Positions 1 to 64,000 of a stretch of DNA of 64,000 bases are shown here, one piece after another. Position 1 is the stretch's first letter, and each line of letters starts with the position of its first letter. A program made the translations under genes and the position numbers. The DNA comes from Algibacter amylolyticus (GTDB lineage: Bacteria; Bacteroidota; Bacteroidia; Flavobacteriales; Flavobacteriaceae), in contig NZ_JACHGE010000002.1 of NCBI RefSeq assembly GCF_014202225.1, positions 552,636 to 616,635 on the forward strand. The letters run 5' to 3'. The notes below the pieces were generated by a model that was given only the letters and a program-made list of their open reading frames with translations, searched no databases and was not told the DNA's origin.

Positions 1-36
1 GGATATAAGTTAAATTTTAAACAAGGTTACATTTAA
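1..36 (+). CDS. Possible 3' end of an upstream gene (SusD-like tail?)
   Basis: The only frame open from the left edge ends at a TAA at 34-36 and encodes GYKLNFKQGYI. SusD-family proteins often end in a short Tyr/Gly-rich tail, and the next gene is a SusE-position surface lipoprotein starting 16 bases later. A SusD tail is therefore plausible, but eleven residues cannot prove it. Confidence 0.25.
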   Translation, partial: GYKLNFKQGYI

Positions 37-52
37 AATAAATATTTATAAC

Positions 53-1624
53 ATGAAAAATAATATAGTAATATTAATGTTTCTTTTGGCAGTTCTTTTT
101 ATAGGATGTCAAAAAGATGATGACTATGAAGCACCTAATTCATTTTCAGATGTGGGTTGGTATTTTAGTGATACAGAAGGAAATCTAGCAACAAAAATAA
201 ATGGTTATATAACATTTGCCGATTTATCTCAAGGCGTAGTAAGTCATGAATGGTCTATTGGCGGAGGAAGTTATTATTTAGAAATGCCAATTGCAAGACA
301 AGATTCAATTTTTGATGGAAAGATTATTGGTTCTGGTACTTCTACTGAAAAAACAGTAAGTGTTTGGTTTAAAAAATCAGGACTTCAGGGCGTAAGACTT
401 TATAATGTTTTTGATGAAAAAGTAACATTTAGAGGACGTAAAGACGAAGAAAATGTGTTTATAGATGCAGAACAAGTTGGAGATAAATGGGTTATAGATA
501 CTACATTTATTGTAGATGTTTATGATTCAATTGTACCACAAATTAGAATAGAGCATGCTGAAGGAGGTGTAGTTGGGCATACAAACCCACAAGATACTAT
601 CTTTGTGGAAGCAGGTGGTACACTTAACTTTTTTGATGAAACAACAATAGGTAGGCCAGATACTTGGGAGTGGAATGTAGGTACAGCAAAAAGTAATGAT
701 CAAAATGCCAGTATTGTTTTAAAAAAATTAGGCATATTTAAAGCAACTTTGAGTATTAGTAGAACAGGACAAAATATCCCCGGAGATTTTGAGTTTTACA
801 GAATTCCATCACCTATAAAAGTGATTCCGTCAAGTCAACCATTTGTTGTAACACCAACCGATTTAATGGAACGGAAAGATCAAACTATTCAAGTTCCATT
901 TAATGGTGAATTTGATGCATTTATAGATCAAGAATCGTTCTTTTCTGTAAAAGTTAATGGAGCAGAGTTTAATATTGCTTCAGTATCTATTAATTTGGAT
1001 GATGCTACTATACTTGATATTAAATTATCAGACCAAATTTATAGAAATGACGATATAACAGTAAGTTATGATGGTAACGGCACATTGTTGTCTACAGATA
1101 CACGTGTTCCAGAGGCTTTTACAGATTTACCAGTTGCAATGTTTCAACATGAAGCTATTAAGTTTGATTTTGAAACTGGAGGTGAAAATTTTGTACCAAG
1201 AGATGGAGAAAATTTAGCAACTACCACGATAGGTATATCGACTGAGCAGGCAGCCAGTGGGACCAATAGTTTAAAAATGGATGCAGCAGCATCAGGGAAT
1301 TTTTCCGCTTGGATTAATTATACAGACACATTTAGTTTAAATGCTGGGGTACCTGTAATGTATGAATATAAATTATACAAAGTTTCTGGTACAGCAATAA
1401 ATTTCTTGGCACCTTGGATTAATAAGGGAGGAAACGCTACTGTATCGCAATTTTGGCATAATACCATCCAATCGGCACCGTTTGATGAATGGACTACGAT
1501 AAGAACTCAATTAGTGACACCATCTGCAACGGCTGATGATTATAATATGTATTTTAGGCATAACGGATCAGGAACTATTTATTTAGATGATGTACGTATT
1601 ATTGAGCCAGATGAAAGACCTTAA
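53..1624 (+). CDS. Surface glycan-binding lipoprotein with PKD domain
   Basis: A 523-residue lipoprotein with lipobox FIGC (Cys19) followed by an acidic QKDDD stretch, which in Flavobacteria favours export to the cell surface. Residues about 165-255 resemble a PKD domain (WEWNVG, then KLGIFKATLSIS). The C-terminal 150 residues (DFETGGENF through YLDDVRI) look like a jelly-roll carbohydrate-binding domain ending in the usual IYLDDV strand. No catalytic motif is visible. It probably sits directly after SusC/SusD and acts as the non-catalytic surface glycan-binding protein of this locus. Family members bind oligosaccharide and pass it to the SusCD transporter; the ligand here is not readable from sequence. 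A strong terminator follows. Confidence 0.7.
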   Translation: MKNNIVILMFLLAVLFIGCQKDDDYEAPNSFSDVGWYFSDTEGNLATKINGYITFADLSQGVVSHEWSIGGGSYYLEMPIARQDSIFDGKIIGSGTSTEKTVSVWFKKSGLQGVRLYNVFDEKVTFRGRKDEENVFIDAEQVGDKWVIDTTFIVDVYDSIVPQIRIEHAEGGVVGHTNPQDTIFVEAGGTLNFFDETTIGRPDTWEWNVGTAKSNDQNASIVLKKLGIFKATLSISRTGQNIPGDFEFYRIPSPIKVIPSSQPFVVTPTDLMERKDQTIQVPFNGEFDAFIDQESFFSVKVNGAEFNIASVSINLDDATILDIKLSDQIYRNDDITVSYDGNGTLLSTDTRVPEAFTDLPVAMFQHEAIKFDFETGGENFVPRDGENLATTTIGISTEQAASGTNSLKMDAAASGNFSAWINYTDTFSLNAGVPVMYEYKLYKVSGTAINFLAPWINKGGNATVSQFWHNTIQSAPFDEWTTIRTQLVTPSATADDYNMYFRHNGSGTIYLDDVRIIEPDERP

Positions 1625-1649
1625 ATCATTTTCTAATTAAGATATATTC

Positions 1650-1684
1650 AAAAAAGGTTTCGCATATTTTGCGAAACCTTTTTT
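1650..1684 (+). terminator. Rho-independent terminator after the binding lipoprotein
   Basis: A perfect 15-bp stem, AAAAAAGGTTTCGCA pairing with TGCGAAACCTTTTTT, closes a 5-base loop (1665-1669) and ends in a T tract. It lies 26 bases after the stop at 1624 and separates the glycan-binding gene from the sulfatase operon. Confidence 0.9.
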
Positions 1685-1780
1685 ATGTTAACATAAACCA
1701 TAATTTATCGTAATAAAAACATATGTGATATTACTTGTTTGTATATATATGGATATTTACATGATTAAAAAAACTAAAAA

Positions 1781-3463
1781 ATGAATAAAATTCTTGCACT
1801 CTGTTTAGCAATCATAGCATTTTCTTCTTGCTCAGAAGGAACAAAAAAGAAAACAAAAACAACGACTACAAAACAACCAAATATCATCTACATCATGTCA
1901 GATGATCATACCACACAGGCATTTGGTATTTATGGCAGCAGGTTAGCGAGCTTAAACCCAACACCAACATTAGACAAAATAGCAAGAGAAGGTATAATTT
2001 TCGATAATTGTTTTGTAAATAATTCAATTTGCACACCAAGTAGAGCAGCCATTTTATCTGGTCAACACAGTCAAGCCAATGGTGTTTTAGATCTAGAAGG
2101 CGCACTGCCTATGGATAAGCAATACCTGCCTATTGAAATGAAAAAATTAGGTTACCAAACAGCCATGATTGGTAAATGGCATTTAAAAGAACAACCAAAT
2201 TTCGATTACTTTAATGTGTTTACAAAGCACGGTCAGCAAGGTTCGTATTTTGATCCTTACTTAACTGAAACCGGAATGCATTTTGCTGAAGAAAAAGACC
2301 CAAGTTATGAGGGCAAACAATATAAAGGGCACAGTTCAGACATTGTTACCGATATTTCTATAGATTGGTTAAAAAACAAGAGAGATCCATCTAAACCATT
2401 TGTGTTATTTCATCAATTTAAGGCACCTCATGACGATTTTGAGTTTGCACCACGATATTTAGATTATTTAAAAGATACTGAGATTCCTGAACCCGAAAGT
2501 CTTTATGATAATGGAAATAATGGATCGATTGCAACTCGAGGTCAGAACGATTCTTTAATTGATGTTATTGGTTCATCAGTTTCAAAAAGAAACACGATCA
2601 GGCATATGGGTATGCGTCTTTGGAGCAAGCAATACACTAAAAACAATAATCCTGATTTCGACCCTACGCAAGCAGATGGTCTAAGTGAAAAAGAATATAT
2701 ACACGCTACTTATCAAGAGTATTTAAAAAGATATTTACGTTGTGTAAAAGGAGTTGATGATAATGTGGCACGATTAATTAAATATTTAAAGGCCGAAGGT
2801 TTATATGAAAATACAATTATTGTTTATACAGGCGATCAAGGGTTTATGTTAGGAGAACATGATTATATTGATAAAAGATGGATGTACGAAGAGTCTTTAA
2901 GAATGCCATTTTTTGTGCGTTATCCAGAAAAAATAAAAGCTGGTACAAGAACCGATGCGATAATAAATAATACAGATTTTGCACCCACACTTATTGAATT
3001 AGCAGGCGGAAAAGCTCCAGAAAAAATGCAAGGTCATAGTTTTAAAACTATTTTAGAAACAGGCAAAGAGCCAGAAGGTTGGCAACAATCTAGTTATTAT
3101 AGATATTGGATGCATATGGCCCATGCACATGCTAATCCTGCACATTTTGGTATTAGAACAAAACAGTATAAACTAATTTTCTTTTACGGGAAATATTGGG
3201 TAGATACAGATAATCCTGAAGTAGATTGGAATAAGAAAAGTTGGGGTAACAGATTTACTTTGCACACACCAGCTGCTTGGGAATTTTACGATTTAGAAGC
3301 AGATCCTAAAGAAATGAATAATGCTTACAGCGATCCTAAATACAAAACGATTATTGCCGATTTAAAAGAGGAGTTAATAGCTAAACGTAAAGAGTTAAAT
3401 GAGGAAGATGGAGCGAAGTATCCTCATATCCAAAAAGTGATTGACGAACATTGGAATGATTAA
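1781..3463 (+). CDS. S1 formylglycine sulfatase, lipoprotein
   Basis: A 560-residue sulfatase of family S1, which hydrolyses sulfate esters on carbohydrates. The activation motif is C84-T-P-S-R88, whose cysteine is converted to formylglycine. The metal-binding pair D41-D42 lies in IMSDDH, and IGKWH and the late YTGDQGFMLGEH match family landmarks. A lipobox FSSC (Cys17) and a Lys/Thr-rich linker suggest anchoring to a membrane facing the periplasm. It starts an operon with the DUF5060 gene 10 bases downstream. The substrate is probably a sulfated galactan oligosaccharide from context; the S1 subfamily cannot be fixed by eye. Confidence 0.9.
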   Translation: MNKILALCLAIIAFSSCSEGTKKKTKTTTTKQPNIIYIMSDDHTTQAFGIYGSRLASLNPTPTLDKIAREGIIFDNCFVNNSICTPSRAAILSGQHSQANGVLDLEGALPMDKQYLPIEMKKLGYQTAMIGKWHLKEQPNFDYFNVFTKHGQQGSYFDPYLTETGMHFAEEKDPSYEGKQYKGHSSDIVTDISIDWLKNKRDPSKPFVLFHQFKAPHDDFEFAPRYLDYLKDTEIPEPESLYDNGNNGSIATRGQNDSLIDVIGSSVSKRNTIRHMGMRLWSKQYTKNNNPDFDPTQADGLSEKEYIHATYQEYLKRYLRCVKGVDDNVARLIKYLKAEGLYENTIIVYTGDQGFMLGEHDYIDKRWMYEESLRMPFFVRYPEKIKAGTRTDAIINNTDFAPTLIELAGGKAPEKMQGHSFKTILETGKEPEGWQQSSYYRYWMHMAHAHANPAHFGIRTKQYKLIFFYGKYWVDTDNPEVDWNKKSWGNRFTLHTPAAWEFYDLEADPKEMNNAYSDPKYKTIIADLKEELIAKRKELNEEDGAKYPHIQKVIDEHWND

Positions 3464-3473
3464 ATAAAAAGGT

Positions 3474-5093
3474 ATGAAGTATTTTTTTAACGTAATTTTA
3501 GTTGCTTTGCTATGTTTTTCAATTAATAGTTTTAGTCAATTAAAAAAGGAAAACTATAAAACGAATAAAACATACCAAATTCCTAAATGGGAAGTATTAG
3601 ATATTTCTTTTACAAATAATGTTGATGTAAAATCACCATATACAGCTAAATTTAAGGCCGTTTTCACTCACGAAAACGGTTTTATTCAAGAAGTGCCAGG
3701 TTTTTATAATGGCAATAACGAATGGATTATACGCTTTTCGAGTAGTTTAGAAGGGCAATGGAGATTTGAAACCAAAGCAGATGCTAATAAATTAGCGGGT
3801 AAAAAAGGAAAAGTAACAGTTACAGAAGCTAAAGAAAACAATCATGGTGCTGTAACTGTTAATAAAGAAGATCCTCAGCATTTTTATTATGAAGATGGAA
3901 CACCGTATTTTTTATTAGCTTTTGAATGTGATTGGTTATACGCTTTAGATTATCATAATGATAAGAATCTTCCAAAAACAGAACATTTACTGAATTTAAT
4001 AGAAGAAAGCGGATTCAATCAAGTTGTAATGAATGTGTTTTCGTACGATGTAAGTTGGAAGAAAGATGAAAAATTAAAAGACCATCCAGAGCATGAATTT
4101 GGAGGGCCTAAAAATATATTTCCTTTTCTTGGTAATAATGAAAAACCTGATTATTCGGCTTTAAACCCAGAGTTTTTTCAAAAATTAGATCGTACCATTA
4201 GCTTAATGCACGATAAAAGAATAGTATCTCATTTAATGATTTATGTATGGAACAAACTCGTTGCGTGGCCAGACATGAACACGGAAGCAGATAACATGTA
4301 TTTCGATTATGTTGTTAAAAGGTATCAAGCGTTTCCAAACGTAATATGGGATATCTCTAAAGAGGCCTTGTTTTATGGTAGGGCAGATGAGGCCTATATT
4401 CATGGTAGAATAGAACGTGTTAGAGCTAACGATGAGTTTAATAGATTGTTATCTGTACACGATTTTAAATACTGTTCAAGATTCCCTGAAAAGGTAGATT
4501 TTATTTCAACACAAAATTGGGTTCATGATATTTATAATAAAATGCTCGATGCCAGAAATAAGTTTAAGGATAAACCAGTTTTTAATATAGAACACGGAGG
4601 GTATGAAGAGTCTCCGTATAAAGTGTTTACCGGCGATTATACCAATGCGGAAATTTGTTTAAGGCGTAATTATATGTGCTTATTTGCCGGAGTATATACC
4701 ACTTACTATTGGCAAGGCGCATCATGGAACGTTATTATTTATAACCCGTTTGAGCAACCAGAAAATTTTATTAAACCAAAATTTGAATATTTCGAGCATA
4801 TGCAAAAACTGTTTACGCTATTCAATTTTAGTAAAATGAAACCAACACCATGGAAAAATGGAAGCGCTTATAATTTAACCGATGATAACGAAACTGTTTT
4901 GCTCTATATCCATAAAGAAAACTATGGAATTGATGCGGCGTTTTTAAGAAAGGATCATAACAATAGAACGGTTCAGTGGTTTAATACCTTAACGGGAGAA
5001 TTTAGTGATATTGAAGCGGTTTCTAAAAATGGAAAATTTATATCTCCTTGGCAAGGAGAGGCAGATACTATAATAATTTCAAGGCTTAAGTAG
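3474..5093 (+). CDS. DUF5060/DUF4038-type putative glycoside hydrolase
   Basis: A 539-residue secreted protein with a signal peptide ending near FSQ22. Residues about 35-120 match the DUF5060 beta-sandwich (WEVLDISF, then GQWRFETKADANKLAGKKG). The rest looks like the TIM-barrel domain called DUF4038 or apiosidase-like (YFLLAFECDWLYAL, then NQVVMNVFSYDVSW). Two glutamates are placed as in clan GH-A: E297 in VIWDISKEA (acid/base) and E373 in FNIEHGG (nucleophile). That reading is mine and untested. A sulfatase lies 10 bases upstream, so it probably acts on a desulfated oligosaccharide in the periplasm. The sugar specificity is unknown. Confidence 0.65.
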   Translation: MKYFFNVILVALLCFSINSFSQLKKENYKTNKTYQIPKWEVLDISFTNNVDVKSPYTAKFKAVFTHENGFIQEVPGFYNGNNEWIIRFSSSLEGQWRFETKADANKLAGKKGKVTVTEAKENNHGAVTVNKEDPQHFYYEDGTPYFLLAFECDWLYALDYHNDKNLPKTEHLLNLIEESGFNQVVMNVFSYDVSWKKDEKLKDHPEHEFGGPKNIFPFLGNNEKPDYSALNPEFFQKLDRTISLMHDKRIVSHLMIYVWNKLVAWPDMNTEADNMYFDYVVKRYQAFPNVIWDISKEALFYGRADEAYIHGRIERVRANDEFNRLLSVHDFKYCSRFPEKVDFISTQNWVHDIYNKMLDARNKFKDKPVFNIEHGGYEESPYKVFTGDYTNAEICLRRNYMCLFAGVYTTYYWQGASWNVIIYNPFEQPENFIKPKFEYFEHMQKLFTLFNFSKMKPTPWKNGSAYNLTDDNETVLLYIHKENYGIDAAFLRKDHNNRTVQWFNTLTGEFSDIEAVSKNGKFISPWQGEADTIIISRLK

Positions 5094-5221
5094 CCAATAG
5101 TGAGTGTTTTAAACATTTGCTCTAGTATAAAAGACATACGTTTTGTTGCTTTTAACTTGATAATCAGAACTTCGTTAAATAATTTTAAAAAAACCGAAAA
5201 CCAATTAACAATTTAGTAAAT

Positions 5222-6769
5222 ATGAATTTTAGAATATATAAGTTGTTCACCTATTTGTTATGTTCGATAGTTATTTTATCATGTAACAACGACAAAAAAA
5301 ACAGCAAAGAAGTTGTACAAACCCAAAAACCAGTTTTTGAGGCAAATTGGGAATCGATAAAAGCCAATTATAAAGACCCAGAATGGTTTAATCAAAAAAA
5401 ATTCGGAATTTTTATTCACTGGGGAGCGTATAGCGTGCCTGCATACGGTTCAGAATGGTATCCAAGACAAATGTATATGGATACGGCTAACTTTAATGCG
5501 CAGTTAAATACAGGCCGAAAAGGACCTTCTAAAGAGTATTTACATCACAAAAAAGAATGGGGAGATCAAAAAGATTTCGGTTATAAGGATTTCATTCCTA
5601 TGTTTAAAGGAGAAAAATTTGATGCCAACCAATGGATCGATTTATTTAAAGAAGCTGGTGCAAAATATGTAATACCAGTTGCAGATCATCACGATGGTTT
5701 TGCCATGTACAAATCGAACACTACAAGATGGAATGCTTACGATATGGGACCTAAACGTGATGTTTTAGGTGAGCTTTTTAAAGCAGGAAGAAGTAAAGAC
5801 ATGATTATGGGAGCATCTTCTCACTTTGCGTTTAACTGGTCTTTCTACAATAAAAAAGATCATTTTGATACTACAGATCCTGAATATGCAGATTTATATT
5901 CTTCAAAAGGAAAAGATCTAAAAGAACCGGTTTCAGAAGAGTTTAAAGCACGTTGGTGGGACAGAACAAAAGATCTTATCGATAACTATCAACCAGATAT
6001 TTTATGGTTTGATTTTTACTTAGATATTCCAGATTATGCAGACCAAAGGCCAAAATTAGCAGCTTACTATTATAATAAAGGGATTGAGTGGGGTAAAGAA
6101 GTGGTTTTACAAGATAAAAACTTCTCACACGAGGCATTTCCAGAAGGCACAGTTATTTACGATTTAGAACGAGGTAAATTACCAGGTATTAGAAAGTTAC
6201 CTTGGCAAACAGATACGTCTATAGGAAAGAATTCTTGGAGTCATGTTACCAATTGGAAATCTAAAACGGCAAATGAAATAGTTGACGATTTAGTAGATAT
6301 AGTAAGTAAAAACGGAAATTTATTATTGAATGTTGGTCCTAAAGCTGATGGTACTATTCCAGAGGATCAAAAAGAAATTTTACTTCAAATTGGTGGTTGG
6401 TTAAAAACAAATGGAGAAGCTATTTATGATACTAAATATTGGAAAACATTTGGAGAAGGCCCTACGGAAGTTAAAAAAGGACACCATTCTGAAGGTAATA
6501 ATGAAGGCTTATCTTCTAAAGATATAAGATTTACAACTAAAGGAAATAAGTTATATGCTATTGTGCTAGATTGGCCAGAAGATGGTAGAGTTAATATTAC
6601 AACTTTAGCTAAACATGCAGAATATGCCAAAGATTTAAATATTTCTAATATAGAGGTTTTAGGAAGCTCCGAAAAAATTGAATGGACACAAAACGATAAA
6701 GGTTTATTGGTAAACATGCCAAAAGAAAAGCCAACTGATTTTGCATATGTAATTGCACTTTCGTTTTAA
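5222..6769 (+). CDS. GH29 alpha-L-fucosidase/alpha-L-galactosidase family lipoprotein
   Basis: A 515-residue GH29 enzyme with lipobox ILSC (Cys21). Family landmarks are FGIFIHWGAYSVPAYGSEWY at the start of the barrel, VADHHDGFAMYKS with the substrate-binding HH pair, and D264 in ILWFDFY as the expected nucleophile. The retaining reaction removes terminal alpha-L-fucose. Some GH29 members from porphyran-degrading bacteria instead remove alpha-L-galactose, which is plausible here because agar-type galactans contain L-galactose. A C-terminal beta-sandwich follows the barrel. The gene is 128 bases after the DUF5060 gene, with a terminator just downstream, so it closes this operon or is transcribed alone. 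Confidence 0.88.
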   Translation: MNFRIYKLFTYLLCSIVILSCNNDKKNSKEVVQTQKPVFEANWESIKANYKDPEWFNQKKFGIFIHWGAYSVPAYGSEWYPRQMYMDTANFNAQLNTGRKGPSKEYLHHKKEWGDQKDFGYKDFIPMFKGEKFDANQWIDLFKEAGAKYVIPVADHHDGFAMYKSNTTRWNAYDMGPKRDVLGELFKAGRSKDMIMGASSHFAFNWSFYNKKDHFDTTDPEYADLYSSKGKDLKEPVSEEFKARWWDRTKDLIDNYQPDILWFDFYLDIPDYADQRPKLAAYYYNKGIEWGKEVVLQDKNFSHEAFPEGTVIYDLERGKLPGIRKLPWQTDTSIGKNSWSHVTNWKSKTANEIVDDLVDIVSKNGNLLLNVGPKADGTIPEDQKEILLQIGGWLKTNGEAIYDTKYWKTFGEGPTEVKKGHHSEGNNEGLSSKDIRFTTKGNKLYAIVLDWPEDGRVNITTLAKHAEYAKDLNISNIEVLGSSEKIEWTQNDKGLLVNMPKEKPTDFAYVIALSF

Positions 6770-7088
6770 GAATATTTGTTTTCACTAGTAGTTAGTTTTA
6801 AAAAGTGTATTTATTAATTTAAATGCGCTTTTTTGTTGTTGTAATCAATGCAAATGCAATTTATCAATACGTACAAGATTGTTTTTGTATGATATTGTTT
6901 CCGTTACAACGAAGCTTTAAACATCGTTTTTACACATTCAGGCGGCTTGATAAAATATGGATTAACGTACAATAATTCATCCGTTATACTTTTTGGAACA
7001 TACGTACTCCACTTAAAATAGTTCAGTTACTACATTTGAGAGTATAATTATTTAAAATTAAATTAACAAAATAGACTTCAGTGTGTTT
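6770..7088 (+). promoter_or_regulatory. 319-bp intergenic region with a candidate promoter before GH3
   Basis: Besides the terminator at 6800-6833, it holds TACATTTG at 7031-7038, which fits the Bacteroidetes -7 consensus TAnnTTTG. No good -33 TTTG is seen at the usual spacing. Three related words lie upstream: ATACGTAC at 6867-6874, TAACGTAC at 6963-6970 and ATACGTAC at 7000-7007. They may be binding sites for an unknown regulator. No gene is seen. Confidence 0.4.
6800..6833 (+). terminator. Terminator after GH29
   Basis: A 13-bp stem (6800-6812 with 6821-6833), including two G-U pairs, closes an 8-base loop, and its T-rich 3' arm continues to 6834. It starts 30 bases after the GH29 stop. 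Confidence 0.7.
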
Positions 7089-9461
7089 ATGAAACAAAAC
7101 CAAAATATTATAAAATCTATTTGTTTAATACTCGTATTTTTTAATCTATCCGTAATTCAATCTCAAGAAAACAAACCGTTTCTAACAGAAGAATTGAGTA
7201 TTAAAGTCGATGCATTAATGGCAACCATGTCTATGGACGAAAAATTAGCGCAAATAACGGGTACGCGCCTAAGAGATATTATGGTAGATGGAAAAGTTTC
7301 CATTGAAAAATGTAGAGAACATATTCCTTATGGTATTGGTCATTTTTGTCAATTTTCTTCAGGTTTAACATTGGAGCCAGAACAATTAAGAGATTTAGTT
7401 AGAGAAGTACAGCATTATTTAATGACGGAAACCAATACTAAAATTCCAGCCATTTTTCATGAAGAAGCTATAACAGGTTTTGCAACTCAAGGAGCAACAA
7501 CGTTTCCACAGCAAATAGGAGTTGGATGTTCTTGGAATCCTGAAATTGTAAAAAACAATGCGAATTCTACTGCGCAAAGCATGCGTGCTGCGGGAGCAAC
7601 ATTTGCGTTATCACCTATGTTAGATTTAAGTCGTACTGCACATTGGAATAGACTTGAAGAAAGTTACGGAGAAGATGCCTATTTAACTTCTAGAATGGGT
7701 GTTGCATTTATAAAAGGATTGCAGGGCAATGATTTAAAAACAGGTGTAGCAGCTACGGCTAAACATTTTGCTGGTTACGGAACGGCTAATGATAATGCTA
7801 AAGAATTATATGAGGAATATTTAATGCCTCACGAAGCGGCTTTTAAAGTTGCAGGAGCTAAAAGTGTTATGCCTTCTTATGGAAAATATAAAGCATTAGC
7901 TGTTTCAGCAAATCCAACAATGTTAGACCAAATGCTGCGTAAAGAAATTGGGTTTGATGGACTTGTTGTAAGCGATTATGGTGCGGTTAATTTAATATAC
8001 AAAGGGCATAAACAAGCTAAAAATTCTGCTATGGCAGGAGCTATGGCCATAAACGCTGGTGTAGATATAGAGCTATCTTCACCAATTGCTTTTCCCTTAT
8101 TACCAGATGCTATAAAAGATGGGTTAGTTACAGAAGAAACTATAAATAAGGCGGTTAAGCGATCATTAGTAATGAAAGCAAAGTTGGGCTTACTAGATAA
8201 AAACCTTAAAATAGGTAAGGATGGTCCGTTAGATTTTGATCCACCTTCTAATCGAGAATTGGCATATAAAACAGCATCACAATCTATTGTTTTATTAAAA
8301 AATAATGGTGTTCTACCTTTAAATAGTGATATCAAAAAGATAGCCTTGGTAGGGCCCAATGCATCAACATATCATTGCTTGTTAGGTGATTATACGTATC
8401 AGTCTATGATTTCTTTTTGGCATAGTACAGATTTTGATCCCACAAACCCAAAGTTAATTACATTGCTGCAAGGTCTTGAAAATAAGTTAGGAGAAAATGT
8501 AGAAATCAATGTAGAAAGAGGATGTGATTGGAGTGCGCCTTTAGAATCTAAAATAGATACGAGTGGTTTAGGAGATGATAGGTTGAGTAAATTAAAAATG
8601 CTAACGGTAAAAGGGTTGCTACAACCAGATTTACAGAAGGCAATAAAAATCTCTGAAGAAAGCGATGTTATTATTGCTGCTGTAGGTGAAAACTTGTATT
8701 TGTGTGGCGAAGGTAGAGAACGAAAAGGCATTCGATTACCTGGGGAGCAAGAAGCATTTGTCGAAAAATTAATAGCAACAGGTAAGCCGGTTATATTGGT
8801 TCTGTTTGGAGGTCGTCAACAATTAGTAAGTAAGTTTGAAGATAAATGTGCCGCTATTGTTCAAGCTTGGTTTCCTGGTGAAGAAGGCGGAAATGCTATA
8901 GCAGATATATTGGTTGGTAATGTAAATCCATCTGCCAAATTATGCGTAACCTATCCTAAAACAGAATCGCGTGCAGAAATTAATTATAAAAATGGATATG
9001 GTAATGGTGATTTGGTTCAATACCCTTTTGGTTTTGGTTTGTCTTATACCGATTATCAATACTCTAATTTGAAAATTAAATCGAAAATAGATATTAATGA
9101 CGAACGTTTTTCGGTGTCATTAAAGGTGAAAAATATAGGTGATATGGACGGTACTGAAATTGTTCAACTATATATGTCTTCAATTGATAAAGCATCAACT
9201 CAAAAACCTATTCAGTTAAAAGGATTTGAAAGAGTAAAGCTAAAAGCAGGAGAAGAGAAAACATTAACCTTTAATGTTTCTCCCGAACAATTTGTGCAAT
9301 ATAAAAACAATAAATGGATTGTAGAATCGGGTAAATATCAACTTAAAGTCGGAGCATCTTCCACAGATATTCGGTTAGAAGGTGTTATTGAACTTAAAGG
9401 AAAAGATGTGATTCTAGAAAATGGTAGAGACGTATTTTTTACAATGAATAAAACTAAATAA
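7089..9461 (+). CDS. GH3 family exo-beta-glycosidase
   Basis: A 790-residue GH3 enzyme; I prefer the ATG at 7089 over the in-frame GTG at 7083 because it gives a cleaner signal peptide. The barrel domain has AATAKHFAGYG with the K-H substrate-binding pair, and FDGLVVSDYG with the expected nucleophile Asp296. A second alpha/beta domain follows (SIVLLKNNGVLPL, then GENLYLCGEGRER, a candidate acid/base region), and a C-terminal Fn3-like domain closes the protein (GTEIVQLYMSS). GH3 enzymes cleave terminal beta-linked sugars such as glucose or xylose; activity on an algal galactoside is possible but not shown. It overlaps no gene and stops one base before the next sulfatase, so it leads the 7089-16380 operon. 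Confidence 0.9.
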   Translation: MKQNQNIIKSICLILVFFNLSVIQSQENKPFLTEELSIKVDALMATMSMDEKLAQITGTRLRDIMVDGKVSIEKCREHIPYGIGHFCQFSSGLTLEPEQLRDLVREVQHYLMTETNTKIPAIFHEEAITGFATQGATTFPQQIGVGCSWNPEIVKNNANSTAQSMRAAGATFALSPMLDLSRTAHWNRLEESYGEDAYLTSRMGVAFIKGLQGNDLKTGVAATAKHFAGYGTANDNAKELYEEYLMPHEAAFKVAGAKSVMPSYGKYKALAVSANPTMLDQMLRKEIGFDGLVVSDYGAVNLIYKGHKQAKNSAMAGAMAINAGVDIELSSPIAFPLLPDAIKDGLVTEETINKAVKRSLVMKAKLGLLDKNLKIGKDGPLDFDPPSNRELAYKTASQSIVLLKNNGVLPLNSDIKKIALVGPNASTYHCLLGDYTYQSMISFWHSTDFDPTNPKLITLLQGLENKLGENVEINVERGCDWSAPLESKIDTSGLGDDRLSKLKMLTVKGLLQPDLQKAIKISEESDVIIAAVGENLYLCGEGRERKGIRLPGEQEAFVEKLIATGKPVILVLFGGRQQLVSKFEDKCAAIVQAWFPGEEGGNAIADILVGNVNPSAKLCVTYPKTESRAEINYKNGYGNGDLVQYPFGFGLSYTDYQYSNLKIKSKIDINDERFSVSLKVKNIGDMDGTEIVQLYMSSIDKASTQKPIQLKGFERVKLKAGEEKTLTFNVSPEQFVQYKNNKWIVESGKYQLKVGASSTDIRLEGVIELKGKDVILENGRDVFFTMNKTK

Positions 9462-9462
9462 A

Positions 9463-10869
9463 ATGAAACAATTCAAGATTTTAAAATTAGTATTAGGTGC
9501 TTTTTTAATAAGCTGTTCAATATTAAATGTATCTGCACAGAAGAAAAATATTATTTTTCTTTTCGCAGATGATGCTGGGTATCACGATTTTGGTTTCCAA
9601 GGAAGTAAAACGTTTCCAACTCCAAACTTAGATAACTTAGCCTCTGAAGGTATGGTTTTTAATGAAGCCTACACTACAGATTCGGTTTGCGGACCATCTA
9701 GAGCCGGATTGTTAACCGGAATGTATCAACAGCGTTATGGTATTGAAGAAAATAATGTACCTGGATACATGAGTGATTCTTCTAAATTATTAGGTGACGA
9801 AATGGGCTTGCCTTTAGGGATTAATACGGTTGCAGATTATTTGAATCCATTAGGATACAAGTCGATTGTTTTAGGGAAATGGCATTTAGGTAATGCTGAT
9901 AGATATCACCCATTAAATAGAGGTTTTGATGAGTTTTATGGTTTTAGAGGTGGTGCTAGAAGTTTCTGGCCGTTAAGCTTAAAAGCAGCTTTAGATCGCC
10001 CTGAAGATAGAATGGAAAAGGGATTTGGTTTGTTTGAAGAACCAAAAAAATATTTAACAGATGCCATTGCCGATGAGGCTTGCGATTTTATGGAACGCCA
10101 TAAGGAAGATCCATTTTTTATGTATGTTTCTTTTAATGCAGTTCATTCTCCGTTGGAAGCCACCGATGAAGATTTGGCGAAAATAAAAGGTTTAACAGGA
10201 AAGCGTAAAAAGCTTGCAGCAATGACCTTGGCTCTAGATCGTGCTTGTGGTACCATTCTTAAAAAATTGAAAGCACTTGGTTTGGAAGAAAATACACTTA
10301 TTGTTTTTTCTAATGATAATGGAGGTCCAGACGGAACCGAAACATCTAATCATCCACTTAGTGGTTGTAAATCTAATTTCTTAGAAGGCGGAATACGCGT
10401 GCCTTTTATTATGAAATTACCAGGAGTAATCAAACCAAAAACAGAATACAAAAAGGCGATTAGCATGTTAGATATGGTGCCAACATTTGTAAATATTGCA
10501 GGTGGTAATGCATCCGAATTAAAAGGATTAGATGGTGTAGATTTAATGCCTTTTATCACCAAGAAAAATAATAACGCACCGCACGAAAGGTTATTTTGGA
10601 AAATTGAAAATAGGGGCGTAGTACGCGAAGGTGATTGGAAACTATTGCGTTACCCAGATCGTCCGGCAGAGCTATATAACATAGCCGAAGATATTACTGA
10701 AAATAATGATTTAGCTTTAAAACACCCAAAAAAGGTGCGTGAAATGTATAAAACATTGTTTAATTGGGAAGCTGAATTAGAACGTCCTTTATGGCAATTA
10801 AAACGCATTTACGAGGTTAATGCCGTAAAACGTATTGATGAAAAAAGAAACCCAGTATTAGATAAATAA
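9463..10869 (+). CDS. S1 formylglycine sulfatase
   Basis: A 468-residue S1 sulfatase with activation motif C76-G-P-S-R80 and metal ligands D36-D37 in FADDAGYHDFG. LGKWHLG and the late FSNDNGGPDGT are typical of the family, and the opening resembles arylsulfatase A-type members. The N-terminus is ambiguous: LISC (Cys18) could be a lipobox, while VSAQ at 23-26 could be a signal peptidase I site. It starts one base after the GH3 stop, so the two are surely co-transcribed and probably translationally coupled. Its glycan target is unknown. Confidence 0.9.
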   Translation: MKQFKILKLVLGAFLISCSILNVSAQKKNIIFLFADDAGYHDFGFQGSKTFPTPNLDNLASEGMVFNEAYTTDSVCGPSRAGLLTGMYQQRYGIEENNVPGYMSDSSKLLGDEMGLPLGINTVADYLNPLGYKSIVLGKWHLGNADRYHPLNRGFDEFYGFRGGARSFWPLSLKAALDRPEDRMEKGFGLFEEPKKYLTDAIADEACDFMERHKEDPFFMYVSFNAVHSPLEATDEDLAKIKGLTGKRKKLAAMTLALDRACGTILKKLKALGLEENTLIVFSNDNGGPDGTETSNHPLSGCKSNFLEGGIRVPFIMKLPGVIKPKTEYKKAISMLDMVPTFVNIAGGNASELKGLDGVDLMPFITKKNNNAPHERLFWKIENRGVVREGDWKLLRYPDRPAELYNIAEDITENNDLALKHPKKVREMYKTLFNWEAELERPLWQLKRIYEVNAVKRIDEKRNPVLDK

Positions 10870-10904
10870 AACTTGATTTGGTAAAAGAGAAATTCAATTT
10901 AATT

Positions 10905-12416
10905 ATGAAAAAGAACACACTATTTGTTTATTGCTATATCGTTTTTACAACGTTTGTCTTTGCTCAAGAAAAACCTAATGTTATTGTTGTTTTAGCCGAT
11001 GATATTGGACTTGGAGATATTTCATATTATCGAGGAAAACATTCTAAAAATATTATTCTTGAAACACCAAATATAGATAAACTTGCAAAAGAAGGTATGG
11101 CTTTTACAGATGCGCATACACCAGCAGCATTGTGTGCACCAACGCGCTATGCAATAATGTCTGGAAATCATTGTTACAGAAGTTATGCCCCTTGGGGTGT
11201 TTGGGGTGCTTATAGGCCTTCGCCAATAGAACCAAATCAACTTACTTTAGGCAAACTCATGAAAAATGCTGGATACCAAACTTCTTTCTTTGGGAAATGG
11301 GGATTCGGGATGGATTTTGCAAGAAAAGATAACCCGAATGTCGTGTATGATTCGCCTCGTATTGAGCATGAATTGGATGTCGATATTTCTAAAGTGATAG
11401 ATAAAGGTCCTGTTCAAAATGGATTTGATTATAGTTTTATGTATCCTGCAGGAATACAAGCAGAGCCTTATGCTGTGTACGAAAATGGCGTGATGATGCC
11501 TTTAAATAAAGACTCAGAAATCGTGTTAATCACCCAAGAAAAAATGAGTAAGCTTAATGTTAAACTTGATAAAAAAGAAGGCTTAGGCGATAGCTATTGG
11601 AACCCTTATAATTCAGGGAAATTATTAATAGATAAGGCGGTAGGTTTTATTGAAAATGCTTCAGACGAAGATCCTTTCTTTATGTATTATTGCTCACAGG
11701 CTGTGCATTTACCGCACACACCTTCTGAAAAAATGAATGGTACCAAAATAGCAGGCACAACACCTTCTAGTCATTTAGATATGGTGAAAGAATTAGATGT
11801 ACAAATGGAAATGCTTGTTGATGCCTTGAAAAAGAAAGGTGTTTATGATAATACGTTAATCATCTTTACATCAGACAATGGTGGTTTATTAAAACCAAAA
11901 ACCATCAAATCGGGACATCAATCGAACGATATTTATAGAGGAGGTAAAAATCAAATGTACGAGGGTGGACATAGAGTTCCATTTATCGCTTGGTGGCCAA
12001 GTCAAATTAAAGCAAATACAGTTTCGAATGCTCCAATTTTAGGAATAGATATTATGGCAACTTTAGCCGATATCACAAATCAAAAAATAGAAGGAAATAA
12101 CGCTATGGATTCTTCAAGTTTGTTACCGCTTTTAAAAGGTGAAAACAAACAAGTTCATCCGTTTCTTATAACGCAATCGGGTACCGGTAAACAAACCATT
12201 ATTATAAAAGATGGTTGGAAATTAATTATTCAGCTTGATAAAAAGGACAAAACCGATCGTAATAGAATGCCATTCGCGTTGTTTAATTTAAGTAAAAACC
12301 CTACAGAAAATGAAAAGGACAACCTCATTAAAAACCCGAAATTTAAGAATAAAGTAAATGAGTTGTTTCAATTATACAATGAGACTAGGGATAGCGGGGT
12401 AATTACAAGAGCGTAA
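10905..12416 (+). CDS. S1 formylglycine sulfatase with CAPTR motif
   Basis: A 503-residue S1 sulfatase. I place the start at the ATG at 10905, which gives a clean signal peptide ending in FVFAQ; an in-frame TTG at 10878 would add nine implausible residues. The activation motif is C77-A-P-T-R81, with Thr in place of the commoner Ser, which the C-x-P-x-R rule allows. Metal ligands D32-D33 lie in LADDIGLGDIS, and FTSDNGG is the late metal-binding loop. The neighbouring sulfatase ends 35 bases upstream. Two different sulfatases in a row suggest removal of sulfate from different positions (inference). Confidence 0.9.
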   Translation: MKKNTLFVYCYIVFTTFVFAQEKPNVIVVLADDIGLGDISYYRGKHSKNIILETPNIDKLAKEGMAFTDAHTPAALCAPTRYAIMSGNHCYRSYAPWGVWGAYRPSPIEPNQLTLGKLMKNAGYQTSFFGKWGFGMDFARKDNPNVVYDSPRIEHELDVDISKVIDKGPVQNGFDYSFMYPAGIQAEPYAVYENGVMMPLNKDSEIVLITQEKMSKLNVKLDKKEGLGDSYWNPYNSGKLLIDKAVGFIENASDEDPFFMYYCSQAVHLPHTPSEKMNGTKIAGTTPSSHLDMVKELDVQMEMLVDALKKKGVYDNTLIIFTSDNGGLLKPKTIKSGHQSNDIYRGGKNQMYEGGHRVPFIAWWPSQIKANTVSNAPILGIDIMATLADITNQKIEGNNAMDSSSLLPLLKGENKQVHPFLITQSGTGKQTIIIKDGWKLIIQLDKKDKTDRNRMPFALFNLSKNPTENEKDNLIKNPKFKNKVNELFQLYNETRDSGVITRA

Positions 12417-12450
12417 TAATTTGAATAAATAGGAATAAAACTTATTTGAA

Positions 12451-13860
12451 ATGAGAGAATTTTTTAATTACAAATGGATGTTTTTTTTAGTGTTAATTGT
12501 CATAGGGATTAATGCAAATAATAGCTATTCTCAGTCAAACAATGAGGGCTGGAAAATGTTATTCAACGGTAAAAATCTAGATGGTTGGAAACAACTTAAC
12601 GGAAAAGCAGAATACAAAGTAATAAATAACGAGATTGTTGGAATCTCTACTTTAAAAACTCCAAATAGCTTTTTATGTAGTGTTGAAGAATATTCAGATT
12701 TTATTTTAGAATTTGAAGTAATTGTTGACCCAGTAGTAAATTCTGGTGTACAATTTAGATCTAAAAGTTTAGCTGAATATAATAACGGAAGAGTGCATGG
12801 CTATCAATTTGAATTAGACCCCAGTGAAAGAGCATTTAGTGGAGGGGTTTTTGAAGAAGGAAAACGTGGTTGGCTATATCCGTTATCTTTAAATGAAAAA
12901 GGTAGAAAAGCTTATAAAAATGGAATCTGGAATACTTGCAGAATTGAGGCTATTGGTAATACAATAAAAACATGGATTAATGGAGTGCAATGTGCAAATC
13001 TGGTTGATGATGATGCTGCCTCTGGCTTTATAGCATTGCAAGTACACAGTATTGGCGGCAATAAAAGCAAAGACGGAAAACAAATAAAATGGCGAAATAT
13101 TAAAATTAAAACCAACAATTTAAAAAAGGAGAGTTGGAGCCAAGACCCTCAGGTTGTCGAGCAAAGTTATTTGGTAAATACAATTACAGAAAACGAATCA
13201 CGGTTAGGGTGGCGATTACTTTGGGATGGTAAAACAAATAAAGGTTGGCGAGGTGCTAAGCGCATCGATTTCCCTAAAACCGGTTGGGAAATTAAAGAGG
13301 GTGTTTTAAGTGTTCTTGCTACAGATGGAGCGGAGTCAACAGGTCCCGGAGATATTATTACAGAAGATCTATTTAGTAGTTTTGAATTAGAATTGGAGTT
13401 TAGAATTACTGAAGGTGCAAATAGCGGAATTAAGTATTTTGTAAATCCAGAACTTAATAAAGGTAAAGGATCTGCCATTGGTTGCGAGTTTCAAATTCTA
13501 GATGATAAAAATCATCCTGATGCTAAGGCGGGCGTTAATGGTAATAGAACCGTTGGTTCTCTGTATGATTTGATAACTGCTGAAGGATTAACAATTGCAG
13601 GTAGAAAAAAAGTTTTTAAAGGTGTTGGCAATTGGAACAAAGCTAGAATTGTAGTTAAAGATGGTAAGGTAGAACATTGGTTAAATAATGAAAAAGTTAT
13701 AGAATACGATAGATTCTCCCAAATGTTTAAAGCACTTGTGGCATACAGCAAGTACAAAAACTGGGAAAATTTTGGACAATGGTCAGCGGGACATATTTTG
13801 TTGCAAGACCACGGAAATACAGTAAACTTCAGAAGTATTAAAATAAGAGAGTTCAATTAA
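12451..13860 (+). CDS. Tandem DUF1080 (3-keto-disaccharide hydrolase-type) protein
   Basis: A 469-residue exported protein with a signal peptide (through SYSQ) and two DUF1080 domains: about 30-205 (GWKMLFNGKNLDGWKQL, then SGVQFRSKS, YQFELDPS) and about 255-468 (GWRLLWDGKTNKGWRG, then SGIKYFV, CEFQILDD). DUF1080 is a concanavalin-like fold named 3-keto-disaccharide hydrolase in Pfam; characterised members act on glycosides already oxidised at C3. The next two genes encode Gfo/Idh/MocA oxidoreductases of the type that makes such 3-keto sugars, which supports this role. Two domains in one chain could provide two specificities or one catalytic and one binding unit. The actual substrate is unknown. 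Confidence 0.75.
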   Translation: MREFFNYKWMFFLVLIVIGINANNSYSQSNNEGWKMLFNGKNLDGWKQLNGKAEYKVINNEIVGISTLKTPNSFLCSVEEYSDFILEFEVIVDPVVNSGVQFRSKSLAEYNNGRVHGYQFELDPSERAFSGGVFEEGKRGWLYPLSLNEKGRKAYKNGIWNTCRIEAIGNTIKTWINGVQCANLVDDDAASGFIALQVHSIGGNKSKDGKQIKWRNIKIKTNNLKKESWSQDPQVVEQSYLVNTITENESRLGWRLLWDGKTNKGWRGAKRIDFPKTGWEIKEGVLSVLATDGAESTGPGDIITEDLFSSFELELEFRITEGANSGIKYFVNPELNKGKGSAIGCEFQILDDKNHPDAKAGVNGNRTVGSLYDLITAEGLTIAGRKKVFKGVGNWNKARIVVKDGKVEHWLNNEKVIEYDRFSQMFKALVAYSKYKNWENFGQWSAGHILLQDHGNTVNFRSIKIREFN

Positions 13861-13874
13861 ATTAAATCAATAAT

Positions 13875-15194
13875 ATGGAATCGTCTAGACGAAAATTTAT
13901 AAAGCAAACGGCTATGGGAACAATGGGGACTCTTATTGTTCCTCAGTTAAGTTTTGGTAAAAATATATTTAATGCAAACGAAACTATAAATGTTGCTGTT
14001 ATTGGTGTAAGAAGTAGAGCCAAATCTTTAACTCAAGCTATACATAAATATGAGTATGCTAAAATTATATATACATGCGACGTTGATGATGACGTAATTG
14101 ATGAACACAACATTTTTTTACAAAAGAATATTGGTTACGTGCCTAAAGTAGAAAAAGACTTTAGGAAAATTTTAGATGATAAAGATGTAGATGCTGTATT
14201 TATTGCCACACCAGAGCATTGGCATGCTCCAATGGCAATTATGGCATTACAAGCAGGTAAACATGTTTATGTTGAAAAACCATGTAGCCATAATCCTCAT
14301 GAAAATGAATTATTAGTTGCTGCCCAAAGGAAATATAAAAAAATAGTTCAAATGGGTAACCAACAGCGTTCTGCTCAATCTAGTGCATTAGCTGTTAAAG
14401 AGATAAAAGAAGGTGTTATTGGTAACGTATACAAAGGCGAAGCCTATTATTCTGCGAATAGAGGTTCTATAGGGACTGGTAAATTAGTTGATGTTCCTAA
14501 AACTCTCAATTGGGATTTATGGCAAGGACCAGCACCAAGGGAAGCTTTTAGAGATAATGTACATCCTTATAATTGGCATTGGTTTAAATCTTGGGGAACT
14601 GGTGAAATCCATAATAATGGAACACATGAGATTGATATATGTCGTTGGGCATTAGGTGTCGATCTTCCAAATAAAGTAACTTCCTTTGGAGGGAAATATA
14701 CATTTGATGATGATTGGCAATTTCCAGACAATCAAGAAGTAACTTACCAATATGATGATAAATTAATTACATGGACAGGACATAGCAGAGGTAAAATTCA
14801 ACCTAGTCAACCAGGTCGTGGAGCATCAATTTACGGTAGCAAAGGTGTTATAACATTAAGTAGAAATAATTATAAATTGTTTGGTTTAGACGGGGAATTA
14901 ATAAAAACTGTTGATGAAAAAGTTAAAAGTGAAACTACTAATACCGTTGGTGGTGGTGGTTTGGATGTCACACATATTGCTAACTTTTTTAATGCCATTC
15001 GTTTAGGGGAGAAACTAAATGCTCCTATCGAAGATGCAAGTATAAGCACCATGATGTGCCATTTGGGTAACATTGCGCAAGATGTAGGTGAAACTATTAA
15101 CATCGATCCCAAAACAGGCAAAATAGAAGGTAATAAAAGAGCCATGAAAAATTGGAAAAGGGATTATGAAAAAGGATGGGAACCAAAATTATAG
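13875..15194 (+). CDS. Tat-exported Gfo/Idh/MocA oxidoreductase
   Basis: A 439-residue NAD(P)-dependent sugar oxidoreductase. The N-terminus has a textbook Tat motif, SRRKFIK at residues 4-10, so it should be exported already folded with its cofactor. The Rossmann segment starts at INVAVIGVRSRAKSL. VYVEKPCS carries the family Lys of the EKP motif, and NNGTHEIDICRW matches the catalytic His/Asp region. Members oxidise or reduce a sugar hydroxyl, and several exported ones make 3-keto-glycosides. It starts 14 bases after the tandem DUF1080 gene and ends 4 bases before a second oxidoreductase, so the three form one unit. Direction and substrate are inferred. Confidence 0.85.
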   Translation: MESSRRKFIKQTAMGTMGTLIVPQLSFGKNIFNANETINVAVIGVRSRAKSLTQAIHKYEYAKIIYTCDVDDDVIDEHNIFLQKNIGYVPKVEKDFRKILDDKDVDAVFIATPEHWHAPMAIMALQAGKHVYVEKPCSHNPHENELLVAAQRKYKKIVQMGNQQRSAQSSALAVKEIKEGVIGNVYKGEAYYSANRGSIGTGKLVDVPKTLNWDLWQGPAPREAFRDNVHPYNWHWFKSWGTGEIHNNGTHEIDICRWALGVDLPNKVTSFGGKYTFDDDWQFPDNQEVTYQYDDKLITWTGHSRGKIQPSQPGRGASIYGSKGVITLSRNNYKLFGLDGELIKTVDEKVKSETTNTVGGGGLDVTHIANFFNAIRLGEKLNAPIEDASISTMMCHLGNIAQDVGETINIDPKTGKIEGNKRAMKNWKRDYEKGWEPKL

Positions 15195-15198
15195 GTAA

Positions 15199-16380
15199 AT
15201 GAATAGAAGAAAGTTTATACATCAAGGAGGTTTAGTTTCCTTGGGTCTTTTAGCAGGGACATCGACTCTTAAAGCTTTTCAGTTTAATGGTTTTTCTAAA
15301 GAAACTATTAATATTGGAGTTATTGGAACGGGAGGGAGAGGTATTGGTCAAACATCATTAATCAATAAAATAGAAAACCTTGAGGTAGTTGCTGTTTGCG
15401 ATATTCTTCCTTTTAGGTTAAAAGAAGGACTTAAAGCCACTAAAAATACAGCAAAAGCTTATACAAAATACAATGATTTAATAAATGATAAAAATGTTGA
15501 TGCCGTTTTAATTGCCACACCATTTAGTGAGCACTACAAAATGGCTATGGATGCGTTGAATGCTGATAAACATGTTTATTGTGAAAAAACTATGGCAAAA
15601 GGGTTGGTAGAATCGGAAAACCTTGTGTCTAAAGTATCAACAACCAATTTAATTTTTCAAGCCGGACATCAATATCATAGTTCAAGATTATATACTCACG
15701 TTGTTGGTATGTTGAAAGAAGATGTAATCGGCAATATAAAATCTTTTGAATGCCGATGGTATAGAAAAGGTGACTGGAGAAAACCAATACCAGAAACAAA
15801 ATATGAAAAAAACGTAAATTGGAGAATGTACAGAGAATTTTCAGGTGGTTTAACGGCTGAATTAAGTTCGCATCAAATAGATTTTGTGAATTGGGTATTA
15901 GATGAAAACCCAAAGAAAATAATGGGAACAGGTGGCGTTAATTTTTGGAATGATGGAAGAGAAACATTTGATAATACGCATCTTATTTTTGAATATCCTA
16001 GTGGGGTAAAAGCCCAATTTAAGTGTCTTACAAGTAATATTCCTGGAGGCTATCAGATAAAAGTAATCGGAGATAAAGGTGTTATTACACTTACTACAAA
16101 TAAAGCTTGGATAAATTATTATAAGAAACCAGAAAAAGTAAATTATGCCGATGTTGATGGTGTATCAGGTGCCACTGTTCCAAAAGATTATAATGATGAA
16201 AAGGGAACACCAATTAATGTGGTGCATTCAAATCCAAGTGAGCAAGCATTAATAGATTTTAAAGAATCTATTTTTAATAATAAACAGCCTATTTCTAATG
16301 TAGAAACGGGAGCTAATACTGCAAAGGCAGTACAATTGGCTATAGATGCTATGTTAACAGGGAAAGTACAGTATTGGTAG
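15199..16380 (+). CDS. Second Tat-exported Gfo/Idh/MocA oxidoreductase
   Basis: A 393-residue paralogue with Tat motif NRRKFIHQ at residues 2-9 and the hydrophobic stretch LVSLGLLAG. The dinucleotide-binding loop is GVIGTGGRGIGQ. The usual EKP is EKT here (HVYCEKTMAKG). AELSSHQIDFVNWVL is the expected catalytic His/Asp helix. It differs clearly from its neighbour, so the pair may act on different sugars or may oxidise and then reduce the same one around the hydrolase step. A 105-base gap separates it from the cytochrome peroxidase gene. Confidence 0.85.
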   Translation: MNRRKFIHQGGLVSLGLLAGTSTLKAFQFNGFSKETINIGVIGTGGRGIGQTSLINKIENLEVVAVCDILPFRLKEGLKATKNTAKAYTKYNDLINDKNVDAVLIATPFSEHYKMAMDALNADKHVYCEKTMAKGLVESENLVSKVSTTNLIFQAGHQYHSSRLYTHVVGMLKEDVIGNIKSFECRWYRKGDWRKPIPETKYEKNVNWRMYREFSGGLTAELSSHQIDFVNWVLDENPKKIMGTGGVNFWNDGRETFDNTHLIFEYPSGVKAQFKCLTSNIPGGYQIKVIGDKGVITLTTNKAWINYYKKPEKVNYADVDGVSGATVPKDYNDEKGTPINVVHSNPSEQALIDFKESIFNNKQPISNVETGANTAKAVQLAIDAMLTGKVQYW

Positions 16381-16485
16381 TTGATTTTAAAATTCAATTC
16401 AATTTATACTAGTAATTTTTCTGCTTGTATTTTTATGGATTCAGTGTTGAACTACTTTTAAAGTAACAATTTAATTTAAGTATTA

Positions 16486-17655
16486 ATGAAACGCCATATT
16501 AACATTTATCTTATCTTTTTGATTGTTTTTAGTGGTTGTAACAATTCAACTAAAAAAAACATAAAGGAGCTCATAGAACCTGATAATGATGGTTATATCC
16601 CCTTGCCTGAAAATGTTTTAGAACCTCGAGATAATATTTCTAATCCCGATAAAGTTAAATTAGGTAAATTGCTTTTTTACGATCCTATTTTATCTGGAAA
16701 TAAAGATGTGTCGTGTGCTACGTGCCATCATCCTGAATTTGGCTTTGCAGAACCTTTAGATCTTTCTATCGGTGCAAATGGTAAAGGTTTAGGTTTTACA
16801 AGGAAATTTAACGAGCCTAACCACATTCCTTTTGTAAAAAGAAATGCGCATACTATTTTAAATACGGCATTTAATGGAATAGATCTTCAAGGTATATATA
16901 GTTCAAATGACGCACCGATGTTTTGGGATAATAGAGCGGAAGGATTGGAGGCGCAAGCATTATTACCTATAGAAACATTAGAAGAAATGCGGGGTGATAA
17001 GATTTCTGAGCATGATATATTGAATGTTGTTGTAGCGCGATTAAAAGAAATTCCAGAATATGTTACTTTATTCGAAAAGGCATTTAAGAGTAATAATGCT
17101 ATTGATAAAGTTAATTTAGGGAAAGCTATTGCGGCGTTTGAAAGAACGTTAATTACACCAAATTCAAGGTTTGATAAGTATGTTCAAGGTGATGAAAACG
17201 CTTTGTCTATGGCTGAAAAAGATGGTTTCGAATTATTTAAAGCAACCAAATGCAATTTATGCCATAACGGGCCTATGTTTTCTGATTATAAAACTCATAT
17301 TTTAGGTGTTGTAGATAATGAGAAATTACTGTTCTCCGATGGTGGAGTAGATAGTACCTACGCTTTTAGAACACCAAGTTTAAGAAATTTGAGATATACA
17401 GCGCCTTACATGCACAATGGTAAATTAAAAGATTTACAGGCCGTTTTAGAGTTTTATGAGGATATTTCTAACGGACCTTCTAAAAACAATCATGTTCCAA
17501 CAAAACATATCGATTCTTTAGCTAAGCAAGTCAATATAAAGGTTATGGACATGAGCTTAATTATTTCATTTTTGAATAGTTTAAATTCCGAAGATTTTGA
17601 TAAAGACATACCAGAACAAGTTCCAAGTGGACTTCCGGTAGGAGGTGATATATAA
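16486..17655 (+). CDS. Di-heme cytochrome c peroxidase (MauG/CCP family) lipoprotein
   Basis: A 389-residue lipoprotein (lipobox FSGC, Cys18) with two c-type heme sites: C77-A-T-C80-H81 and C256-N-L-C259-H260. Family landmarks are LGKLLFYDPILSGNKDVSC, AFERTLITPNSRFDKY and FRTPSLRNLRYTAPYMHNG. Such proteins reduce peroxide with electrons from small cytochromes, or perform MauG-like oxidations. They work in the periplasm, where the Tat-exported oxidoreductases just upstream should also be. Co-location suggests an electron-transfer or peroxide-removal link with them, but nothing in the sequence proves it. It ends the plus-strand cluster and faces a convergent gene. Confidence 0.88.
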   Translation: MKRHINIYLIFLIVFSGCNNSTKKNIKELIEPDNDGYIPLPENVLEPRDNISNPDKVKLGKLLFYDPILSGNKDVSCATCHHPEFGFAEPLDLSIGANGKGLGFTRKFNEPNHIPFVKRNAHTILNTAFNGIDLQGIYSSNDAPMFWDNRAEGLEAQALLPIETLEEMRGDKISEHDILNVVVARLKEIPEYVTLFEKAFKSNNAIDKVNLGKAIAAFERTLITPNSRFDKYVQGDENALSMAEKDGFELFKATKCNLCHNGPMFSDYKTHILGVVDNEKLLFSDGGVDSTYAFRTPSLRNLRYTAPYMHNGKLKDLQAVLEFYEDISNGPSKNNHVPTKHIDSLAKQVNIKVMDMSLIISFLNSLNSEDFDKDIPEQVPSGLPVGGDI

Positions 17656-17696
17656 GATGTTTATCGTTTTCTTATTGTTGAAATATCATTTAAAAC

Positions 17697-17720
17697 TAGG
17701 GTTACCATTTAGCAACCCTA
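17697..17720. terminator. Hairpin between convergent genes
   Basis: TAGGGTT (17697-17703) pairs with AACCCTA (17714-17720) across a 10-base loop, between the peroxidase stop at 17655 and the convergent beta-helix stop at 17738. The stem is short and has no long T run, so it is only a moderate terminator candidate. Confidence 0.45.
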
Positions 17721-17737
17721 ATTGTAAACTTTATCAT

Positions 17738-19897
17738 TTATTTCTTTATAAACTTAGAATTAAATGAAGCACCATCTCTAGATTTTACTCTAATAATATA
17801 TGTTCCGGTAACTAAATTTTCTATAGGCATTACAAATGTTGAATTATTTAAGTTTCCTTTTACCTCAGTACTTTTAACAAGAGCTCCAAGCAGCGAATAA
17901 ACGTCTATGGAACCAGTTGTAAAGTTATTTGGTAATATGATGTTTAAGTTATCACGAACCGGATTAGGAAATAATTCTAGTTTCAATAATTCGTTATCGG
18001 TTGTGCTTAAAGCTTCGCCAGTGTCTTCTATGGCATTTACGCCAGCAGTCCATTGTGTACCTAATCTTTCATAAGCGCCAATATCTGGAGCAGTTCCTTT
18101 ATAAGTTGTTGTAAAACTAGATATAAACCTTCCTGCGTCTAATACTGAGCTTCCAGCAGCAGGCATAAAGTTTTGGTTGTTTGCATCTTCAAAAGGCGAA
18201 GTATTTGTTATTATATTATCCTGAATATCGAAATCTGTAGCAGTTTCAGTAAACCAATTACCAGTGTTTGCAAAATTATTATAAATCTTATTATTTTCTT
18301 GAGTGTAACCATTTACCCAGGAGTCCATGGCGCGTTCTGCATTCCAAATAGTATTATGATAAAAGTCTAAATTTGTATTATTCCAATTTACTTGATATCC
18401 ACTCCAAGATACATTCCAAATAACATTGTGATGAACCGAGTAACCTTTACTATTATTATCTAAATAGATTCCTGCCGCTTTACCTGGATCGTTTGGATTA
18501 TGTGAATAAGATGGCGCAGTAGCATCATGAAACCAATTATGATGGATTTCATTATTCTTTAAAGACGCATTTCCAACGGTATAAAATACACCAGAATCAC
18601 TATTTATTTTTTGTGAAGCAGAAACGTCGTTATAGCCAATTTCGCAATTAGAACCAGATACATACATTCCGTCTCTACCTGCATTGGTTATGGTGTTTTT
18701 TAATATTTTCATATCGTTACCACTCGCTCTTAATGGAGAAGCGTGAATGCCAATGTAGTCTATATTGCTAATGTAATTGCCTTCAATAGTACAATTTGAG
18801 GCAGCCCAACCCGCTATAACAATACCACTTACAGAACTATGGTTTACAGTACAGCCTTTTATTAAGGTATTATCTCCAAGAACTTCAAGTGCTGCTTCAC
18901 CAACTTGAGCAGATGTATTTGTTAAACTATCATGACCTTCACTACCGTGAATTATAGAACAATTTAGAATTTGGTTATTGTCTGCATTATTATGAATTTT
19001 TACACTCCCTCCAAAAAAGTTTAAACCTTCTAGCTTAATGTAATCGCCTTTTAATTCTGCGGCAAATTTAGATGCAGCATATTCAACGCTACCATTGGCA
19101 GGCATAGTTCCATCTGCAGTTTGAAGATAAAGTGTATTAGTTGTCTGGTCATAAAACCATTCGTTAGCATAATCTAGAGCTTCCAATTTATTAAATAAGT
19201 ATAATTGTCCTCTATTATTTCCTGGGTTATTTCTCCAAACGGTTGGATTATGTGGTGTAAAAGGCCATTTTGTAATATCAACCTCAGTATAGTCTATTCT
19301 ACTGGTTGTGCTAGCAGTTATTGTCCGTGTCCAACTTGCTCCAGAATGCGCGCCTAGGTAATATACCATGCCACCAGTCCAATCAATATTAGGTAAATTA
19401 CTTGCTGTAAAATGAGATCCGTCTCCGCCTGTTACAGGTGTGCAATCTATAGTCCAACGGTTATTATCTGTATTATTTGGCCATCTTGCCAAATCCATAT
19501 ATTCATTGTTGTGATATACGGCTCTAAAGCGGCTTTCAATGGCCATATTTACTGTGGCTTTGTAAATGTTTCCGCTATGTGCTTGCCAACCATTTACTTT
19601 ATTGGTGGCTCTAATTTCAACATCTTCACCATCGGCAGCTTTAAAGGTTAAATAATTGCTAGAAGTTCCGTTTTTGTTGATTGTAAGTGCGTCTTCATAA
19701 ACACCACCTCTAATAATACAAACATCACCTGCAGACATAACAGATATCGCCTTATTGAAGGTTTTGTAGGGATTGCTTATAGTTCCGTTTCCTGATGTGT
19801 CGTTGCCATTTGTAGCAACATAAATATCATTAGCGAAACTTATAGTGCTCGATAATAAAAAAAAGAGATAGAAATAAGCTTGAGTAATTTTATGCAT
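17738..19897 (-). CDS. T9SS-secreted right-handed beta-helix protein (DUF1565 type)
   Basis: A 719-residue protein with a signal peptide ending in ISFA. DIYVATNGNDTSGNGTISNPYKTF is the DUF1565 opening that precedes many right-handed beta-helices. From about residue 290 to 560 there are many helix-coil repeats (NTLIKGCTVNHS, NCTIEGNYISNI, NCEIGYNDVS, YSVHHNVIWNVS). Residues about 635-719 are a type IX secretion sorting domain (LELFPNPVRDNLNI, ending FNSKFIKK), so it should be secreted or surface-bound. This fold is shared by polysaccharide lyases and several hydrolases; no catalytic residues can be named. The N-terminal 250 residues, rich in Trp, may be a separate module. Confidence 0.75.
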   Translation of the reverse strand: MHKITQAYFYLFFLLSSTISFANDIYVATNGNDTSGNGTISNPYKTFNKAISVMSAGDVCIIRGGVYEDALTINKNGTSSNYLTFKAADGEDVEIRATNKVNGWQAHSGNIYKATVNMAIESRFRAVYHNNEYMDLARWPNNTDNNRWTIDCTPVTGGDGSHFTASNLPNIDWTGGMVYYLGAHSGASWTRTITASTTSRIDYTEVDITKWPFTPHNPTVWRNNPGNNRGQLYLFNKLEALDYANEWFYDQTTNTLYLQTADGTMPANGSVEYAASKFAAELKGDYIKLEGLNFFGGSVKIHNNADNNQILNCSIIHGSEGHDSLTNTSAQVGEAALEVLGDNTLIKGCTVNHSSVSGIVIAGWAASNCTIEGNYISNIDYIGIHASPLRASGNDMKILKNTITNAGRDGMYVSGSNCEIGYNDVSASQKINSDSGVFYTVGNASLKNNEIHHNWFHDATAPSYSHNPNDPGKAAGIYLDNNSKGYSVHHNVIWNVSWSGYQVNWNNTNLDFYHNTIWNAERAMDSWVNGYTQENNKIYNNFANTGNWFTETATDFDIQDNIITNTSPFEDANNQNFMPAAGSSVLDAGRFISSFTTTYKGTAPDIGAYERLGTQWTAGVNAIEDTGEALSTTDNELLKLELFPNPVRDNLNIILPNNFTTGSIDVYSLLGALVKSTEVKGNLNNSTFVMPIENLVTGTYIIRVKSRDGASFNSKFIKK

Positions 19898-20054
19898 AGT
19901 GATTAATTTAGATTTAACTCAAAATTAAATAAGACTAGGACTGAGCAGTATGCTCTATCTCTTTTTTTGTAAAACAAATGGTTAAAAAGACTAGAACATA
20001 ACAGTCAATTAAAACAGTTGTGTTTTATTCTTTTTTAACTAAGAAATCAAGTTG

Positions 20055-21260
20055 CTATTTATTAACTAATTCAAACTGCTTTTCTAAAGAAACACCATAA
20101 TTACTTTCTAGCTCACTTTTAATTTTTTTATAGAATTTAGTGTCTGGCGGCATACTTAGGTTTCTCCAAAATTGAGGATGATAGGGTAGGTCTAGAGATC
20201 CCATATCGGTGTCATCGCCAAAACTTTTTATTCTAATTTTCTTTTTGTCAATTTCAATATTATAAACAAAAGCTTCAAGACGGTAACTCATTTTTTCTGC
20301 TTCTGTGTTCCAATATTGCTCAGGAATCATATCTCTTTGAAAGCCCCATTCGTTGGCATAATAACTTAAATATAACTTTCCGTTTTGGTGCTTCTGATAA
20401 ATATAAAGCGCCTTTTGTTTTTCTATTCTATAAACACTGTAAGTGTCTATGCCGATATATAGCTTTATTTTATTCCATTGCTTTTTACCTGTACCTTCGA
20501 GTATAAGTACATCTTCACCTTCATAAGATGAATCGCCTATTTTCTTCCAAGTAAATTTCTTTAAGTTTGGTTGTTTTTCCGATGGTCTTAAAGGATTTCC
20601 ATTTGCCATATGATTAATAGAGTGTGTCCATTGCACACGTTTCCAAATTCTATAATCTGCAGATTTTCTAGCTTCAGCCACTTCAACGACTCCTAAAGGA
20701 TATGCTGGTCCGCGATCTCTAATTTTTATATAGTTTTCCACAAGAAATTTAGATCTGCCGCCTTCGGTTGCTGCTCTTCTGTAAAGCATCTCTATTTTAT
20801 GAGGTGTACTTATCGTATTTTCTTTTAAACTTTTTTGTGCGTTTAAAACATATTCTAACGGATTTAGAAGTTTAATCTCATCCATTTCGAAAACACTTTC
20901 AACTAAAACAATTTTCTTTTCTTCTTGGTTTAGATAATCTTCAACCTTAATTTTAATAGTATCGTACCCTAAACAGGAAATGGAAAGACTATCTTGTAGT
21001 TCGCCTTTTGTTACCAACATTGAAAACTCACCATCTTCTGTACTGGAAGTTCCTAAATATTTTTCAACTATTCCAACAGCGGCATAGGGCACAGGGAAGT
21101 TTGTTTCATCTAAAATAATTCCATCAATTTCAACTTTGCCTTCTTGAGATTGACCAATAGTTGGAGTTAGAAAAAAGAGTGTTATTATTAAAAGCGGAAA
21201 AAGATTCTTTAAAATTGTATTAAAAATGTTATCATTTTGAGCGTGTGTAATGTATACCAT
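20055..21260 (-). CDS. Carboxypeptidase-regulatory-like domain protein, exported
   Basis: A 401-residue protein with a long hydrophobic signal segment (PLLIITLFFLTPTIGQ). Residues about 45-115 are a CarboxypepD_reg-like beta-sandwich (IDGIILDETNFPVPYAAVGIV, then TEDGEFSM), the module found at the start of SusC-type receptors, but no plug or beta-barrel follows. The remaining 280 residues are beta-rich and not recognised. Similar proteins are common in Flavobacteria and have no settled function. It lies 108 bases after a sulfatase on the same strand and 157 bases before the beta-helix gene, so it may be outside the tight sulfatase operon. Confidence 0.6.
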   Translation of the reverse strand: MVYITHAQNDNIFNTILKNLFPLLIITLFFLTPTIGQSQEGKVEIDGIILDETNFPVPYAAVGIVEKYLGTSSTEDGEFSMLVTKGELQDSLSISCLGYDTIKIKVEDYLNQEEKKIVLVESVFEMDEIKLLNPLEYVLNAQKSLKENTISTPHKIEMLYRRAATEGGRSKFLVENYIKIRDRGPAYPLGVVEVAEARKSADYRIWKRVQWTHSINHMANGNPLRPSEKQPNLKKFTWKKIGDSSYEGEDVLILEGTGKKQWNKIKLYIGIDTYSVYRIEKQKALYIYQKHQNGKLYLSYYANEWGFQRDMIPEQYWNTEAEKMSYRLEAFVYNIEIDKKKIRIKSFGDDTDMGSLDLPYHPQFWRNLSMPPDTKFYKKIKSELESNYGVSLEKQFELVNK

Positions 21261-21268
21261 AGTTTATA

Positions 21269-21299
21269 TTTTTATCAGAAATAAGTTGTTCTGTAAAAA
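21269..21299 (-). other. Hairpin just before the 21260 start codon
   Basis: TTTTTATCAGAA (21269-21280) pairs with TTCTGTAAAAA (21289-21299) with one bulged base. It ends 8 bases before the ATG of the minus-strand gene. It lacks a downstream T run, so it could be a weak terminator of the sulfatase operon or a structure masking the ribosome site. Confidence 0.35.
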
Positions 21300-21368
21300 T
21301 ATAAATGAGGTTCGCTTTGCGGCATAACAAATGTCTATTAGTTTACCACATATAGTTTCTGGTGATTC

Positions 21369-22925
21369 TTAATAAAAATCCCAGAAATCGTATTTTTCAC
21401 CTGGGATGTTCTCTTTTTTATCCCCAATTTCAATGGCTTTTGCTTTCATTTCTAAGCGCATTTCTGCAATAATTTCTTTGTTTTCAGGGAAGAAAGACAA
21501 GTCTTGTGTTTCCCACGGATCTTTTTTAATATTGAATAATTGCGTAACTCTAGAACCCGCAATAGATGCTCCGTTTTTATTTGAAAAATCGTTAGCTCTT
21601 ACATATTCAATTAATTTATAATCTCCTTTTCTGAAAGCTCTTTGGAACTGCCTGTAAGCATGATAAGTTGAGTTTCTAACTTGGTTTACCTCATTTTTTA
21701 TTACTGGTGTTAGACTTTTTCCAGAAATAGAAGCAGGGATTGGAACCTGCACAAAATCGCAAATTGTGGGGTAAATATCATGTATGTAAGATAAAGCGTT
21801 AAAGCGCGTTCCTTTGTTTTTTATTAAGTTTCCTGAAAAAATTAAAGGAACATGAATACCATCTTCATCATAGATGTTTTGTTTTCCCATTAAGCCATGA
21901 TTTCCAACAGCTAAACCACTATCTCCAGAAAATACAATTAGTGTGTTTTCGTATTGCCCACTTTCTTTTAGAGCAGTTATTACTTTACCAATTTGCACAT
22001 CTAAATGGGTTATTATGGCATAATAATCTGCTAATTGTTGTTTTGCAACCTCAGTAGTTCTTGGCCATGGCGCTAATTCTTCATCACGCAAAAACATATG
22101 TCCATTATCAAAAGGATGTTGTGGCATATAAGATGGCGGTAATGTTATATCTTCGGCAGGATACATGTCTTTATATTTCTGTGGCGCTTGGCGCGGATCG
22201 TGAGGCGCATGAAAAGCTAAATACATCATAAAAGGTTTTTTACTTTTATAAGTATTAAAATAGTTGGAAGCTTCATTTGCTATAACCTCAGAGGTATGCG
22301 GGCCGTTTTCTTCTGTTCCGGTTGGTCCTCTTTTGGCATCCTTTGGAACGGGTTTACGAATAATGTTTCCACGATAGTCATAACCCAAAAGGTAGGCATC
22401 TTCTTTTTTAAATGCGCCTGCTTTATCCCAATCGTAAAACGGCATTCTAAAATGATCTACAAGATAAAGACCTCTTCCCATTATTTTATCTCCCGATGTA
22501 AAACTACGTTTTAGCGATTCGCCATCTTGATGCCATTTGCCAATAATATGAGTGTTGTAACCTTCCTTTTGAAAGGTTTCTCCAATGGTTTTACTTTTTT
22601 CCAGAATTTTATGCCCAGCACCACCTAATTCAAATAAATTGGATCCAGTGAGTAACATCGCTCTACTTGCTACGCAGGTTGCTCCTGTAAAAGCGCCCAT
22701 TAAATAGGTGTTATCAAACGTTACTCCATCTGCAGCCAAAAGGTCTATGTTGGGCGTTTTAACATCCATACCGCCTAAGGCATGAACACCAGAGTAGCGA
22801 TGGTCGTCTGTGAAAATGACTAGTACATTTGGTTTTTTACTACTTTTTTGTCCAAATGAAAAGATAGAACATAGCATAAATAATGCAACAGAAGACTGTT
22901 TGAAATAAGAATAGAGCTTAGCCAT
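21369..22925 (-). CDS. S1 formylglycine sulfatase with CVASR motif
   Basis: A 518-residue exported S1 sulfatase with activation motif C84-V-A-S-R88. This is the C-x-A-x-R variant, still compatible with formylglycine formation. Metal ligands are D40-D41 in IFTDDHRYSG. IGKWHQDG and FSGDSGLAVGNHGLMGK are further family landmarks. It lies 5 bases after the GH117 gene and is the last member of the tightly spaced minus-strand run that starts at 31022. The pairing with GH117 suggests it clears sulfate from oligosaccharides that carry 3,6-anhydro-L-galactose ends (inference). Confidence 0.9.
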   Translation of the reverse strand: MAKLYSYFKQSSVALFMLCSIFSFGQKSSKKPNVLVIFTDDHRYSGVHALGGMDVKTPNIDLLAADGVTFDNTYLMGAFTGATCVASRAMLLTGSNLFELGGAGHKILEKSKTIGETFQKEGYNTHIIGKWHQDGESLKRSFTSGDKIMGRGLYLVDHFRMPFYDWDKAGAFKKEDAYLLGYDYRGNIIRKPVPKDAKRGPTGTEENGPHTSEVIANEASNYFNTYKSKKPFMMYLAFHAPHDPRQAPQKYKDMYPAEDITLPPSYMPQHPFDNGHMFLRDEELAPWPRTTEVAKQQLADYYAIITHLDVQIGKVITALKESGQYENTLIVFSGDSGLAVGNHGLMGKQNIYDEDGIHVPLIFSGNLIKNKGTRFNALSYIHDIYPTICDFVQVPIPASISGKSLTPVIKNEVNQVRNSTYHAYRQFQRAFRKGDYKLIEYVRANDFSNKNGASIAGSRVTQLFNIKKDPWETQDLSFFPENKEIIAEMRLEMKAKAIEIGDKKENIPGEKYDFWDFY

Positions 22926-22930
22926 GAATT

Positions 22931-24184
22931 CTAGTTGTTTTGTAATTTTTGGTTTTCTTCGTGTATTCTCGCTTTTTGTTTAGGATTTAAACCTTGCTTA
23001 AAAAAAACTTCTGGACTATGATAAACATGATGTTTTTTCATAGCAGGATCATTAACATCTAAACTTAAATCACAATCAAAACGCGCTAAAATAGCATGAT
23101 TTGTAGCCCAACCATTATAACTTGTAAAATGAGAAATACCCCAAGTAATACCACGACCATCTTTAGTATCTGTAAAAGCGTCTGGAATATATGGGCCAGC
23201 CGCAGCAGGCATTAATTCTACTAAAGAAGCAATTTCAAAATCAACACCGTCTTTAGAAAACTGAATGGTGTTATGCTCGTTTCCATCTCTAATAGTTAAA
23301 GCTGCAATACCTTTTTTAAAAGGGAAAAGTGTAGTTTCATGTCCTGAGGTTAAAACGGGATTTAAAGGGTTTTTTGTAAACGGACCAAACGGACTTTCGG
23401 CTGTTGCTAAACCTTGCATTCTCACTAGGTTTGGTTTTCCGTTCATATCAGATTTGTAATACAAGTATATTTTACCTTTATAAACTAAAGGGTATGGATC
23501 GTGAATTGAGTATTGATCCCAAGTGTCTTTAGGTCCATTTGGAATTACAATTTCATTAGTTGCAGTCCAAGGACCATCAGGAGAATCGGAATAAGACATT
23601 AAAACCGGACAATCGTCACCACGTAAACCACTGGCTTCACTAAATCCTTGGTAGTACATATAATATTTTCCTTCCCATTTTAAAATATCTGCTGTAGATA
23701 CCGAACGATGCCCTAAATTTGGTTTTGGTGGGCGAGGTATAGCGACACCTTGTTCTTCCCAAGTAAAACCATCGGTACTGGTAGCGTACCATATTTCGGA
23801 TAAATCCCAATCTGCAGATGGTATGGTTTCTGTACTCAATTTAGCGCCTTTTGGAGGGGTTTCCGTTTGCCTGTGTGTATACCAAACATAATATTTTCCG
23901 TTTTCAAAAATCACTTTAGAGGGATCTCTTCGGCTTATAGTTCCATCATGATTACTGTAATCTAAACCTTTTATTTCTGTATATTTAAATTGCGTGTAAA
24001 GCTCGTTATCTTCTGGTCTTGGTGCCATGTAATTGTCGTAATTACGCTCCATAGCTCTGCTTAGTGGTTGGTTGGGTTTTTCTTTTGGTAATTTAAAAGG
24101 AAAACTTTGCGAGGTGACTTGGCAGGAATTGAAAAATAGGCTTGATGTTAATGCTACGAGTAAAAGGGTTTTATATGTTTTCAT
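22931..24184 (-). CDS. GH117 alpha-1,3-(3,6-anhydro)-L-galactosidase family lipoprotein
   Basis: A 417-residue lipoprotein (lipobox FNSC, Cys21) with GH117 hallmarks: the N-terminal SxAxxR motif (SRAMER, 42-47) that takes part in the domain-swapped dimer, then a five-bladed propeller. Expected active-site residues are D87 in ISRRDPSK, D229 in SIHDPYP, and adjacent H282-E283 in SGHETT, in the same order and spacing style as characterised family members. GH117 removes the non-reducing 3,6-anhydro-L-galactose from neoagaro-oligosaccharides, a key exo-step in agar and porphyran breakdown. It sits between GH28-like and sulfatase genes with gaps under 10 bases. Confidence 0.85.
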   Translation of the reverse strand: MKTYKTLLLVALTSSLFFNSCQVTSQSFPFKLPKEKPNQPLSRAMERNYDNYMAPRPEDNELYTQFKYTEIKGLDYSNHDGTISRRDPSKVIFENGKYYVWYTHRQTETPPKGAKLSTETIPSADWDLSEIWYATSTDGFTWEEQGVAIPRPPKPNLGHRSVSTADILKWEGKYYMYYQGFSEASGLRGDDCPVLMSYSDSPDGPWTATNEIVIPNGPKDTWDQYSIHDPYPLVYKGKIYLYYKSDMNGKPNLVRMQGLATAESPFGPFTKNPLNPVLTSGHETTLFPFKKGIAALTIRDGNEHNTIQFSKDGVDFEIASLVELMPAAAGPYIPDAFTDTKDGRGITWGISHFTSYNGWATNHAILARFDCDLSLDVNDPAMKKHHVYHSPEVFFKQGLNPKQKARIHEENQKLQNN

Positions 24185-24192
24185 AATTTATA

Positions 24193-25545
24193 CTATTCTA
24201 TTATTAACGATTTGCTTCTTTGATCTGGTGAATTAACTTTAAAATTTACATTTGAAATTTTTAAATCTTCAATGTGTCTCGCATACAATCCGTAAGCTGG
24301 TAATACTTTGAAAAAACTGAATTCTGGATATCTGGTTTCGTCTTCAGGAACATTAAGTCCATCATCTTTTTTTCCACCACCAGGTAATGTAATATTGATG
24401 TTTTCTAATTTTAGGTTTCCAATTTTATGGTTTGGAGTTCCTGTTATTAAAATTCCAGAAGGCGGTGATATTCGAGATTCTTCTAAACTCCTGGTAGTTG
24501 CTGTTATATTTTTTATAAGTACATTATTTATAGTGCCAACAGCTTGTTTTTTTGCAGTTCTATAGGTTTTTAATCGTTCACCTAAACGCACAAAAATGGG
24601 CATATCTACATTGTCCATTTCAATATTTTCTATGGTAATGTCGTGAATATTGGCACCGTCGACACTTAGTATTTTAATGCCACCACCTTTATTGTCGTAA
24701 ATTTTACAATCTCGAATATCGATGTTATAAAAATCGCCCATGGATTCTGTTCCAAATTTTATGGCTCCCCAATCGCTTTTTAAAGTACAATTTGATACCT
24801 GAACATCGTGGGTAGCTAGTGGACTAGTAGATTTTATACAGATAGCATCATCTCCAGAATTGATATTACAGTTTTTGATAACCACATCGTGACTAGAATC
24901 TAAATCTATACCATCATTGTTTTTATTAGCATGATTGTAAATAGAGATATTATCTACTAAAATGTCATAAGATTGAAAAAAATGACAAGCCCAAGCTGCA
25001 GCTCCACGAATATGAATATCTTTTAAAGTAATTTTATTAGACTTAACAAAACGTAATAAAAAGGGGCGGTTTTTTCCAAAATTATCGTCTGTAATACCTA
25101 AGGCCTTTTTAGTTTTTGAAAGATTTTTAGCTAGAAAAGCCGCTCCGTTTCCGTCTATTGTACCTTCACCTGAAACACCAATATTTGTTGCTTTTAGCGC
25201 ACCAATTAAGCAAGTGCCGCGTTGTTGACCAACAGCATCTACAAAGGTGTCTATACTTTGATAATCTTGTGGATTAGAACTACCTACTAATTTGGCGTTT
25301 TTTTCAACCGTAAGGGTTACATTATCTTTTAAAATTATGGTTCCGCTAATAAAAATACCTTCTTTAATAAGTACAATACCACCGCCGTTTTTAGAGCAGT
25401 TATCAATGGCCTTTTGTATGGGTTTTGTATTAATGGTTAAGCTATCGCCCTTAGCTCCATAATCTTCTATATTGTATGTTTTAGAATTTGAAGAACAAGC
25501 CAGTAAGGCAGTAACAAAACCTAAGAATATTAAGCTTTTTAACAT
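24193..25545 (-). CDS. GH28-like beta-helix glycosidase, lipoprotein
   Basis: A 450-residue lipoprotein (lipobox LLAC, Cys17). It opens with YNIEDYGAKGDSLTINTKPIQKAID, the usual start of GH28-type right-handed beta-helices, and continues with GVSGEGTIDGNG. The first acidic motif is NNDGIDLD (210-216) and the second is GDDAICIKS with D232-D233, matching the catalytic aspartates of GH28. The polygalacturonase GHG and RIK motifs are not present: the equivalent places read SDWGAIKFGT and GGGIKI. It is therefore unlikely to be a pectinase. An exo-activity on an algal sugar is a guess from its place between GH117 and GH16. Confidence 0.75.
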   Translation of the reverse strand: MLKSLIFLGFVTALLACSSNSKTYNIEDYGAKGDSLTINTKPIQKAIDNCSKNGGGIVLIKEGIFISGTIILKDNVTLTVEKNAKLVGSSNPQDYQSIDTFVDAVGQQRGTCLIGALKATNIGVSGEGTIDGNGAAFLAKNLSKTKKALGITDDNFGKNRPFLLRFVKSNKITLKDIHIRGAAAWACHFFQSYDILVDNISIYNHANKNNDGIDLDSSHDVVIKNCNINSGDDAICIKSTSPLATHDVQVSNCTLKSDWGAIKFGTESMGDFYNIDIRDCKIYDNKGGGIKILSVDGANIHDITIENIEMDNVDMPIFVRLGERLKTYRTAKKQAVGTINNVLIKNITATTRSLEESRISPPSGILITGTPNHKIGNLKLENINITLPGGGKKDDGLNVPEDETRYPEFSFFKVLPAYGLYARHIEDLKISNVNFKVNSPDQRSKSLIIE

Positions 25546-25569
25546 GCTATGTTGTTGTTTTAGTTATAT

Positions 25570-26457
25570 TTATTTTTCGTCTAAAGTCCAAGATCTAACC
25601 CAGTTGTATGTGGTTGTTCTATCTTCTTCAGAACCCGTCATGCCGCCATCTTCAGGAACTGGGTTCCAATTATAAGTTTCAACTACCATTCTTAAATACA
25701 TCTCAATATCATAATCTGCAGGAGGTGCTACTTTTCCTTGTAATTTACCATCTAAATAAAATAATACTTCATCTTTAGATTTCCACCATACACCATAAAC
25801 ATGAAAATCATCATAAACTTTTCCGCCTATTAAACCGCCCGATTTATTAGACCCTTTTTCGTAATCACAGCCCTCAGGAATGTTTCTACTGTGTGTATTT
25901 GAATTCATGCTTTGGTCAAAATTTTTCATCCATTCTGCCGGATTTGTTATTTGCCCAACGCTTTCTTGAATATCTAATTCCGTGGTTCGTTTATCGCAAC
26001 CCTCAAATCCTTTACCTTCATTAATCAACCAAAATGTAGAAGACATAAAGGTTTTATTGGCTTTCATTTCACATTCGTAAAAGCCGTAAGTCATGCCGTT
26101 TTTAGAACCAACATATCCGCCACCGTGAGTAAATACTTTATTGTTTTTGGTAATAGGTTTTGGTAATAATTTGGTTGTTATTTTTAAACTACCATCATCT
26201 AATTTTATGTTTTCTGCCTGAAATAGGCCAGGAGCTCTACCTATCCAACCTTGACCAGAAATTTGCCATTTATTCTCGTCTATTTTTTTGCCATCAAATT
26301 CATCAGACATGTTTTTGATTAACTTCCACTTTGCGTTTTCTGGTTTTGGATCTTCACCATTCTGGAAATAAGGCCCTTTTTGTGCAAAAATTGTATTTGC
26401 TGTTAATAGCAAAAGTAAAATTGAAAATTGCTTCGATCTTTTAAGTATAGCTTTCAT
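25570..26457 (-). CDS. GH16 endo-galactanase (agarase/porphyranase-like)
   Basis: A 295-residue secreted enzyme made of a signal peptide (ending IFAQ) and one GH16 domain. The catalytic motif is E160-L-D162-I-Q-E165, the E-x-D-x-x-E form of beta-agarases, porphyranases and related enzymes, with nucleophile E160 and acid/base E165. GRAPGLFQAENIKLDDG and ANKTFMSSTFWL are typical of the agarase/porphyranase branch. It should cut internal beta-1,4-galactoside bonds. Whether the chain is agarose, porphyran or another galactan cannot be told. No binding module is attached. It is in the minus-strand operon, 31 bases after a sulfatase gene. Confidence 0.85.
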   Translation of the reverse strand: MKAILKRSKQFSILLLLLTANTIFAQKGPYFQNGEDPKPENAKWKLIKNMSDEFDGKKIDENKWQISGQGWIGRAPGLFQAENIKLDDGSLKITTKLLPKPITKNNKVFTHGGGYVGSKNGMTYGFYECEMKANKTFMSSTFWLINEGKGFEGCDKRTTELDIQESVGQITNPAEWMKNFDQSMNSNTHSRNIPEGCDYEKGSNKSGGLIGGKVYDDFHVYGVWWKSKDEVLFYLDGKLQGKVAPPADYDIEMYLRMVVETYNWNPVPEDGGMTGSEEDRTTTYNWVRSWTLDEK

Positions 26458-26488
26458 GTTTTTAGTTTAAAAGTTGGTTTATATGTTA

Positions 26489-28330
26489 TTATTTTGAATT
26501 TATATAGGCCACTCGTTCTGAAATCAGTTTGTTATCGAGTAGTTTCTTATCTATTTTACTGGTGTTTATGCTGAAGTTGTATTGTTGATAAAAATCTTTT
26601 TGCAATGCGATGGCATTTAAAATCAATAAGGTTTCAGTATCGTTTTTAGACTGATAAACCGTTTCAATCATATCTTTGGTTGTGTCTTTCAAACCGGTAA
26701 CACCAAAGTATTCGGCTGCTCGCATTCTATTTATTAATTGAGTGTCCGATTTCATTATGTTTTCAATCTGAGGTATAAATGCTTTAGCTTTTTCAGCAAA
26801 GGTTGTACAAACAATTAATGCCCAATAGCGTTTCCAAGGATCATTGGATGTTAAATGTTTTGAAATTTTAGATGAAGCTTTATCATAATCTAACAAGGCT
26901 AAATTTGATATGTTTAAATAGCTTTTAATTTCTTTTTTGTGAGTATTACCAAACTTTACTGGATTTCGAATGGCATTTTCAAGCAAATAAAACTCAGGAT
27001 AGAATGATAAATCTGGCTGACATTCCATCCATGAAATTAAAGTTTTACGCATGGTTTTTAATTCAGCTTGATACCCGTCTTTATCAGTTAAATTGTTAGT
27101 TTCAAAAGGGTCTTTTTCAATATCATACAGCTCTTCAACTGCTTTAGTTTCAAAAAACTTAGATTGTGTTTTATTTAGTTGGCCTGCCTTAAAAAGATTA
27201 AACCATTCTGCATATGCCATTTGCTTGTAACGGTAGGCATTCATTAAGCCATCAATATTAAAAGGTTGAAAATTACGAATGTATTTGAGGTTGCCTTTTC
27301 TGTAACTTCTAACCATGTCGTACTTTTCATCAAATCTATCGGCGTAGCCAAAAGTTTCATTTCTTTTCGTAATGGTTTTCTCTTTGATGTTATCTCCCAA
27401 AAAAGGTTTACCATCCATGGTTTTAGGAATCTCTATACCTGCGATATTTAGAACGGTAGCTCCAAAATCTACAAAGCTCACAAAAGCATCTGTTTGACTT
27501 CCTGCATTAAAAACACTTAGGTTTTTATACTTTTCGGGAACATGGACAACTAATGGCACTTGTAAACCTGTTTCGGTTAAATAACCTTTACTGAATGGTA
27601 GCACACCACCATGATCTCCATAGTAAAAAATAATGGTGTTTTCTAAAAGTCCATCTTCTTTCAATTTATTAATTACGGCACCAACTTCGGCGTCCATGGC
27701 TTGTATCTTGTCTCGATAATAGGCATTGGTGTATTTAAATAAATCGGTTTGTGGATGATTTGGTTGTACAAAAACAGAATTAGGGTTGGTATTGGTTTTG
27801 GTGGTATTCATGGTTTCTTCAGAGAAATGTAAAGTACCTTCATGAGTTGTACCAATATTGAAAACATAGAAAAAGGGTTGTCCTTCTTTTCTGTTTTTCC
27901 AAGTTGCTTTTTTTGAAGAATCGTCCCAAACATCATCCGGTTTATTGATGTTGTAATCCTCTTTTGCATTATTGGCTGTATAGTAACCAGCTTTTCTTAA
28001 ATAAGCAGGAAACATAGTTTGATTATTTGGTAAGGTCACTTTTCCTTCTGCTCTATGATAATGTGTTGCTAATCGGGGACCGTAGCTAGAAGTTATTAAT
28101 GTTGAGCGCGCCGCACTACAAACGGCAGCATTAGAAAAAGCATTATTAAAAACAATGCCATTTTTTGCTAATCTTTCAATATTTGGTGTTTCAATACCGT
28201 GCTCATCAAACAGTTTCATATAGTGCTTAGAATTGTCTTCAGAAGTAATCCAAACAATATTTGGTTGTTGTGCTTTTAAAACGGAGTTAAAACACACGAA
28301 CATTACAATAATTAATAACCGATATTTCAT
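26489..28330 (-). CDS. S1 sulfatase with CSAAR motif and helical C-terminal repeats
   Basis: A 613-residue exported S1 sulfatase. The activation motif is C71-S-A-A-R75. The first metal-binding pair is E31-D32 (ITSEDNS) rather than the usual D-D, an unusual change also known from some sulfatase-like hydrolases. YGDHGGVLPFSKGYLTETG is the late metal loop. After about residue 470 the chain turns into helical, HEAT-like segments (PWKRYWALIVCTTFAEKAKAFIPQIENI, then RMRAAEYFGVTGLKD) that make it about 100 residues longer than its neighbours. These may bind a protein or polymer. It lies 6 bases after a GH28-like gene. Confidence 0.88.
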   Translation of the reverse strand: MKYRLLIIVMFVCFNSVLKAQQPNIVWITSEDNSKHYMKLFDEHGIETPNIERLAKNGIVFNNAFSNAAVCSAARSTLITSSYGPRLATHYHRAEGKVTLPNNQTMFPAYLRKAGYYTANNAKEDYNINKPDDVWDDSSKKATWKNRKEGQPFFYVFNIGTTHEGTLHFSEETMNTTKTNTNPNSVFVQPNHPQTDLFKYTNAYYRDKIQAMDAEVGAVINKLKEDGLLENTIIFYYGDHGGVLPFSKGYLTETGLQVPLVVHVPEKYKNLSVFNAGSQTDAFVSFVDFGATVLNIAGIEIPKTMDGKPFLGDNIKEKTITKRNETFGYADRFDEKYDMVRSYRKGNLKYIRNFQPFNIDGLMNAYRYKQMAYAEWFNLFKAGQLNKTQSKFFETKAVEELYDIEKDPFETNNLTDKDGYQAELKTMRKTLISWMECQPDLSFYPEFYLLENAIRNPVKFGNTHKKEIKSYLNISNLALLDYDKASSKISKHLTSNDPWKRYWALIVCTTFAEKAKAFIPQIENIMKSDTQLINRMRAAEYFGVTGLKDTTKDMIETVYQSKNDTETLLILNAIALQKDFYQQYNFSINTSKIDKKLLDNKLISERVAYINSK

Positions 28331-28336
28331 TTAATT

Positions 28337-29716
28337 TTAAAATTTTAAATGGACTTCTTTTCTATTTAAAAAGATAGCTTTTGTACTAGAATTCACAATA
28401 TCATAAAAAACAACAGGTTTTCTATGATCTTCATTTATAGTTTGCAAATGAAAATTATTGATGCTTAATCCATCCACATGTCTCGCATAAATTCCAGAAG
28501 CAGGAAGTGTACCTACTTTACTGAATTCGGGCCACCAATTACCTAACGTTTCTAGTGTATATTCTTTTAGATTTATTTTATTAGCATCCTCTTTTGTGCC
28601 ACCACCAGAGACTTTAAATTGAATATTATTTAATTGAATATCTGTGATATAATGCTCGGGCATACCTGTAATAAAAATGGCGGAATTTTTATCTATAGCA
28701 CTATTATCTGCAATAATATTACTGAAAATAAAACCGTGCATCGCTTTCATAGGTTGCATTTCTTGTGGCGCATCAACGCCTGCACGTTGTTGGCAAAAGG
28801 TCATAAATATAGGGCGTGGTACGTTTTTCATAATTAAATTATTGAAAACCATATTTTTCATCTCACCACCTTCATTCATTTGAATTTTTAAACCCGAATC
28901 TTGTATATCGTGAAATGTACAATTACTCACCGTTACCGATTCGAAATCGCCTCTTGAAGCTAGACCAATACGCATTCCTGCCCATTTACTTGTAAAAACA
29001 CAATTGGTTATTACAATGTTTTTACATGGCTTGTCTGGTCTTGATGTTTGTAGGCAAATAGAATCGTCGCTTGTATCGAAAGACGAATTAGAAACACGCA
29101 CATTGGTACACCCATCAAAATCCAATCCGTCACCATTATTGTTAACGCGGCTTATAATTTTAATCCCATTAACCACAATGTCATTGCAGTACAACCAAGC
29201 GGAAGTCCAAGCGGCTGGATTTATTAATGTGACATCTTTTAGTTTGATGTTGTTACAATTAAGAAAGCGCATCATCATCGGGCGACCGCCTTTTTTCTTA
29301 GTAAAATATTTTGAATGCCCATTAGCATCAATAGTACCATAGCCTTCTATAGCAAACGATTTAGCGTCTCGAGCAAATATGAGACAGCGATCCATATGGG
29401 GTTCGTTTTTATAGGTGTTTTTGTGGGTGTCTGTGGTATAGTCTTCGTAATTTGAACTCCCTAATAAGGTTGCACCGTTTTCAATATGAAGTGTTACATA
29501 ATCTTTTAAATAAATAGTGCCAATAACCACTGTTTTACCAGACGGAATTATAACTTTTCCGCCACCTTCTTTGGAACATAAATCGATGGCGTTTTGCACA
29601 GCTTTAGTATCTAGAGAAACACCATCTCCTTTGGCTCCGTAGTTTAAAACATTATAGTCTTTGGCTACAATCTGTGTAGAAAAAATCAAGCATATTATTA
29701 GTAAGAAGTTCTTCAT
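28337..29716 (-). CDS. Second GH28-like beta-helix glycosidase
   Basis: A 459-residue secreted protein with signal peptide ending VAK19 or nearby. YNVLNYGAKGDGVSLDTKAVQNAID opens the beta-helix, and NNGDGLDFDG and TSDDSICLQTS give the aspartates of the GH28 active site. As in its paralogue at 24193, GHG and RIK are absent (SKWAGMRIGLAS and SGLKIQM stand there). The two paralogues also share the ending SGIYARHVDGLSI versus YGLYARHIEDLKI. Both being kept in one operon suggests two related but different linkages. It is separated from flanking sulfatases by 4 and 6 bases. Confidence 0.75.
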   Translation of the reverse strand: MKNFLLIICLIFSTQIVAKDYNVLNYGAKGDGVSLDTKAVQNAIDLCSKEGGGKVIIPSGKTVVIGTIYLKDYVTLHIENGATLLGSSNYEDYTTDTHKNTYKNEPHMDRCLIFARDAKSFAIEGYGTIDANGHSKYFTKKKGGRPMMMRFLNCNNIKLKDVTLINPAAWTSAWLYCNDIVVNGIKIISRVNNNGDGLDFDGCTNVRVSNSSFDTSDDSICLQTSRPDKPCKNIVITNCVFTSKWAGMRIGLASRGDFESVTVSNCTFHDIQDSGLKIQMNEGGEMKNMVFNNLIMKNVPRPIFMTFCQQRAGVDAPQEMQPMKAMHGFIFSNIIADNSAIDKNSAIFITGMPEHYITDIQLNNIQFKVSGGGTKEDANKINLKEYTLETLGNWWPEFSKVGTLPASGIYARHVDGLSINNFHLQTINEDHRKPVVFYDIVNSSTKAIFLNRKEVHLKF

Positions 29717-29720
29717 ATTA

Positions 29721-31022
29721 TTAAATGTATTGATTGTAAAAGGCTGTTAAATCCGTTTTGTCTGCCGTTTTTAATTGCCATGCTTTCATCTCTTTTAAAA
29801 GTTTAGAAATGAGTGATTTCGATGTCTTCTTACTATTTAAATTTTTAGTTTCCCACGGATCGTTTTTTATATCGTATAACTCTAAGTTGCTTGTTTTAGG
29901 GTAAATTATTAGTTTTTTATCTTCGGAAATAATACCTCTTTGATCATCAAACATCGCTAAGTATAAAGAAGCTCTCGCTTTTCCATTTTTAGAAAGTAAA
30001 GGCGTTAAACTTTGAAAGTCTGTAGGTTCGTTAGATTCTAGTTCTAATAAATCGAAAAGAGTAGGAGCAATGTCCTGTAAATAAACGCGGGCAGTAATTT
30101 TACTATTAGGCGTAACCGTTGGAGCTTTAATAATTAGTGGCGCAGTAACGCTAGGTTCGTATAAACACACTTTACCTGCAACTCCATTTTCTCCAAAATT
30201 AATACCATGATCTGATGTGAAAACAATAATAGTATTATCATACACGCCTTTATCTTTTAGAGATTTAATAATATCGCCAATGCGGGCGTCCATATGCGTT
30301 ACCATGGCATTATTTTGTTGAACACGTTGTTGCATGGTTTTAGACCGTAAAGGATCTGGTGCGTATTGATATTTTACATTTTTGTTTAAAGGAGTATTGT
30401 CTACAACACTAGGAGGAAGTTCTATAATATTTGCAGGATATAAATCGTAATAATTTTGTGTGGTTTGCCTTGGTACATGAGGCGCATTAAAGGCTACATA
30501 GGCAAAAAACGGTTTATCATTTTTGTAGTTTTTTATAAAGTTAACAGCTTCGCTTGCAGTAATATCGGTAATATGTCCGGCTGGTGCGTTGTATGTTTTT
30601 AATTGCCCAGGCTGTATGCTTCCAGTTTCGTCAAAAATAGTTTTTACGGGTTTTCCCATGGCATGCCATTTGCCAGTTATATAGGTGTAGTAACCATTAT
30701 CGTGTAATTTTTCGGGTAATGATTTTGGAGCATTTTGCTTATTAATTTTTTGCGATTTCCATAAGTATTTCCCGTAAATAAGCATGGTTCTACTAGGTAT
30801 ACAAACGGCTGGCGACCAACATCCCATATTATAAGCAGATGTAAATGAAACCCCTTCATGGGCTAGTTTATCAATATTAGGTGTTACCATGCTATTATTT
30901 CCATAAGCACCAACAGCTTGGTTGCTTTGATCATCAGATTCTATAAATAAGATGTTCATTTGAGCAAAACCACTTAAAATACAGCTAAAATAAAGTGCGA
31001 CAAGCAATCTGTTTTTTTTCAT
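29721..31022 (-). CDS. S1 formylglycine sulfatase, first gene of the minus-strand operon
   Basis: A 433-residue exported S1 sulfatase. I start it at the ATG at 31022 (signal peptide ending GFAQ); a TTG start 15 bases further out is less likely. The activation motif is C74-I-P-S-R78, and the metal ligands are D30-D31 in FIESDDQSN. FTSDHGINFGENG and YITGKWHAMGK complete the family pattern. It is the promoter-proximal gene of a run of seven with gaps of 31 bases or less. The 491-base region upstream holds LacI-type operators, though they lie over 350 bases from this start and nearer the divergent symporter. Confidence 0.9.
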   Translation of the reverse strand: MKKNRLLVALYFSCILSGFAQMNILFIESDDQSNQAVGAYGNNSMVTPNIDKLAHEGVSFTSAYNMGCWSPAVCIPSRTMLIYGKYLWKSQKINKQNAPKSLPEKLHDNGYYTYITGKWHAMGKPVKTIFDETGSIQPGQLKTYNAPAGHITDITASEAVNFIKNYKNDKPFFAYVAFNAPHVPRQTTQNYYDLYPANIIELPPSVVDNTPLNKNVKYQYAPDPLRSKTMQQRVQQNNAMVTHMDARIGDIIKSLKDKGVYDNTIIVFTSDHGINFGENGVAGKVCLYEPSVTAPLIIKAPTVTPNSKITARVYLQDIAPTLFDLLELESNEPTDFQSLTPLLSKNGKARASLYLAMFDDQRGIISEDKKLIIYPKTSNLELYDIKNDPWETKNLNSKKTSKSLISKLLKEMKAWQLKTADKTDLTAFYNQYI

Positions 31023-31376
31023 ATGTACATATTTCAAGACAAAGTTTTTATGAAAATTATAAATTTAAATAGCCTTTAATTTGTCAGAAAATAAAATTAT
31101 AGATTCATTAAACAATAGTGTGCAAGAGATATTTATAATACTACCATAAATGATTTATTTTGAAAAACGAAGAAATCGCCAGTGGTGTTATTATGCTTTA
31201 AATCAGGTATTTAACATGTTCTGTTGATGTGTAATCGTGTTCTTTTTTTTTATAATTAACTTTAGTTTTTTTATCGATTTTTAAGAAATGATTCATGTTT
31301 ATGTACTGTTAACTAAAAAATTAGCAAAACAACGTTCAATAATTAAAATCTGTTTTTGATTAATTTTTATCAAACA

Positions 31377-31412
31377 CATTTAGTTTTCGGAAACGTTTCC
31401 GAAAACTAAATG
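31377..31412. promoter_or_regulatory. LacI-type operator 1, a 36-bp perfect palindrome
   Basis: The right half is GTTTCCGAAAACTAAATG and the left half is its exact reverse complement, with the centre between 31394 and 31395. The core CGGAAAC/GTTTCCG with a central CG is the classic LacI-family operator form. It recurs upstream of the GH16 operon next to the LacI gene. Confidence 0.85.
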
Positions 31413-31415
31413 ATT

Positions 31416-31433
31416 TTCGGAAACGTTTCCGAA
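31416..31433. promoter_or_regulatory. LacI-type operator 2
   Basis: A perfect 18-bp palindrome with half-site TTCGGAAAC, centred between 31424 and 31425. This is exactly 30 bp from operator 1 and about 90 bp before the symporter start. Spacing close to three helical turns would let two dimers sit on one face of the DNA. Confidence 0.85.
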
Positions 31434-31513
31434 GGTGTTTTTTATACATCGAGTTGTTTTGTTAAATAATTTAAGGTTACTTGCTTCAACTTTCTAAACT
31501 AAACCAATCTAAA

Positions 31514-33160
31514 ATGTCTAACATTGATATTGTTGTAATTCTTGTTTTTACGCTTCTCGTTTTTATTTGCGGGATGAGTTTCTCTAAGGCAGGAAAAAAT
31601 ATGAAATCTTATTTTGCAGCTGGTGGCGCTCTTCCTTGGTGGATGAGTGGCTTATCTCTTTTTATGAGTTTTTTCTCTGCGGGTACATTTGTTGTTTGGG
31701 GTTCTATAGCCTATTCAAGCGGTTGGGTGGCAGTAACCATTCAATGGACTATGTGTATTGCAGGAGTTATTATCGGTTTTTTTATTGCACCTAAATGGCA
31801 AAAAACAAAGGCGCTTACTGCTGCCGAATTTATTACAGATAGATTGGGTAAGTCTACCCAAAAAGCATATACCTACATTTTTCTTGTAATTTCCATATTT
31901 ACTACGGGAGCCTTTTTATATCCTGTTGCTAAAATTGTTGAAGTTTCTACAGGAATTCCAATAACCACAAGTATTATTGTTTTAGGTGTTTTAATATTAG
32001 TTTATACTGCTGTTGGCGGTTTGTGGGCTGTTATTGTTACAGATGTATTGCAGTTTATAGTTTTAACGGCTGCGGTGCTTATTGTTGTGCCTTTATCTTT
32101 TGATAAAATTGGAGGTTTAGATAATTTTATTTCACAAGCGCCAGAACAATTTTTTGAGTTTACAAATTCTGAATACTCTTGGGTGTTCATGATTGCATTC
32201 GGATTGTATAATTTGTTTTTTATTGCCGGAAACTGGGCCTATGTGCAGCGTTACACGAGTGTTGCAACACCTAAGGATGCAAAAAAAGTAGGTTGGTTAT
32301 TTGGTGCTTTGTACACGGTAAGCCCATTAATTTGGATGTTACCACCAATGATTTATCGTGTTTTAAATCCTGAATTAGGTGAACTAGCCGATGAAGGTGC
32401 ATATCTATTAATGTGTAAAGAAGTGCTTCCTGTTGGTATGTTAGGCTTAATGCTTGGCGGTATGGTGTTTGCAACTTCTAGCTCGGTTAATACCACACTA
32501 AATATCTCTGCAGGTGTATTAATTAATGATATTTATAAGGGGTTATTTCCTGAAACTAGCGATAAAAAATTAGTAAAAACAGCAAGAATAGCAACTATTC
32601 TATTAGGAGTTTTAACTATTATTATAGCTTTATTGGTACCACTTTTAGGCGGTATTGTAGAAGTGGTTATGAGTTTAGCAGCTTTAACAGGTGGCGCTAT
32701 GTTTTTACCGCCTTTGTGGGCGCTTTTTTCCAAACTTCAAACAGGGAAAACAGTTTTAAGTGTTACCGTAATTTCTCTTGGTATCAATGCGTTTTTTAAA
32801 TTTTTTGCACCAGATTTAATAGACTTAACTTTAGGTAGAGCCATGGAAATGGGCGTTGGTATGGGGATTCCTATTGTATTACTGTTAGGTATTGAATTGT
32901 ATTTAAAATATGCAAATAGTAGTACTTCTGCTTATGATGTATATGAAACTAAAAGGCAATTAAAAGTAGCAGAACCACAAGAGGCTGAAGATGGCAGCAA
33001 TAATAAAGGAACAAGAGTTATTGGTATTGGTGTAGCATTAACAGGCTTATTAATTTTAATACTATCGTTTATAGGTGAGTCGGCTCAACTTTTAGTTGGA
33101 GGTATGGGTGTTTCGGTACTTGTTTTAGGATTATACATTATCAGGAAAACAAAAAAATAG
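31514..33160 (+). CDS. Sodium/solute symporter (SSS family), likely sugar importer
   Basis: A 548-residue inner-membrane protein with about 13-14 hydrophobic segments. I choose the ATG at 31514 (MSNIDIVVILV); a TTG at 31481 would add 11 polar residues. MSFSKAGKNMKSYFAAGGALPWWMSGLSLFMS and LFFIAGNWAYVQRYTSV are typical SSS signatures. Family members couple sodium entry to uptake of sugars, sialic acids or similar solutes. It heads the operon carrying the FAD oxidoreductase, GH2, GH43-like and GH117 genes, so it probably imports a monosaccharide released from the galactan. Tandem LacI-type operators lie about 90 bp upstream. Confidence 0.9.
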   Translation: MSNIDIVVILVFTLLVFICGMSFSKAGKNMKSYFAAGGALPWWMSGLSLFMSFFSAGTFVVWGSIAYSSGWVAVTIQWTMCIAGVIIGFFIAPKWQKTKALTAAEFITDRLGKSTQKAYTYIFLVISIFTTGAFLYPVAKIVEVSTGIPITTSIIVLGVLILVYTAVGGLWAVIVTDVLQFIVLTAAVLIVVPLSFDKIGGLDNFISQAPEQFFEFTNSEYSWVFMIAFGLYNLFFIAGNWAYVQRYTSVATPKDAKKVGWLFGALYTVSPLIWMLPPMIYRVLNPELGELADEGAYLLMCKEVLPVGMLGLMLGGMVFATSSSVNTTLNISAGVLINDIYKGLFPETSDKKLVKTARIATILLGVLTIIIALLVPLLGGIVEVVMSLAALTGGAMFLPPLWALFSKLQTGKTVLSVTVISLGINAFFKFFAPDLIDLTLGRAMEMGVGMGIPIVLLLGIELYLKYANSSTSAYDVYETKRQLKVAEPQEAEDGSNNKGTRVIGIGVALTGLLILILSFIGESAQLLVGGMGVSVLVLGLYIIRKTKK

Positions 33161-33180
33161 ATTTAAAAAGTACATAACAG

Positions 33181-35460
33181 ATGATTTTAGAAACATTCAA
33201 TAAAAATGTTAGAGATTGTAAATCAGTAACTATTAATACCGATTTTGTAATTGTTGGTGGCGGAACCGCTGGTGTTTGTGCAGCTATAACGGCAGCAAGA
33301 AAAGGCACCAAAACTATTTTAGTGCAAGATCGGCCGGTTTTAGGTGGTAATGCATCATCAGAAGTACGCTTATGGATTTTAGGCGCAACGTCTCACATGG
33401 GAAACAACAATCGTTGGGCACGTGAAGGTGGCGTAATGGATGAAATTTTAGTGGAAAATCTATATAGAAATCGAGAAGGAAATGCTGTTATTTTTGATAC
33501 CGTTTTGTTAGAAAAAGTGCTTGCAGAGCCTAATATTACATTACTTTTAAATACTTCGGTTTACGATGTTACTAAATCTGGAGATCATAAAATAGAATCT
33601 GTAAAAGCGTTCAACTCTCAAAATTCAACAGAATATAATATTAATGCACCTTTGTTTTGCGATGCTTCTGGAGATGGCATTGTGGCTTTTAAAGCAGGCG
33701 CTTCTTTTAGAATGGGAGCAGAAACTAAAGAGGAATTTGGAGAGGCCTTTGCACCCAAGAAATCTTATGGCGAGTTACTTGGTCATTCTATGTATTTTTA
33801 CAGTAAAGAGACAGAAAAGCCTGTAAAATATATTCCGCCTGCATATGCTTTAAAAGATATTACAACCATCCCGCGATATAAAGCCATTGGTAAAGATGAT
33901 AAAGGTTGTCGTTTTTGGTGGTTTGAATATGGTGGCAGACATGATACCATTCATGAAACCGAAGAAATTAAATACGAACTTTGGAAAGTCATTTACGGCG
34001 TTTGGGATTATATTAAAAACTCCGGAACTTTTGAAGGTGTTGAAAACATGACTTTGGAATGGGTAGCAACTGTTCCTGGTAAAAGAGAAAGTCGTCGTTT
34101 TGAAGGCTTGTATATGATGACGCAACAAGATGTTATAGAGCAACGCAAATTTGATGATGCTATTGCATTTGGAGGTTGGGCAATTGATTTACATCCAGCA
34201 GATGGCGTTTATAGCGAACTTTCGGGTTGCACACAATGGCACTCTAAAGGTATTTACGATATTCCGTATCGCTCTTTTGTGAGTAAAGACATTGATAATT
34301 TATTTTTAGCTGGCCGTATTATAAGCGCAACGCATGTTGCATTTGGTTCTACTCGAGTTATGGCTACTACTGGGTTTTGCGCCCAAGCCGTAGGTATGGC
34401 AGCATCTATGTGTATCGATAAAAACTTGAAACCAGCAGAGATTTTAGAAAATGGAGAAATTAAAAATCTTCAGAATGAATTGAATAAAATAGGGCAAAGC
34501 ATACCAAATGTTCCTATTCAATCTGCTAGTAATGTAGTAAATCAAGCAAAACTAACGAGTTCTTCAACGTTAAGTATTTCAGAAATACCTTTTAATGGCA
34601 ATTGGTTTAATTTATCAATTTCAGCAGCACAAATGTTGCCGTTAAAAGCCAATAAAAATTACAAAGTTCGAGTTCTAGTTCAGGCTGAAGAAAAAACAGA
34701 TTTAAAAGTAGAATTAAGAACTTCTATTAAATCTGAAAACTATACACCAGAAGTTATTTTAGAATCTCAATTATTCAATTTAGAACAAGGAGAACAATAT
34801 ATTGATGTTGAATTTTCTAATACTTTAGAGAATAATCAATACGGATTTATCACATTTTTATCTAATGATAAAGTCAGTATTAAAACGAGTGATAATAGAT
34901 TTACAGGAGTACTTTCTGTGTTTAATGGTGTTAATAAAGCTGTTTCAAATAACGGAAAACAAACACCGCCTGATAATATTGGAGTAGATACATTCGAATT
35001 TTGGACACCACACAGAAGGCCAGAAGGAAAAAATATTGCAATGGAAATTTCACCGGCTATTGAAGCTTTTGAAGTTGAAAATTTAAGTAACGGATTTGTA
35101 CGACCAGGAAAGACAGTAAATGCATGGGTTGCAGATATAAATGATGAAAAACCAACTTTAAAAATTGAATGGGATTCTGAACAAGAACTGTCTGAAATTA
35201 AGTTGTTTTTAGATTCAGATTACGATCACCCAATGGAATCTACACTTATGGGACACCCGGAAGATATCGTTCCTTTTTGCTTAGGTAATTATAAAATTAA
35301 AGATGTAAATGGTACTGTTCTTTGTGAAAAAGAAGATAATCATCAAACTATAAATACTTGGCATTTCAAACAAAAACACAAAACAAAAGGGATTATTATC
35401 GAAACCGAAAAATCGCAAACACATGTGCCTGTGTCTATTTTTGAAATTCTAATTTCCTAA
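33181..35460 (+). CDS. FAD-dependent oxidoreductase (FAD_oxidored type), cytoplasmic
   Basis: A 759-residue protein with no signal peptide. The FAD site G26-G-G-T-A-G31 lies in DFVIVGGGTAGVCAAITAARKG, followed by RPVLGGNASSEVRLW and later the second dinucleotide segment NLFLAGRIISATHVAFGS. Residues about 450-759 form a beta-rich extension with no clear family assignment, perhaps two jelly-roll modules. Proteins of this type occur in polysaccharide loci, but a reaction has rarely been shown. Placement right after the symporter suggests oxidation of an imported sugar in the cytoplasm. An alternative is action on an aglycone or cofactor. Confidence 0.75.
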   Translation: MILETFNKNVRDCKSVTINTDFVIVGGGTAGVCAAITAARKGTKTILVQDRPVLGGNASSEVRLWILGATSHMGNNNRWAREGGVMDEILVENLYRNREGNAVIFDTVLLEKVLAEPNITLLLNTSVYDVTKSGDHKIESVKAFNSQNSTEYNINAPLFCDASGDGIVAFKAGASFRMGAETKEEFGEAFAPKKSYGELLGHSMYFYSKETEKPVKYIPPAYALKDITTIPRYKAIGKDDKGCRFWWFEYGGRHDTIHETEEIKYELWKVIYGVWDYIKNSGTFEGVENMTLEWVATVPGKRESRRFEGLYMMTQQDVIEQRKFDDAIAFGGWAIDLHPADGVYSELSGCTQWHSKGIYDIPYRSFVSKDIDNLFLAGRIISATHVAFGSTRVMATTGFCAQAVGMAASMCIDKNLKPAEILENGEIKNLQNELNKIGQSIPNVPIQSASNVVNQAKLTSSSTLSISEIPFNGNWFNLSISAAQMLPLKANKNYKVRVLVQAEEKTDLKVELRTSIKSENYTPEVILESQLFNLEQGEQYIDVEFSNTLENNQYGFITFLSNDKVSIKTSDNRFTGVLSVFNGVNKAVSNNGKQTPPDNIGVDTFEFWTPHRRPEGKNIAMEISPAIEAFEVENLSNGFVRPGKTVNAWVADINDEKPTLKIEWDSEQELSEIKLFLDSDYDHPMESTLMGHPEDIVPFCLGNYKIKDVNGTVLCEKEDNHQTINTWHFKQKHKTKGIIIETEKSQTHVPVSIFEILIS

Positions 35461-35482
35461 TAAAGGAAACACATCATTCAGC

Positions 35483-38400
35483 ATGAAAAATTATTATATA
35501 AAATATCATTTCGCGTTTCTTTTAACTGCATTAACCTTGATAGGTTGCGGAAATTCCGTTGTAAAATCGGGTGATTTAGTTGAAGTAAATAAGATGACTT
35601 TAAATGGCGATTGGAAATTCCATACCATTTATGGCGAAGGTTCTAATTATTTAAATATAGTAGAAGCTGAAAATGATATCATTATTGATAATACCGATGC
35701 TAATGTGGAAGCACATGGTAAATGGGAAACTAAAAAGACTGCAGCTAGAAATTCAGGATTTTATAAAACCGATTATGCGCAACACAATTTTTCGATAACC
35801 AATTTAAAAGGAGGACAGAAAGACGATGATTCTTATTTTAGGTTTTATCCAAATTTAGAAGCTTCAGGATATTATGAGGCATTTACTAAGTTTCCGTTCG
35901 CGTCGCATTTAACGGCTCAGTACAATATTAAACATGCTCAAGGTACAACCACAAAATACATAAGCCAAAGAACGTTTTGTAACGAATGGATTAGCTTAGG
36001 GATTTTTGATTTTAATAGTACAGATAAGAATTATGTAGAGGTAACAGCCATTGTAAGTGGTAGTGTTGCGGCCGATGCTGTTATGTTTAGGCCAGTTGCT
36101 AAAGAGAAATACTTAAAAGCCAAAGAAGAACCCAATCAAGTATTTTTATCTGATTTTGATGATTCCGATTGGGACGATTTGTCGGTTCCAGGACATTGGG
36201 GAATGAACAATGCGTATTCAAACTATACGGGAAAAGGCTGGTATCGAAAAAGTATTGCCCTTCCTAAATCTTGGACAAAAGCTTCAGGTGATAGATATTA
36301 TTTAAAATTTGATGGCGTGTATCATCTATCAAAAGTATATCTCAATGGGCAGTTTATTGGTAAAAATAGGGGAGGTTTTACACCTTTCGAATTTGATGTA
36401 ACCCATGCGCTAAACTTCAATGGAGAAAATGTAATTGCAGTTCAGGCAGATAATAGTTCTATTGTTGGAGCAACCTGGAATTGGGGTGGCATTATTAGAG
36501 ATGTTACGCTTTCACAAAACAAAGATGTTCGTATAGATTATCAATATATTCATGCCGATCCTAACTTAAAAACGGGAGCAGCACAATTAAAATTAAAAGT
36601 AAAAATTCAAAATAATGCTTCGGAAAAAAGAAAGATTACCGTCTATTCTAAAATAATTAATAAGGTTACCATTGAGACTTTAAAAGGTGCTATAGAAATT
36701 GAACCAAACAGTACAGCAGCTTTACTTTTAGAAACTAATTTAAAAGCTGAAGATGTAGAATTATGGCATTTCGATAACCCGAAGTTATATCAAATGGTAA
36801 CGACTATTTCGGAGAATGATGTTATTCTAAATGAAAGAAAAGATAATTTTGGAATTAGAAAAGTAGAGCTTACCGATTCTAAAATGATATTGAATGGTGA
36901 AGCTGTGCGATTGGCAGGTTTCAATAGAGTGAGCGAACATCGTTTTTGGGGATCATCTGAGCCTTTAGAAGTTTTAGAAAAAGATGTAGATTTAATGAAG
37001 GAAGCTGGTGCTAACTTTATGCGAATTATGCATGGTACTCAAAATGAAAAACTCATTGAATTGTGTGATACAAAGGGCATTTTATTATTTGAAGAAATTA
37101 ATGTTCGAGATTTAGATAATGATGAATTTAGAGTAAATTATTATCCGGTTTCTAAACTTAAAAACAAAAAATCAATCAATATTAATAGTGAAGATGAAGA
37201 GGTTTTAATGTTAGACGAACCTTATGTTAAACTTACGGATAAACATAATATTAGTGTTTCTGAAAAAAACTATGCACTTTCTAAATATTGGTTAAAGGGT
37301 ATGATTGAACGTGATATTAATCACCCAAGTATTATAGGTTGGAGTGTTGGTAACGAATTAAATAATCACAAAGCATATGTTATTGAAGCCATAGATTATA
37401 TTAAAAAAGAATTAGATCCTTATAGGTTAATAACCTGTGTGAGCAATTCTGGTCAAAAGGAAGAATACACACCCGAAACCGACCCAAATACCTATGTTGA
37501 TATCATTATGCATAACATGTATCGTTGGCAAGGGGAACCACAAGATATTTTGAATACCCTAAGAACAAAATGGCCCGATAAACCTGTATTTATTTCAGAA
37601 TTTGGTTTTGATCCTTTTCCGTCAACAGCGCTAGATGGTGATAAAGAAATATTCTCAGAATGGACCAATCATTTCCGACATAAAAATGAATTTGTTATAG
37701 GGACTTCAATGTGGACATTTAACGATTATCGTAGTGGATATGCCGCAACAACAGCAGAAGAAAATCGAGTTTGGGGTATTATTAGTTCTTGGCGCCAAAA
37801 AAGACGCTTGTTTAATCGTATAAAAAAAGAGCATTCACCTGTTTTAGATATTCAAGTTTCAAACATAGATTTTGAAAAAAACACGGCCAATATTGTGATG
37901 CCTATTAGAGATGCTGGAGATTATCCTAGCCATAGTATGCGCAACTATAAATTGGAATATCAATTTAAAAATTCAAAAGGCGAAACGGTTTTAAAGCAAT
38001 CTCATGATTTGCCTAATTTAACGCCAAAGGATGGAGAATGGAAAAGTGCTATTTCTTGGGGGAAATTACCAGAAGATATTTTAGATCTCACCATAAGTTT
38101 AATAACTCCAACTGGCTATTCAAGATTTGAAAAAAACATTTCTTTTCAAAATGCAATTACGCCCGAAATATCTCAAATAATCTCAGGGAACAATGCAGTA
38201 AGAATTCTTTTTGATGCTGTTCCAAATGCTACAGAATATTTTGTAACGTATACCAACGCAGCAGGGAAAGAGCTAACCTCATACAGAACCATTACAAACG
38301 CCATAGAAATAGATAGTTTAATCAATAAAAAAGTATATAGTTTCAAACTTTATGCGGTTAATGATAAAGGAAGTAGTAAGCCTTCAAAAACAGTAGGTGT

Positions 38401-38677
38401 AACACCTAACGGAAACGAATTACCACCAATTATTTGGGATGCTTTTATAGCTGATAGAAAATTAGTGATTGGTTATTCTAGCGATTTTAATGATGGTGAT
38501 TACACGGTTCAATATGGAGCTTCAAGTGATAATTTAGATAAAGAATTTGTAACAAATGTACGAGGCATGCTGTCCATCGATTTAAATGGCGAAAAGCAAA
38601 TATTCTTTAAAATAAAAAGAAACTCTGATGGAAAGGAAAGCAATTGGTCGCAAATAGTTAAAGTAACAACAAACTAA
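35483..38677 (+). CDS. GH2 beta-galactosidase family lipoprotein with golvesin-like insert
   Basis: A 1064-residue lipoprotein (lipobox LIGC, Cys22). The GH2 sugar-binding domain starts at MTLNGDWKFH (38-47), is interrupted by about 160 residues resembling a golvesin-type beta-sandwich (GYYEAFTKFPF, then YVEVTAIVSGSVAADAVMF), and resumes at FDDSDWDDLSVPGHWG. The barrel has acid/base E625 in GWSVGNEL and nucleophile E706 in FISEFGF. Two Fn3-like segments close the protein. GH2 enzymes remove beta-galactose or beta-glucuronate from chain ends; galactose fits this locus. It lies 22 bases after the FAD oxidoreductase gene and 5 bases before the GH43-like gene. Confidence 0.88.
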   Translation: MKNYYIKYHFAFLLTALTLIGCGNSVVKSGDLVEVNKMTLNGDWKFHTIYGEGSNYLNIVEAENDIIIDNTDANVEAHGKWETKKTAARNSGFYKTDYAQHNFSITNLKGGQKDDDSYFRFYPNLEASGYYEAFTKFPFASHLTAQYNIKHAQGTTTKYISQRTFCNEWISLGIFDFNSTDKNYVEVTAIVSGSVAADAVMFRPVAKEKYLKAKEEPNQVFLSDFDDSDWDDLSVPGHWGMNNAYSNYTGKGWYRKSIALPKSWTKASGDRYYLKFDGVYHLSKVYLNGQFIGKNRGGFTPFEFDVTHALNFNGENVIAVQADNSSIVGATWNWGGIIRDVTLSQNKDVRIDYQYIHADPNLKTGAAQLKLKVKIQNNASEKRKITVYSKIINKVTIETLKGAIEIEPNSTAALLLETNLKAEDVELWHFDNPKLYQMVTTISENDVILNERKDNFGIRKVELTDSKMILNGEAVRLAGFNRVSEHRFWGSSEPLEVLEKDVDLMKEAGANFMRIMHGTQNEKLIELCDTKGILLFEEINVRDLDNDEFRVNYYPVSKLKNKKSININSEDEEVLMLDEPYVKLTDKHNISVSEKNYALSKYWLKGMIERDINHPSIIGWSVGNELNNHKAYVIEAIDYIKKELDPYRLITCVSNSGQKEEYTPETDPNTYVDIIMHNMYRWQGEPQDILNTLRTKWPDKPVFISEFGFDPFPSTALDGDKEIFSEWTNHFRHKNEFVIGTSMWTFNDYRSGYAATTAEENRVWGIISSWRQKRRLFNRIKKEHSPVLDIQVSNIDFEKNTANIVMPIRDAGDYPSHSMRNYKLEYQFKNSKGETVLKQSHDLPNLTPKDGEWKSAISWGKLPEDILDLTISLITPTGYSRFEKNISFQNAITPEISQIISGNNAVRILFDAVPNATEYFVTYTNAAGKELTSYRTITNAIEIDSLINKKVYSFKLYAVNDKGSSKPSKTVGVTPNGNELPPIIWDAFIADRKLVIGYSSDFNDGDYTVQYGASSDNLDKEFVTNVRGMLSIDLNGEKQIFFKIKRNSDGKESNWSQIVKVTTN

Positions 38678-38682
38678 ATAAT

Positions 38683-39804
38683 ATGAAACATCAAATTTCA
38701 ATAGTATTTTTAATTTTAGCCTTAATAGGTTGTACAGATAAAAAAAGTAAAAAAGCACTTAACCAAACGTCAAGTGTAAAAATTGAGAACTATAAAATAG
38801 AGTTAGGGAAAGTATCGCCAAAATCTGTTTTTGTAAATGATACTATGAGTATTTGGGGAGGCTCTTTAGTTAAAGGTGAAGACGGGTTGTATCATATGTT
38901 TTATTCGCAATGGCCTAAGAAAATTGGTTGGGAATGGGTAAATTATTCTATTATCTCTCATGCTGTTTCAAAATCGCCATTTGGTCCGTTCACTCATAAA
39001 GATGATGCGTTACCAGACCGTGGTGCTCAATTTTGGGATGGTTCTACAACGCACAATCCTACCGTTCATAAATTTAACGGAAAATACTATTTGTATTACA
39101 TGGGGAATACAGGCGATAAAGAAATTGTGAGTGTGCCTGGTAAACCTAAACTTAATTGGGTGCACAGAAATAATCAACGTATAGGTGTTGCTGTTGCCGA
39201 TAGTCCTAACGGGCCATGGAAACGTTCCGATTCACCGGTTTTAGACATTTCTTCAGATGAAAATTCTCATGATGCTTTAATGACATCGAATCCGTCGGTT
39301 TGCCAAATGGCAGATGGAAAAATTTTAATGGTTTATAAAGCCGTTGGAAAGAAAAATAAATTACCTGCAGGAGGTCCTGTGGTACATATGGTGGCCATTG
39401 CAGATTCACCTGTTGGTCCATTCAAAAAATATCCAGATCCAATTTTTACTTTTGAAGGTGAAACATTTCCTGCGGAAGATCCTTATATCTGGTATCAAGA
39501 CGGAAAATATAGAGCCATTGTAAAACGTATGAAGCATATTGGCCATAAACGTATTTTCTCATTAGTGCATTATGATTCTGAAGATGGCATTAAGTGGGAT
39601 CAAGGAAAGTATTTTGAAATCTCAGACCGAACAGTGGTTTGGGAAGATGGCAAAACTACAAAATTCGAACACTTAGAGCGCCCGCAAGTATTTATGGAAA
39701 ACGGAGAGCCAATAGCCTTGTTATGTGCTGCAGATTCTCTGGATGTTAATAATGTTAGACATTCATTTAATATTCAAATTCCATTAAAAATCACAAAAGA
39801 ATAA
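38683..39804 (+). CDS. GH43-like five-bladed propeller lipoprotein
   Basis: A 373-residue lipoprotein (lipobox LIGC, Cys17). Repeated blade motifs indicate the GH43/GH117-type five-bladed propeller: GEDGLYHMFYSQW, FNGKYYLYYMGNT, AEDPYIWYQDGKYRA, and SPNGPW/SPVGPF turns. Asp in AEDPYIW and the HNPTV stretch are candidate active-site positions. I cannot assign it to a numbered family with confidence. The gaps to the GH2 genes on either side are only 5 and 6 bases, so the three are one translational unit, and it may remove a side group before GH2 acts. A decayed relative lies at 44474-44573. Confidence 0.7.
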   Translation: MKHQISIVFLILALIGCTDKKSKKALNQTSSVKIENYKIELGKVSPKSVFVNDTMSIWGGSLVKGEDGLYHMFYSQWPKKIGWEWVNYSIISHAVSKSPFGPFTHKDDALPDRGAQFWDGSTTHNPTVHKFNGKYYLYYMGNTGDKEIVSVPGKPKLNWVHRNNQRIGVAVADSPNGPWKRSDSPVLDISSDENSHDALMTSNPSVCQMADGKILMVYKAVGKKNKLPAGGPVVHMVAIADSPVGPFKKYPDPIFTFEGETFPAEDPYIWYQDGKYRAIVKRMKHIGHKRIFSLVHYDSEDGIKWDQGKYFEISDRTVVWEDGKTTKFEHLERPQVFMENGEPIALLCAADSLDVNNVRHSFNIQIPLKITKE

Positions 39805-39810
39805 TAAAAC

Positions 39811-41547
39811 ATGATGTCAAAATCCATTCTTTTCGTTTTTACTTTCAGTTTACTCATGTTTTCCTGCAAGGATAACGATAGTGCTGAATATGGTGATTAT
39901 AAAAAAGTAATTTCACTAAATGGTACTTGGCAGTTTTTAGCTTCTAATGACGTACAAATTGAAGATCTTATTGAAGCATCGTATTCCGCATGGGATACCT
40001 TACAAGTTCCTGGGAATTGGGATACTCGAGATCGCTATTCAGAATATGTTGGTAAGGGCTATTATCAAAGGGAATTTAATGTGCCTGAAAATTGGGATGG
40101 CAAACAAATACGCATAAAATTTGATGCTGTTTACGAGCGTTCTAAAGTTTGGTTAAATGGCACTTTACTGGGCGAGCATGTTGGAGGTTACACGCCGTTT
40201 GAGTTTAATATTACAGATATTGTAAATTTAGAAGAGAATAATTCCGTACTTGTAGAAGCCGATAACACCTATAAACGTGGCGCTTGGTGGGCTTGGGGTG
40301 GTATTAGTAGAAATGTTTCATTAGAAGCTCATGAAGATGTTCGATTAGTATATCAACACATAACCTCTACACCAAACTTTGAAACTAATAAAGTGCAATT
40401 TACGGTTAAATATAAAATAGAAAACAATAGTAATAATGCGATAACAACTCAAGTGCAATCTAATATTGTTGACGTTGCAAAGCCGGAAAAAATTTCTGTT
40501 AATATAAATGCAGGAGGGACTAAAATTGCTGTTTTAAAATTTACAGAAGAATTATCTAAGGTAAAACTTTGGCATTTTAATACACCAAACCTTTATGAAT
40601 TTAATAGCACATTATCAATAAACGGAAAGGTTATAGCTGAAAAGACGGATAACATTGGAATTAGAAAATTTGAAGTAAAAGGAGAACAGTTCTATCTAAA
40701 TAATGAAGCCGTTCGAATGAATGGTGTAAACCGCGTACACGATCATCCAGATTTTGGTAATACTGAGCCTTACCATTTAGTAAAGCAAGATATGCTCGAT
40801 CTTAAATCTTTAGGATGTAATTTCTCAAGATTAATGCATGCGCCATTATCTAAAAATCTATTAAAATTCTGCGATAGTATTGGGTTTTTAGTTGTTGAAG
40901 AAATTCCTGTTTGGGGAGATGATGATGAACAAGCATTTCCTAACAATCCGCTCACAGAAAGATGGATGAAAGAGATGATTGAAAGAGATTTTAATAATCC
41001 ATCTATAGTAGCTTGGAGTGTAGGGAATGAGTTGAGAAATCCAGGAGAAGATTGGAGTGATAAGGCATTAACCAAAGCGCAATATAGCTACGTAGATTCT
41101 ATGCTAGATTATGTTGCTACCTTAGACAATACACGTTTAAAAACCTACGTAACTATTACCTCTTACAGAAAAGGTGAGATTGGTACGGAGCCTTATGAGA
41201 AGGTCGATTTTATATCAATGAATAGTTATGGTAACGCACCTGTATTAGCTGAAAAAACACATAAGAAATTCCCAGGAAAACCCATTTTTATTTCAGAAAT
41301 AGGCATTGGACAAATAGGAGCAGCACCGCATGGCAAATTGAGTGATGAGTTGGTAGATTATTTAAAAAAATTGAAAACATATCCATACGTAACAGGAGTT
41401 TCGCTATGGAGTTATAACGATTATAGAAGTAATTACAAAGGAACACCGCTTTCTGGTTTTAGAGAATGGGGCATTGTAGATGCGCGTAGAAATAAAAAAG
41501 AAGCATACAGTCAATTAAAAGAAATTTATAAATATTGGCAAGAATAG
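39811..41547 (+). CDS. GH2 beta-galactosidase family lipoprotein
   Basis: A 578-residue compact GH2 enzyme with lipobox MFSC (Cys19). The three core domains are present: jelly roll (ISLNGTWQF, VPGNWD, YYQREFNVP), Ig-like middle, and barrel with acid/base E407 in AWSVGNEL and nucleophile E496 in FISEIGIG. It lacks the extra C-terminal modules of the 1064-residue neighbour, with which it shares the KGWYRK/KGYYQRE and GGFTPFEF/GGYTPFEF segments. The two are likely paralogues with different chain-end preferences. A gap of 163 bases follows before GH117, in which I see no gene. Confidence 0.88.
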   Translation: MMSKSILFVFTFSLLMFSCKDNDSAEYGDYKKVISLNGTWQFLASNDVQIEDLIEASYSAWDTLQVPGNWDTRDRYSEYVGKGYYQREFNVPENWDGKQIRIKFDAVYERSKVWLNGTLLGEHVGGYTPFEFNITDIVNLEENNSVLVEADNTYKRGAWWAWGGISRNVSLEAHEDVRLVYQHITSTPNFETNKVQFTVKYKIENNSNNAITTQVQSNIVDVAKPEKISVNINAGGTKIAVLKFTEELSKVKLWHFNTPNLYEFNSTLSINGKVIAEKTDNIGIRKFEVKGEQFYLNNEAVRMNGVNRVHDHPDFGNTEPYHLVKQDMLDLKSLGCNFSRLMHAPLSKNLLKFCDSIGFLVVEEIPVWGDDDEQAFPNNPLTERWMKEMIERDFNNPSIVAWSVGNELRNPGEDWSDKALTKAQYSYVDSMLDYVATLDNTRLKTYVTITSYRKGEIGTEPYEKVDFISMNSYGNAPVLAEKTHKKFPGKPIFISEIGIGQIGAAPHGKLSDELVDYLKKLKTYPYVTGVSLWSYNDYRSNYKGTPLSGFREWGIVDARRNKKEAYSQLKEIYKYWQE

Positions 41548-41710
41548 ATTAAGATGGAAAGAGTACTGGTGTGTAGGCAGTTTGTTTTTTACCTATGGAA
41601 AACGCCTATTAGAGAAGATCAAATTACAAATTCTACTTTCTAGGTGGATTGGTTTCGCTACCATCCCATAAAAAGATGAGTTCAAAATAAACACTATAAA
41701 ATCAACGATA

Positions 41711-43012
41711 ATGCTATTAAATAAAATTAAAAAAATCACCTTATTGTTTTTGGGGCTATCAGTCATGTCGTGTTCACAAAAAGAATCTAAAGTTGAAACG
41801 CCTGCTAAGGTTGAAACTTCAAAAGTATTTCCTTTTAAAATGCCAACAGAGAAACCTAACATACCGTTAAGTGCATCTTCAGAAAGAATGTTCGATTATC
41901 CAACACCGCGAGTTCAAGATAATGAGCTTTTTTCTCAATTTAAGTATACACGCTTAAAAGGTTTCGATTATAATAATGGAGACGGAACTATATCGCGTCG
42001 CGACCCGTCTAGACCAATTTTTGTAGATGGTAAATATTATGTGTGGTACACAAAACGTAACACTATTGTTCCTCCAATAGGATGGAATCGTGCAGCTGAA
42101 GCAACTGATAAAATTCCTTCAACAGATTGGGATTTATGTGATATTTGGTATGCCACAAGTGAAGACGGTATTACTTGGGAAGAACAAGGTGTAGCGGTTT
42201 CTAGACCAGAAAAACCAAAATCAGGATGGCGCTCTGTAGCAACGCCAGATATTTTAGTTTGGAAAGGTAAATATTATTTGTATTACCAAGCTTTTGATGA
42301 ACCTAGCGGACTTAGAGGCGATTTGTGTCCGGTTTCAATTTCTTATGCCGATTCACCTAACGGACCTTGGACGCATGGTGGTGATAAAGTAATTCCTTTT
42401 GGAAAAGAAGGGGAATGGGATCACAAAGCAACGCACGATCCACAGCCTTTAGTTCACGATGGTAAAATTTATGTGTATTACAAAGCGGCTTATAATAAAT
42501 GGCCAGATAACAGAACTAATTATGCAGTTGGACATGGTTTAGCTATAGCCGAAGATCCTCTAGGTCCTTATAGAAAACATGCTTTAAACCCGGTGATGCA
42601 ATCGGGGCATGAAACCACTTACTGGCCATATAAAGGAGGTATCGCAACTTTAGCCATTAAGGATGGAAATGAACGTGAAACAATACAATATGCAGAAGAT
42701 GGTGCTAATTTTAAAATAGCATCTAGTGTGTCTTTAACGCCTACGGCAGCGGCACCATTTACCGCAGATGCCTTTACAGATACAAACGATGGTAGAGGTT
42801 TTACTTGGGGCTTATCACATTTTGTAAACGCAGGAAAAGGAGATAAAAGGCATTCTATTATTGCACGTTTTGATTGTGATTTAAGTTTAGATTACAACGA
42901 GCCTGCTTTTAAAAATACAGGTGTTTGGCACAAACCAGAAGTTTACTTTGCTCAAGGTGTGGGTAGTATTAACAAACATCCGGAGGGACGTGGTGCTAGC
43001 AAAAAACACTAA
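41711..43012 (+). CDS. GH117 family lipoprotein, second copy
   Basis: A 433-residue lipoprotein (lipobox VMSC, Cys21). The active-site set is complete: D98 in ISRRDPSR, D243 in ATHDPQP, and H300-E301 in SGHETT. The N-terminal dimer motif reads SASSER (54-59), with Ser where the usual SxAxxR has Ala, unlike the copy at 22931. The C-terminus is also extended (KHPEGRGASKKH). It should remove terminal 3,6-anhydro-L-galactose or a related alpha-1,3-linked sugar; the motif change hints at a different clade or specificity. A sulfatase follows after 12 bases. Confidence 0.83.
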   Translation: MLLNKIKKITLLFLGLSVMSCSQKESKVETPAKVETSKVFPFKMPTEKPNIPLSASSERMFDYPTPRVQDNELFSQFKYTRLKGFDYNNGDGTISRRDPSRPIFVDGKYYVWYTKRNTIVPPIGWNRAAEATDKIPSTDWDLCDIWYATSEDGITWEEQGVAVSRPEKPKSGWRSVATPDILVWKGKYYLYYQAFDEPSGLRGDLCPVSISYADSPNGPWTHGGDKVIPFGKEGEWDHKATHDPQPLVHDGKIYVYYKAAYNKWPDNRTNYAVGHGLAIAEDPLGPYRKHALNPVMQSGHETTYWPYKGGIATLAIKDGNERETIQYAEDGANFKIASSVSLTPTAAAPFTADAFTDTNDGRGFTWGLSHFVNAGKGDKRHSIIARFDCDLSLDYNEPAFKNTGVWHKPEVYFAQGVGSINKHPEGRGASKKH

Positions 43013-43024
43013 ATACTTATAAAA

Positions 43025-44467
43025 ATGAATTCTTTAAAGCATCATATTTTATCTGGTTTATTCATGTGGGTATTAAGTATGCAGGCACAACAAAGGCCAA
43101 ATATTTTATGGATAAATGCTGATGATTTAGGATTAGAATTAGGGTGTTATGGCAATTTGGATTTAAAAACGCCCAACATCGATCGCTTGGCAAAACAAGG
43201 GGTTCTTTATAAAAGAGCCTACGCTACAGCACCTATTTGTTCTGCTAGTCGCTCATCTATGATTACAGGAATGTATCCAACAAGTGTGAATAGTCAGGAT
43301 CATAGAACTATAAATATGACACCATTACCTGATGGCATAGAGCCGATAACAACCTATTTTAGAAGAGCAGGGTATTTCTGCTCGAATGGAAATTCGCATA
43401 ATATGTCTAGGGGAGGAAAAGGTGATTTTAATTTTTTAGCTGAAAATATTTTTGATGGAACCGATTGGAGACAACGGAAAGAAGGTCAGCCATTTTTTGC
43501 TCAAGTTCAAATTCACGAACCCCATCGAGATTTTGTTAAAGATAAAGAACATCCAATTTCAGCAGATAAAGTTACATTACCTGCTTGTTATCCAAATCAC
43601 CCACTGCTTCGAGCAGATTGGGCTATGTATTTAGAAAGTGTGCAAGCATGTGATAAACAAGTCGGAATTATTTTAGATCGATTGGAAAAAGATGGATTGG
43701 CAGAAAATACAATTGTGTTCTTTTTTGGTGATAATGGTCGTCCACATTTACGCGATAAACAGTTTTTATATGAAGGCGGACTGCAAGTACCATTAATCGT
43801 CAGATATCCTGATCATTTTAAGTCAAAAGTAATAGAAAAGGAATTGGTTAGTTTAATTGATGTTTCGGCAACTTCGTTAGAATTGGTGGAAATAAAATTA
43901 CCTAATTATTTACAAGGCAATATTTTTTTAGGAAAAAAAGCCTCAAAAAGAGAATTTGTTTATGGGTTTAGAGATCGTGCTGGTGATGCCGTCGAAAATA
44001 TGCGCAGTATTTGTAATGGACGTTACAAACTCATTTGGAACCGCACTCCTGACCGTCCTTGGATGCAATTAAGTAGTTATAAAAAAGCACAGTATCCAGC
44101 CTTTTCTTTGTATAATGTTTTGTACAAAAAAGGAGAATTGGCAGCACCATTCAATCAATTTATGGTAGCAACAAAGCCTGAAATTGAATTGTTTGATCTA
44201 AAAAAGGATCCTTTGGAGTTTAATAACCTAGCCGATTCTAAAAAATATCAAAAAATAAAAGAGCAATTATTTCAAGAGATTTCGACTCAAATGGTGGCTT
44301 TCGAAAAAAATAGGATTCCAGAGGGTGAAAAAACAATAGAAAAAGCCAAAGCTTCTTCTTTAAAGTATTATGTAGAAAAAATAAAAACACACAATCCATT
44401 ATTTACAGCCGACACTACTGATGAAGAATTGCTGAAAGATTGGGAAAACCGTTTGTTAAAAAAATAA
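43025..44467 (+). CDS. S1 formylglycine sulfatase with CSASR motif
   Basis: A 480-residue exported S1 sulfatase with activation motif C72-S-A-S-R76 and metal ligands D33-D34 in INADDLGLELGCYG. FFGDNGRPHLRDKQFLYEGG is the late metal-binding loop. Its C-terminus (TTDEELLKDWENRLLKK) is charged and helical. It lies 12 bases after GH117, the same GH117-sulfatase pairing seen on the minus strand at 21369-24184. This repeated pairing suggests that the two enzymes act in sequence on one oligosaccharide end. Confidence 0.9.
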   Translation: MNSLKHHILSGLFMWVLSMQAQQRPNILWINADDLGLELGCYGNLDLKTPNIDRLAKQGVLYKRAYATAPICSASRSSMITGMYPTSVNSQDHRTINMTPLPDGIEPITTYFRRAGYFCSNGNSHNMSRGGKGDFNFLAENIFDGTDWRQRKEGQPFFAQVQIHEPHRDFVKDKEHPISADKVTLPACYPNHPLLRADWAMYLESVQACDKQVGIILDRLEKDGLAENTIVFFFGDNGRPHLRDKQFLYEGGLQVPLIVRYPDHFKSKVIEKELVSLIDVSATSLELVEIKLPNYLQGNIFLGKKASKREFVYGFRDRAGDAVENMRSICNGRYKLIWNRTPDRPWMQLSSYKKAQYPAFSLYNVLYKKGELAAPFNQFMVATKPEIELFDLKKDPLEFNNLADSKKYQKIKEQLFQEISTQMVAFEKNRIPEGEKTIEKAKASSLKYYVEKIKTHNPLFTADTTDEELLKDWENRLLKK

Positions 44468-44473
44468 ATTCGA

Positions 44474-44573
44474 TATGAAATATATTAGTGTATTGGTTCT
44501 ATTTGGTGCTTCATATATTGTAGACGAAAATGGTGTTTTACAGTCTTTTAATGTTCAGATTCCTTTAAAGTGA
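44474..44573 (+). pseudogene. Deletion remnant of a GH43-like propeller gene
   Basis: Starting at the ATG at 44474, frame one reads MKYISVLVLFGAS, a signal-peptide start that soon meets a stop. A second frame ending at the TGA at 44571-44573 reads DENGVLQSFNVQIPLK. That tail matches the end of the GH43-like protein at 38683-39804 (DVNNVRHSFNIQIPLK) at 11 of 16 positions. The two pieces are out of frame with roughly 330 codons missing between them, as expected from an internal deletion in a paralogue. Confidence 0.7.
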
Positions 44574-44710
44574 AACTTTAATTTTTTTTAAAACTAAAAT
44601 TCTAACTTATATGTAGTTAATGACCATTTGTTGTTGTTTTAAAGATATTTAAGCTGTTTTAGTCTCTTATTGAAGGTTAATTTCGAAAACTAAACCAAAA
44701 TTTATAGATC

Positions 44711-45889
44711 ATGTTTAAATCAAAAATCATTTATATACCTTTTTTATCAATAATTTTTTTACTAATTGCTTGTAGCGGGGATGGTGAAGAAAATGACACG
44801 GTTAGTCCAACGCTATCCTGTCCAGAAGCTATGAATGTAAGTGTAGATACTTTTTCTAATGGAGCAGTAGTAACTTTTACAAGTCCAGTTGGAACAGATA
44901 ATGTAGCGGGATCAGTTACAACACAAACAGGTGGATTAGGCTCTGGAAAGGTATTTCCAATAGGAACAACTACTAATACCTTTACAACACGTGATGCAGC
45001 TGGAAATACTTCCACATGTAGTTTTAATGTAATAGTAACTAGAAAAGCACCATCAGAGGATCTTCCTTATTTTGTGATTGAAAACCCAACTCCATCAGGA
45101 AAAAAATGGGCTAAAATTGAAAACCTTTCTGATGAGTTTAATCAAACTGATGGAATTGATAGAACAAAATGGTATACAAAACCTGATATTGCTTCAGCTG
45201 GATGGTTTTGGACAGGTAGACCACCAGGATTATTTATAGAAGAATCGATAACTGTAGCTGACGGAAAATTGAAAATTGAAGCTAATAAATTACCTACTAC
45301 CAAAATAATAAATGGCAAAAGTTATGATTATTCAGGAGGGATTGTAAGATCCATAAATCAATGTAAAGTAGGGTATTATTACGAAAGTAAAATGAAGGCA
45401 AACAAGACCTTTATGTCTTCGACTTTTTGGATGATGACAGAAGAGAATGCTTGTCCAAAAAGATTGGAATTGGATATTCAAGAATGTGTTGGGGAACTAA
45501 CGCCAGGGGCTGATGCATGGGCGGTAAGTGGCAAATTTGATCAAATATTTCATTCAAATGCTTTTCATAGAACAAGTTGTGCCAACACTGTTGAAACAAG
45601 AAAGCAAGGGTCTGTCATTACTGATGTAAAAAACTGGAGTGAGTATATGGTTTATGGTTTTTGGTGGAAATCTGAAACGGAACTTTGGTTTTATTTAAAC
45701 GGTAAATTAGCATACAAAATCACAAATCCCACAACAACTTTTGATCTCCCGATGTATTACAACCTAGCTGTTGAAACTTATGATTGGAATCCGCCTCACG
45801 CTGATGGAAAAGGCATGGAGAAATTTACGAAGGAAGAACGTTCAACACAATACGAATGGATTAGAACTTGGAAATTAGATGATAAATAA
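44711..45889 (+). CDS. HYR-GH16 lipoprotein (agarase/porphyranase-like)
   Basis: A 392-residue lipoprotein (lipobox LIAC, Cys21). Residues about 31-112 are a HYR (hyalin repeat) Ig-like domain (SPTLSCPEAMNVSVDTFSNGAVVTFTSPVGTDN, written here in part as recognised: SPTLSCPEAM and TDNVAG), with two paired cysteines. Residues about 120-392 are GH16 with catalytic E253-L-D255-I-Q-E258. GRPPGLFIEESI and ANKTFMSSTFWM closely resemble the minus-strand GH16 at 25570, so they are likely paralogues. The HYR module probably holds the enzyme away from the cell surface. A 137-base gap after the remnant makes a separate promoter possible. Confidence 0.85.
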   Translation: MFKSKIIYIPFLSIIFLLIACSGDGEENDTVSPTLSCPEAMNVSVDTFSNGAVVTFTSPVGTDNVAGSVTTQTGGLGSGKVFPIGTTTNTFTTRDAAGNTSTCSFNVIVTRKAPSEDLPYFVIENPTPSGKKWAKIENLSDEFNQTDGIDRTKWYTKPDIASAGWFWTGRPPGLFIEESITVADGKLKIEANKLPTTKIINGKSYDYSGGIVRSINQCKVGYYYESKMKANKTFMSSTFWMMTEENACPKRLELDIQECVGELTPGADAWAVSGKFDQIFHSNAFHRTSCANTVETRKQGSVITDVKNWSEYMVYGFWWKSETELWFYLNGKLAYKITNPTTTFDLPMYYNLAVETYDWNPPHADGKGMEKFTKEERSTQYEWIRTWKLDDK

Positions 45890-45946
45890 AATTAGGTAAC
45901 GTTATAAATAACCGATACCTATTTTTAGATTGAAATAGTTAAAAAG

Positions 45947-45974
45947 ACACTTGCAAATACTTTTTTGCAAGTGT
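45947..45974. terminator. Bidirectional terminator between GH16 and lacI-type gene
   Basis: ACACTTGCAAA (45947-45957) pairs with TTTGCAAGTGT (45964-45974). It is flanked by A-rich sequence on the left and TTTTTTATTTT on the right, so it can stop transcription from both converging genes. Confidence 0.88.
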
Positions 45975-45983
45975 TTTTTATTT

Positions 45984-46016
45984 TATAGGGTATCTTTTTA
46001 AATCAGATATCCTATA
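45984..46016. terminator. Second hairpin downstream of the LacI-family gene
   Basis: TATAGGGTATCT (45984-45995) pairs with AGATATCCTATA (46005-46016) with a single G-U pair and a 9-base loop. It lies 15 bases after the regulator's stop on the minus strand and next to the stronger hairpin at 45947-45974. Confidence 0.5.
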
Positions 46017-46031
46017 GTTTACATAATAGTA

Positions 46032-47048
46032 TTATATAATTTTTACAGACGATTCTCTTATGTTTAATGTTCCATTTAGAATAATGGTTTGTGGTAAGTA
46101 AGCGTGTGGGTTTTCTATTTGATCGAGTAACATTTTTGCAGCCTCAACTCCAATATCATGGGTTGGTTGCATCACCGAGGTTAGCGGTGGATTTATAAGT
46201 CCGGCTAATTTACTTTCTGTAAAACCAACAAAAGCAATATCTGTTGGTATTTTATATCCATTTTCTTTAAATACCATCATAGCACCAATAGCAGGAGGAT
46301 CGCAAGACGCAAAAATAGCGTTCGGAATTTGATTGTTCTTAATCATTAATTCTGCTGTCGCTTTACCAGATTCAATAGTAAATCCAGATTTTATAAAGTG
46401 ATTTGATGTGAGCTCTATTTTATATTTTTTGTGAGCATCAATAAAACCTCTTTTTCGTTCTTTTGATAATGTAAGAGACTCCAAACCTTCTAAATGTACA
46501 ATGTTCTTGTAACCTTGTGTTATTAAGTGCTCAGTTGCAAATAAGGCCCATTTGTAATCGTTGAAGAGTATTTTAGAAGATTTCAATTTGGAATTTACGC
46601 GATTAAAAAATACTATCGGAAATCCTTTATCTATTAAAGTTTGGTAATAATCTGTGTTTTTGGACTCACTGGATAGTGAAATAATTAAACCATCGACCAT
46701 ATTATCAACTAATGTTTTTACATTTTTTATTTCAGACTCGTAACTTTCATTGGACTGCGTAATTAAAACTTGATAACCTTTCTCGAACAATATTTCTTGA
46801 GCTCCAATAATAACTTCTGGAAAAAATCCATTGATAAATTCCGGAACTACAATACCAATATTAAAAGATCTTTTTTGTGTTAACTTTTTCGCCATAGGGT
46901 TTGGGTGGTATCCCATTTCTGTGGCGGTTTTTAAAATTAATTCTTTGGTTTCTTTCTTAATATCATACTTATCATTAAAAGCACGTGAAATGGTAGAAAC
47001 AGCTAAGTTTAATCTTTTAGCAACATCTTTTATAGTAACATAATCCAT
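46032..47048 (-). CDS. LacI/GalR-family transcriptional regulator
   Basis: A 338-residue cytoplasmic DNA-binding protein. Residues 4-50 form the LacI helix-turn-helix (TIKDVAKRLNLAVSTISRAF, then GYHPNPMAKKLTQKR as the hinge). The rest is a periplasmic-binding-protein-like ligand domain (NIGIVVPEFINGFFPEVI, DGLIISLSS, PTDIAFVGFTES, PPLTSVMQPTHDIG). It is the only regulator in the window. It diverges from the GH16 operon at 47444, and the region between holds two LacI-type palindromes. The same palindrome pair occurs before the symporter at 31514. It therefore probably represses or activates both operons in response to a galactan-derived sugar. The effector cannot be read from sequence. Confidence 0.93.
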   Translation of the reverse strand: MDYVTIKDVAKRLNLAVSTISRAFNDKYDIKKETKELILKTATEMGYHPNPMAKKLTQKRSFNIGIVVPEFINGFFPEVIIGAQEILFEKGYQVLITQSNESYESEIKNVKTLVDNMVDGLIISLSSESKNTDYYQTLIDKGFPIVFFNRVNSKLKSSKILFNDYKWALFATEHLITQGYKNIVHLEGLESLTLSKERKRGFIDAHKKYKIELTSNHFIKSGFTIESGKATAELMIKNNQIPNAIFASCDPPAIGAMMVFKENGYKIPTDIAFVGFTESKLAGLINPPLTSVMQPTHDIGVEAAKMLLDQIENPHAYLPQTIILNGTLNIRESSVKII

Positions 47049-47317
47049 AGAGAAACTTTAATTAATTATGTCAAACCATGTTTCTAATTCAGTAATAGGT
47101 AGAAAACATTAAATTGATAATAATCATTTTTTAAATATACATATAAATCAATTATTATCATTTTTTCAATTGAATTCTCGAAACTCAATTAATCATTTTT
47201 CTTAAGTTTTATTTTGGGCTTTTCTTACTAGAAAGACTTGTAAAAAGCACAGCATGCATCATTAAAAAGGTCGCTACTTCATTCAAATACTCCTTTTATT
47301 TAAGGGAATTAATATTT

Positions 47318-47335
47318 TACGGAAACGCTTCCGAA
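47318..47335. promoter_or_regulatory. LacI-type operator 3
   Basis: TACGGAAACGCTTCCGAA is centred between 47326 and 47327. It differs at two positions from the 18-bp core of operators 1 and 2. Confidence 0.8.
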
Positions 47336-47348
47336 AAAAGAAAACGGT

Positions 47349-47366
47349 TTCGGTAACGTTTCCGGT
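47349..47366. promoter_or_regulatory. LacI-type operator 4
   Basis: TTCGGTAACGTTTCCGGT is centred between 47357 and 47358, 31 bp from operator 3 and about 87 bp before the GH16 start. It differs from the symporter operator core at three positions, so it may be a weaker site. Confidence 0.75.
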
Positions 47367-47443
47367 TGGTTCATTTTATATTTCACCGCTTATTGATTGA
47401 TGTTATAGATATATTTAACTAGTAACATATTAAATCAACTAAA

Positions 47444-48793
47444 ATGAAAATAGTACACTTTACAATTACTTTATTAATACTAGTTTTTGGGCTTTTTATT
47501 CAAAGTTGTGGTTCTTCCAATGATTCTATTGAAGAGGATATTCAAAAAGAAGAACCTGAAAATGAAGATCCAAAAGAAGAAACCATTACTTGCAATGGTC
47601 AAAGGTACAGCACTGTTTTGCCAAGCCCAACGGAACAATTTGATATCTCGAAATGGAATTTGATATGGGAGGATGAATTTGATTATGACGATTCTAAATT
47701 GGAAGATAATTGGGCATCTCAAAATAACTCAAGCGGTCATATTCTTTGTAGCCGTTGGAGAGAAAATGCTGTTGTAAAAGATGGCGTTATAGAGTTACAA
47801 GCACGAAAAGAACAACGCGGTGGACAAGATTGGACTTGTGGTAATATTTGGACTAAAGAAACTTTTGGCTATGGCTATTTTGAAGCTAAATATAAATATG
47901 CTGGTGCAAGCGGAACAAACAATTCGTTTTGGTTGTTTTCAAAATTAAAAGGCACAGGCAACAATAGTGAAGGTGTTACCTGTGAGCTAGATGTTAATGA
48001 AGGACATTTTCCTAACGAGGTCAATACCAATCGTCACCATTGGGAAGGTGGTACAAGTATAGACAATAGTCAACAAGCATATGCCGAAGGATTATCTCCA
48101 GGATATGCGCATACTTTAGAGGAGGCTGTAAAAACGAAACACATTCGTTTTTCATCTCATAATGCAAATCATTTTCATATTAGAGAGTTTCGTATTTACG
48201 AGGCAAGTTCTAACTGCAATTACCCAGAAGATATACTATCGAATAATGCCGATAATTCGGTTGCTGGGTTAAACAATCTTTCAAAGGATAGTCAAGTTAC
48301 TATTACATCTAGTGGTGTTTTAAATGATACTTATAATGTTAATGCTATTGCAGATGGCAGTACAGCTACTAGTTGGGTTTCTCAGAAAGAAGGTGAAAAA
48401 TGGTTGGAATTTGAGTGGCCTTCAGAACAAAATATAGGGCACATTCAGTTTATAAACGGTTGGCAAAGCGGAACCAACTGGAATACCTTAATTTCAGATT
48501 ATAAAATTGAAGCATTTGTAAACAATCAATGGGTTGAAGTTGGAAGTTATGATGTGAAAGATGAATATGATTTTTCTACGGATTATCATAAATATGGAAT
48601 GGATTGGAGTGCTAGCGGTATTAAGTTTTATTTTGATGATAAATTAATTCGTACCATACCAAATAACCTTTGTGACGAAGAGTTAAATATCTATTTAAGT
48701 TTGGCTATATTAGAACATGCCGGAGAAGTAACAGATGCCGCTGATGGAACAAGTATGAAAATAGATTACGTTAGATATTACAAAGAAAAATAA
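47444..48793 (+). CDS. GH16 lipoprotein with discoidin-like domain inserted in the catalytic fold
   Basis: A 449-residue lipoprotein (lipobox IQSC, Cys22) with an acidic linker (DSIEEDIQKEEPENEDPKEE). GH16 starts at about residue 70 (WNLIWEDEFDYDD). Catalytic E181-L-D183-V-N-E186 is intact. At about residue 205, after NTNRHHWEGG, the fold is interrupted until YHKYGMDW at 381, where GH16 resumes (KFYFDDKLIRTI). The insert of about 170 residues has F5/8C (discoidin, CBM32-like) features: KHIRFSSHNANHFHIREFRIYE, then AIADGSTATSWVSQ and KIEAFVNNQWVEVG. The part that normally ends such a domain comes first. It is a likely surface endo-galactanase; which galactan is unknown. LacI-type operators lie upstream. 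Confidence 0.82.
   Translation: MKIVHFTITLLILVFGLFIQSCGSSNDSIEEDIQKEEPENEDPKEETITCNGQRYSTVLPSPTEQFDISKWNLIWEDEFDYDDSKLEDNWASQNNSSGHILCSRWRENAVVKDGVIELQARKEQRGGQDWTCGNIWTKETFGYGYFEAKYKYAGASGTNNSFWLFSKLKGTGNNSEGVTCELDVNEGHFPNEVNTNRHHWEGGTSIDNSQQAYAEGLSPGYAHTLEEAVKTKHIRFSSHNANHFHIREFRIYEASSNCNYPEDILSNNADNSVAGLNNLSKDSQVTITSSGVLNDTYNVNAIADGSTATSWVSQKEGEKWLEFEWPSEQNIGHIQFINGWQSGTNWNTLISDYKIEAFVNNQWVEVGSYDVKDEYDFSTDYHKYGMDWSASGIKFYFDDKLIRTIPNNLCDEELNIYLSLAILEHAGEVTDAADGTSMKIDYVRYYKEK
47665..47769 (+). repeat. 105-bp near-identical patch, copy 1 (copy 2 at 48935-49039)
   Basis: It differs from 48935-49039 at only three positions as I read them, although the two GH16 genes around it are much less alike. 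It covers the WEDEFDYDDSKLEDNW to SRWREN region and suggests recent gene conversion. Confidence 0.75.
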
Positions 48794-48833
48794 TTTTAAC
48801 AATTTTGCTTTAAGTAAAACAAACATCATAATT

Positions 48834-50075
48834 ATGAATAAATTAATAGTTGTAATTACTTTTATTTTGTTGGGTTCTAATGTATTTGCTCAAGAATCAG
48901 AAAATGGCTTCGATTACACAAAATGGGAATTAAAATGGGAGGATGAATTTGATTATGACGATTCTAAATTAGAAGATAATTGGGCATCTCAAAATAGCTC
49001 AAGCGGTCATATTCTTTGCAGCCGTTGGAGAGAAAATGCAGTAGTTAGAGATGGCGTATTGCATTTAGATATTAAAAAGGAAAAAAGAGGAGGTCAAGAT
49101 TGGACAGCCGGAAGTATTTGGACGCGTAAGCAGTTTAAATATGGATATTTTGAATGCCGATATAAATATGCCGGAGGAGAAGCAACTAATAACTCCTTTT
49201 GGTTGATGACAAGAGGAGGTGAACCTGCTGAAGGTAAAAAGTTTGAAATTGATATAAATGAAGGTCATTACCCTAACGAAGTAAGTACAAATATTCATAA
49301 CTGGTCGGATTTCACATTATTACCTAACGGTAAAAAATCGCATCCAAGTTATAATGAAATGTTCTTTTTTGGAACCAAACCCGATTATTCTATTCAATTA
49401 GAAATTCCTGTTAAAACAGAAAAAATACGTTTTACTTCTAAAAACAGCTCTAGGTTTAATTTAGGAGAATTTAGAGTTTACGGTGTAAATGAATCTGGAG
49501 AATACCCAACCGTATTATCCGAAACAGCAGATAGCGATATTGAGGGGTTAGTAAACTATGCACGAGCTAAAAATGTACGAATTACTTCTAGTGGTTCTTA
49601 TGAAGATAACGCATCAGAAAATAAGTTAGTAGACGGTAACCCGTTTACCTCATGGAGTACGCAACAAGAAGGTGGAAAATGGGTAGAGTTTACTTGGCAG
49701 CAACCCATAACAGTAGGTTGTATTCAGTTTACAAATGGATGGAGAGATAAAAATAAAACTTGGCATAGTTTAGTTAGTAATTACAAAGTTCAATATTTAA
49801 AAGGTGGAGAATGGAGAGATATTTCTGTTTTAGATGCGAGTAAAGAAAATGATTTTTCTGAAGAATATCATACCTATGGTTTGGAATGGAATGAAAATGA
49901 GTTAGTGTTCTATTTTGATGGAAAAGAACTAAGAAGAACAAAAAACGAATTTTGTTATAGTGAAGCACCTATCTTTTTAAGTTTAGCTTTAATTAAATGG
50001 CACGGCGTATTAAAAGATGATTTGGATGGTAAAAGTATGAAAGTTGATTATGTTAGATATTACCAGAAAAAATAA
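48834..50075 (+). CDS. GH16 with the same discoidin-like insert, secreted
   Basis: A 413-residue paralogue of the upstream gene, but with an ordinary signal peptide (ending VFAQ) and no lipobox, so it is likely released or periplasmic rather than anchored. Catalytic E138-I-D140-I-N-E143 is intact. The insert runs from about 172 to 338, between STNIHNWSDF and YHTYGLEW. It again begins with the C-terminal-like strands of a discoidin domain (EKIRFTSKNSSRFNLGEFRVYG) followed by its N-terminal part (SENKLVDGNPFTSWSTQ, then GEWRDISVL). It starts 40 bases after its partner. An anchored/soluble pair could attack polymer at the surface and fragments elsewhere (inference). Confidence 0.82.
   Translation: MNKLIVVITFILLGSNVFAQESENGFDYTKWELKWEDEFDYDDSKLEDNWASQNSSSGHILCSRWRENAVVRDGVLHLDIKKEKRGGQDWTAGSIWTRKQFKYGYFECRYKYAGGEATNNSFWLMTRGGEPAEGKKFEIDINEGHYPNEVSTNIHNWSDFTLLPNGKKSHPSYNEMFFFGTKPDYSIQLEIPVKTEKIRFTSKNSSRFNLGEFRVYGVNESGEYPTVLSETADSDIEGLVNYARAKNVRITSSGSYEDNASENKLVDGNPFTSWSTQQEGGKWVEFTWQQPITVGCIQFTNGWRDKNKTWHSLVSNYKVQYLKGGEWRDISVLDASKENDFSEEYHTYGLEWNENELVFYFDGKELRRTKNEFCYSEAPIFLSLALIKWHGVLKDDLDGKSMKVDYVRYYQKK
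48935..49039 (+). repeat. 105-bp near-identical patch, copy 2 (copy 1 at 47665-47769)
   Basis: It matches the upstream GH16 gene at 102 of 105 positions as I read it, far above the similarity of the rest of the two genes. Confidence 0.75.
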
Positions 50076-50278
50076 TGCTCAAAACATATAAAATAATACC
50101 GGTAAGTAATATTACTGTATGTTTTACTTGGGTTTAAGAAGGGAACATCCCATTTAGTAAATGTTGGGTGAACTAAAAATGATTAATATTTAGACCATAT
50201 GTTCTGTTGGTAAAAACATATCTGTTTAAAAATTGAAAAACTTAAGGGTAGTTTTATTGAAATAATTTTTCAATAAAT

Positions 50279-52897
50279 ATGAAAAGAAATTTCACATTAA
50301 TAACTGCCCTTTTATTTGGGAGCATAGTAGGTTTTTCTCAACAAAAAAAGACTGAAAGTTCTACTGCTTTTTTCAAGAAAATTAAAACTGAAAAAGTAAT
50401 TTCAGACCCATCTGTTGTTTGGAAAAACTTCGGACCAGGAATGTCTGGCTATAACGAAGAGTTTTGGTGCCATCCTACAGATCCAAACGTTATGTTTATG
50501 GGGCCAGATATGCATGTTAGCTATGGCACTTGGGATAATGGGAAGTCTTGGCATACCATAAAAGATTCTGATGGTCTTGGTTTAGATATGGAGCGTGTTC
50601 TCGATATTACATTTTCTGAACAAAATCCCGATTTTGGAGTCGCTATAGAGCGTGCCGGTGGTGTGTATACCTCAAATGATAGAGGTAGAACCTGGAATTT
50701 AATTTACGATATTCCTAGAACTAGCGGAAAGCATGTAAGTAATGCGCATACTCAAGTAGCTATTAATCCTGAAAATGATAAAGAATGGTTAATAGGGGCA
50801 GGCGATTTTTGGAATGTAAAAGATAATCACAGAAGTTTAGCTCAACCACATGGAAATATTCATGAAAGAGCAAGCTATGGCTATATTTTAAAAACGAAAA
50901 ATGGAGGGAAATCATGGTCTAAAATTGCAACAGATATTTCTGGAAATTTAGATGTGGCTAGAATTATTTATCATCCTAAAAAGCCTTCAACTATTTTTAT
51001 AGCAAGTAATTATGGTTTTTTTGTAAGTGAAAATGCAGGAGATGATTGGAAAGCAGCGAACAAGGGACTACCAAATAACTTACCTCGCGATTTAACATCA
51101 TATTACAACCCTAAAACAGGCGATTTCGAATTGTTTTTAATAGAACAAACGGTTTATAAAAAATCAGGAAATACAACAACATCTAAAGGAGGTGTTTATA
51201 AAAGTATAGATGAAGGAAAATCTTGGACAAACATTACCGGAAACATAGCTATTGATTTAAATGAGATTAGTTTTTCTTCAGAGATAGATAGGTATTACAA
51301 CACTATTGGTTATTGGTTTGGACAAACTAAACAACAAATTAAAGCAGAGCTAAAAGAATTACCTACAGAAGCGTTACCGGTTTTTAATAGGTTGGTGGTA
51401 AATCCGTTAAATAAAGATGAAATTTATGTTGCTTTTAATAAAAAACACGATAAAAGTTTTGGAGCAGGAGATCTTTGGAAAACAGACAACGGTGGTAAAA
51501 CATGGATTGTTTGTGCTAGAAACGGTATGTACTGGAAAGCTAAAAAAGATAAAGCCTATTGGGCAAGTAGAAATAACCCAATAGGAGATAATATTGAATT
51601 TGCACACTTGCAAGTCAATATGGATAACGGATCAGAACGTTCCGGAAATCGTATGTTGGCTATTAATGTAAAAGGAGAAGTATTTATTGGTATAGATCAA
51701 CAAACTTTAAAATCTAAAGATCATGGTAAAACTTGGCAACAAGTAGACGATTTTGAAACCTCGCCAGGAAGCAACAAATGGATTGGTAGAGGCGATAGTG
51801 ATTTACCTGGGAGATACATGTTACACGAAACAGGAATTAAAGGAAGACGCTTATTAGCTAGTGGAGAGCATGGTTTGTGGCAAACAACAGATTTAGATGG
51901 TTGGCCAGATAAACAAGCTGTGGCTGTAGAACAAATAGATGGGCAAGTGCACGACCATAGTGGAATGCATGGGCAACATTCAACTTCCACTATGGCAGTT
52001 CACCCTAACGATCCAAATACAATTTATTCTTTGGCTTGGAGACAAGAGCACAGAGGAAAATTACGTAGAACGCAAGATGGAGGAAAAACTTGGGAAAATA
52101 TAGCGACTATCTTAGAAGCAGACAATCCGTCTTATAGAGGTTTGGTAACTCAATATTCTTTAAAAATTGATCCTAAAGAACCCAAAAACATGTATTTCTG
52201 TACAGTGTTTAAACCTATTGCAGAGGTAGGAAACGGAATGGCAAAACTAACCAAAGGAGGATTAGGTTTTTATCGTTCCTTTGATGGAGGGTATACATGG
52301 GAATTAAGCATTAAAGGTTTTCATAAAGGAGCAAGTGTAAGAAGAATTAAGCTAGATCCTGAAAACCCAAATATTATTTATGCTGCTTTAAATGATAGTA
52401 ATGGAGGTTTATATAAATCTACAAATAAAGGAACGTCTTGGGAAAAAATGCGTATTCCATCACAAATTAAAGCTGTAAACAATGTGTTTATAGATAGAAA
52501 TAGTCAGAACTTATACATAGCAACGGGCAGACGTACTGGAACCTATGAAGAAGGAGGCGTTTGGAGAAGTAAAAACAACGGCAAATCTTGGGAACAAATT
52601 TTTAAAGCGCCTTTTGTATGGCAAGTAGAAACTTCTCCATTAGATGAAAAATTAATTGTAATTAGTGTGGCTGGACAAGCAGGACATATGTGTAAAGAGT
52701 TTATGAATCCAGGGATTTATCTGTCTCAAGATGGAGCAAAAAGCTGGACAAAAATTAACAATGGCCTTGGGCAACCTAATAAAATGGTAGATGTAAAACC
52801 AGATCCGTATAATAAAAATGTACTGTGGAGTGCGGCATGGGGATCAGGTTGGTTTATTACTTACTTAAACGGATCGACAGAAGGTTGGTCCAAATAA
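50279..52897 (+). CDS. Asp-box (BNR/VPS10-like) propeller protein, exported
   Basis: An 872-residue protein with a signal peptide ending VGFSQ. About a dozen Asp-box turns (S-x-D-x-G-x-x-W) are spread along the chain, for example SNDRGRTWNL, TKNGGKSWSK, SIDEGKSWTN, TDNGGKTWIV, SKDHGKTWQQ, TQDGGKTWEN, SFDGGYTWEL and SKNNGKSWEQ. That number suggests two beta-propellers, as in GH74 or VPS10-type proteins. I see no GH74 or sialidase catalytic set that I can name, so it could be an enzyme or a glycan-binding scaffold. It is 203 bases after the GH16 pair, and a terminator-like hairpin follows. Confidence 0.75.
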   Translation: MKRNFTLITALLFGSIVGFSQQKKTESSTAFFKKIKTEKVISDPSVVWKNFGPGMSGYNEEFWCHPTDPNVMFMGPDMHVSYGTWDNGKSWHTIKDSDGLGLDMERVLDITFSEQNPDFGVAIERAGGVYTSNDRGRTWNLIYDIPRTSGKHVSNAHTQVAINPENDKEWLIGAGDFWNVKDNHRSLAQPHGNIHERASYGYILKTKNGGKSWSKIATDISGNLDVARIIYHPKKPSTIFIASNYGFFVSENAGDDWKAANKGLPNNLPRDLTSYYNPKTGDFELFLIEQTVYKKSGNTTTSKGGVYKSIDEGKSWTNITGNIAIDLNEISFSSEIDRYYNTIGYWFGQTKQQIKAELKELPTEALPVFNRLVVNPLNKDEIYVAFNKKHDKSFGAGDLWKTDNGGKTWIVCARNGMYWKAKKDKAYWASRNNPIGDNIEFAHLQVNMDNGSERSGNRMLAINVKGEVFIGIDQQTLKSKDHGKTWQQVDDFETSPGSNKWIGRGDSDLPGRYMLHETGIKGRRLLASGEHGLWQTTDLDGWPDKQAVAVEQIDGQVHDHSGMHGQHSTSTMAVHPNDPNTIYSLAWRQEHRGKLRRTQDGGKTWENIATILEADNPSYRGLVTQYSLKIDPKEPKNMYFCTVFKPIAEVGNGMAKLTKGGLGFYRSFDGGYTWELSIKGFHKGASVRRIKLDPENPNIIYAALNDSNGGLYKSTNKGTSWEKMRIPSQIKAVNNVFIDRNSQNLYIATGRRTGTYEEGGVWRSKNNGKSWEQIFKAPFVWQVETSPLDEKLIVISVAGQAGHMCKEFMNPGIYLSQDGAKSWTKINNGLGQPNKMVDVKPDPYNKNVLWSAAWGSGWFITYLNGSTEGWSK

Positions 52898-52926
52898 AAA
52901 ATCTTTCAAACTCATATATACAGCAA

Positions 52927-52968
52927 GGTTTTTTTAGTGTTTTAGATAAAAAAAACGCTAAAAAAACC
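52927..52968 (+). terminator. Terminator-like hairpin after the Asp-box gene
   Basis: GGTTTTTTTAGTG (52927-52939) pairs with CGCTAAAAAAACC (52956-52968) with one G-U type mismatch and a 16-base A/T-rich loop, 30 bases after the stop. It could stop or reduce transcription into the GH29 gene. Confidence 0.6.
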
Positions 52969-53051
52969 ATTTGTTATTGTCTTTTACACAAGTGAATAAT
53001 GAAAGAATATGGTTTCTGCGACCTTTGTATATGTATTTATAAATTAATCAA

Positions 53052-54614
53052 ATGAGACTTATTAAGCGCCCTTCGTTATTCTTATTCATTCTAGTATTTT
53101 GTGTTTCAAATTACATAAATAGCCAGAATAGAGAACCTTTTAAAGAAAATTGGAAATCAATAGAAGCAGTAAATCAAGCACCAGATTGGTTCAAAGATGC
53201 CAAATTTGGAATCTATGCACATTGGGGACCTGTATCATCTGCTTTTGAAGGTGCCGATCCAGATAAATGGTATGCAGGTTGGCATGGGATGAAAATGTAT
53301 GTAGATGGCAAGATTGTGCCTCAGCCTAATGGAAAACCTTCTAATAATTTCGTACATCATTCAAAGAAATATGGACATCCAAAAGATTTTGGTTACAAAC
53401 ACATTATAGAACAATTTGAAACTACTGGTTTTGATGCTAAAAAATGGGCAGATTTGTTTGCGAAATCAGGCGCTAAATTTGCTGGTCCAGTAGCCATGCA
53501 TCACGATAATTTTGCAATGTGGGATAGTAAAGCAACACGTTGGAATTCTATGAATTACGGAGGTATTGATCCTTCGGCGGCGTTAAAAAAAGAAATTGAA
53601 GCCAAAGGTCTAAAATTTATGGGATCTTTCCATCACGCATTTACATGGAAATACTTTGCGCCGGCTCATGCACACGGCGGTATTGATCCAAAAGATTATG
53701 ATTTATATACAAATCCACATGCATTAGATTCTGATACTCCAGATGCTCAGTTTTATGAAGATTGGTGGGCGAAGTTAAAGGAGTTTATTGATGTTTATCA
53801 GCCCGATTTAATTTGGTTTGATTGGTGGTTAGAAAACATGACGGAGGAATCTCGTCTTAAATTCTTAGCTTATTACTACAACAAAGGTTTAGAATGGAAT
53901 AAAGATGTTGCTGTTTGTTATAAAGAAACCACATTTACAGAAACTACAGCAATAAAAGATTACGAACGCGGGCGTCCAAATCAGCCAAAAGAAAACCCAT
54001 GGTTAACAGATACATCGCCCGGAGCATGGTTTTATCGCCCTGGAGCTCAGTTTAAATCTCCAAACGAATTGGTAGATATATTGGTAGATATTGTTTCTAA
54101 AAACGGTTTAATGCTGTTAAATGTACCACCAAATCCTGATGGATCTATTCCTCAGGTTATGGAAGATTTACTTATAGATATGGGAGCTTGGTTAAATATA
54201 AATGGAGATGCTATCTATGGCACACGCCCTTGGATTGTTTTTGGTGAAGGCCCAACACGTTTACCAGAAGGAGGACATAAAGTAGAAGACAAGGTTAAAA
54301 TAGCTTACAAGAATACCGACATTCGATTTACTAAAAAATCGGATAAAGAATTCTTTGCTATCGTAATGGATAAGCCAGAAAACGAGATTGTAATAAAAAC
54401 ATTAAGCACTGAAATTGGAGCATTAAATTCTCGAATTTTAAAAATAGAATTGCTAGGTAGTAATGAAACTATTAAATGGGAAAGAACTAAAAAAGGACTT
54501 GTTATTCAATCTCCCAAAGCATTCCCAACAGATTATGCTCATGCTTTTAGAATTGTTTTAGAAGGTTACACCGAAAATAATATTGGTGGTGATGTTGGTG
54601 CTCACGAAGATTAA
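53052..54614 (+). CDS. GH29 family glycosidase, second copy, secreted
   Basis: A 520-residue GH29 enzyme with signal peptide ending INSQ and no lipobox, unlike the copy at 5222. FGIYAHWGPVSS, VAMHHDNFAMWDS and the expected nucleophile D257 in DLIWFDWWLEN mark the family. The active-site loop around residues 60-85 is longer than usual (EGADPDKWYAGWHGMKMYVD), which may change the pocket. It should cleave terminal alpha-L-fucose or alpha-L-galactose; the latter fits agar-type galactans. A sulfatase begins 78 bases downstream, mirroring the sulfatase-GH29 association near 1781-6769. Confidence 0.87.
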   Translation: MRLIKRPSLFLFILVFCVSNYINSQNREPFKENWKSIEAVNQAPDWFKDAKFGIYAHWGPVSSAFEGADPDKWYAGWHGMKMYVDGKIVPQPNGKPSNNFVHHSKKYGHPKDFGYKHIIEQFETTGFDAKKWADLFAKSGAKFAGPVAMHHDNFAMWDSKATRWNSMNYGGIDPSAALKKEIEAKGLKFMGSFHHAFTWKYFAPAHAHGGIDPKDYDLYTNPHALDSDTPDAQFYEDWWAKLKEFIDVYQPDLIWFDWWLENMTEESRLKFLAYYYNKGLEWNKDVAVCYKETTFTETTAIKDYERGRPNQPKENPWLTDTSPGAWFYRPGAQFKSPNELVDILVDIVSKNGLMLLNVPPNPDGSIPQVMEDLLIDMGAWLNINGDAIYGTRPWIVFGEGPTRLPEGGHKVEDKVKIAYKNTDIRFTKKSDKEFFAIVMDKPENEIVIKTLSTEIGALNSRILKIELLGSNETIKWERTKKGLVIQSPKAFPTDYAHAFRIVLEGYTENNIGGDVGAHED

Positions 54615-54692
54615 AGTATTATAGTTTGTTTAATAAATAAATTTTAACCGACATATTTTGAATAAAAACACTCTAAAAACAAAGTTTATATA

Positions 54693-56534
54693 ATGAAATT
54701 TAAAAAGATAAGTAAATTACTGTGTGTTGTGTTTTTGGTGACGTTTAAATATGTAAATGCACAGCAAGCAGAACAACCAAAACCAAATATTTTATGGGTA
54801 TTAACAGACGATCAGCGTTATGATGCTATTCGCGCTTTTAATAAAATTCTAGATGGTCGAGAAATGAGTGCATTGGGTTACGTAGAATCTCCAAACATAG
54901 ATAAATTAACTAAAGAAGGAACTACGTTTATCAATACCTATTGTCAGGCAACAGGTTGTGCACCTTCGCGAGCCTCAATGATGACGGGACGTTATCCTTT
55001 CAGGTCTGGAGTTTATGAGTTTGAATATCATAATAATCAAGCAGAACATTCTAAACCTAGCTTGCCAGAACAAATGGCCGATTTAGGGTATGAGACTTTG
55101 CATATTGGTAAACTTGGTTTTCGTTTAAAAACAACGAAAAATGGAAAATTAAAATCTGCGGAAGTGTTCCAAAAAAATATTGATTTTAAGCAATTAAGGC
55201 GGGATGGTTTAACGGATTGGGGAAAAGATTGGTTTTACGAATTAGATGGAAAGAAATTTGATAAACCAATCAAGAATTTAGAGTTTTTTGTAACTCCTGA
55301 TGGTAAATTTGAATACGTTATACCAAAAGATTTAGAAAGCAAGTTTACCAAGTATAAAGGTACAGCTACTACATCTGTTGCAAAGTATGATTTATTTAGA
55401 AAATATAGTAAAAAGGAACCAAAGTCTGATTACAGCGGGATTATCTTAGCAGGTGTTAGTAGTCGAAAAGCAGGAAAAACAAGAGATGGTTACTATGCTT
55501 CAATATTTGAAGATTATCTAAAAAATGAAAATCAAGAATTCACTGTAGGTTCTAGAACCTTTAAAGGTGTAAATACAGAGAAGCCGTTGTTTTGCCATAT
55601 CGGATTCGATTTTCCTCACACGCCGGTATTGCCTCCTGCAAGTTATAGAAATCGTTTTCAAAAATATACTTATAAGGTTCCTACTTTTAATAAGAAGGAA
55701 TTAGAAAACATGCCTAAGCAATTAAAAAAACAAATTAATAATGCGTATTCAGATGACTTTACAGATGAAGAAAAGCAAAAAATGATTCAAGATTATTATG
55801 CTTTTTGTGCTTATGGCGATGCTTTAATAGGAGAAGCTACAGATGCTTTTATCAAATATAGTGAAGCAAAAAAGCAACCTTGGGTCATTGTTTACGTTTG
55901 CGGAGATCATGGTTGGAAGTTGAACGATCACGGATCTGTTTCTAAGTTTTCATCATGGGAAATTGATAGTCATAATCCAATAGTAGTGGTATCGTCAGAT
56001 AAAAAAGCATTTCCAGCAGGAAAGGTGGTAAGAGATTTTACTGAGTTTGTTGATATTGCTCCAACCATTTTAGCAGCATCGGGTGCTAAATTAGAAGATG
56101 AAAAATTTAATTATTTAGATGGTTTGGATATGGCTAAAATAGCATCAGAATCTATTCCGTCAAGAGATTATATTGTAGGCGAAAGTCATGCGGTTACAGG
56201 TCCTAGAGCTTTTATTCGAACCAAAGAATATGTGTTTTCAATGCAAACGCGTCCTGATAAAAAACGTGGCGAAAATATGGATTGGGCATTACATGCGAGT
56301 TATAAAGACTTAGATCCTGCATTGTATGATATGAAAAACGATCCGAATGAAATCAACAATTTAGCCTTTGATAAAAAGTATGCAACCATTGCAGAAAAAA
56401 TGAAAGAGAAGTTGATAAACGTTGTTTTAGGAGACAATAGAGTTGAAGTAAAATGGGGGAAACGTGGTGATGGAACGGAGTTGTTTCGCAGCAATTTTGC
56501 TCCTGGAGCTCATGATTACAATCTAAAATTATAA
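54693..56534 (+). CDS. S1 formylglycine sulfatase, long form
   Basis: A 613-residue exported S1 sulfatase with activation motif C89-A-P-S-R93 and metal ligands D39-D40 in [29 protein letters not shown] is the late metal-binding loop. Compared with the other seven it carries an extra insertion at about residues 130-290 ([12 protein letters not shown] through [14 protein letters not shown]), possibly a lid that shapes the substrate pocket. The signal peptide ends near VNAQ. It is 17 bases before the PhoD-like gene, so the two are co-transcribed. The sulfate position attacked is unknown. Confidence 0.9.
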
Positions 56535-56551
56535 CATAAAACGAATAAAGA

Positions 56552-58345
56552 ATGAAAAAGAATATTCTGTTTTATATTTGTTTTTTTCTCGCGTTAAGTT
56601 TGGTTAAAGCACAAAAATCTACCGAAATATCTAACGTTAAAAAAAACAATGCAATCTGTTTTGCTTTGTACACGGTACATGAGCAAACTTTAAAGCTAAC
56701 GGCACAATTTTACCCAGTTAAAGATTACAATCCGTTTACGGCTTTATTACAAATTAAGAATAATAATAAATGGGAAGATGTTCAGGAAGCGAGAATTCAA
56801 TATCCTGGTTATACAGTTCATTTCAGAATAGATAATTGGGATGATACTCAAGAAAAAGAATACCGAGTAGCTTATAAAAATCAATTTTTTTATGATGGTA
56901 TAATACGCAAAAATCCAAAAGATAAAGAAGAACTTATTATGGCGGCGTTTTCTTGTTGGTCCATTTATAAGAGACATGGCGGACAAGGACCTGCAGATGA
57001 TATTCTTAATAATTTAAATACCCTAAAGCCTGATGTGCTCTTTTTTGCAGGAGACCAATCTTACGATCATAGTGACCATTACGGATATTGGTTAAAATTT
57101 GGAGAAGTTTTTGGAGATATTATTAGAAATACACCAACCATTGTTATACCAGACGATCATGATATAGGGCAAGGTAATTTATGGGGAGATGGCGGCAGAA
57201 AGTCACCGAATCGAGATGGAAACCTTGGAGGTTATTATATGCCTGTGGAATATATTAAAGAGGTGGAGCGTGCACAAACAAGTCATTTACCCGATCCTTT
57301 TGATCCTACACCAGTAGAACAAGGCATTGGAGTGTATTATACAGATTATAATTGGGGCGGTATAAGTTTTGCGATTTTAGAAGATAGAAAGTTTAAATCC
57401 GGTCCTAAACGTGTTTTAGAGAAAGGACGTTTTGAAGACACTCGCGAAATGGATGTACAAGGAGCAACTTTGTTAGGAAACCGACAATTAGATTTTTTAG
57501 AAGCTTGGACTACCGATTGGAAAGATGCCGAAATGAAAGCCGTTTTATCTCAAACCATTTTTGCTAACGTAACTACACATTCGCCAACATTGCAAAAAAA
57601 GCAACGGTATAGTGTAGATTCTAATGGTTGGCCTCAAGCAGGTAGAAACAAAGCATTGTCTGTTATTCGAAAAAGTTTTTCATGCATGATTGCTGGCGAT
57701 CAACATTTGGGTTCGGTATTGCATCATGGAATTGAAGATTGGAATAATGCAGGATATTCTTTTGCAGTGCCTGCAGCTTCAAACTTTTGGATGCGTTGGT
57801 TTAAACCCGATGCTCCAGGTAAAAATCATGTAAAAGGAAGGCCTAATTATACCGGCGAGTATTTGGATGCTTTTCACAATAAAATAACAGTACACGCAAT
57901 AGCTAATCCAACACATGAGGATAATACAGCAAAAGAAAACCTATTAAATGGCAGGGCTTCAGGATATGGTATTATTCGTTTTAATAAAGCGTCTCGCCAA
58001 ACTACTTATGAGTGTTGGGCAAGAAATGTAGATATGTTTGCACCTAATGCAAAGCCTTATGATGGATGGCCGGTAACCTTCAATCAACAAGATAATTTTT
58101 TAATTAAAAATGGTTTCGAATTACCTGAGTTACAATTGAACAAAACGAATCAAGTTGTTACCATTAGAAATCAATACACCAAAGCCGTAGTGTCTTCTTT
58201 AAGAATAAAAGGAAATACTTATAAACCAAAGGTTTTACAATCAAACATGTATGCTATTGAAGTAGGTGAAGGAGCTAATGTAAAACACCTTTTTGATATT
58301 GAAGCCATCAAGAAAAACAATAAAACAATCAAAATAGATTTATAA
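56552..58345 (+). CDS. PhoD-like metallophosphoesterase, exported
   Basis: A 597-residue protein with signal peptide ending VKAQ, a beta-sandwich N-domain (about 25-120) and a metallophosphatase domain. Metal-binding motifs are FFAGDQSYDHSD (D168), PDDHDIGQGN (201-204) and AGDQHLGS (D383, H385), the PhoD pattern. The family cleaves phosphate mono- or diesters. Here it lies between a sulfatase and a GH16 gene, and a role on sulfated or phosphorylated galactan is possible; sulfate-ester activity in such folds would be unusual and is only a suggestion. Phosphate scavenging is the simple alternative. Confidence 0.75.
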   Translation: MKKNILFYICFFLALSLVKAQKSTEISNVKKNNAICFALYTVHEQTLKLTAQFYPVKDYNPFTALLQIKNNNKWEDVQEARIQYPGYTVHFRIDNWDDTQEKEYRVAYKNQFFYDGIIRKNPKDKEELIMAAFSCWSIYKRHGGQGPADDILNNLNTLKPDVLFFAGDQSYDHSDHYGYWLKFGEVFGDIIRNTPTIVIPDDHDIGQGNLWGDGGRKSPNRDGNLGGYYMPVEYIKEVERAQTSHLPDPFDPTPVEQGIGVYYTDYNWGGISFAILEDRKFKSGPKRVLEKGRFEDTREMDVQGATLLGNRQLDFLEAWTTDWKDAEMKAVLSQTIFANVTTHSPTLQKKQRYSVDSNGWPQAGRNKALSVIRKSFSCMIAGDQHLGSVLHHGIEDWNNAGYSFAVPAASNFWMRWFKPDAPGKNHVKGRPNYTGEYLDAFHNKITVHAIANPTHEDNTAKENLLNGRASGYGIIRFNKASRQTTYECWARNVDMFAPNAKPYDGWPVTFNQQDNFLIKNGFELPELQLNKTNQVVTIRNQYTKAVVSSLRIKGNTYKPKVLQSNMYAIEVGEGANVKHLFDIEAIKKNNKTIKIDL

Positions 58346-58357
58346 AATAACACTGCT

Positions 58358-59623
58358 ATGAAAAAATATATAGGCTTACTCTTAATATTTGCGAGTATAT
58401 GCCATGTAAGTGCACAATCCGGACCACCAGAACCACCAATAGGGAAGCGTTGGGTAATTAACCCTAGTTTTTCAGATGAATTTAATGGTGAGACTTTAGA
58501 TTCAGATAAATGGTACGATTATCATCCTTCATGGAAAGGTAGAGAACCAGGTATATTTTTGCCTTCACAGGTATCCGTGAAAAATGGTTTTTTGCAAATT
58601 AAAGGAGAGAAGTTAGAAAAAGATACCATTGTAAAAGCCTATGGTAGAGAGCTAAAATTTAATATTGCTGGAGGTGCAGTCGTTTCAAAAAAAACGGCAT
58701 TTCTTGGGTATTATGAGTGTCGTGCAAAGGCGGCTGCAACTACCATGTCTACTACATTTTGGTTTTCGACCATAGGTGCTGAAGATGGCCCGAATGGATG
58801 CGATAAATATGGTCAAGAATGGGATATACAAGAATGTATTGGTAGAAGCGGTGATTTTGCAGGTAGTTTTTTTTCTAATGGCATGAATTCTAATGGTCAC
58901 TTTTGGTACACAGACTGCGATAAGAAAAGGCACGATTTAAGAGCGCCGGCTGTAAAGTTTGTTAATAAAGAGTTAGCCTCAAAAGATTTTCATGTGTATG
59001 GTGGTTGGTGGCGAGATGAAAAAACAGCAACACTTTATTATGATGATAGAGCTCCTAAGCACATGAAGTTTTATGATGAGATAGTTGACAAGCCTTTTAA
59101 CAGACCTATGTATATGCGATTGGTATCTGAAACGTATCCGTTTCCTTGGATAGAATTACCAACAGATGAAGAATTATCAGACCCTAGTAAAAACACAGTG
59201 TATTATGATTGGGTAAGAGGTTATGATATGGTTGATGTTGATGCTAAAGATATCGATCAGTCTTATGAGAAGGGTTTAAATTTATATAATGAAAGCATCA
59301 TTTTTTCGGAAGTAGAAACCTTAATGGAAGTGACTGACGGGTTGAAAATTCCTTTAAGTTTTAAGGCAAATGAACACAGAAAAATTTATATAAAAATTTC
59401 TGAAACTACAGATAAACTAAAAGAAAAGTGGAATAAAAAAGTTTTTGAAAAAACAATTGATGTGTATCCAGGTTATGGACATATGGAGGTTATATTCAAT
59501 GTAGATAAAAAAATGTCTAAATCTGCAACTTATGTTGTAGAAGCATTAATTAGAGATATTAACGAGGAAAATAAATCTAAAGGAGCCTTAGATACAAGCA
59601 CTTTATTTTTTACAATCCGTTAA
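58358..59623 (+). CDS. GH16 endo-galactanase with C-terminal beta-domain
   Basis: A 421-residue secreted enzyme with signal peptide ending VSAQ. GH16 occupies about residues 25-305, with catalytic E154-W-D156-I-Q-E159. GREPGIFLPSQVSVKNG and CRAKAAATTMSTTFWF place it in the agarase/porphyranase-like branch, though it is distant from the two copies at 25570 and 44711. Residues about 315-421 form an extra beta-rich domain (EVTDGLKIPLSFKANEHRKIYIKIS) of the kind often attached to porphyran or agar enzymes, perhaps for binding. It is followed 11 bases later by GH2, so endo- and exo-steps are made together. Confidence 0.85.
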   Translation: MKKYIGLLLIFASICHVSAQSGPPEPPIGKRWVINPSFSDEFNGETLDSDKWYDYHPSWKGREPGIFLPSQVSVKNGFLQIKGEKLEKDTIVKAYGRELKFNIAGGAVVSKKTAFLGYYECRAKAAATTMSTTFWFSTIGAEDGPNGCDKYGQEWDIQECIGRSGDFAGSFFSNGMNSNGHFWYTDCDKKRHDLRAPAVKFVNKELASKDFHVYGGWWRDEKTATLYYDDRAPKHMKFYDEIVDKPFNRPMYMRLVSETYPFPWIELPTDEELSDPSKNTVYYDWVRGYDMVDVDAKDIDQSYEKGLNLYNESIIFSEVETLMEVTDGLKIPLSFKANEHRKIYIKISETTDKLKEKWNKKVFEKTIDVYPGYGHMEVIFNVDKKMSKSATYVVEALIRDINEENKSKGALDTSTLFFTIR

Positions 59624-59634
59624 TATTTTTAGTA

Positions 59635-62178
59635 ATGAATAATTATAAAATGGGAAGAAAAGCAATGAGAAGACTAGGATTATTATTGACGTTATTAGTA
59701 TGGTGCAATAGTTTTTATGCACAAGAACGAACTCAAGATTTTAATTTTAATTGGAAGTTCACATTAGTTGAAGATACTAAAACTCCAACAAATTTACCTT
59801 TAGATGATACTAAATGGAGAGATGTGCGCTTGCCACACGATTGGAGTGTAGAAGCATCGTTTAGTGAAGATTTAGATGGTGCTACGGGATATTTACCGGG
59901 AGGTGTTGGCATATATCAAAAACATTTTGATACACCTGCTAATGCGACTTCAAAAAACGTATTTGTATTGTTTGATGGTGTTTATAATAATGCAACCTTT
60001 TGGCTAAATGGTAAATTATTAGGCGAAAATCCATATGGTTATTCACCAACTTATTTCGATTTAACAGAAGTTTTAAAGACAGACGGCACTAAAAATATAT
60101 TAACCGTACATGTAGATCATTCTCGTTATGTGGACAGCCGTTGGTATACAGGAAGTGGTATTTACAGACATGTAAAGTTAATAACGGTAGATAAATTACA
60201 TATTCCTATTTGGGGAACTTTTGTAACTACACCCGAAGTTAGTACAGAAGTTGCAACGGTTCAAATACAGACCAAAATTAAAAATGGTTATAGTAAAAAT
60301 CAGAATATCACGTTAATCACAAAAATTATTGATAACCAAGGTAAAACGGTTACCCTTCAAGAGAAAGAAACAAAAATAGGTTCAGGTAAAGAAATAGAGG
60401 TTTTACAAAGTTTACAAGTCGCAAATCCTAAGTTATGGGATACAGAGCATCCTAATTTATATAAAGTAATAACCAACGTATCTGTAAAAGGAAAAGTGAT
60501 AGATACCTACACAACGCCTTTTGGAATAAGGAGTTTATTATTCGATAAAGACAAAGGATTCTTCCTAAACGGTAAACCAACTTATGTAAAAGGTGTTTGT
60601 TTGCATCATGATGCTGGTTTGGTTGGTGCTGCTGTTCCTAAAGGTGTTTGGGAAAGAAGATTACAAATCTTGAAAGAAGGTGGTGTAAATGCTATCCGTA
60701 CCTCTCACAATCCTTTTTCAGAAGAATTCTTAGATCTTTGTGATGAGATGGGATTCTTGGTTCAAAACGAAATTTTTGATGAAATGGATAACCCTAAAGA
60801 TAAGCAGCACAACATGAATGAAAAAAGTGTGCAGTACATTACAAGAGGTTACACTGAACATTTTCAAAAATGGGGAGAAAGCGATTTAAAGAGAACCATG
60901 TTAAGAGATAGAAACCATCCTTCTGTATTTCAATGGAGTATTGGTAATGAGATTGAATGGACTTATGAGGGCTATAAGCACGTAAGTGGTTTATGGGATC
61001 CCGAAGTAAAAGGTGGGTATTGGAATAAAATTCCGTATCTAACTAAAGAAGAAATGAAAGCGCGTTACAATGCGTTGCCAGACAGAAAATTTAAATTAGC
61101 CGAAACCGCAAAGCGATTATCTAAGTGGGTTAAAGAAATGGACCAAACACGTCCTGTAACCGCTAATTTAATTATACCCGTAGCAAGTTTAGCTTCTGGT
61201 TATGCCGATGCTTTAGATGTGGTTGGGTTTAGTTATCAAACCAATCAGTACCATTGGAGTAAGAAAAACTATCCGAATAAATTATTTACCGGTACAGAGA
61301 ACTCAGGCGGTTGGCAAGATTGGAATTCTATTATAGAAAACCCGATGGTGTTTAGTATGTTTATGTGGACAGGTATCGATTACATGGGCGAGGCTACAAA
61401 TAAATGGCCTCAAAAAGGATGGGATGGCGATTTATTAGACTTTGCAGGTTTTAAGAAGCAAGGTTGGTATTATTTTAAAAGTATTTGGGTGAATAAACCA
61501 CATGTGTCTATTGGCACAACACCTTTAGAAGGTTCTGGTTTTGAAAGCGATTCTTTAAGTGGAAAAGCTGTAGCATCTTCTAAAAAAGTATTGAATTGGA
61601 ATAATAGTAAAGCCAACATGCATTGGAATTATAAACCAGGAGAGTTAGTGGTGGTTGAAGTTCCAACAAATAACCATGTAGTAGAATTGTTTTTAAATAA
61701 TCGTTCATTGGGAAGTAGAAGTTTAAGTGATAATCCTGATAGAATTTTACGTTGGGTAGTTCCTTTTGAAGCTGGTACATTAACAGCACGTGCAGGTTTT
61801 GAAGGACAAGAGGTTGAGTCTGTATTAAAAACGACATCTGCTGCTGTGGCCATTAAATTATCTGTAGATAAGACCACTTTAAATTCCGATGGGTATGATG
61901 TAGCTCACATCATTGCTCAATTAGTGGATAAAGACGGGTTAGAAGTAAAAACTGAAAATACAGAATTAACTTTCAATGTAGATGGTAATGTTAAAGTTTT
62001 GGGTGTTGATAATGGCTCAAAGGATAATATTCAAGATTTTCAATCGAATAAAATCATAACTTCCAAAGGAAAAGCATTATTGTTAGTACAGGCTTTAAAA
62101 GATAAAAAAGGAAAGATTAATATAAAAGCTAAAGCATCAAATCTTAAAAGTAATTTGGTGGTAATTCAAGTTGAATAA
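59635..62178 (+). CDS. GH2 beta-galactosidase family enzyme with DUF4982-type C-terminus
   Basis: An 847-residue secreted GH2 enzyme; the start could also be an internal Met (residue 6 or 11), with the signal peptide ending FYAQ. Jelly-roll, Ig-like and barrel domains are in order. Acid/base E439 lies in WSIGNEIEW and nucleophile E555 in FTGTENSGG. After the barrel come a DUF4982-like domain (NNHVVELFLNNRSLGSRSL) and a final invasin/Ig-like domain (AIKLSVDKTTLNSDGYDVAHIIAQL). This architecture is typical of Bacteroidetes beta-galactosidases. It ends the plus-strand operon at a bidirectional terminator. Confidence 0.9.
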   Translation: MNNYKMGRKAMRRLGLLLTLLVWCNSFYAQERTQDFNFNWKFTLVEDTKTPTNLPLDDTKWRDVRLPHDWSVEASFSEDLDGATGYLPGGVGIYQKHFDTPANATSKNVFVLFDGVYNNATFWLNGKLLGENPYGYSPTYFDLTEVLKTDGTKNILTVHVDHSRYVDSRWYTGSGIYRHVKLITVDKLHIPIWGTFVTTPEVSTEVATVQIQTKIKNGYSKNQNITLITKIIDNQGKTVTLQEKETKIGSGKEIEVLQSLQVANPKLWDTEHPNLYKVITNVSVKGKVIDTYTTPFGIRSLLFDKDKGFFLNGKPTYVKGVCLHHDAGLVGAAVPKGVWERRLQILKEGGVNAIRTSHNPFSEEFLDLCDEMGFLVQNEIFDEMDNPKDKQHNMNEKSVQYITRGYTEHFQKWGESDLKRTMLRDRNHPSVFQWSIGNEIEWTYEGYKHVSGLWDPEVKGGYWNKIPYLTKEEMKARYNALPDRKFKLAETAKRLSKWVKEMDQTRPVTANLIIPVASLASGYADALDVVGFSYQTNQYHWSKKNYPNKLFTGTENSGGWQDWNSIIENPMVFSMFMWTGIDYMGEATNKWPQKGWDGDLLDFAGFKKQGWYYFKSIWVNKPHVSIGTTPLEGSGFESDSLSGKAVASSKKVLNWNNSKANMHWNYKPGELVVVEVPTNNHVVELFLNNRSLGSRSLSDNPDRILRWVVPFEAGTLTARAGFEGQEVESVLKTTSAAVAIKLSVDKTTLNSDGYDVAHIIAQLVDKDGLEVKTENTELTFNVDGNVKVLGVDNGSKDNIQDFQSNKIITSKGKALLLVQALKDKKGKINIKAKASNLKSNLVVIQVE

Positions 62179-62190
62179 TTAATCTAATTT

Positions 62191-62224
62191 ATGCTCCTGA
62201 AGGTTTTCAAGCTTTCAGGAGCAT
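62191..62224. terminator. Bidirectional terminator between GH2 and esterase
   Basis: ATGCTCCTGAA (62191-62201) pairs with TTCAGGAGCAT (62214-62224) around a 12-base loop, flanked by T-rich and A-rich sequence, between convergent stop codons at 62178 and 62231. Confidence 0.85.
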
Positions 62225-62230
62225 TAAAAA

Positions 62231-63034
62231 TTAAGTATTAATATTATTGAAAAATAACAAGGACTTTTTAATATGTTCTTGCCAATAAGTCCATTCATGA
62301 GCTCCTTCAAATTCCTCATAGACATGAGGGATTTTTTGTGCTATTAATTGGTTGTTAAGTTTTCTGTTATGTTCAATTAAGAGGTCGTTTTTTCCACAAT
62401 CAAATCGGGTAGGCGGCAAGTTGTTTTTATTACTTAGCATCATATCAAAAACAGAAGTTTCTGTTTGTCCGTTTTCGGTGTAAAGGGCTTCATCTTCTTC
62501 CACAAATAAATGCATTTGTGTAATATCAGTTATGGAAGAATGTCCGGAAATAGCACTATAAGTTTCGGGATGTTTTGCTCCTAAACGTAAAGCGCCATAG
62601 CCACCCATAGATAACCCTGAGATGAACAAATTAGATTTAGTACTCGTACAATCAATATTTTCAATAATAGCGTTATTTACATCTTCAACAATCCAGTTTT
62701 CAAAGTTTTTACTATTGTGTGGTAAATATGCAGAACCATCGCCCCATAAGCCATCCGAAGGCATAGCAATAACCATAGGCTTTAAGATACCAAGTTCCAT
62801 CATTTTTAATGCCGTAAAATGAACACCAGCTTTGTGCGCCCAAATCCAAGCACTTCCATAAACACCATGCAATAATGTTACAATAGGAATATCGTTAAGA
62901 TTCTTCATTGGTGGTACAAATACACAAATATCGCCACGACCTTTTAAATTAGGCGTTTTTACTGTTATAAACCGAAGATTATTACTTTCAAATTCTGGAT
63001 TTGATAGTTCTGTTGTTCTAAATTTTGATTCCAT
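62231..63034 (-). CDS. Esterase D-like alpha/beta hydrolase, cytoplasmic
   Basis: A 267-residue alpha/beta hydrolase of the PF00756 (esterase D/feruloyl esterase) type. The catalytic set is S142 in SGLSMGGYG, D217 in CGKNDLL and H246 in GAHEW, with the oxyanion-hole HGVYG at 56-60. There is no signal peptide, so it should act in the cytoplasm on an imported compound or on a glutathione or acyl ester. The GH2 gene on the same strand ends 9 bases upstream of its start, so both are in one operon running in from the right edge. Removal of acetyl or other acyl groups from imported sugar is possible but unproven. Confidence 0.8.
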   Translation of the reverse strand: MESKFRTTELSNPEFESNNLRFITVKTPNLKGRGDICVFVPPMKNLNDIPIVTLLHGVYGSAWIWAHKAGVHFTALKMMELGILKPMVIAMPSDGLWGDGSAYLPHNSKNFENWIVEDVNNAIIENIDCTSTKSNLFISGLSMGGYGALRLGAKHPETYSAISGHSSITDITQMHLFVEEDEALYTENGQTETSVFDMMLSNKNNLPPTRFDCGKNDLLIEHNRKLNNQLIAQKIPHVYEEFEGAHEWTYWQEHIKKSLLFFNNINT

Positions 63035-63043
63035 ACTGCTTGC

Positions 63044-64000
63044 TTAGTTTACAATAACTGCTGTATTTGTGCCTTCTAACTCACCTGAAACTGTTTTTAA
63101 TACAATGGCTCCTTTTGATTTGGATTGTACATAAATAACAGCTTGTCCGTTAAAAAAATCTCTAGTAGGTTTCGATAGGTTTTGTACATTGGTTGGATCG
63201 CCATTTCCTGATGCTAAAAATTGAGCGGCACCACTAACTTCAATACTCATGGTTTTGTTGTAATGTGGGTTTAAATTTCCGTCTTTGTCTACCACAGAAA
63301 CCACGTACACGGCAACTTCACCATCGTTTATTTTTTGTACTTCATTTTTAATATGAATATGATGAGGTTTGCCAGGAGTAACTCGTTTAGTTTCTGCTAC
63401 TTTCTTACCTTTTTTGTTATATCCAACAACTTTAACTTCACCAGGCTCGTAAACAACATGCTCCCAAACCATAGCATAGGCTTTTAACTGAGCCATAGTT
63501 GTACCACCCGAAGCTTCTTTTTTTATGTCTTTAGCTAGAAATTCTGGTACAAGTGGTTTTTCCTTCGTTTTAATACCATAACTTTTGCCGTTTACAAACA
63601 GTTCAGCTTTGTCGTAAGTGGTATAGCAAACCACAGGGATTTCTTTACCTGCCATTTCAGGGAGTGACCAATGCGGGAAGACATGTAAAACTTCAGCATC
63701 TTCATTCCATTCGCTTTTGTATAAATAGAATTTGTCTTTTTCTAAACCTACCATATCAACAGGAGCAAAGTAAGAACTTCTTGATTTTGCTGTGTGGTAT
63801 GGAGATGGTTCACCTAAATAATCGTAACCCGTCCAAATAAAATCACCGTAAACAAAATCGTTATATTCTTGTGAGGCTAATTCTTTGTATGGTGCATAAC
63901 CCCAAGGTACATTGGTGTTTTCATAGTTTCCAGGTTGACCATCGGCATATAATTCTGTATTTACAGAGGTCCCTCTTTTATTTTGTAGCGTATCAAAAAC
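63044..64000 (-). CDS. GH2 beta-galactosidase family enzyme, 3' part only
   Basis: The reading frame is open from the right edge of the window to a stop at 63044, about 318 codons; the 5' part, with the catalytic acid/base, lies outside. The Met encoded at 63754-63752 is internal, because the frame continues upstream with recognisable GH2 sequence (DFVYGDFIWTGYDYLGEPSPY), the end of the barrel. A DUF4982-type domain (YTTYDKAELFVNGKSYGIKT) and a C-terminal Ig-like domain (HIHIKNEVQKINDGEVAVYVVSV, then FLASGNGDP) follow. It is a different GH2 from the one at 59635. Confidence 0.85.
   Translation of the reverse strand, partial: VFDTLQNKRGTSVNTELYADGQPGNYENTNVPWGYAPYKELASQEYNDFVYGDFIWTGYDYLGEPSPYHTAKSRSSYFAPVDMVGLEKDKFYLYKSEWNEDAEVLHVFPHWSLPEMAGKEIPVVCYTTYDKAELFVNGKSYGIKTKEKPLVPEFLAKDIKKEASGGTTMAQLKAYAMVWEHVVYEPGEVKVVGYNKKGKKVAETKRVTPGKPHHIHIKNEVQKINDGEVAVYVVSVVDKDGNLNPHYNKTMSIEVSGAAQFLASGNGDPTNVQNLSKPTRDFFNGQAVIYVQSKSKGAIVLKTVSGELEGTNTAVIVN

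Follow-up and report, generated by a model that had tools for sequence, protein, structure and literature searches.

Stepwise oxidative cleavage of glycosides is a route known from gut Bacteroidetes. The Bacteroides BT2156-BT2160 and Alistipes AL 3-keto-glycoside pathway, which combines a DUF1080 protein with 3-dehydrogenases of the Gfo/Idh/MocA superfamily, is reportedly the subject of a 2024 study in Nature, to which the structures 8tda-8tdi would appear, from their titles and accession series, to belong. The literature describes BT2158 as a glycoside 3-dehydrogenase located in the periplasm (PMC11300592). In Caulobacter, periplasmic 3-oxidation of lactose by the membrane-bound three-part dehydrogenase LacABC precedes the action of a putative DUF1080 hydrolase, DUF1080 proteins being described as (putative) 3-ketoglycoside hydrolases (PMC9007349). 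The Agrobacterium GlycDH-OGE-HYD-Gfo route divides oxidation, elimination, hydration and Gfo reduction among enzymes, of which the oxidase is a flavoenzyme, the eliminase and hydratase are named putative sugar phosphate isomerases rather than DUF1080 proteins, and the A. tumefaciens Gfo enzyme reduces 3-keto-glucose (PMC10628242).

The stretch of Algibacter amylolyticus DNA analysed here (64,000 nucleotides, the window) contains a row of four genes on the + strand that bears comparison with all of these systems. They encode DUF1080x2, annotated as a tandem 3-keto-disaccharide hydrolase (12451-13860, 469 aa); Gfo1, a Tat-type Gfo/Idh/MocA protein resembling glucoside-3-dehydrogenase (13875-15194, 439 aa); Gfo2, a second Tat-type Gfo/Idh/MocA protein (15199-16380, 393 aa); and a MauG-like di-heme lipoprotein (16486-17655, 389 aa). 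ORF calling gave intergenic gaps of 14, 4 and 105 bases, in agreement with the preliminary description, which had placed the four ORFs on one strand with the first three closely spaced. The first three genes, referred to below as the trio, end a PUL that starts 5' of the window with GH29-SusC-SusD on the same strand, and whose part inside the window (53-12416, + strand) encodes a protein without a Pfam family, three sulfatases, a DUF5060/apiosidase protein, a GH29 and a GH3 enzyme; the Pfam scan and the genes ahead of the window both uphold the sulfatase/GH setting originally proposed. After the di-heme gene lies a right-handed beta-helix protein with a T9SS sorting domain (17738-19897, - strand). 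A promoter and terminator scan of 12300-17900 gave counts not above those of shuffled sequence (21 versus 26.3 and 3 versus 2.6, respectively). We consider it likely that genes 1-3 constitute a self-contained exported module for cutting glycosides by the 3-keto route, and that gene 4 is MauG-like and derives from a neighbouring cytochrome operon, having been left at its present position by PUL insertion or rearrangement.

The tandem nature of the DUF1080 protein was confirmed by the match of PF06439 in two stretches (3.1e-82; 275.6 bits against a Pfam cut-off of 26.8), which follow a signal-like stretch at the N-terminus. The protein matches PDB 4jqt over its whole length (567 bits). Domain 2 matched 11 structures at 1e-20, including 8tda (in the accession series of AL3), 8rr2 (named a 3-keto-disaccharide hydrolase domain protein) and 9fbe, whereas the only strong match of domain 1 was 4jqt, with weak matches to 3hbk, 3u1x and 3imm. 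In alignment A4, which comprises 35 of the 40 listed homologues together with the window protein, odd-start rows being mostly omitted, 29 positions in domain 1 and 78 in domain 2 are kept in at least 97% of the 36 rows. As judged by sequence, domain 2 resembles single-domain DUF1080 structures and domain 1 is diverged. Three putative active-site positions have been given for DUF1080 proteins (PMC9765024). Tandem DUF1080 proteins are encoded in 55 of 296 genomes sampled across the phylum.

Both oxidoreductases belong to the Gfo/Idh/MocA superfamily, with PF01408 and C-domains above cut-off. Alignments A2 and A3, from which odd-start rows were mostly omitted, contain the window protein with 44 of 51 listed homologues of Gfo1 and 20 of 21 of Gfo2, respectively. 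R5, R6, K135 and H251 are invariant in the 45 aligned rows of Gfo1, as are K130, E221 and H225 in the 21 of Gfo2; we take K135/H251 and K130/H225 to be the catalytic EK lysine and the C-domain histidine. The motif RRxF is found in 45/45 aligned Gfo1 rows and 18/21 aligned Gfo2 rows, and all 21 of the latter show [RK][RK]x[FL]. Taken with the presence of TatC in the genome (8.2e-67), these twin-arginine N-termini confirm the Tat signals previously assigned to both proteins. The AlphaFold2 model of Gfo1 has a mean pLDDT of 88.4, and by sequence and fold alike its top match is 8tdf/8tdh, titled Alistipes glucoside-3-dehydrogenase AL3. For Gfo2 the first fold matches are 3ezy (rank 1) and 3cea (rank 2), with the NAD-dependent glycoside hydrolase 8qc8 at rank 5. 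Membership of the NCBIfam families BT_2158_fam (glycoside 3-dehydrogenase, cut-off 750) and BT_2159_fam (disaccharide 3-dehydrogenase, cut-off 650) was rejected for both proteins, the scores being 164.9 and 33.7 for Gfo1 and 87.1 and 32.9 for Gfo2.

The trio recurs as a unit. At 42 of the 49 DUF1080x2 places in 149 family genomes, a same-strand Gfo1 gene lies no more than 500 bases away, across gaps of 4-218 bases and 3' of DUF1080x2 in all 42 pairs; the full trio DUF1080x2-Gfo1-Gfo2 occurs at 17 places, and the A. amylolyticus genome has three DUF1080x2-Gfo1 pairs of its own. There were 62 Gfo1 places, of which five on small contigs (G037 x3, G062, G144:C8) were left out. The neighbourhood comparisons used 59 family loci (L040, L041, L085-L141), 51 of them with Gfo1 (at least 40%) and 41 of these also with DUF1080x2, including two from A. 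amylolyticus itself. Of 59 DUF1080x2 places in the phylum set, 40 were analysed, seven had been covered already, and 12 were left out; 39 of the 40 show DUF1080x2, the gene in L230 having been missed by the ORF caller. These results support an exported oxidation-then-cleavage module of DUF1080x2 and two Tat-type Gfo proteins as a conserved gene unit.

Like the Bacteroides/Alistipes pathway, the trio unites a DUF1080 protein with Gfo/Idh/MocA proteins, and relatives of both genes have been solved; unlike it, the trio has a tandem rather than a single DUF1080 protein, two Tat-type Gfo proteins in tandem, both below the BT_2158/BT_2159 cut-offs, and the scanned ORFs include no AP_endonuc_2 gene next to it. 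On sequence comparison, it is a variant of that known route, and suggests a distinct exported tandem-DUF1080 form of stepwise oxidative cleavage, for which uronides and algal glycans are a candidate substrate class. From the gene unit, export motifs, families and folds described above, a chemistry and an order of steps may be proposed. Gfo1 would fold with its nicotinamide cofactor before export through Tat, and would oxidise C3 of a terminal sugar; DUF1080x2, probably via domain 2, would eliminate the labile aglycone and then add water; and either Gfo1 itself or Gfo2 would hand the hydride back to the 3-keto sugar. With that return the cycle would be redox-neutral, and heme therefore unnecessary.

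The di-heme protein belongs to PF03150 (CCP_MauG, 1.4e-50) and has two CxxCH motifs (CATCH and CNLCH) and, as read from the sequence, a lipobox-like LIVFSGC. The preliminary description had named it a lipid-anchored di-heme peroxidase, of which the hemes and the lipobox-like stretch stand but the peroxidase label does not: Y324 aligns with MauG Y294 and is invariant in 12/12 aligned rows (alignment A1, with the partial G051 gene left out), while the di-heme peroxidase 1iqc has Met there. Methionine at this position is, we assume, the rule in classic cytochrome c peroxidases, and that identity was rejected. The two CxxCH motifs and the tyrosine are shared with MauG and MbnH, but the protein falls below the curated cut-offs of both families (TTQ_mauG, TIGR03791, 176.7 against 443.85; MbnH, TIGR04039, 172.2 against 362.85), and differs also in its lipobox and its cytochrome-operon setting. 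In the operon concerned the order is PSCyt/PSD1 (PSCyt1-PSCyt2-PSD1), DUF1501, NHL, DUF2231-cytochrome, di-heme. The first four genes are intact at C2:538471-545886, directly 5' of the window; the di-heme gene is not adjacent to them but 23,234 bp beyond the DUF2231-cytochrome gene, and this 23.2-kb interval is the PUL ending in the trio. The window protein clusters with eight operon members (clade support 100/96), in all eight of which the di-heme gene directly follows the DUF2231-cytochrome gene with gaps of -1 to 25. Because of this clade and gene order, it is taken to be the displaced last gene of the operon; it seems to be a stranded 3' end, which insertion of the PUL, or a rearrangement, between operon genes 4 and 5 would have left beside the trio. 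In this analysis the operon was found mostly in marine Flavobacteriaceae.

The preliminary description had made the heme protein a partner of the trio, which would oxidise galactan ends while the di-heme protein takes electrons or guards against peroxide. We regard this as very improbable, and the di-heme gene as probably not a functional component of the 3-keto block, since counts, tree and gene order all point to the other operon. The two share a strand, the 105-base gap is compatible with co-transcription, and in a Maribacter MAG (L169) a di-heme gene of a separate tree clade lies 186 bases 5' of DUF1080x2-Gfo1. But only one of 13 family genomes, that of A. amylolyticus itself, places a di-heme orthologue no farther than 50 kb from a block gene (the range being shortened by contig ends in seven of the 13); a di-heme match was found near block relatives in 0/41 family and 0/40 phylum loci (loci up to 20 kb); and the close link appears in one of the best 80 di-heme loci. 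Recurrence was thus found for DUF1080 with Tat-type Gfo, not for the proposed combination with CCP. Among those 80, L167, L177 and L217 have only remotely related DUF1080 or Gfo proteins, at 23-33% identity and a distance of 3.6-7 kb. In L046 such a relative, of 27% identity, lies close to the end of the locus. Gfo enzymes work with nicotinamide and are not known to depend on a heme acceptor, which also counts against the partnership. LacC is a cytochrome. In the partnership's favour, other bacteria have LacABC, a lactose 3-dehydrogenase that acts near DUF1080 (PMC9007349); the trio's dehydrogenases are instead Gfo/Idh/MocA proteins. Other heme c proteins do occur near block loci (L040, L111 and 10/40 phylum loci): for L040, the genome's own paralogous pair, another PSCyt protein is 4.4 kb away and that protein's DUF1552 neighbour 3 kb away, and at L249 DUF1080x2 has as its same-strand neighbour a dehydrogenase of the PQQ type that carries a heme c domain, so that heme-linked oxidation next to DUF1080x2 does exist at another locus, with a different enzyme. 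CxxCH proteins are near 2/41 family and 11/40 phylum block loci. Ten of the 19 phylum ORFs were scanned with Pfam, the remainder being homologues by length and N-terminus; they comprise cbb3 oxidase in five loci (L252 and others like it), simple cytochromes c, the PQQ/heme dehydrogenase, one DUF6797 and one multiheme cytochrome, and three proteins without a heme family (L234; L251, 690 aa; L255, 516 aa), with no PF03150 among those scanned. The tempting heme link is accordingly removed as probably wrong, and the heme gene placed in the cytochrome operon. Planctomycete-specific PSCyt/PSD clusters likewise have PSCyt genes near sulfatases and a PSCyt1-PSCyt2-PSD1 protein with a gene of unknown family behind it, a place that DUF1501 takes in the operon; in the operon NHL, DUF2231-PSCyt1 and, in relatives, a MauG-like gene come next, the last of which is not mentioned in the planctomycete excerpt (PMC5615132). 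Literature searches listed no publication that links DUF1501 to MauG, or to CCP within a polysaccharide locus. A rather speculative idea is that the operon forms a so far uncharacterised oxidative system of the periplasm directed at algal glycans, with a MauG-like last gene that matures or reoxidises a partner protein, and that the 3-keto PUL was spliced into it, giving nicotinamide and heme routes in one locus.

Galactan, the substrate first suggested, was not borne out: block relatives sit in hexuronate, rhamnosidase or other loci, or alone, and for that reason it is unproven. At L086-L088 there are three trios whose DUF1080x2 is 69-73% identical to that of the window and whose Gfo1 is merely 44% identical, in neighbourhoods with nothing beyond the trio that resembles the A. 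amylolyticus PUL. The trio's likely target is an end or a side group of a sulfated glycan from algae; glucuronides and galactosides seem to us equally likely. It is possible, if tentative, that the trio acts on glucuronides, with Gfo1 a glucuronide-3-dehydrogenase, DUF1080 freeing glucuronate and hexuronate genes consuming it; in the window it would strip glucuronyl or similar acid decorations from a red algal glycan. UxaC is within about 10 kb of 6/41 family and 6/40 phylum block loci, and UxuA of 7/41 and 4/40, against 0/80 for each in the best 80 di-heme loci, although these controls are partly from other genomes; alpha-L-rhamnosidase accompanies 10/41 family loci against 1/80 controls, but 0/40 phylum loci. 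The glucuronide-3-dehydrogenase 8tdi is among the fold matches of Gfo1 and Gfo2, at rank 41 for each, yet Gfo1 matches the glucoside enzyme 8tdf first, and the window ORFs scanned with Pfam include no uronate-pathway genes. Gfo2 may be an oxidase for another linkage, a 3-keto reductase or an NAD-dependent glycosidase. That it stands outside the 3-keto module, acting on its own in the galactan PUL as an NAD-dependent glycosidase or dehydrogenase, is unlikely: in one genome (G017, locus L131) Gfo2 (55%) ends a homologous PUL with GH2, GH16, GH43 and sulfatase at 43-79% identity and neither DUF1080 nor Gfo1 within 10 kb, and its fold matches include the NAD-dependent glycoside hydrolases 8qc8, 8qc5 and 8qc6, but Gfo2 adjoins Gfo1 at 18 of 23 places, and its fold ranks lie close together at 15-16% identity.

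The PUL itself has a counterpart in Zobellia ZGAL_3628-3640, with two GH28, GH2, GH29, sulfatases, GH16 and SusCD, where the excerpt makes no mention of a DUF1080/Gfo trio (PMC5698469). Much of it is also present, without the trio, in Tamlana sp. (G084), where a beta-helix homologue (81% identical) adjoins a sulfatase 81% identical to that at 10878-12416. In this Tamlana genome a di-heme gene, too, is close to the corresponding PUL.

The preliminary description placed four genes in one block on one strand, exported to oxidise galactan-derived ends with a di-heme peroxidase as electron or peroxide partner. The genes do lie in succession on the forward strand, separated by 14, 4 and 105 bases, and their Pfam families are, in order, a tandem PF06439 3-keto-disaccharide hydrolase protein (DUF1080x2, 12451-13860), two Tat-type Gfo/Idh/MocA proteins (Gfo1, 13875-15194; Gfo2, 15199-16380) and a PF03150 di-heme protein (16486-17655). 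Their setting was likewise correctly described, the surroundings of the block being rich in sulfatases and glycosidases, with GH29, SusC and SusD genes immediately 5' of the window.

DUF1080x2, Gfo1 and Gfo2 form a unit. Among 149 sampled genomes of the family, which named matches suggest is Flavobacteriaceae, homologues at E ≤ 1e-60 were found in 42, 41 and 23 genomes respectively. Gfo1 lies directly 3' of DUF1080x2, on the same strand and 4-218 bases away, at 42 of the 49 places where the latter occurs; Gfo1 adjoins Gfo2 at 18 of 23 places, and all three genes are together at 17. The genome itself has three DUF1080x2-Gfo1 pairs, and in the wider phylum sample DUF1080x2 occurs in 55 of 296 genomes (E ≤ 1e-80). 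The expectation that hydrolase, Tat dehydrogenase and cytochrome peroxidase recur together is borne out for the first two genes and finds no support for the third: di-heme orthologues were found in 13 of the 149 family genomes, and in only one of these, the genome under study, is the distance to the block no more than 50 kb, a range shortened by contig ends in seven (G002, G006, G017, G018, G050, G051 and G129).

The di-heme gene is probably a stranger to the trio. In 11 of the best 80 di-heme loci from named genomes it is accompanied by PSCyt/PSD1, DUF1501, NHL and DUF2231-type cytochrome genes, and in the tree the window protein groups solely with eight of these 11 operon members (support 100/96). 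In those eight the spacing between the DUF2231 cytochrome gene and the di-heme gene behind it is -1 to 25 bases; in the other three it is 24, 102 and 277 bases. In our genome the PSCyt1/PSCyt2/PSD1 - DUF1501 - NHL (Tat signal) - DUF2231/PSCyt1 operon, whose last gene in relatives is MauG-like, lies 5' of the window, intact through the DUF2231 cytochrome gene (C2:538471-545886 on the same contig; L224:4972-12387); from its end it is 23,234 bp to the start of the di-heme gene. The intervening DNA is the polysaccharide utilisation locus (PUL): GH29, SusC, SusD, the first window genes and, last, the trio. From this gene order we infer that the PUL now divides the cytochrome operon, and that the di-heme gene adjoins Gfo2 for this reason; either insertion of the PUL or rearrangement of the island could have produced the split. 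In G084 (Tamlana sp.) the same operon, di-heme gene included, likewise borders a window-type PUL. PSCyt genes are described near sulfatases in freshwater Verrucomicrobia, and a carbohydrate role has been suggested for these genes (PMC5615132).

Judged by its sequence, the di-heme protein is MauG-like: its Tyr324, which all 12 aligned orthologues share, lines up with MauG Tyr294, a position that the di-heme peroxidase 1iqc fills with Met. It scores far under the MauG and MbnH cut-offs.

Evidence against this separation includes a Maribacter MAG (L169:8945-13075), in which a di-heme gene, DUF1080x2 and Gfo1 follow one another; it is the one locus of the best 80 in which the di-heme gene adjoins this pair (gap 186), and its di-heme protein falls in a different clade. 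Three more of the 80 have distant DUF1080 or Gfo relatives at 3.6-7 kb. A paralogous DUF1080x2-Gfo pair in our own genome (L040) lies 4.4 kb from another PSCyt protein, and CxxCH proteins of other kinds lie near 11 of 40 phylum DUF1080x2 loci, a cbb3 oxidase in five and a PQQ/heme dehydrogenase in one, but PF03150 was absent from the 10 such ORFs scanned. In that last locus (L249:11309-13465) the PQQ-type dehydrogenase, which carries a cytochrome c domain, adjoins DUF1080x2 on the same strand, so that another genome does set a heme-linked oxidase alongside a 3-keto hydrolase.

At 1e-20, 11 solved DUF1080 structures match domain 2 of DUF1080x2, including 8tda and 8rr2, the latter named after the 3-keto-disaccharide hydrolase domain; for domain 1 there is a strong match to 4jqt and a weak one to each of three others. 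Since 78 positions in domain 2 and 29 in domain 1 are kept in at least 97% of 36 aligned rows, the second is the likelier active domain. The best match of Gfo1, by sequence and fold, is the Alistipes glucoside-3-dehydrogenase AL3 (8tdf, 8tdh), with glucuronide-3-dehydrogenase 8tdi at rank 41 by fold. One lysine and one histidine, which we take to be the catalytic residues of the superfamily, are invariant in each of the Gfo1 and Gfo2 alignments; the Gfo1 twin arginines are invariant too, and the genome encodes TatC. Together these structure matches, residues and export signals make it likely that the trio would carry out oxidation, then elimination/hydration, then reduction. An exported dehydrogenase would have to bring its own cofactor and be returned to its starting state either by the product it forms or by Gfo2; in an Agrobacterium pathway the last reductase is a Gfo enzyme (PMC10628242). 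Gfo1 and Gfo2 both score too low for the curated thresholds that define the 3-dehydrogenase families of Bacteroides, and for this reason we would call the trio a variant outside those families, probably working like the Bacteroides pathway.

Galactan is a weak candidate for the substrate of the trio. The window locus resembles Zobellia ZGAL_3628-3640 in its two GH28, GH2, GH29, GH16 and sulfatase genes, and for that locus its authors consider carrageenan less likely than another sulfated galactan, for instance sulfated agars (PMC5698469). In G019, G061 and G134 the trio proteins are 69-73% (DUF1080x2), about 62% (Gfo2) and only 44% (Gfo1) identical to those of the window, and their loci (L086-L088) contain no further neighbour similar to a window PUL gene; one common neighbour is an aldehyde dehydrogenase, and the rest are presumably ilv and proline genes. 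G084 has much of the window PUL, mostly at 56-81% identity, and no homologue of DUF1080x2, Gfo1 or Gfo2 was found there at 1e-60; in G017 (L131) Gfo2 alone stands at the end of a homologous PUL. With the best 80 di-heme loci as a rough control, neighbours of DUF1080x2 in 41 family and 40 phylum loci included glucuronate isomerase (6 and 6; control 0/80), mannonate dehydratase (7 and 4; control 0/80) and alpha-L-rhamnosidase-like genes (10 and 0; control 1/80), and sulfatase-like genes were near 15 of the 41 family loci against 7/80.

Several further features were observed. The glucuronate isomerase UxaC lies near tandem DUF1080 genes in L092, L094, L111, L121, L129, L141, L232, L234, L237, L261, L262 and L263; ten of these 12 loci are also near the mannonate dehydratase UxuA, and in some of them DctP, KDG kinase or KDPG aldolase is close by. 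Upstream of the paralogous pair in our own genome, two ORFs six bases apart match an MFS transporter, which appears split (L040:5157-6491). Two window GH16 proteins (47444-48793 and 48834-50075) each have two GH16 stretches and an F5/8 type C match, which in the second stands just before the last GH16 stretch, as though nested in the catalytic domain. Near the window edge, an ORF on the reverse strand (63044-63754) has C-terminal GH2 domains only (DUF4982, Glyco_hydro2_C5), and is either a fragment or a cut gene.
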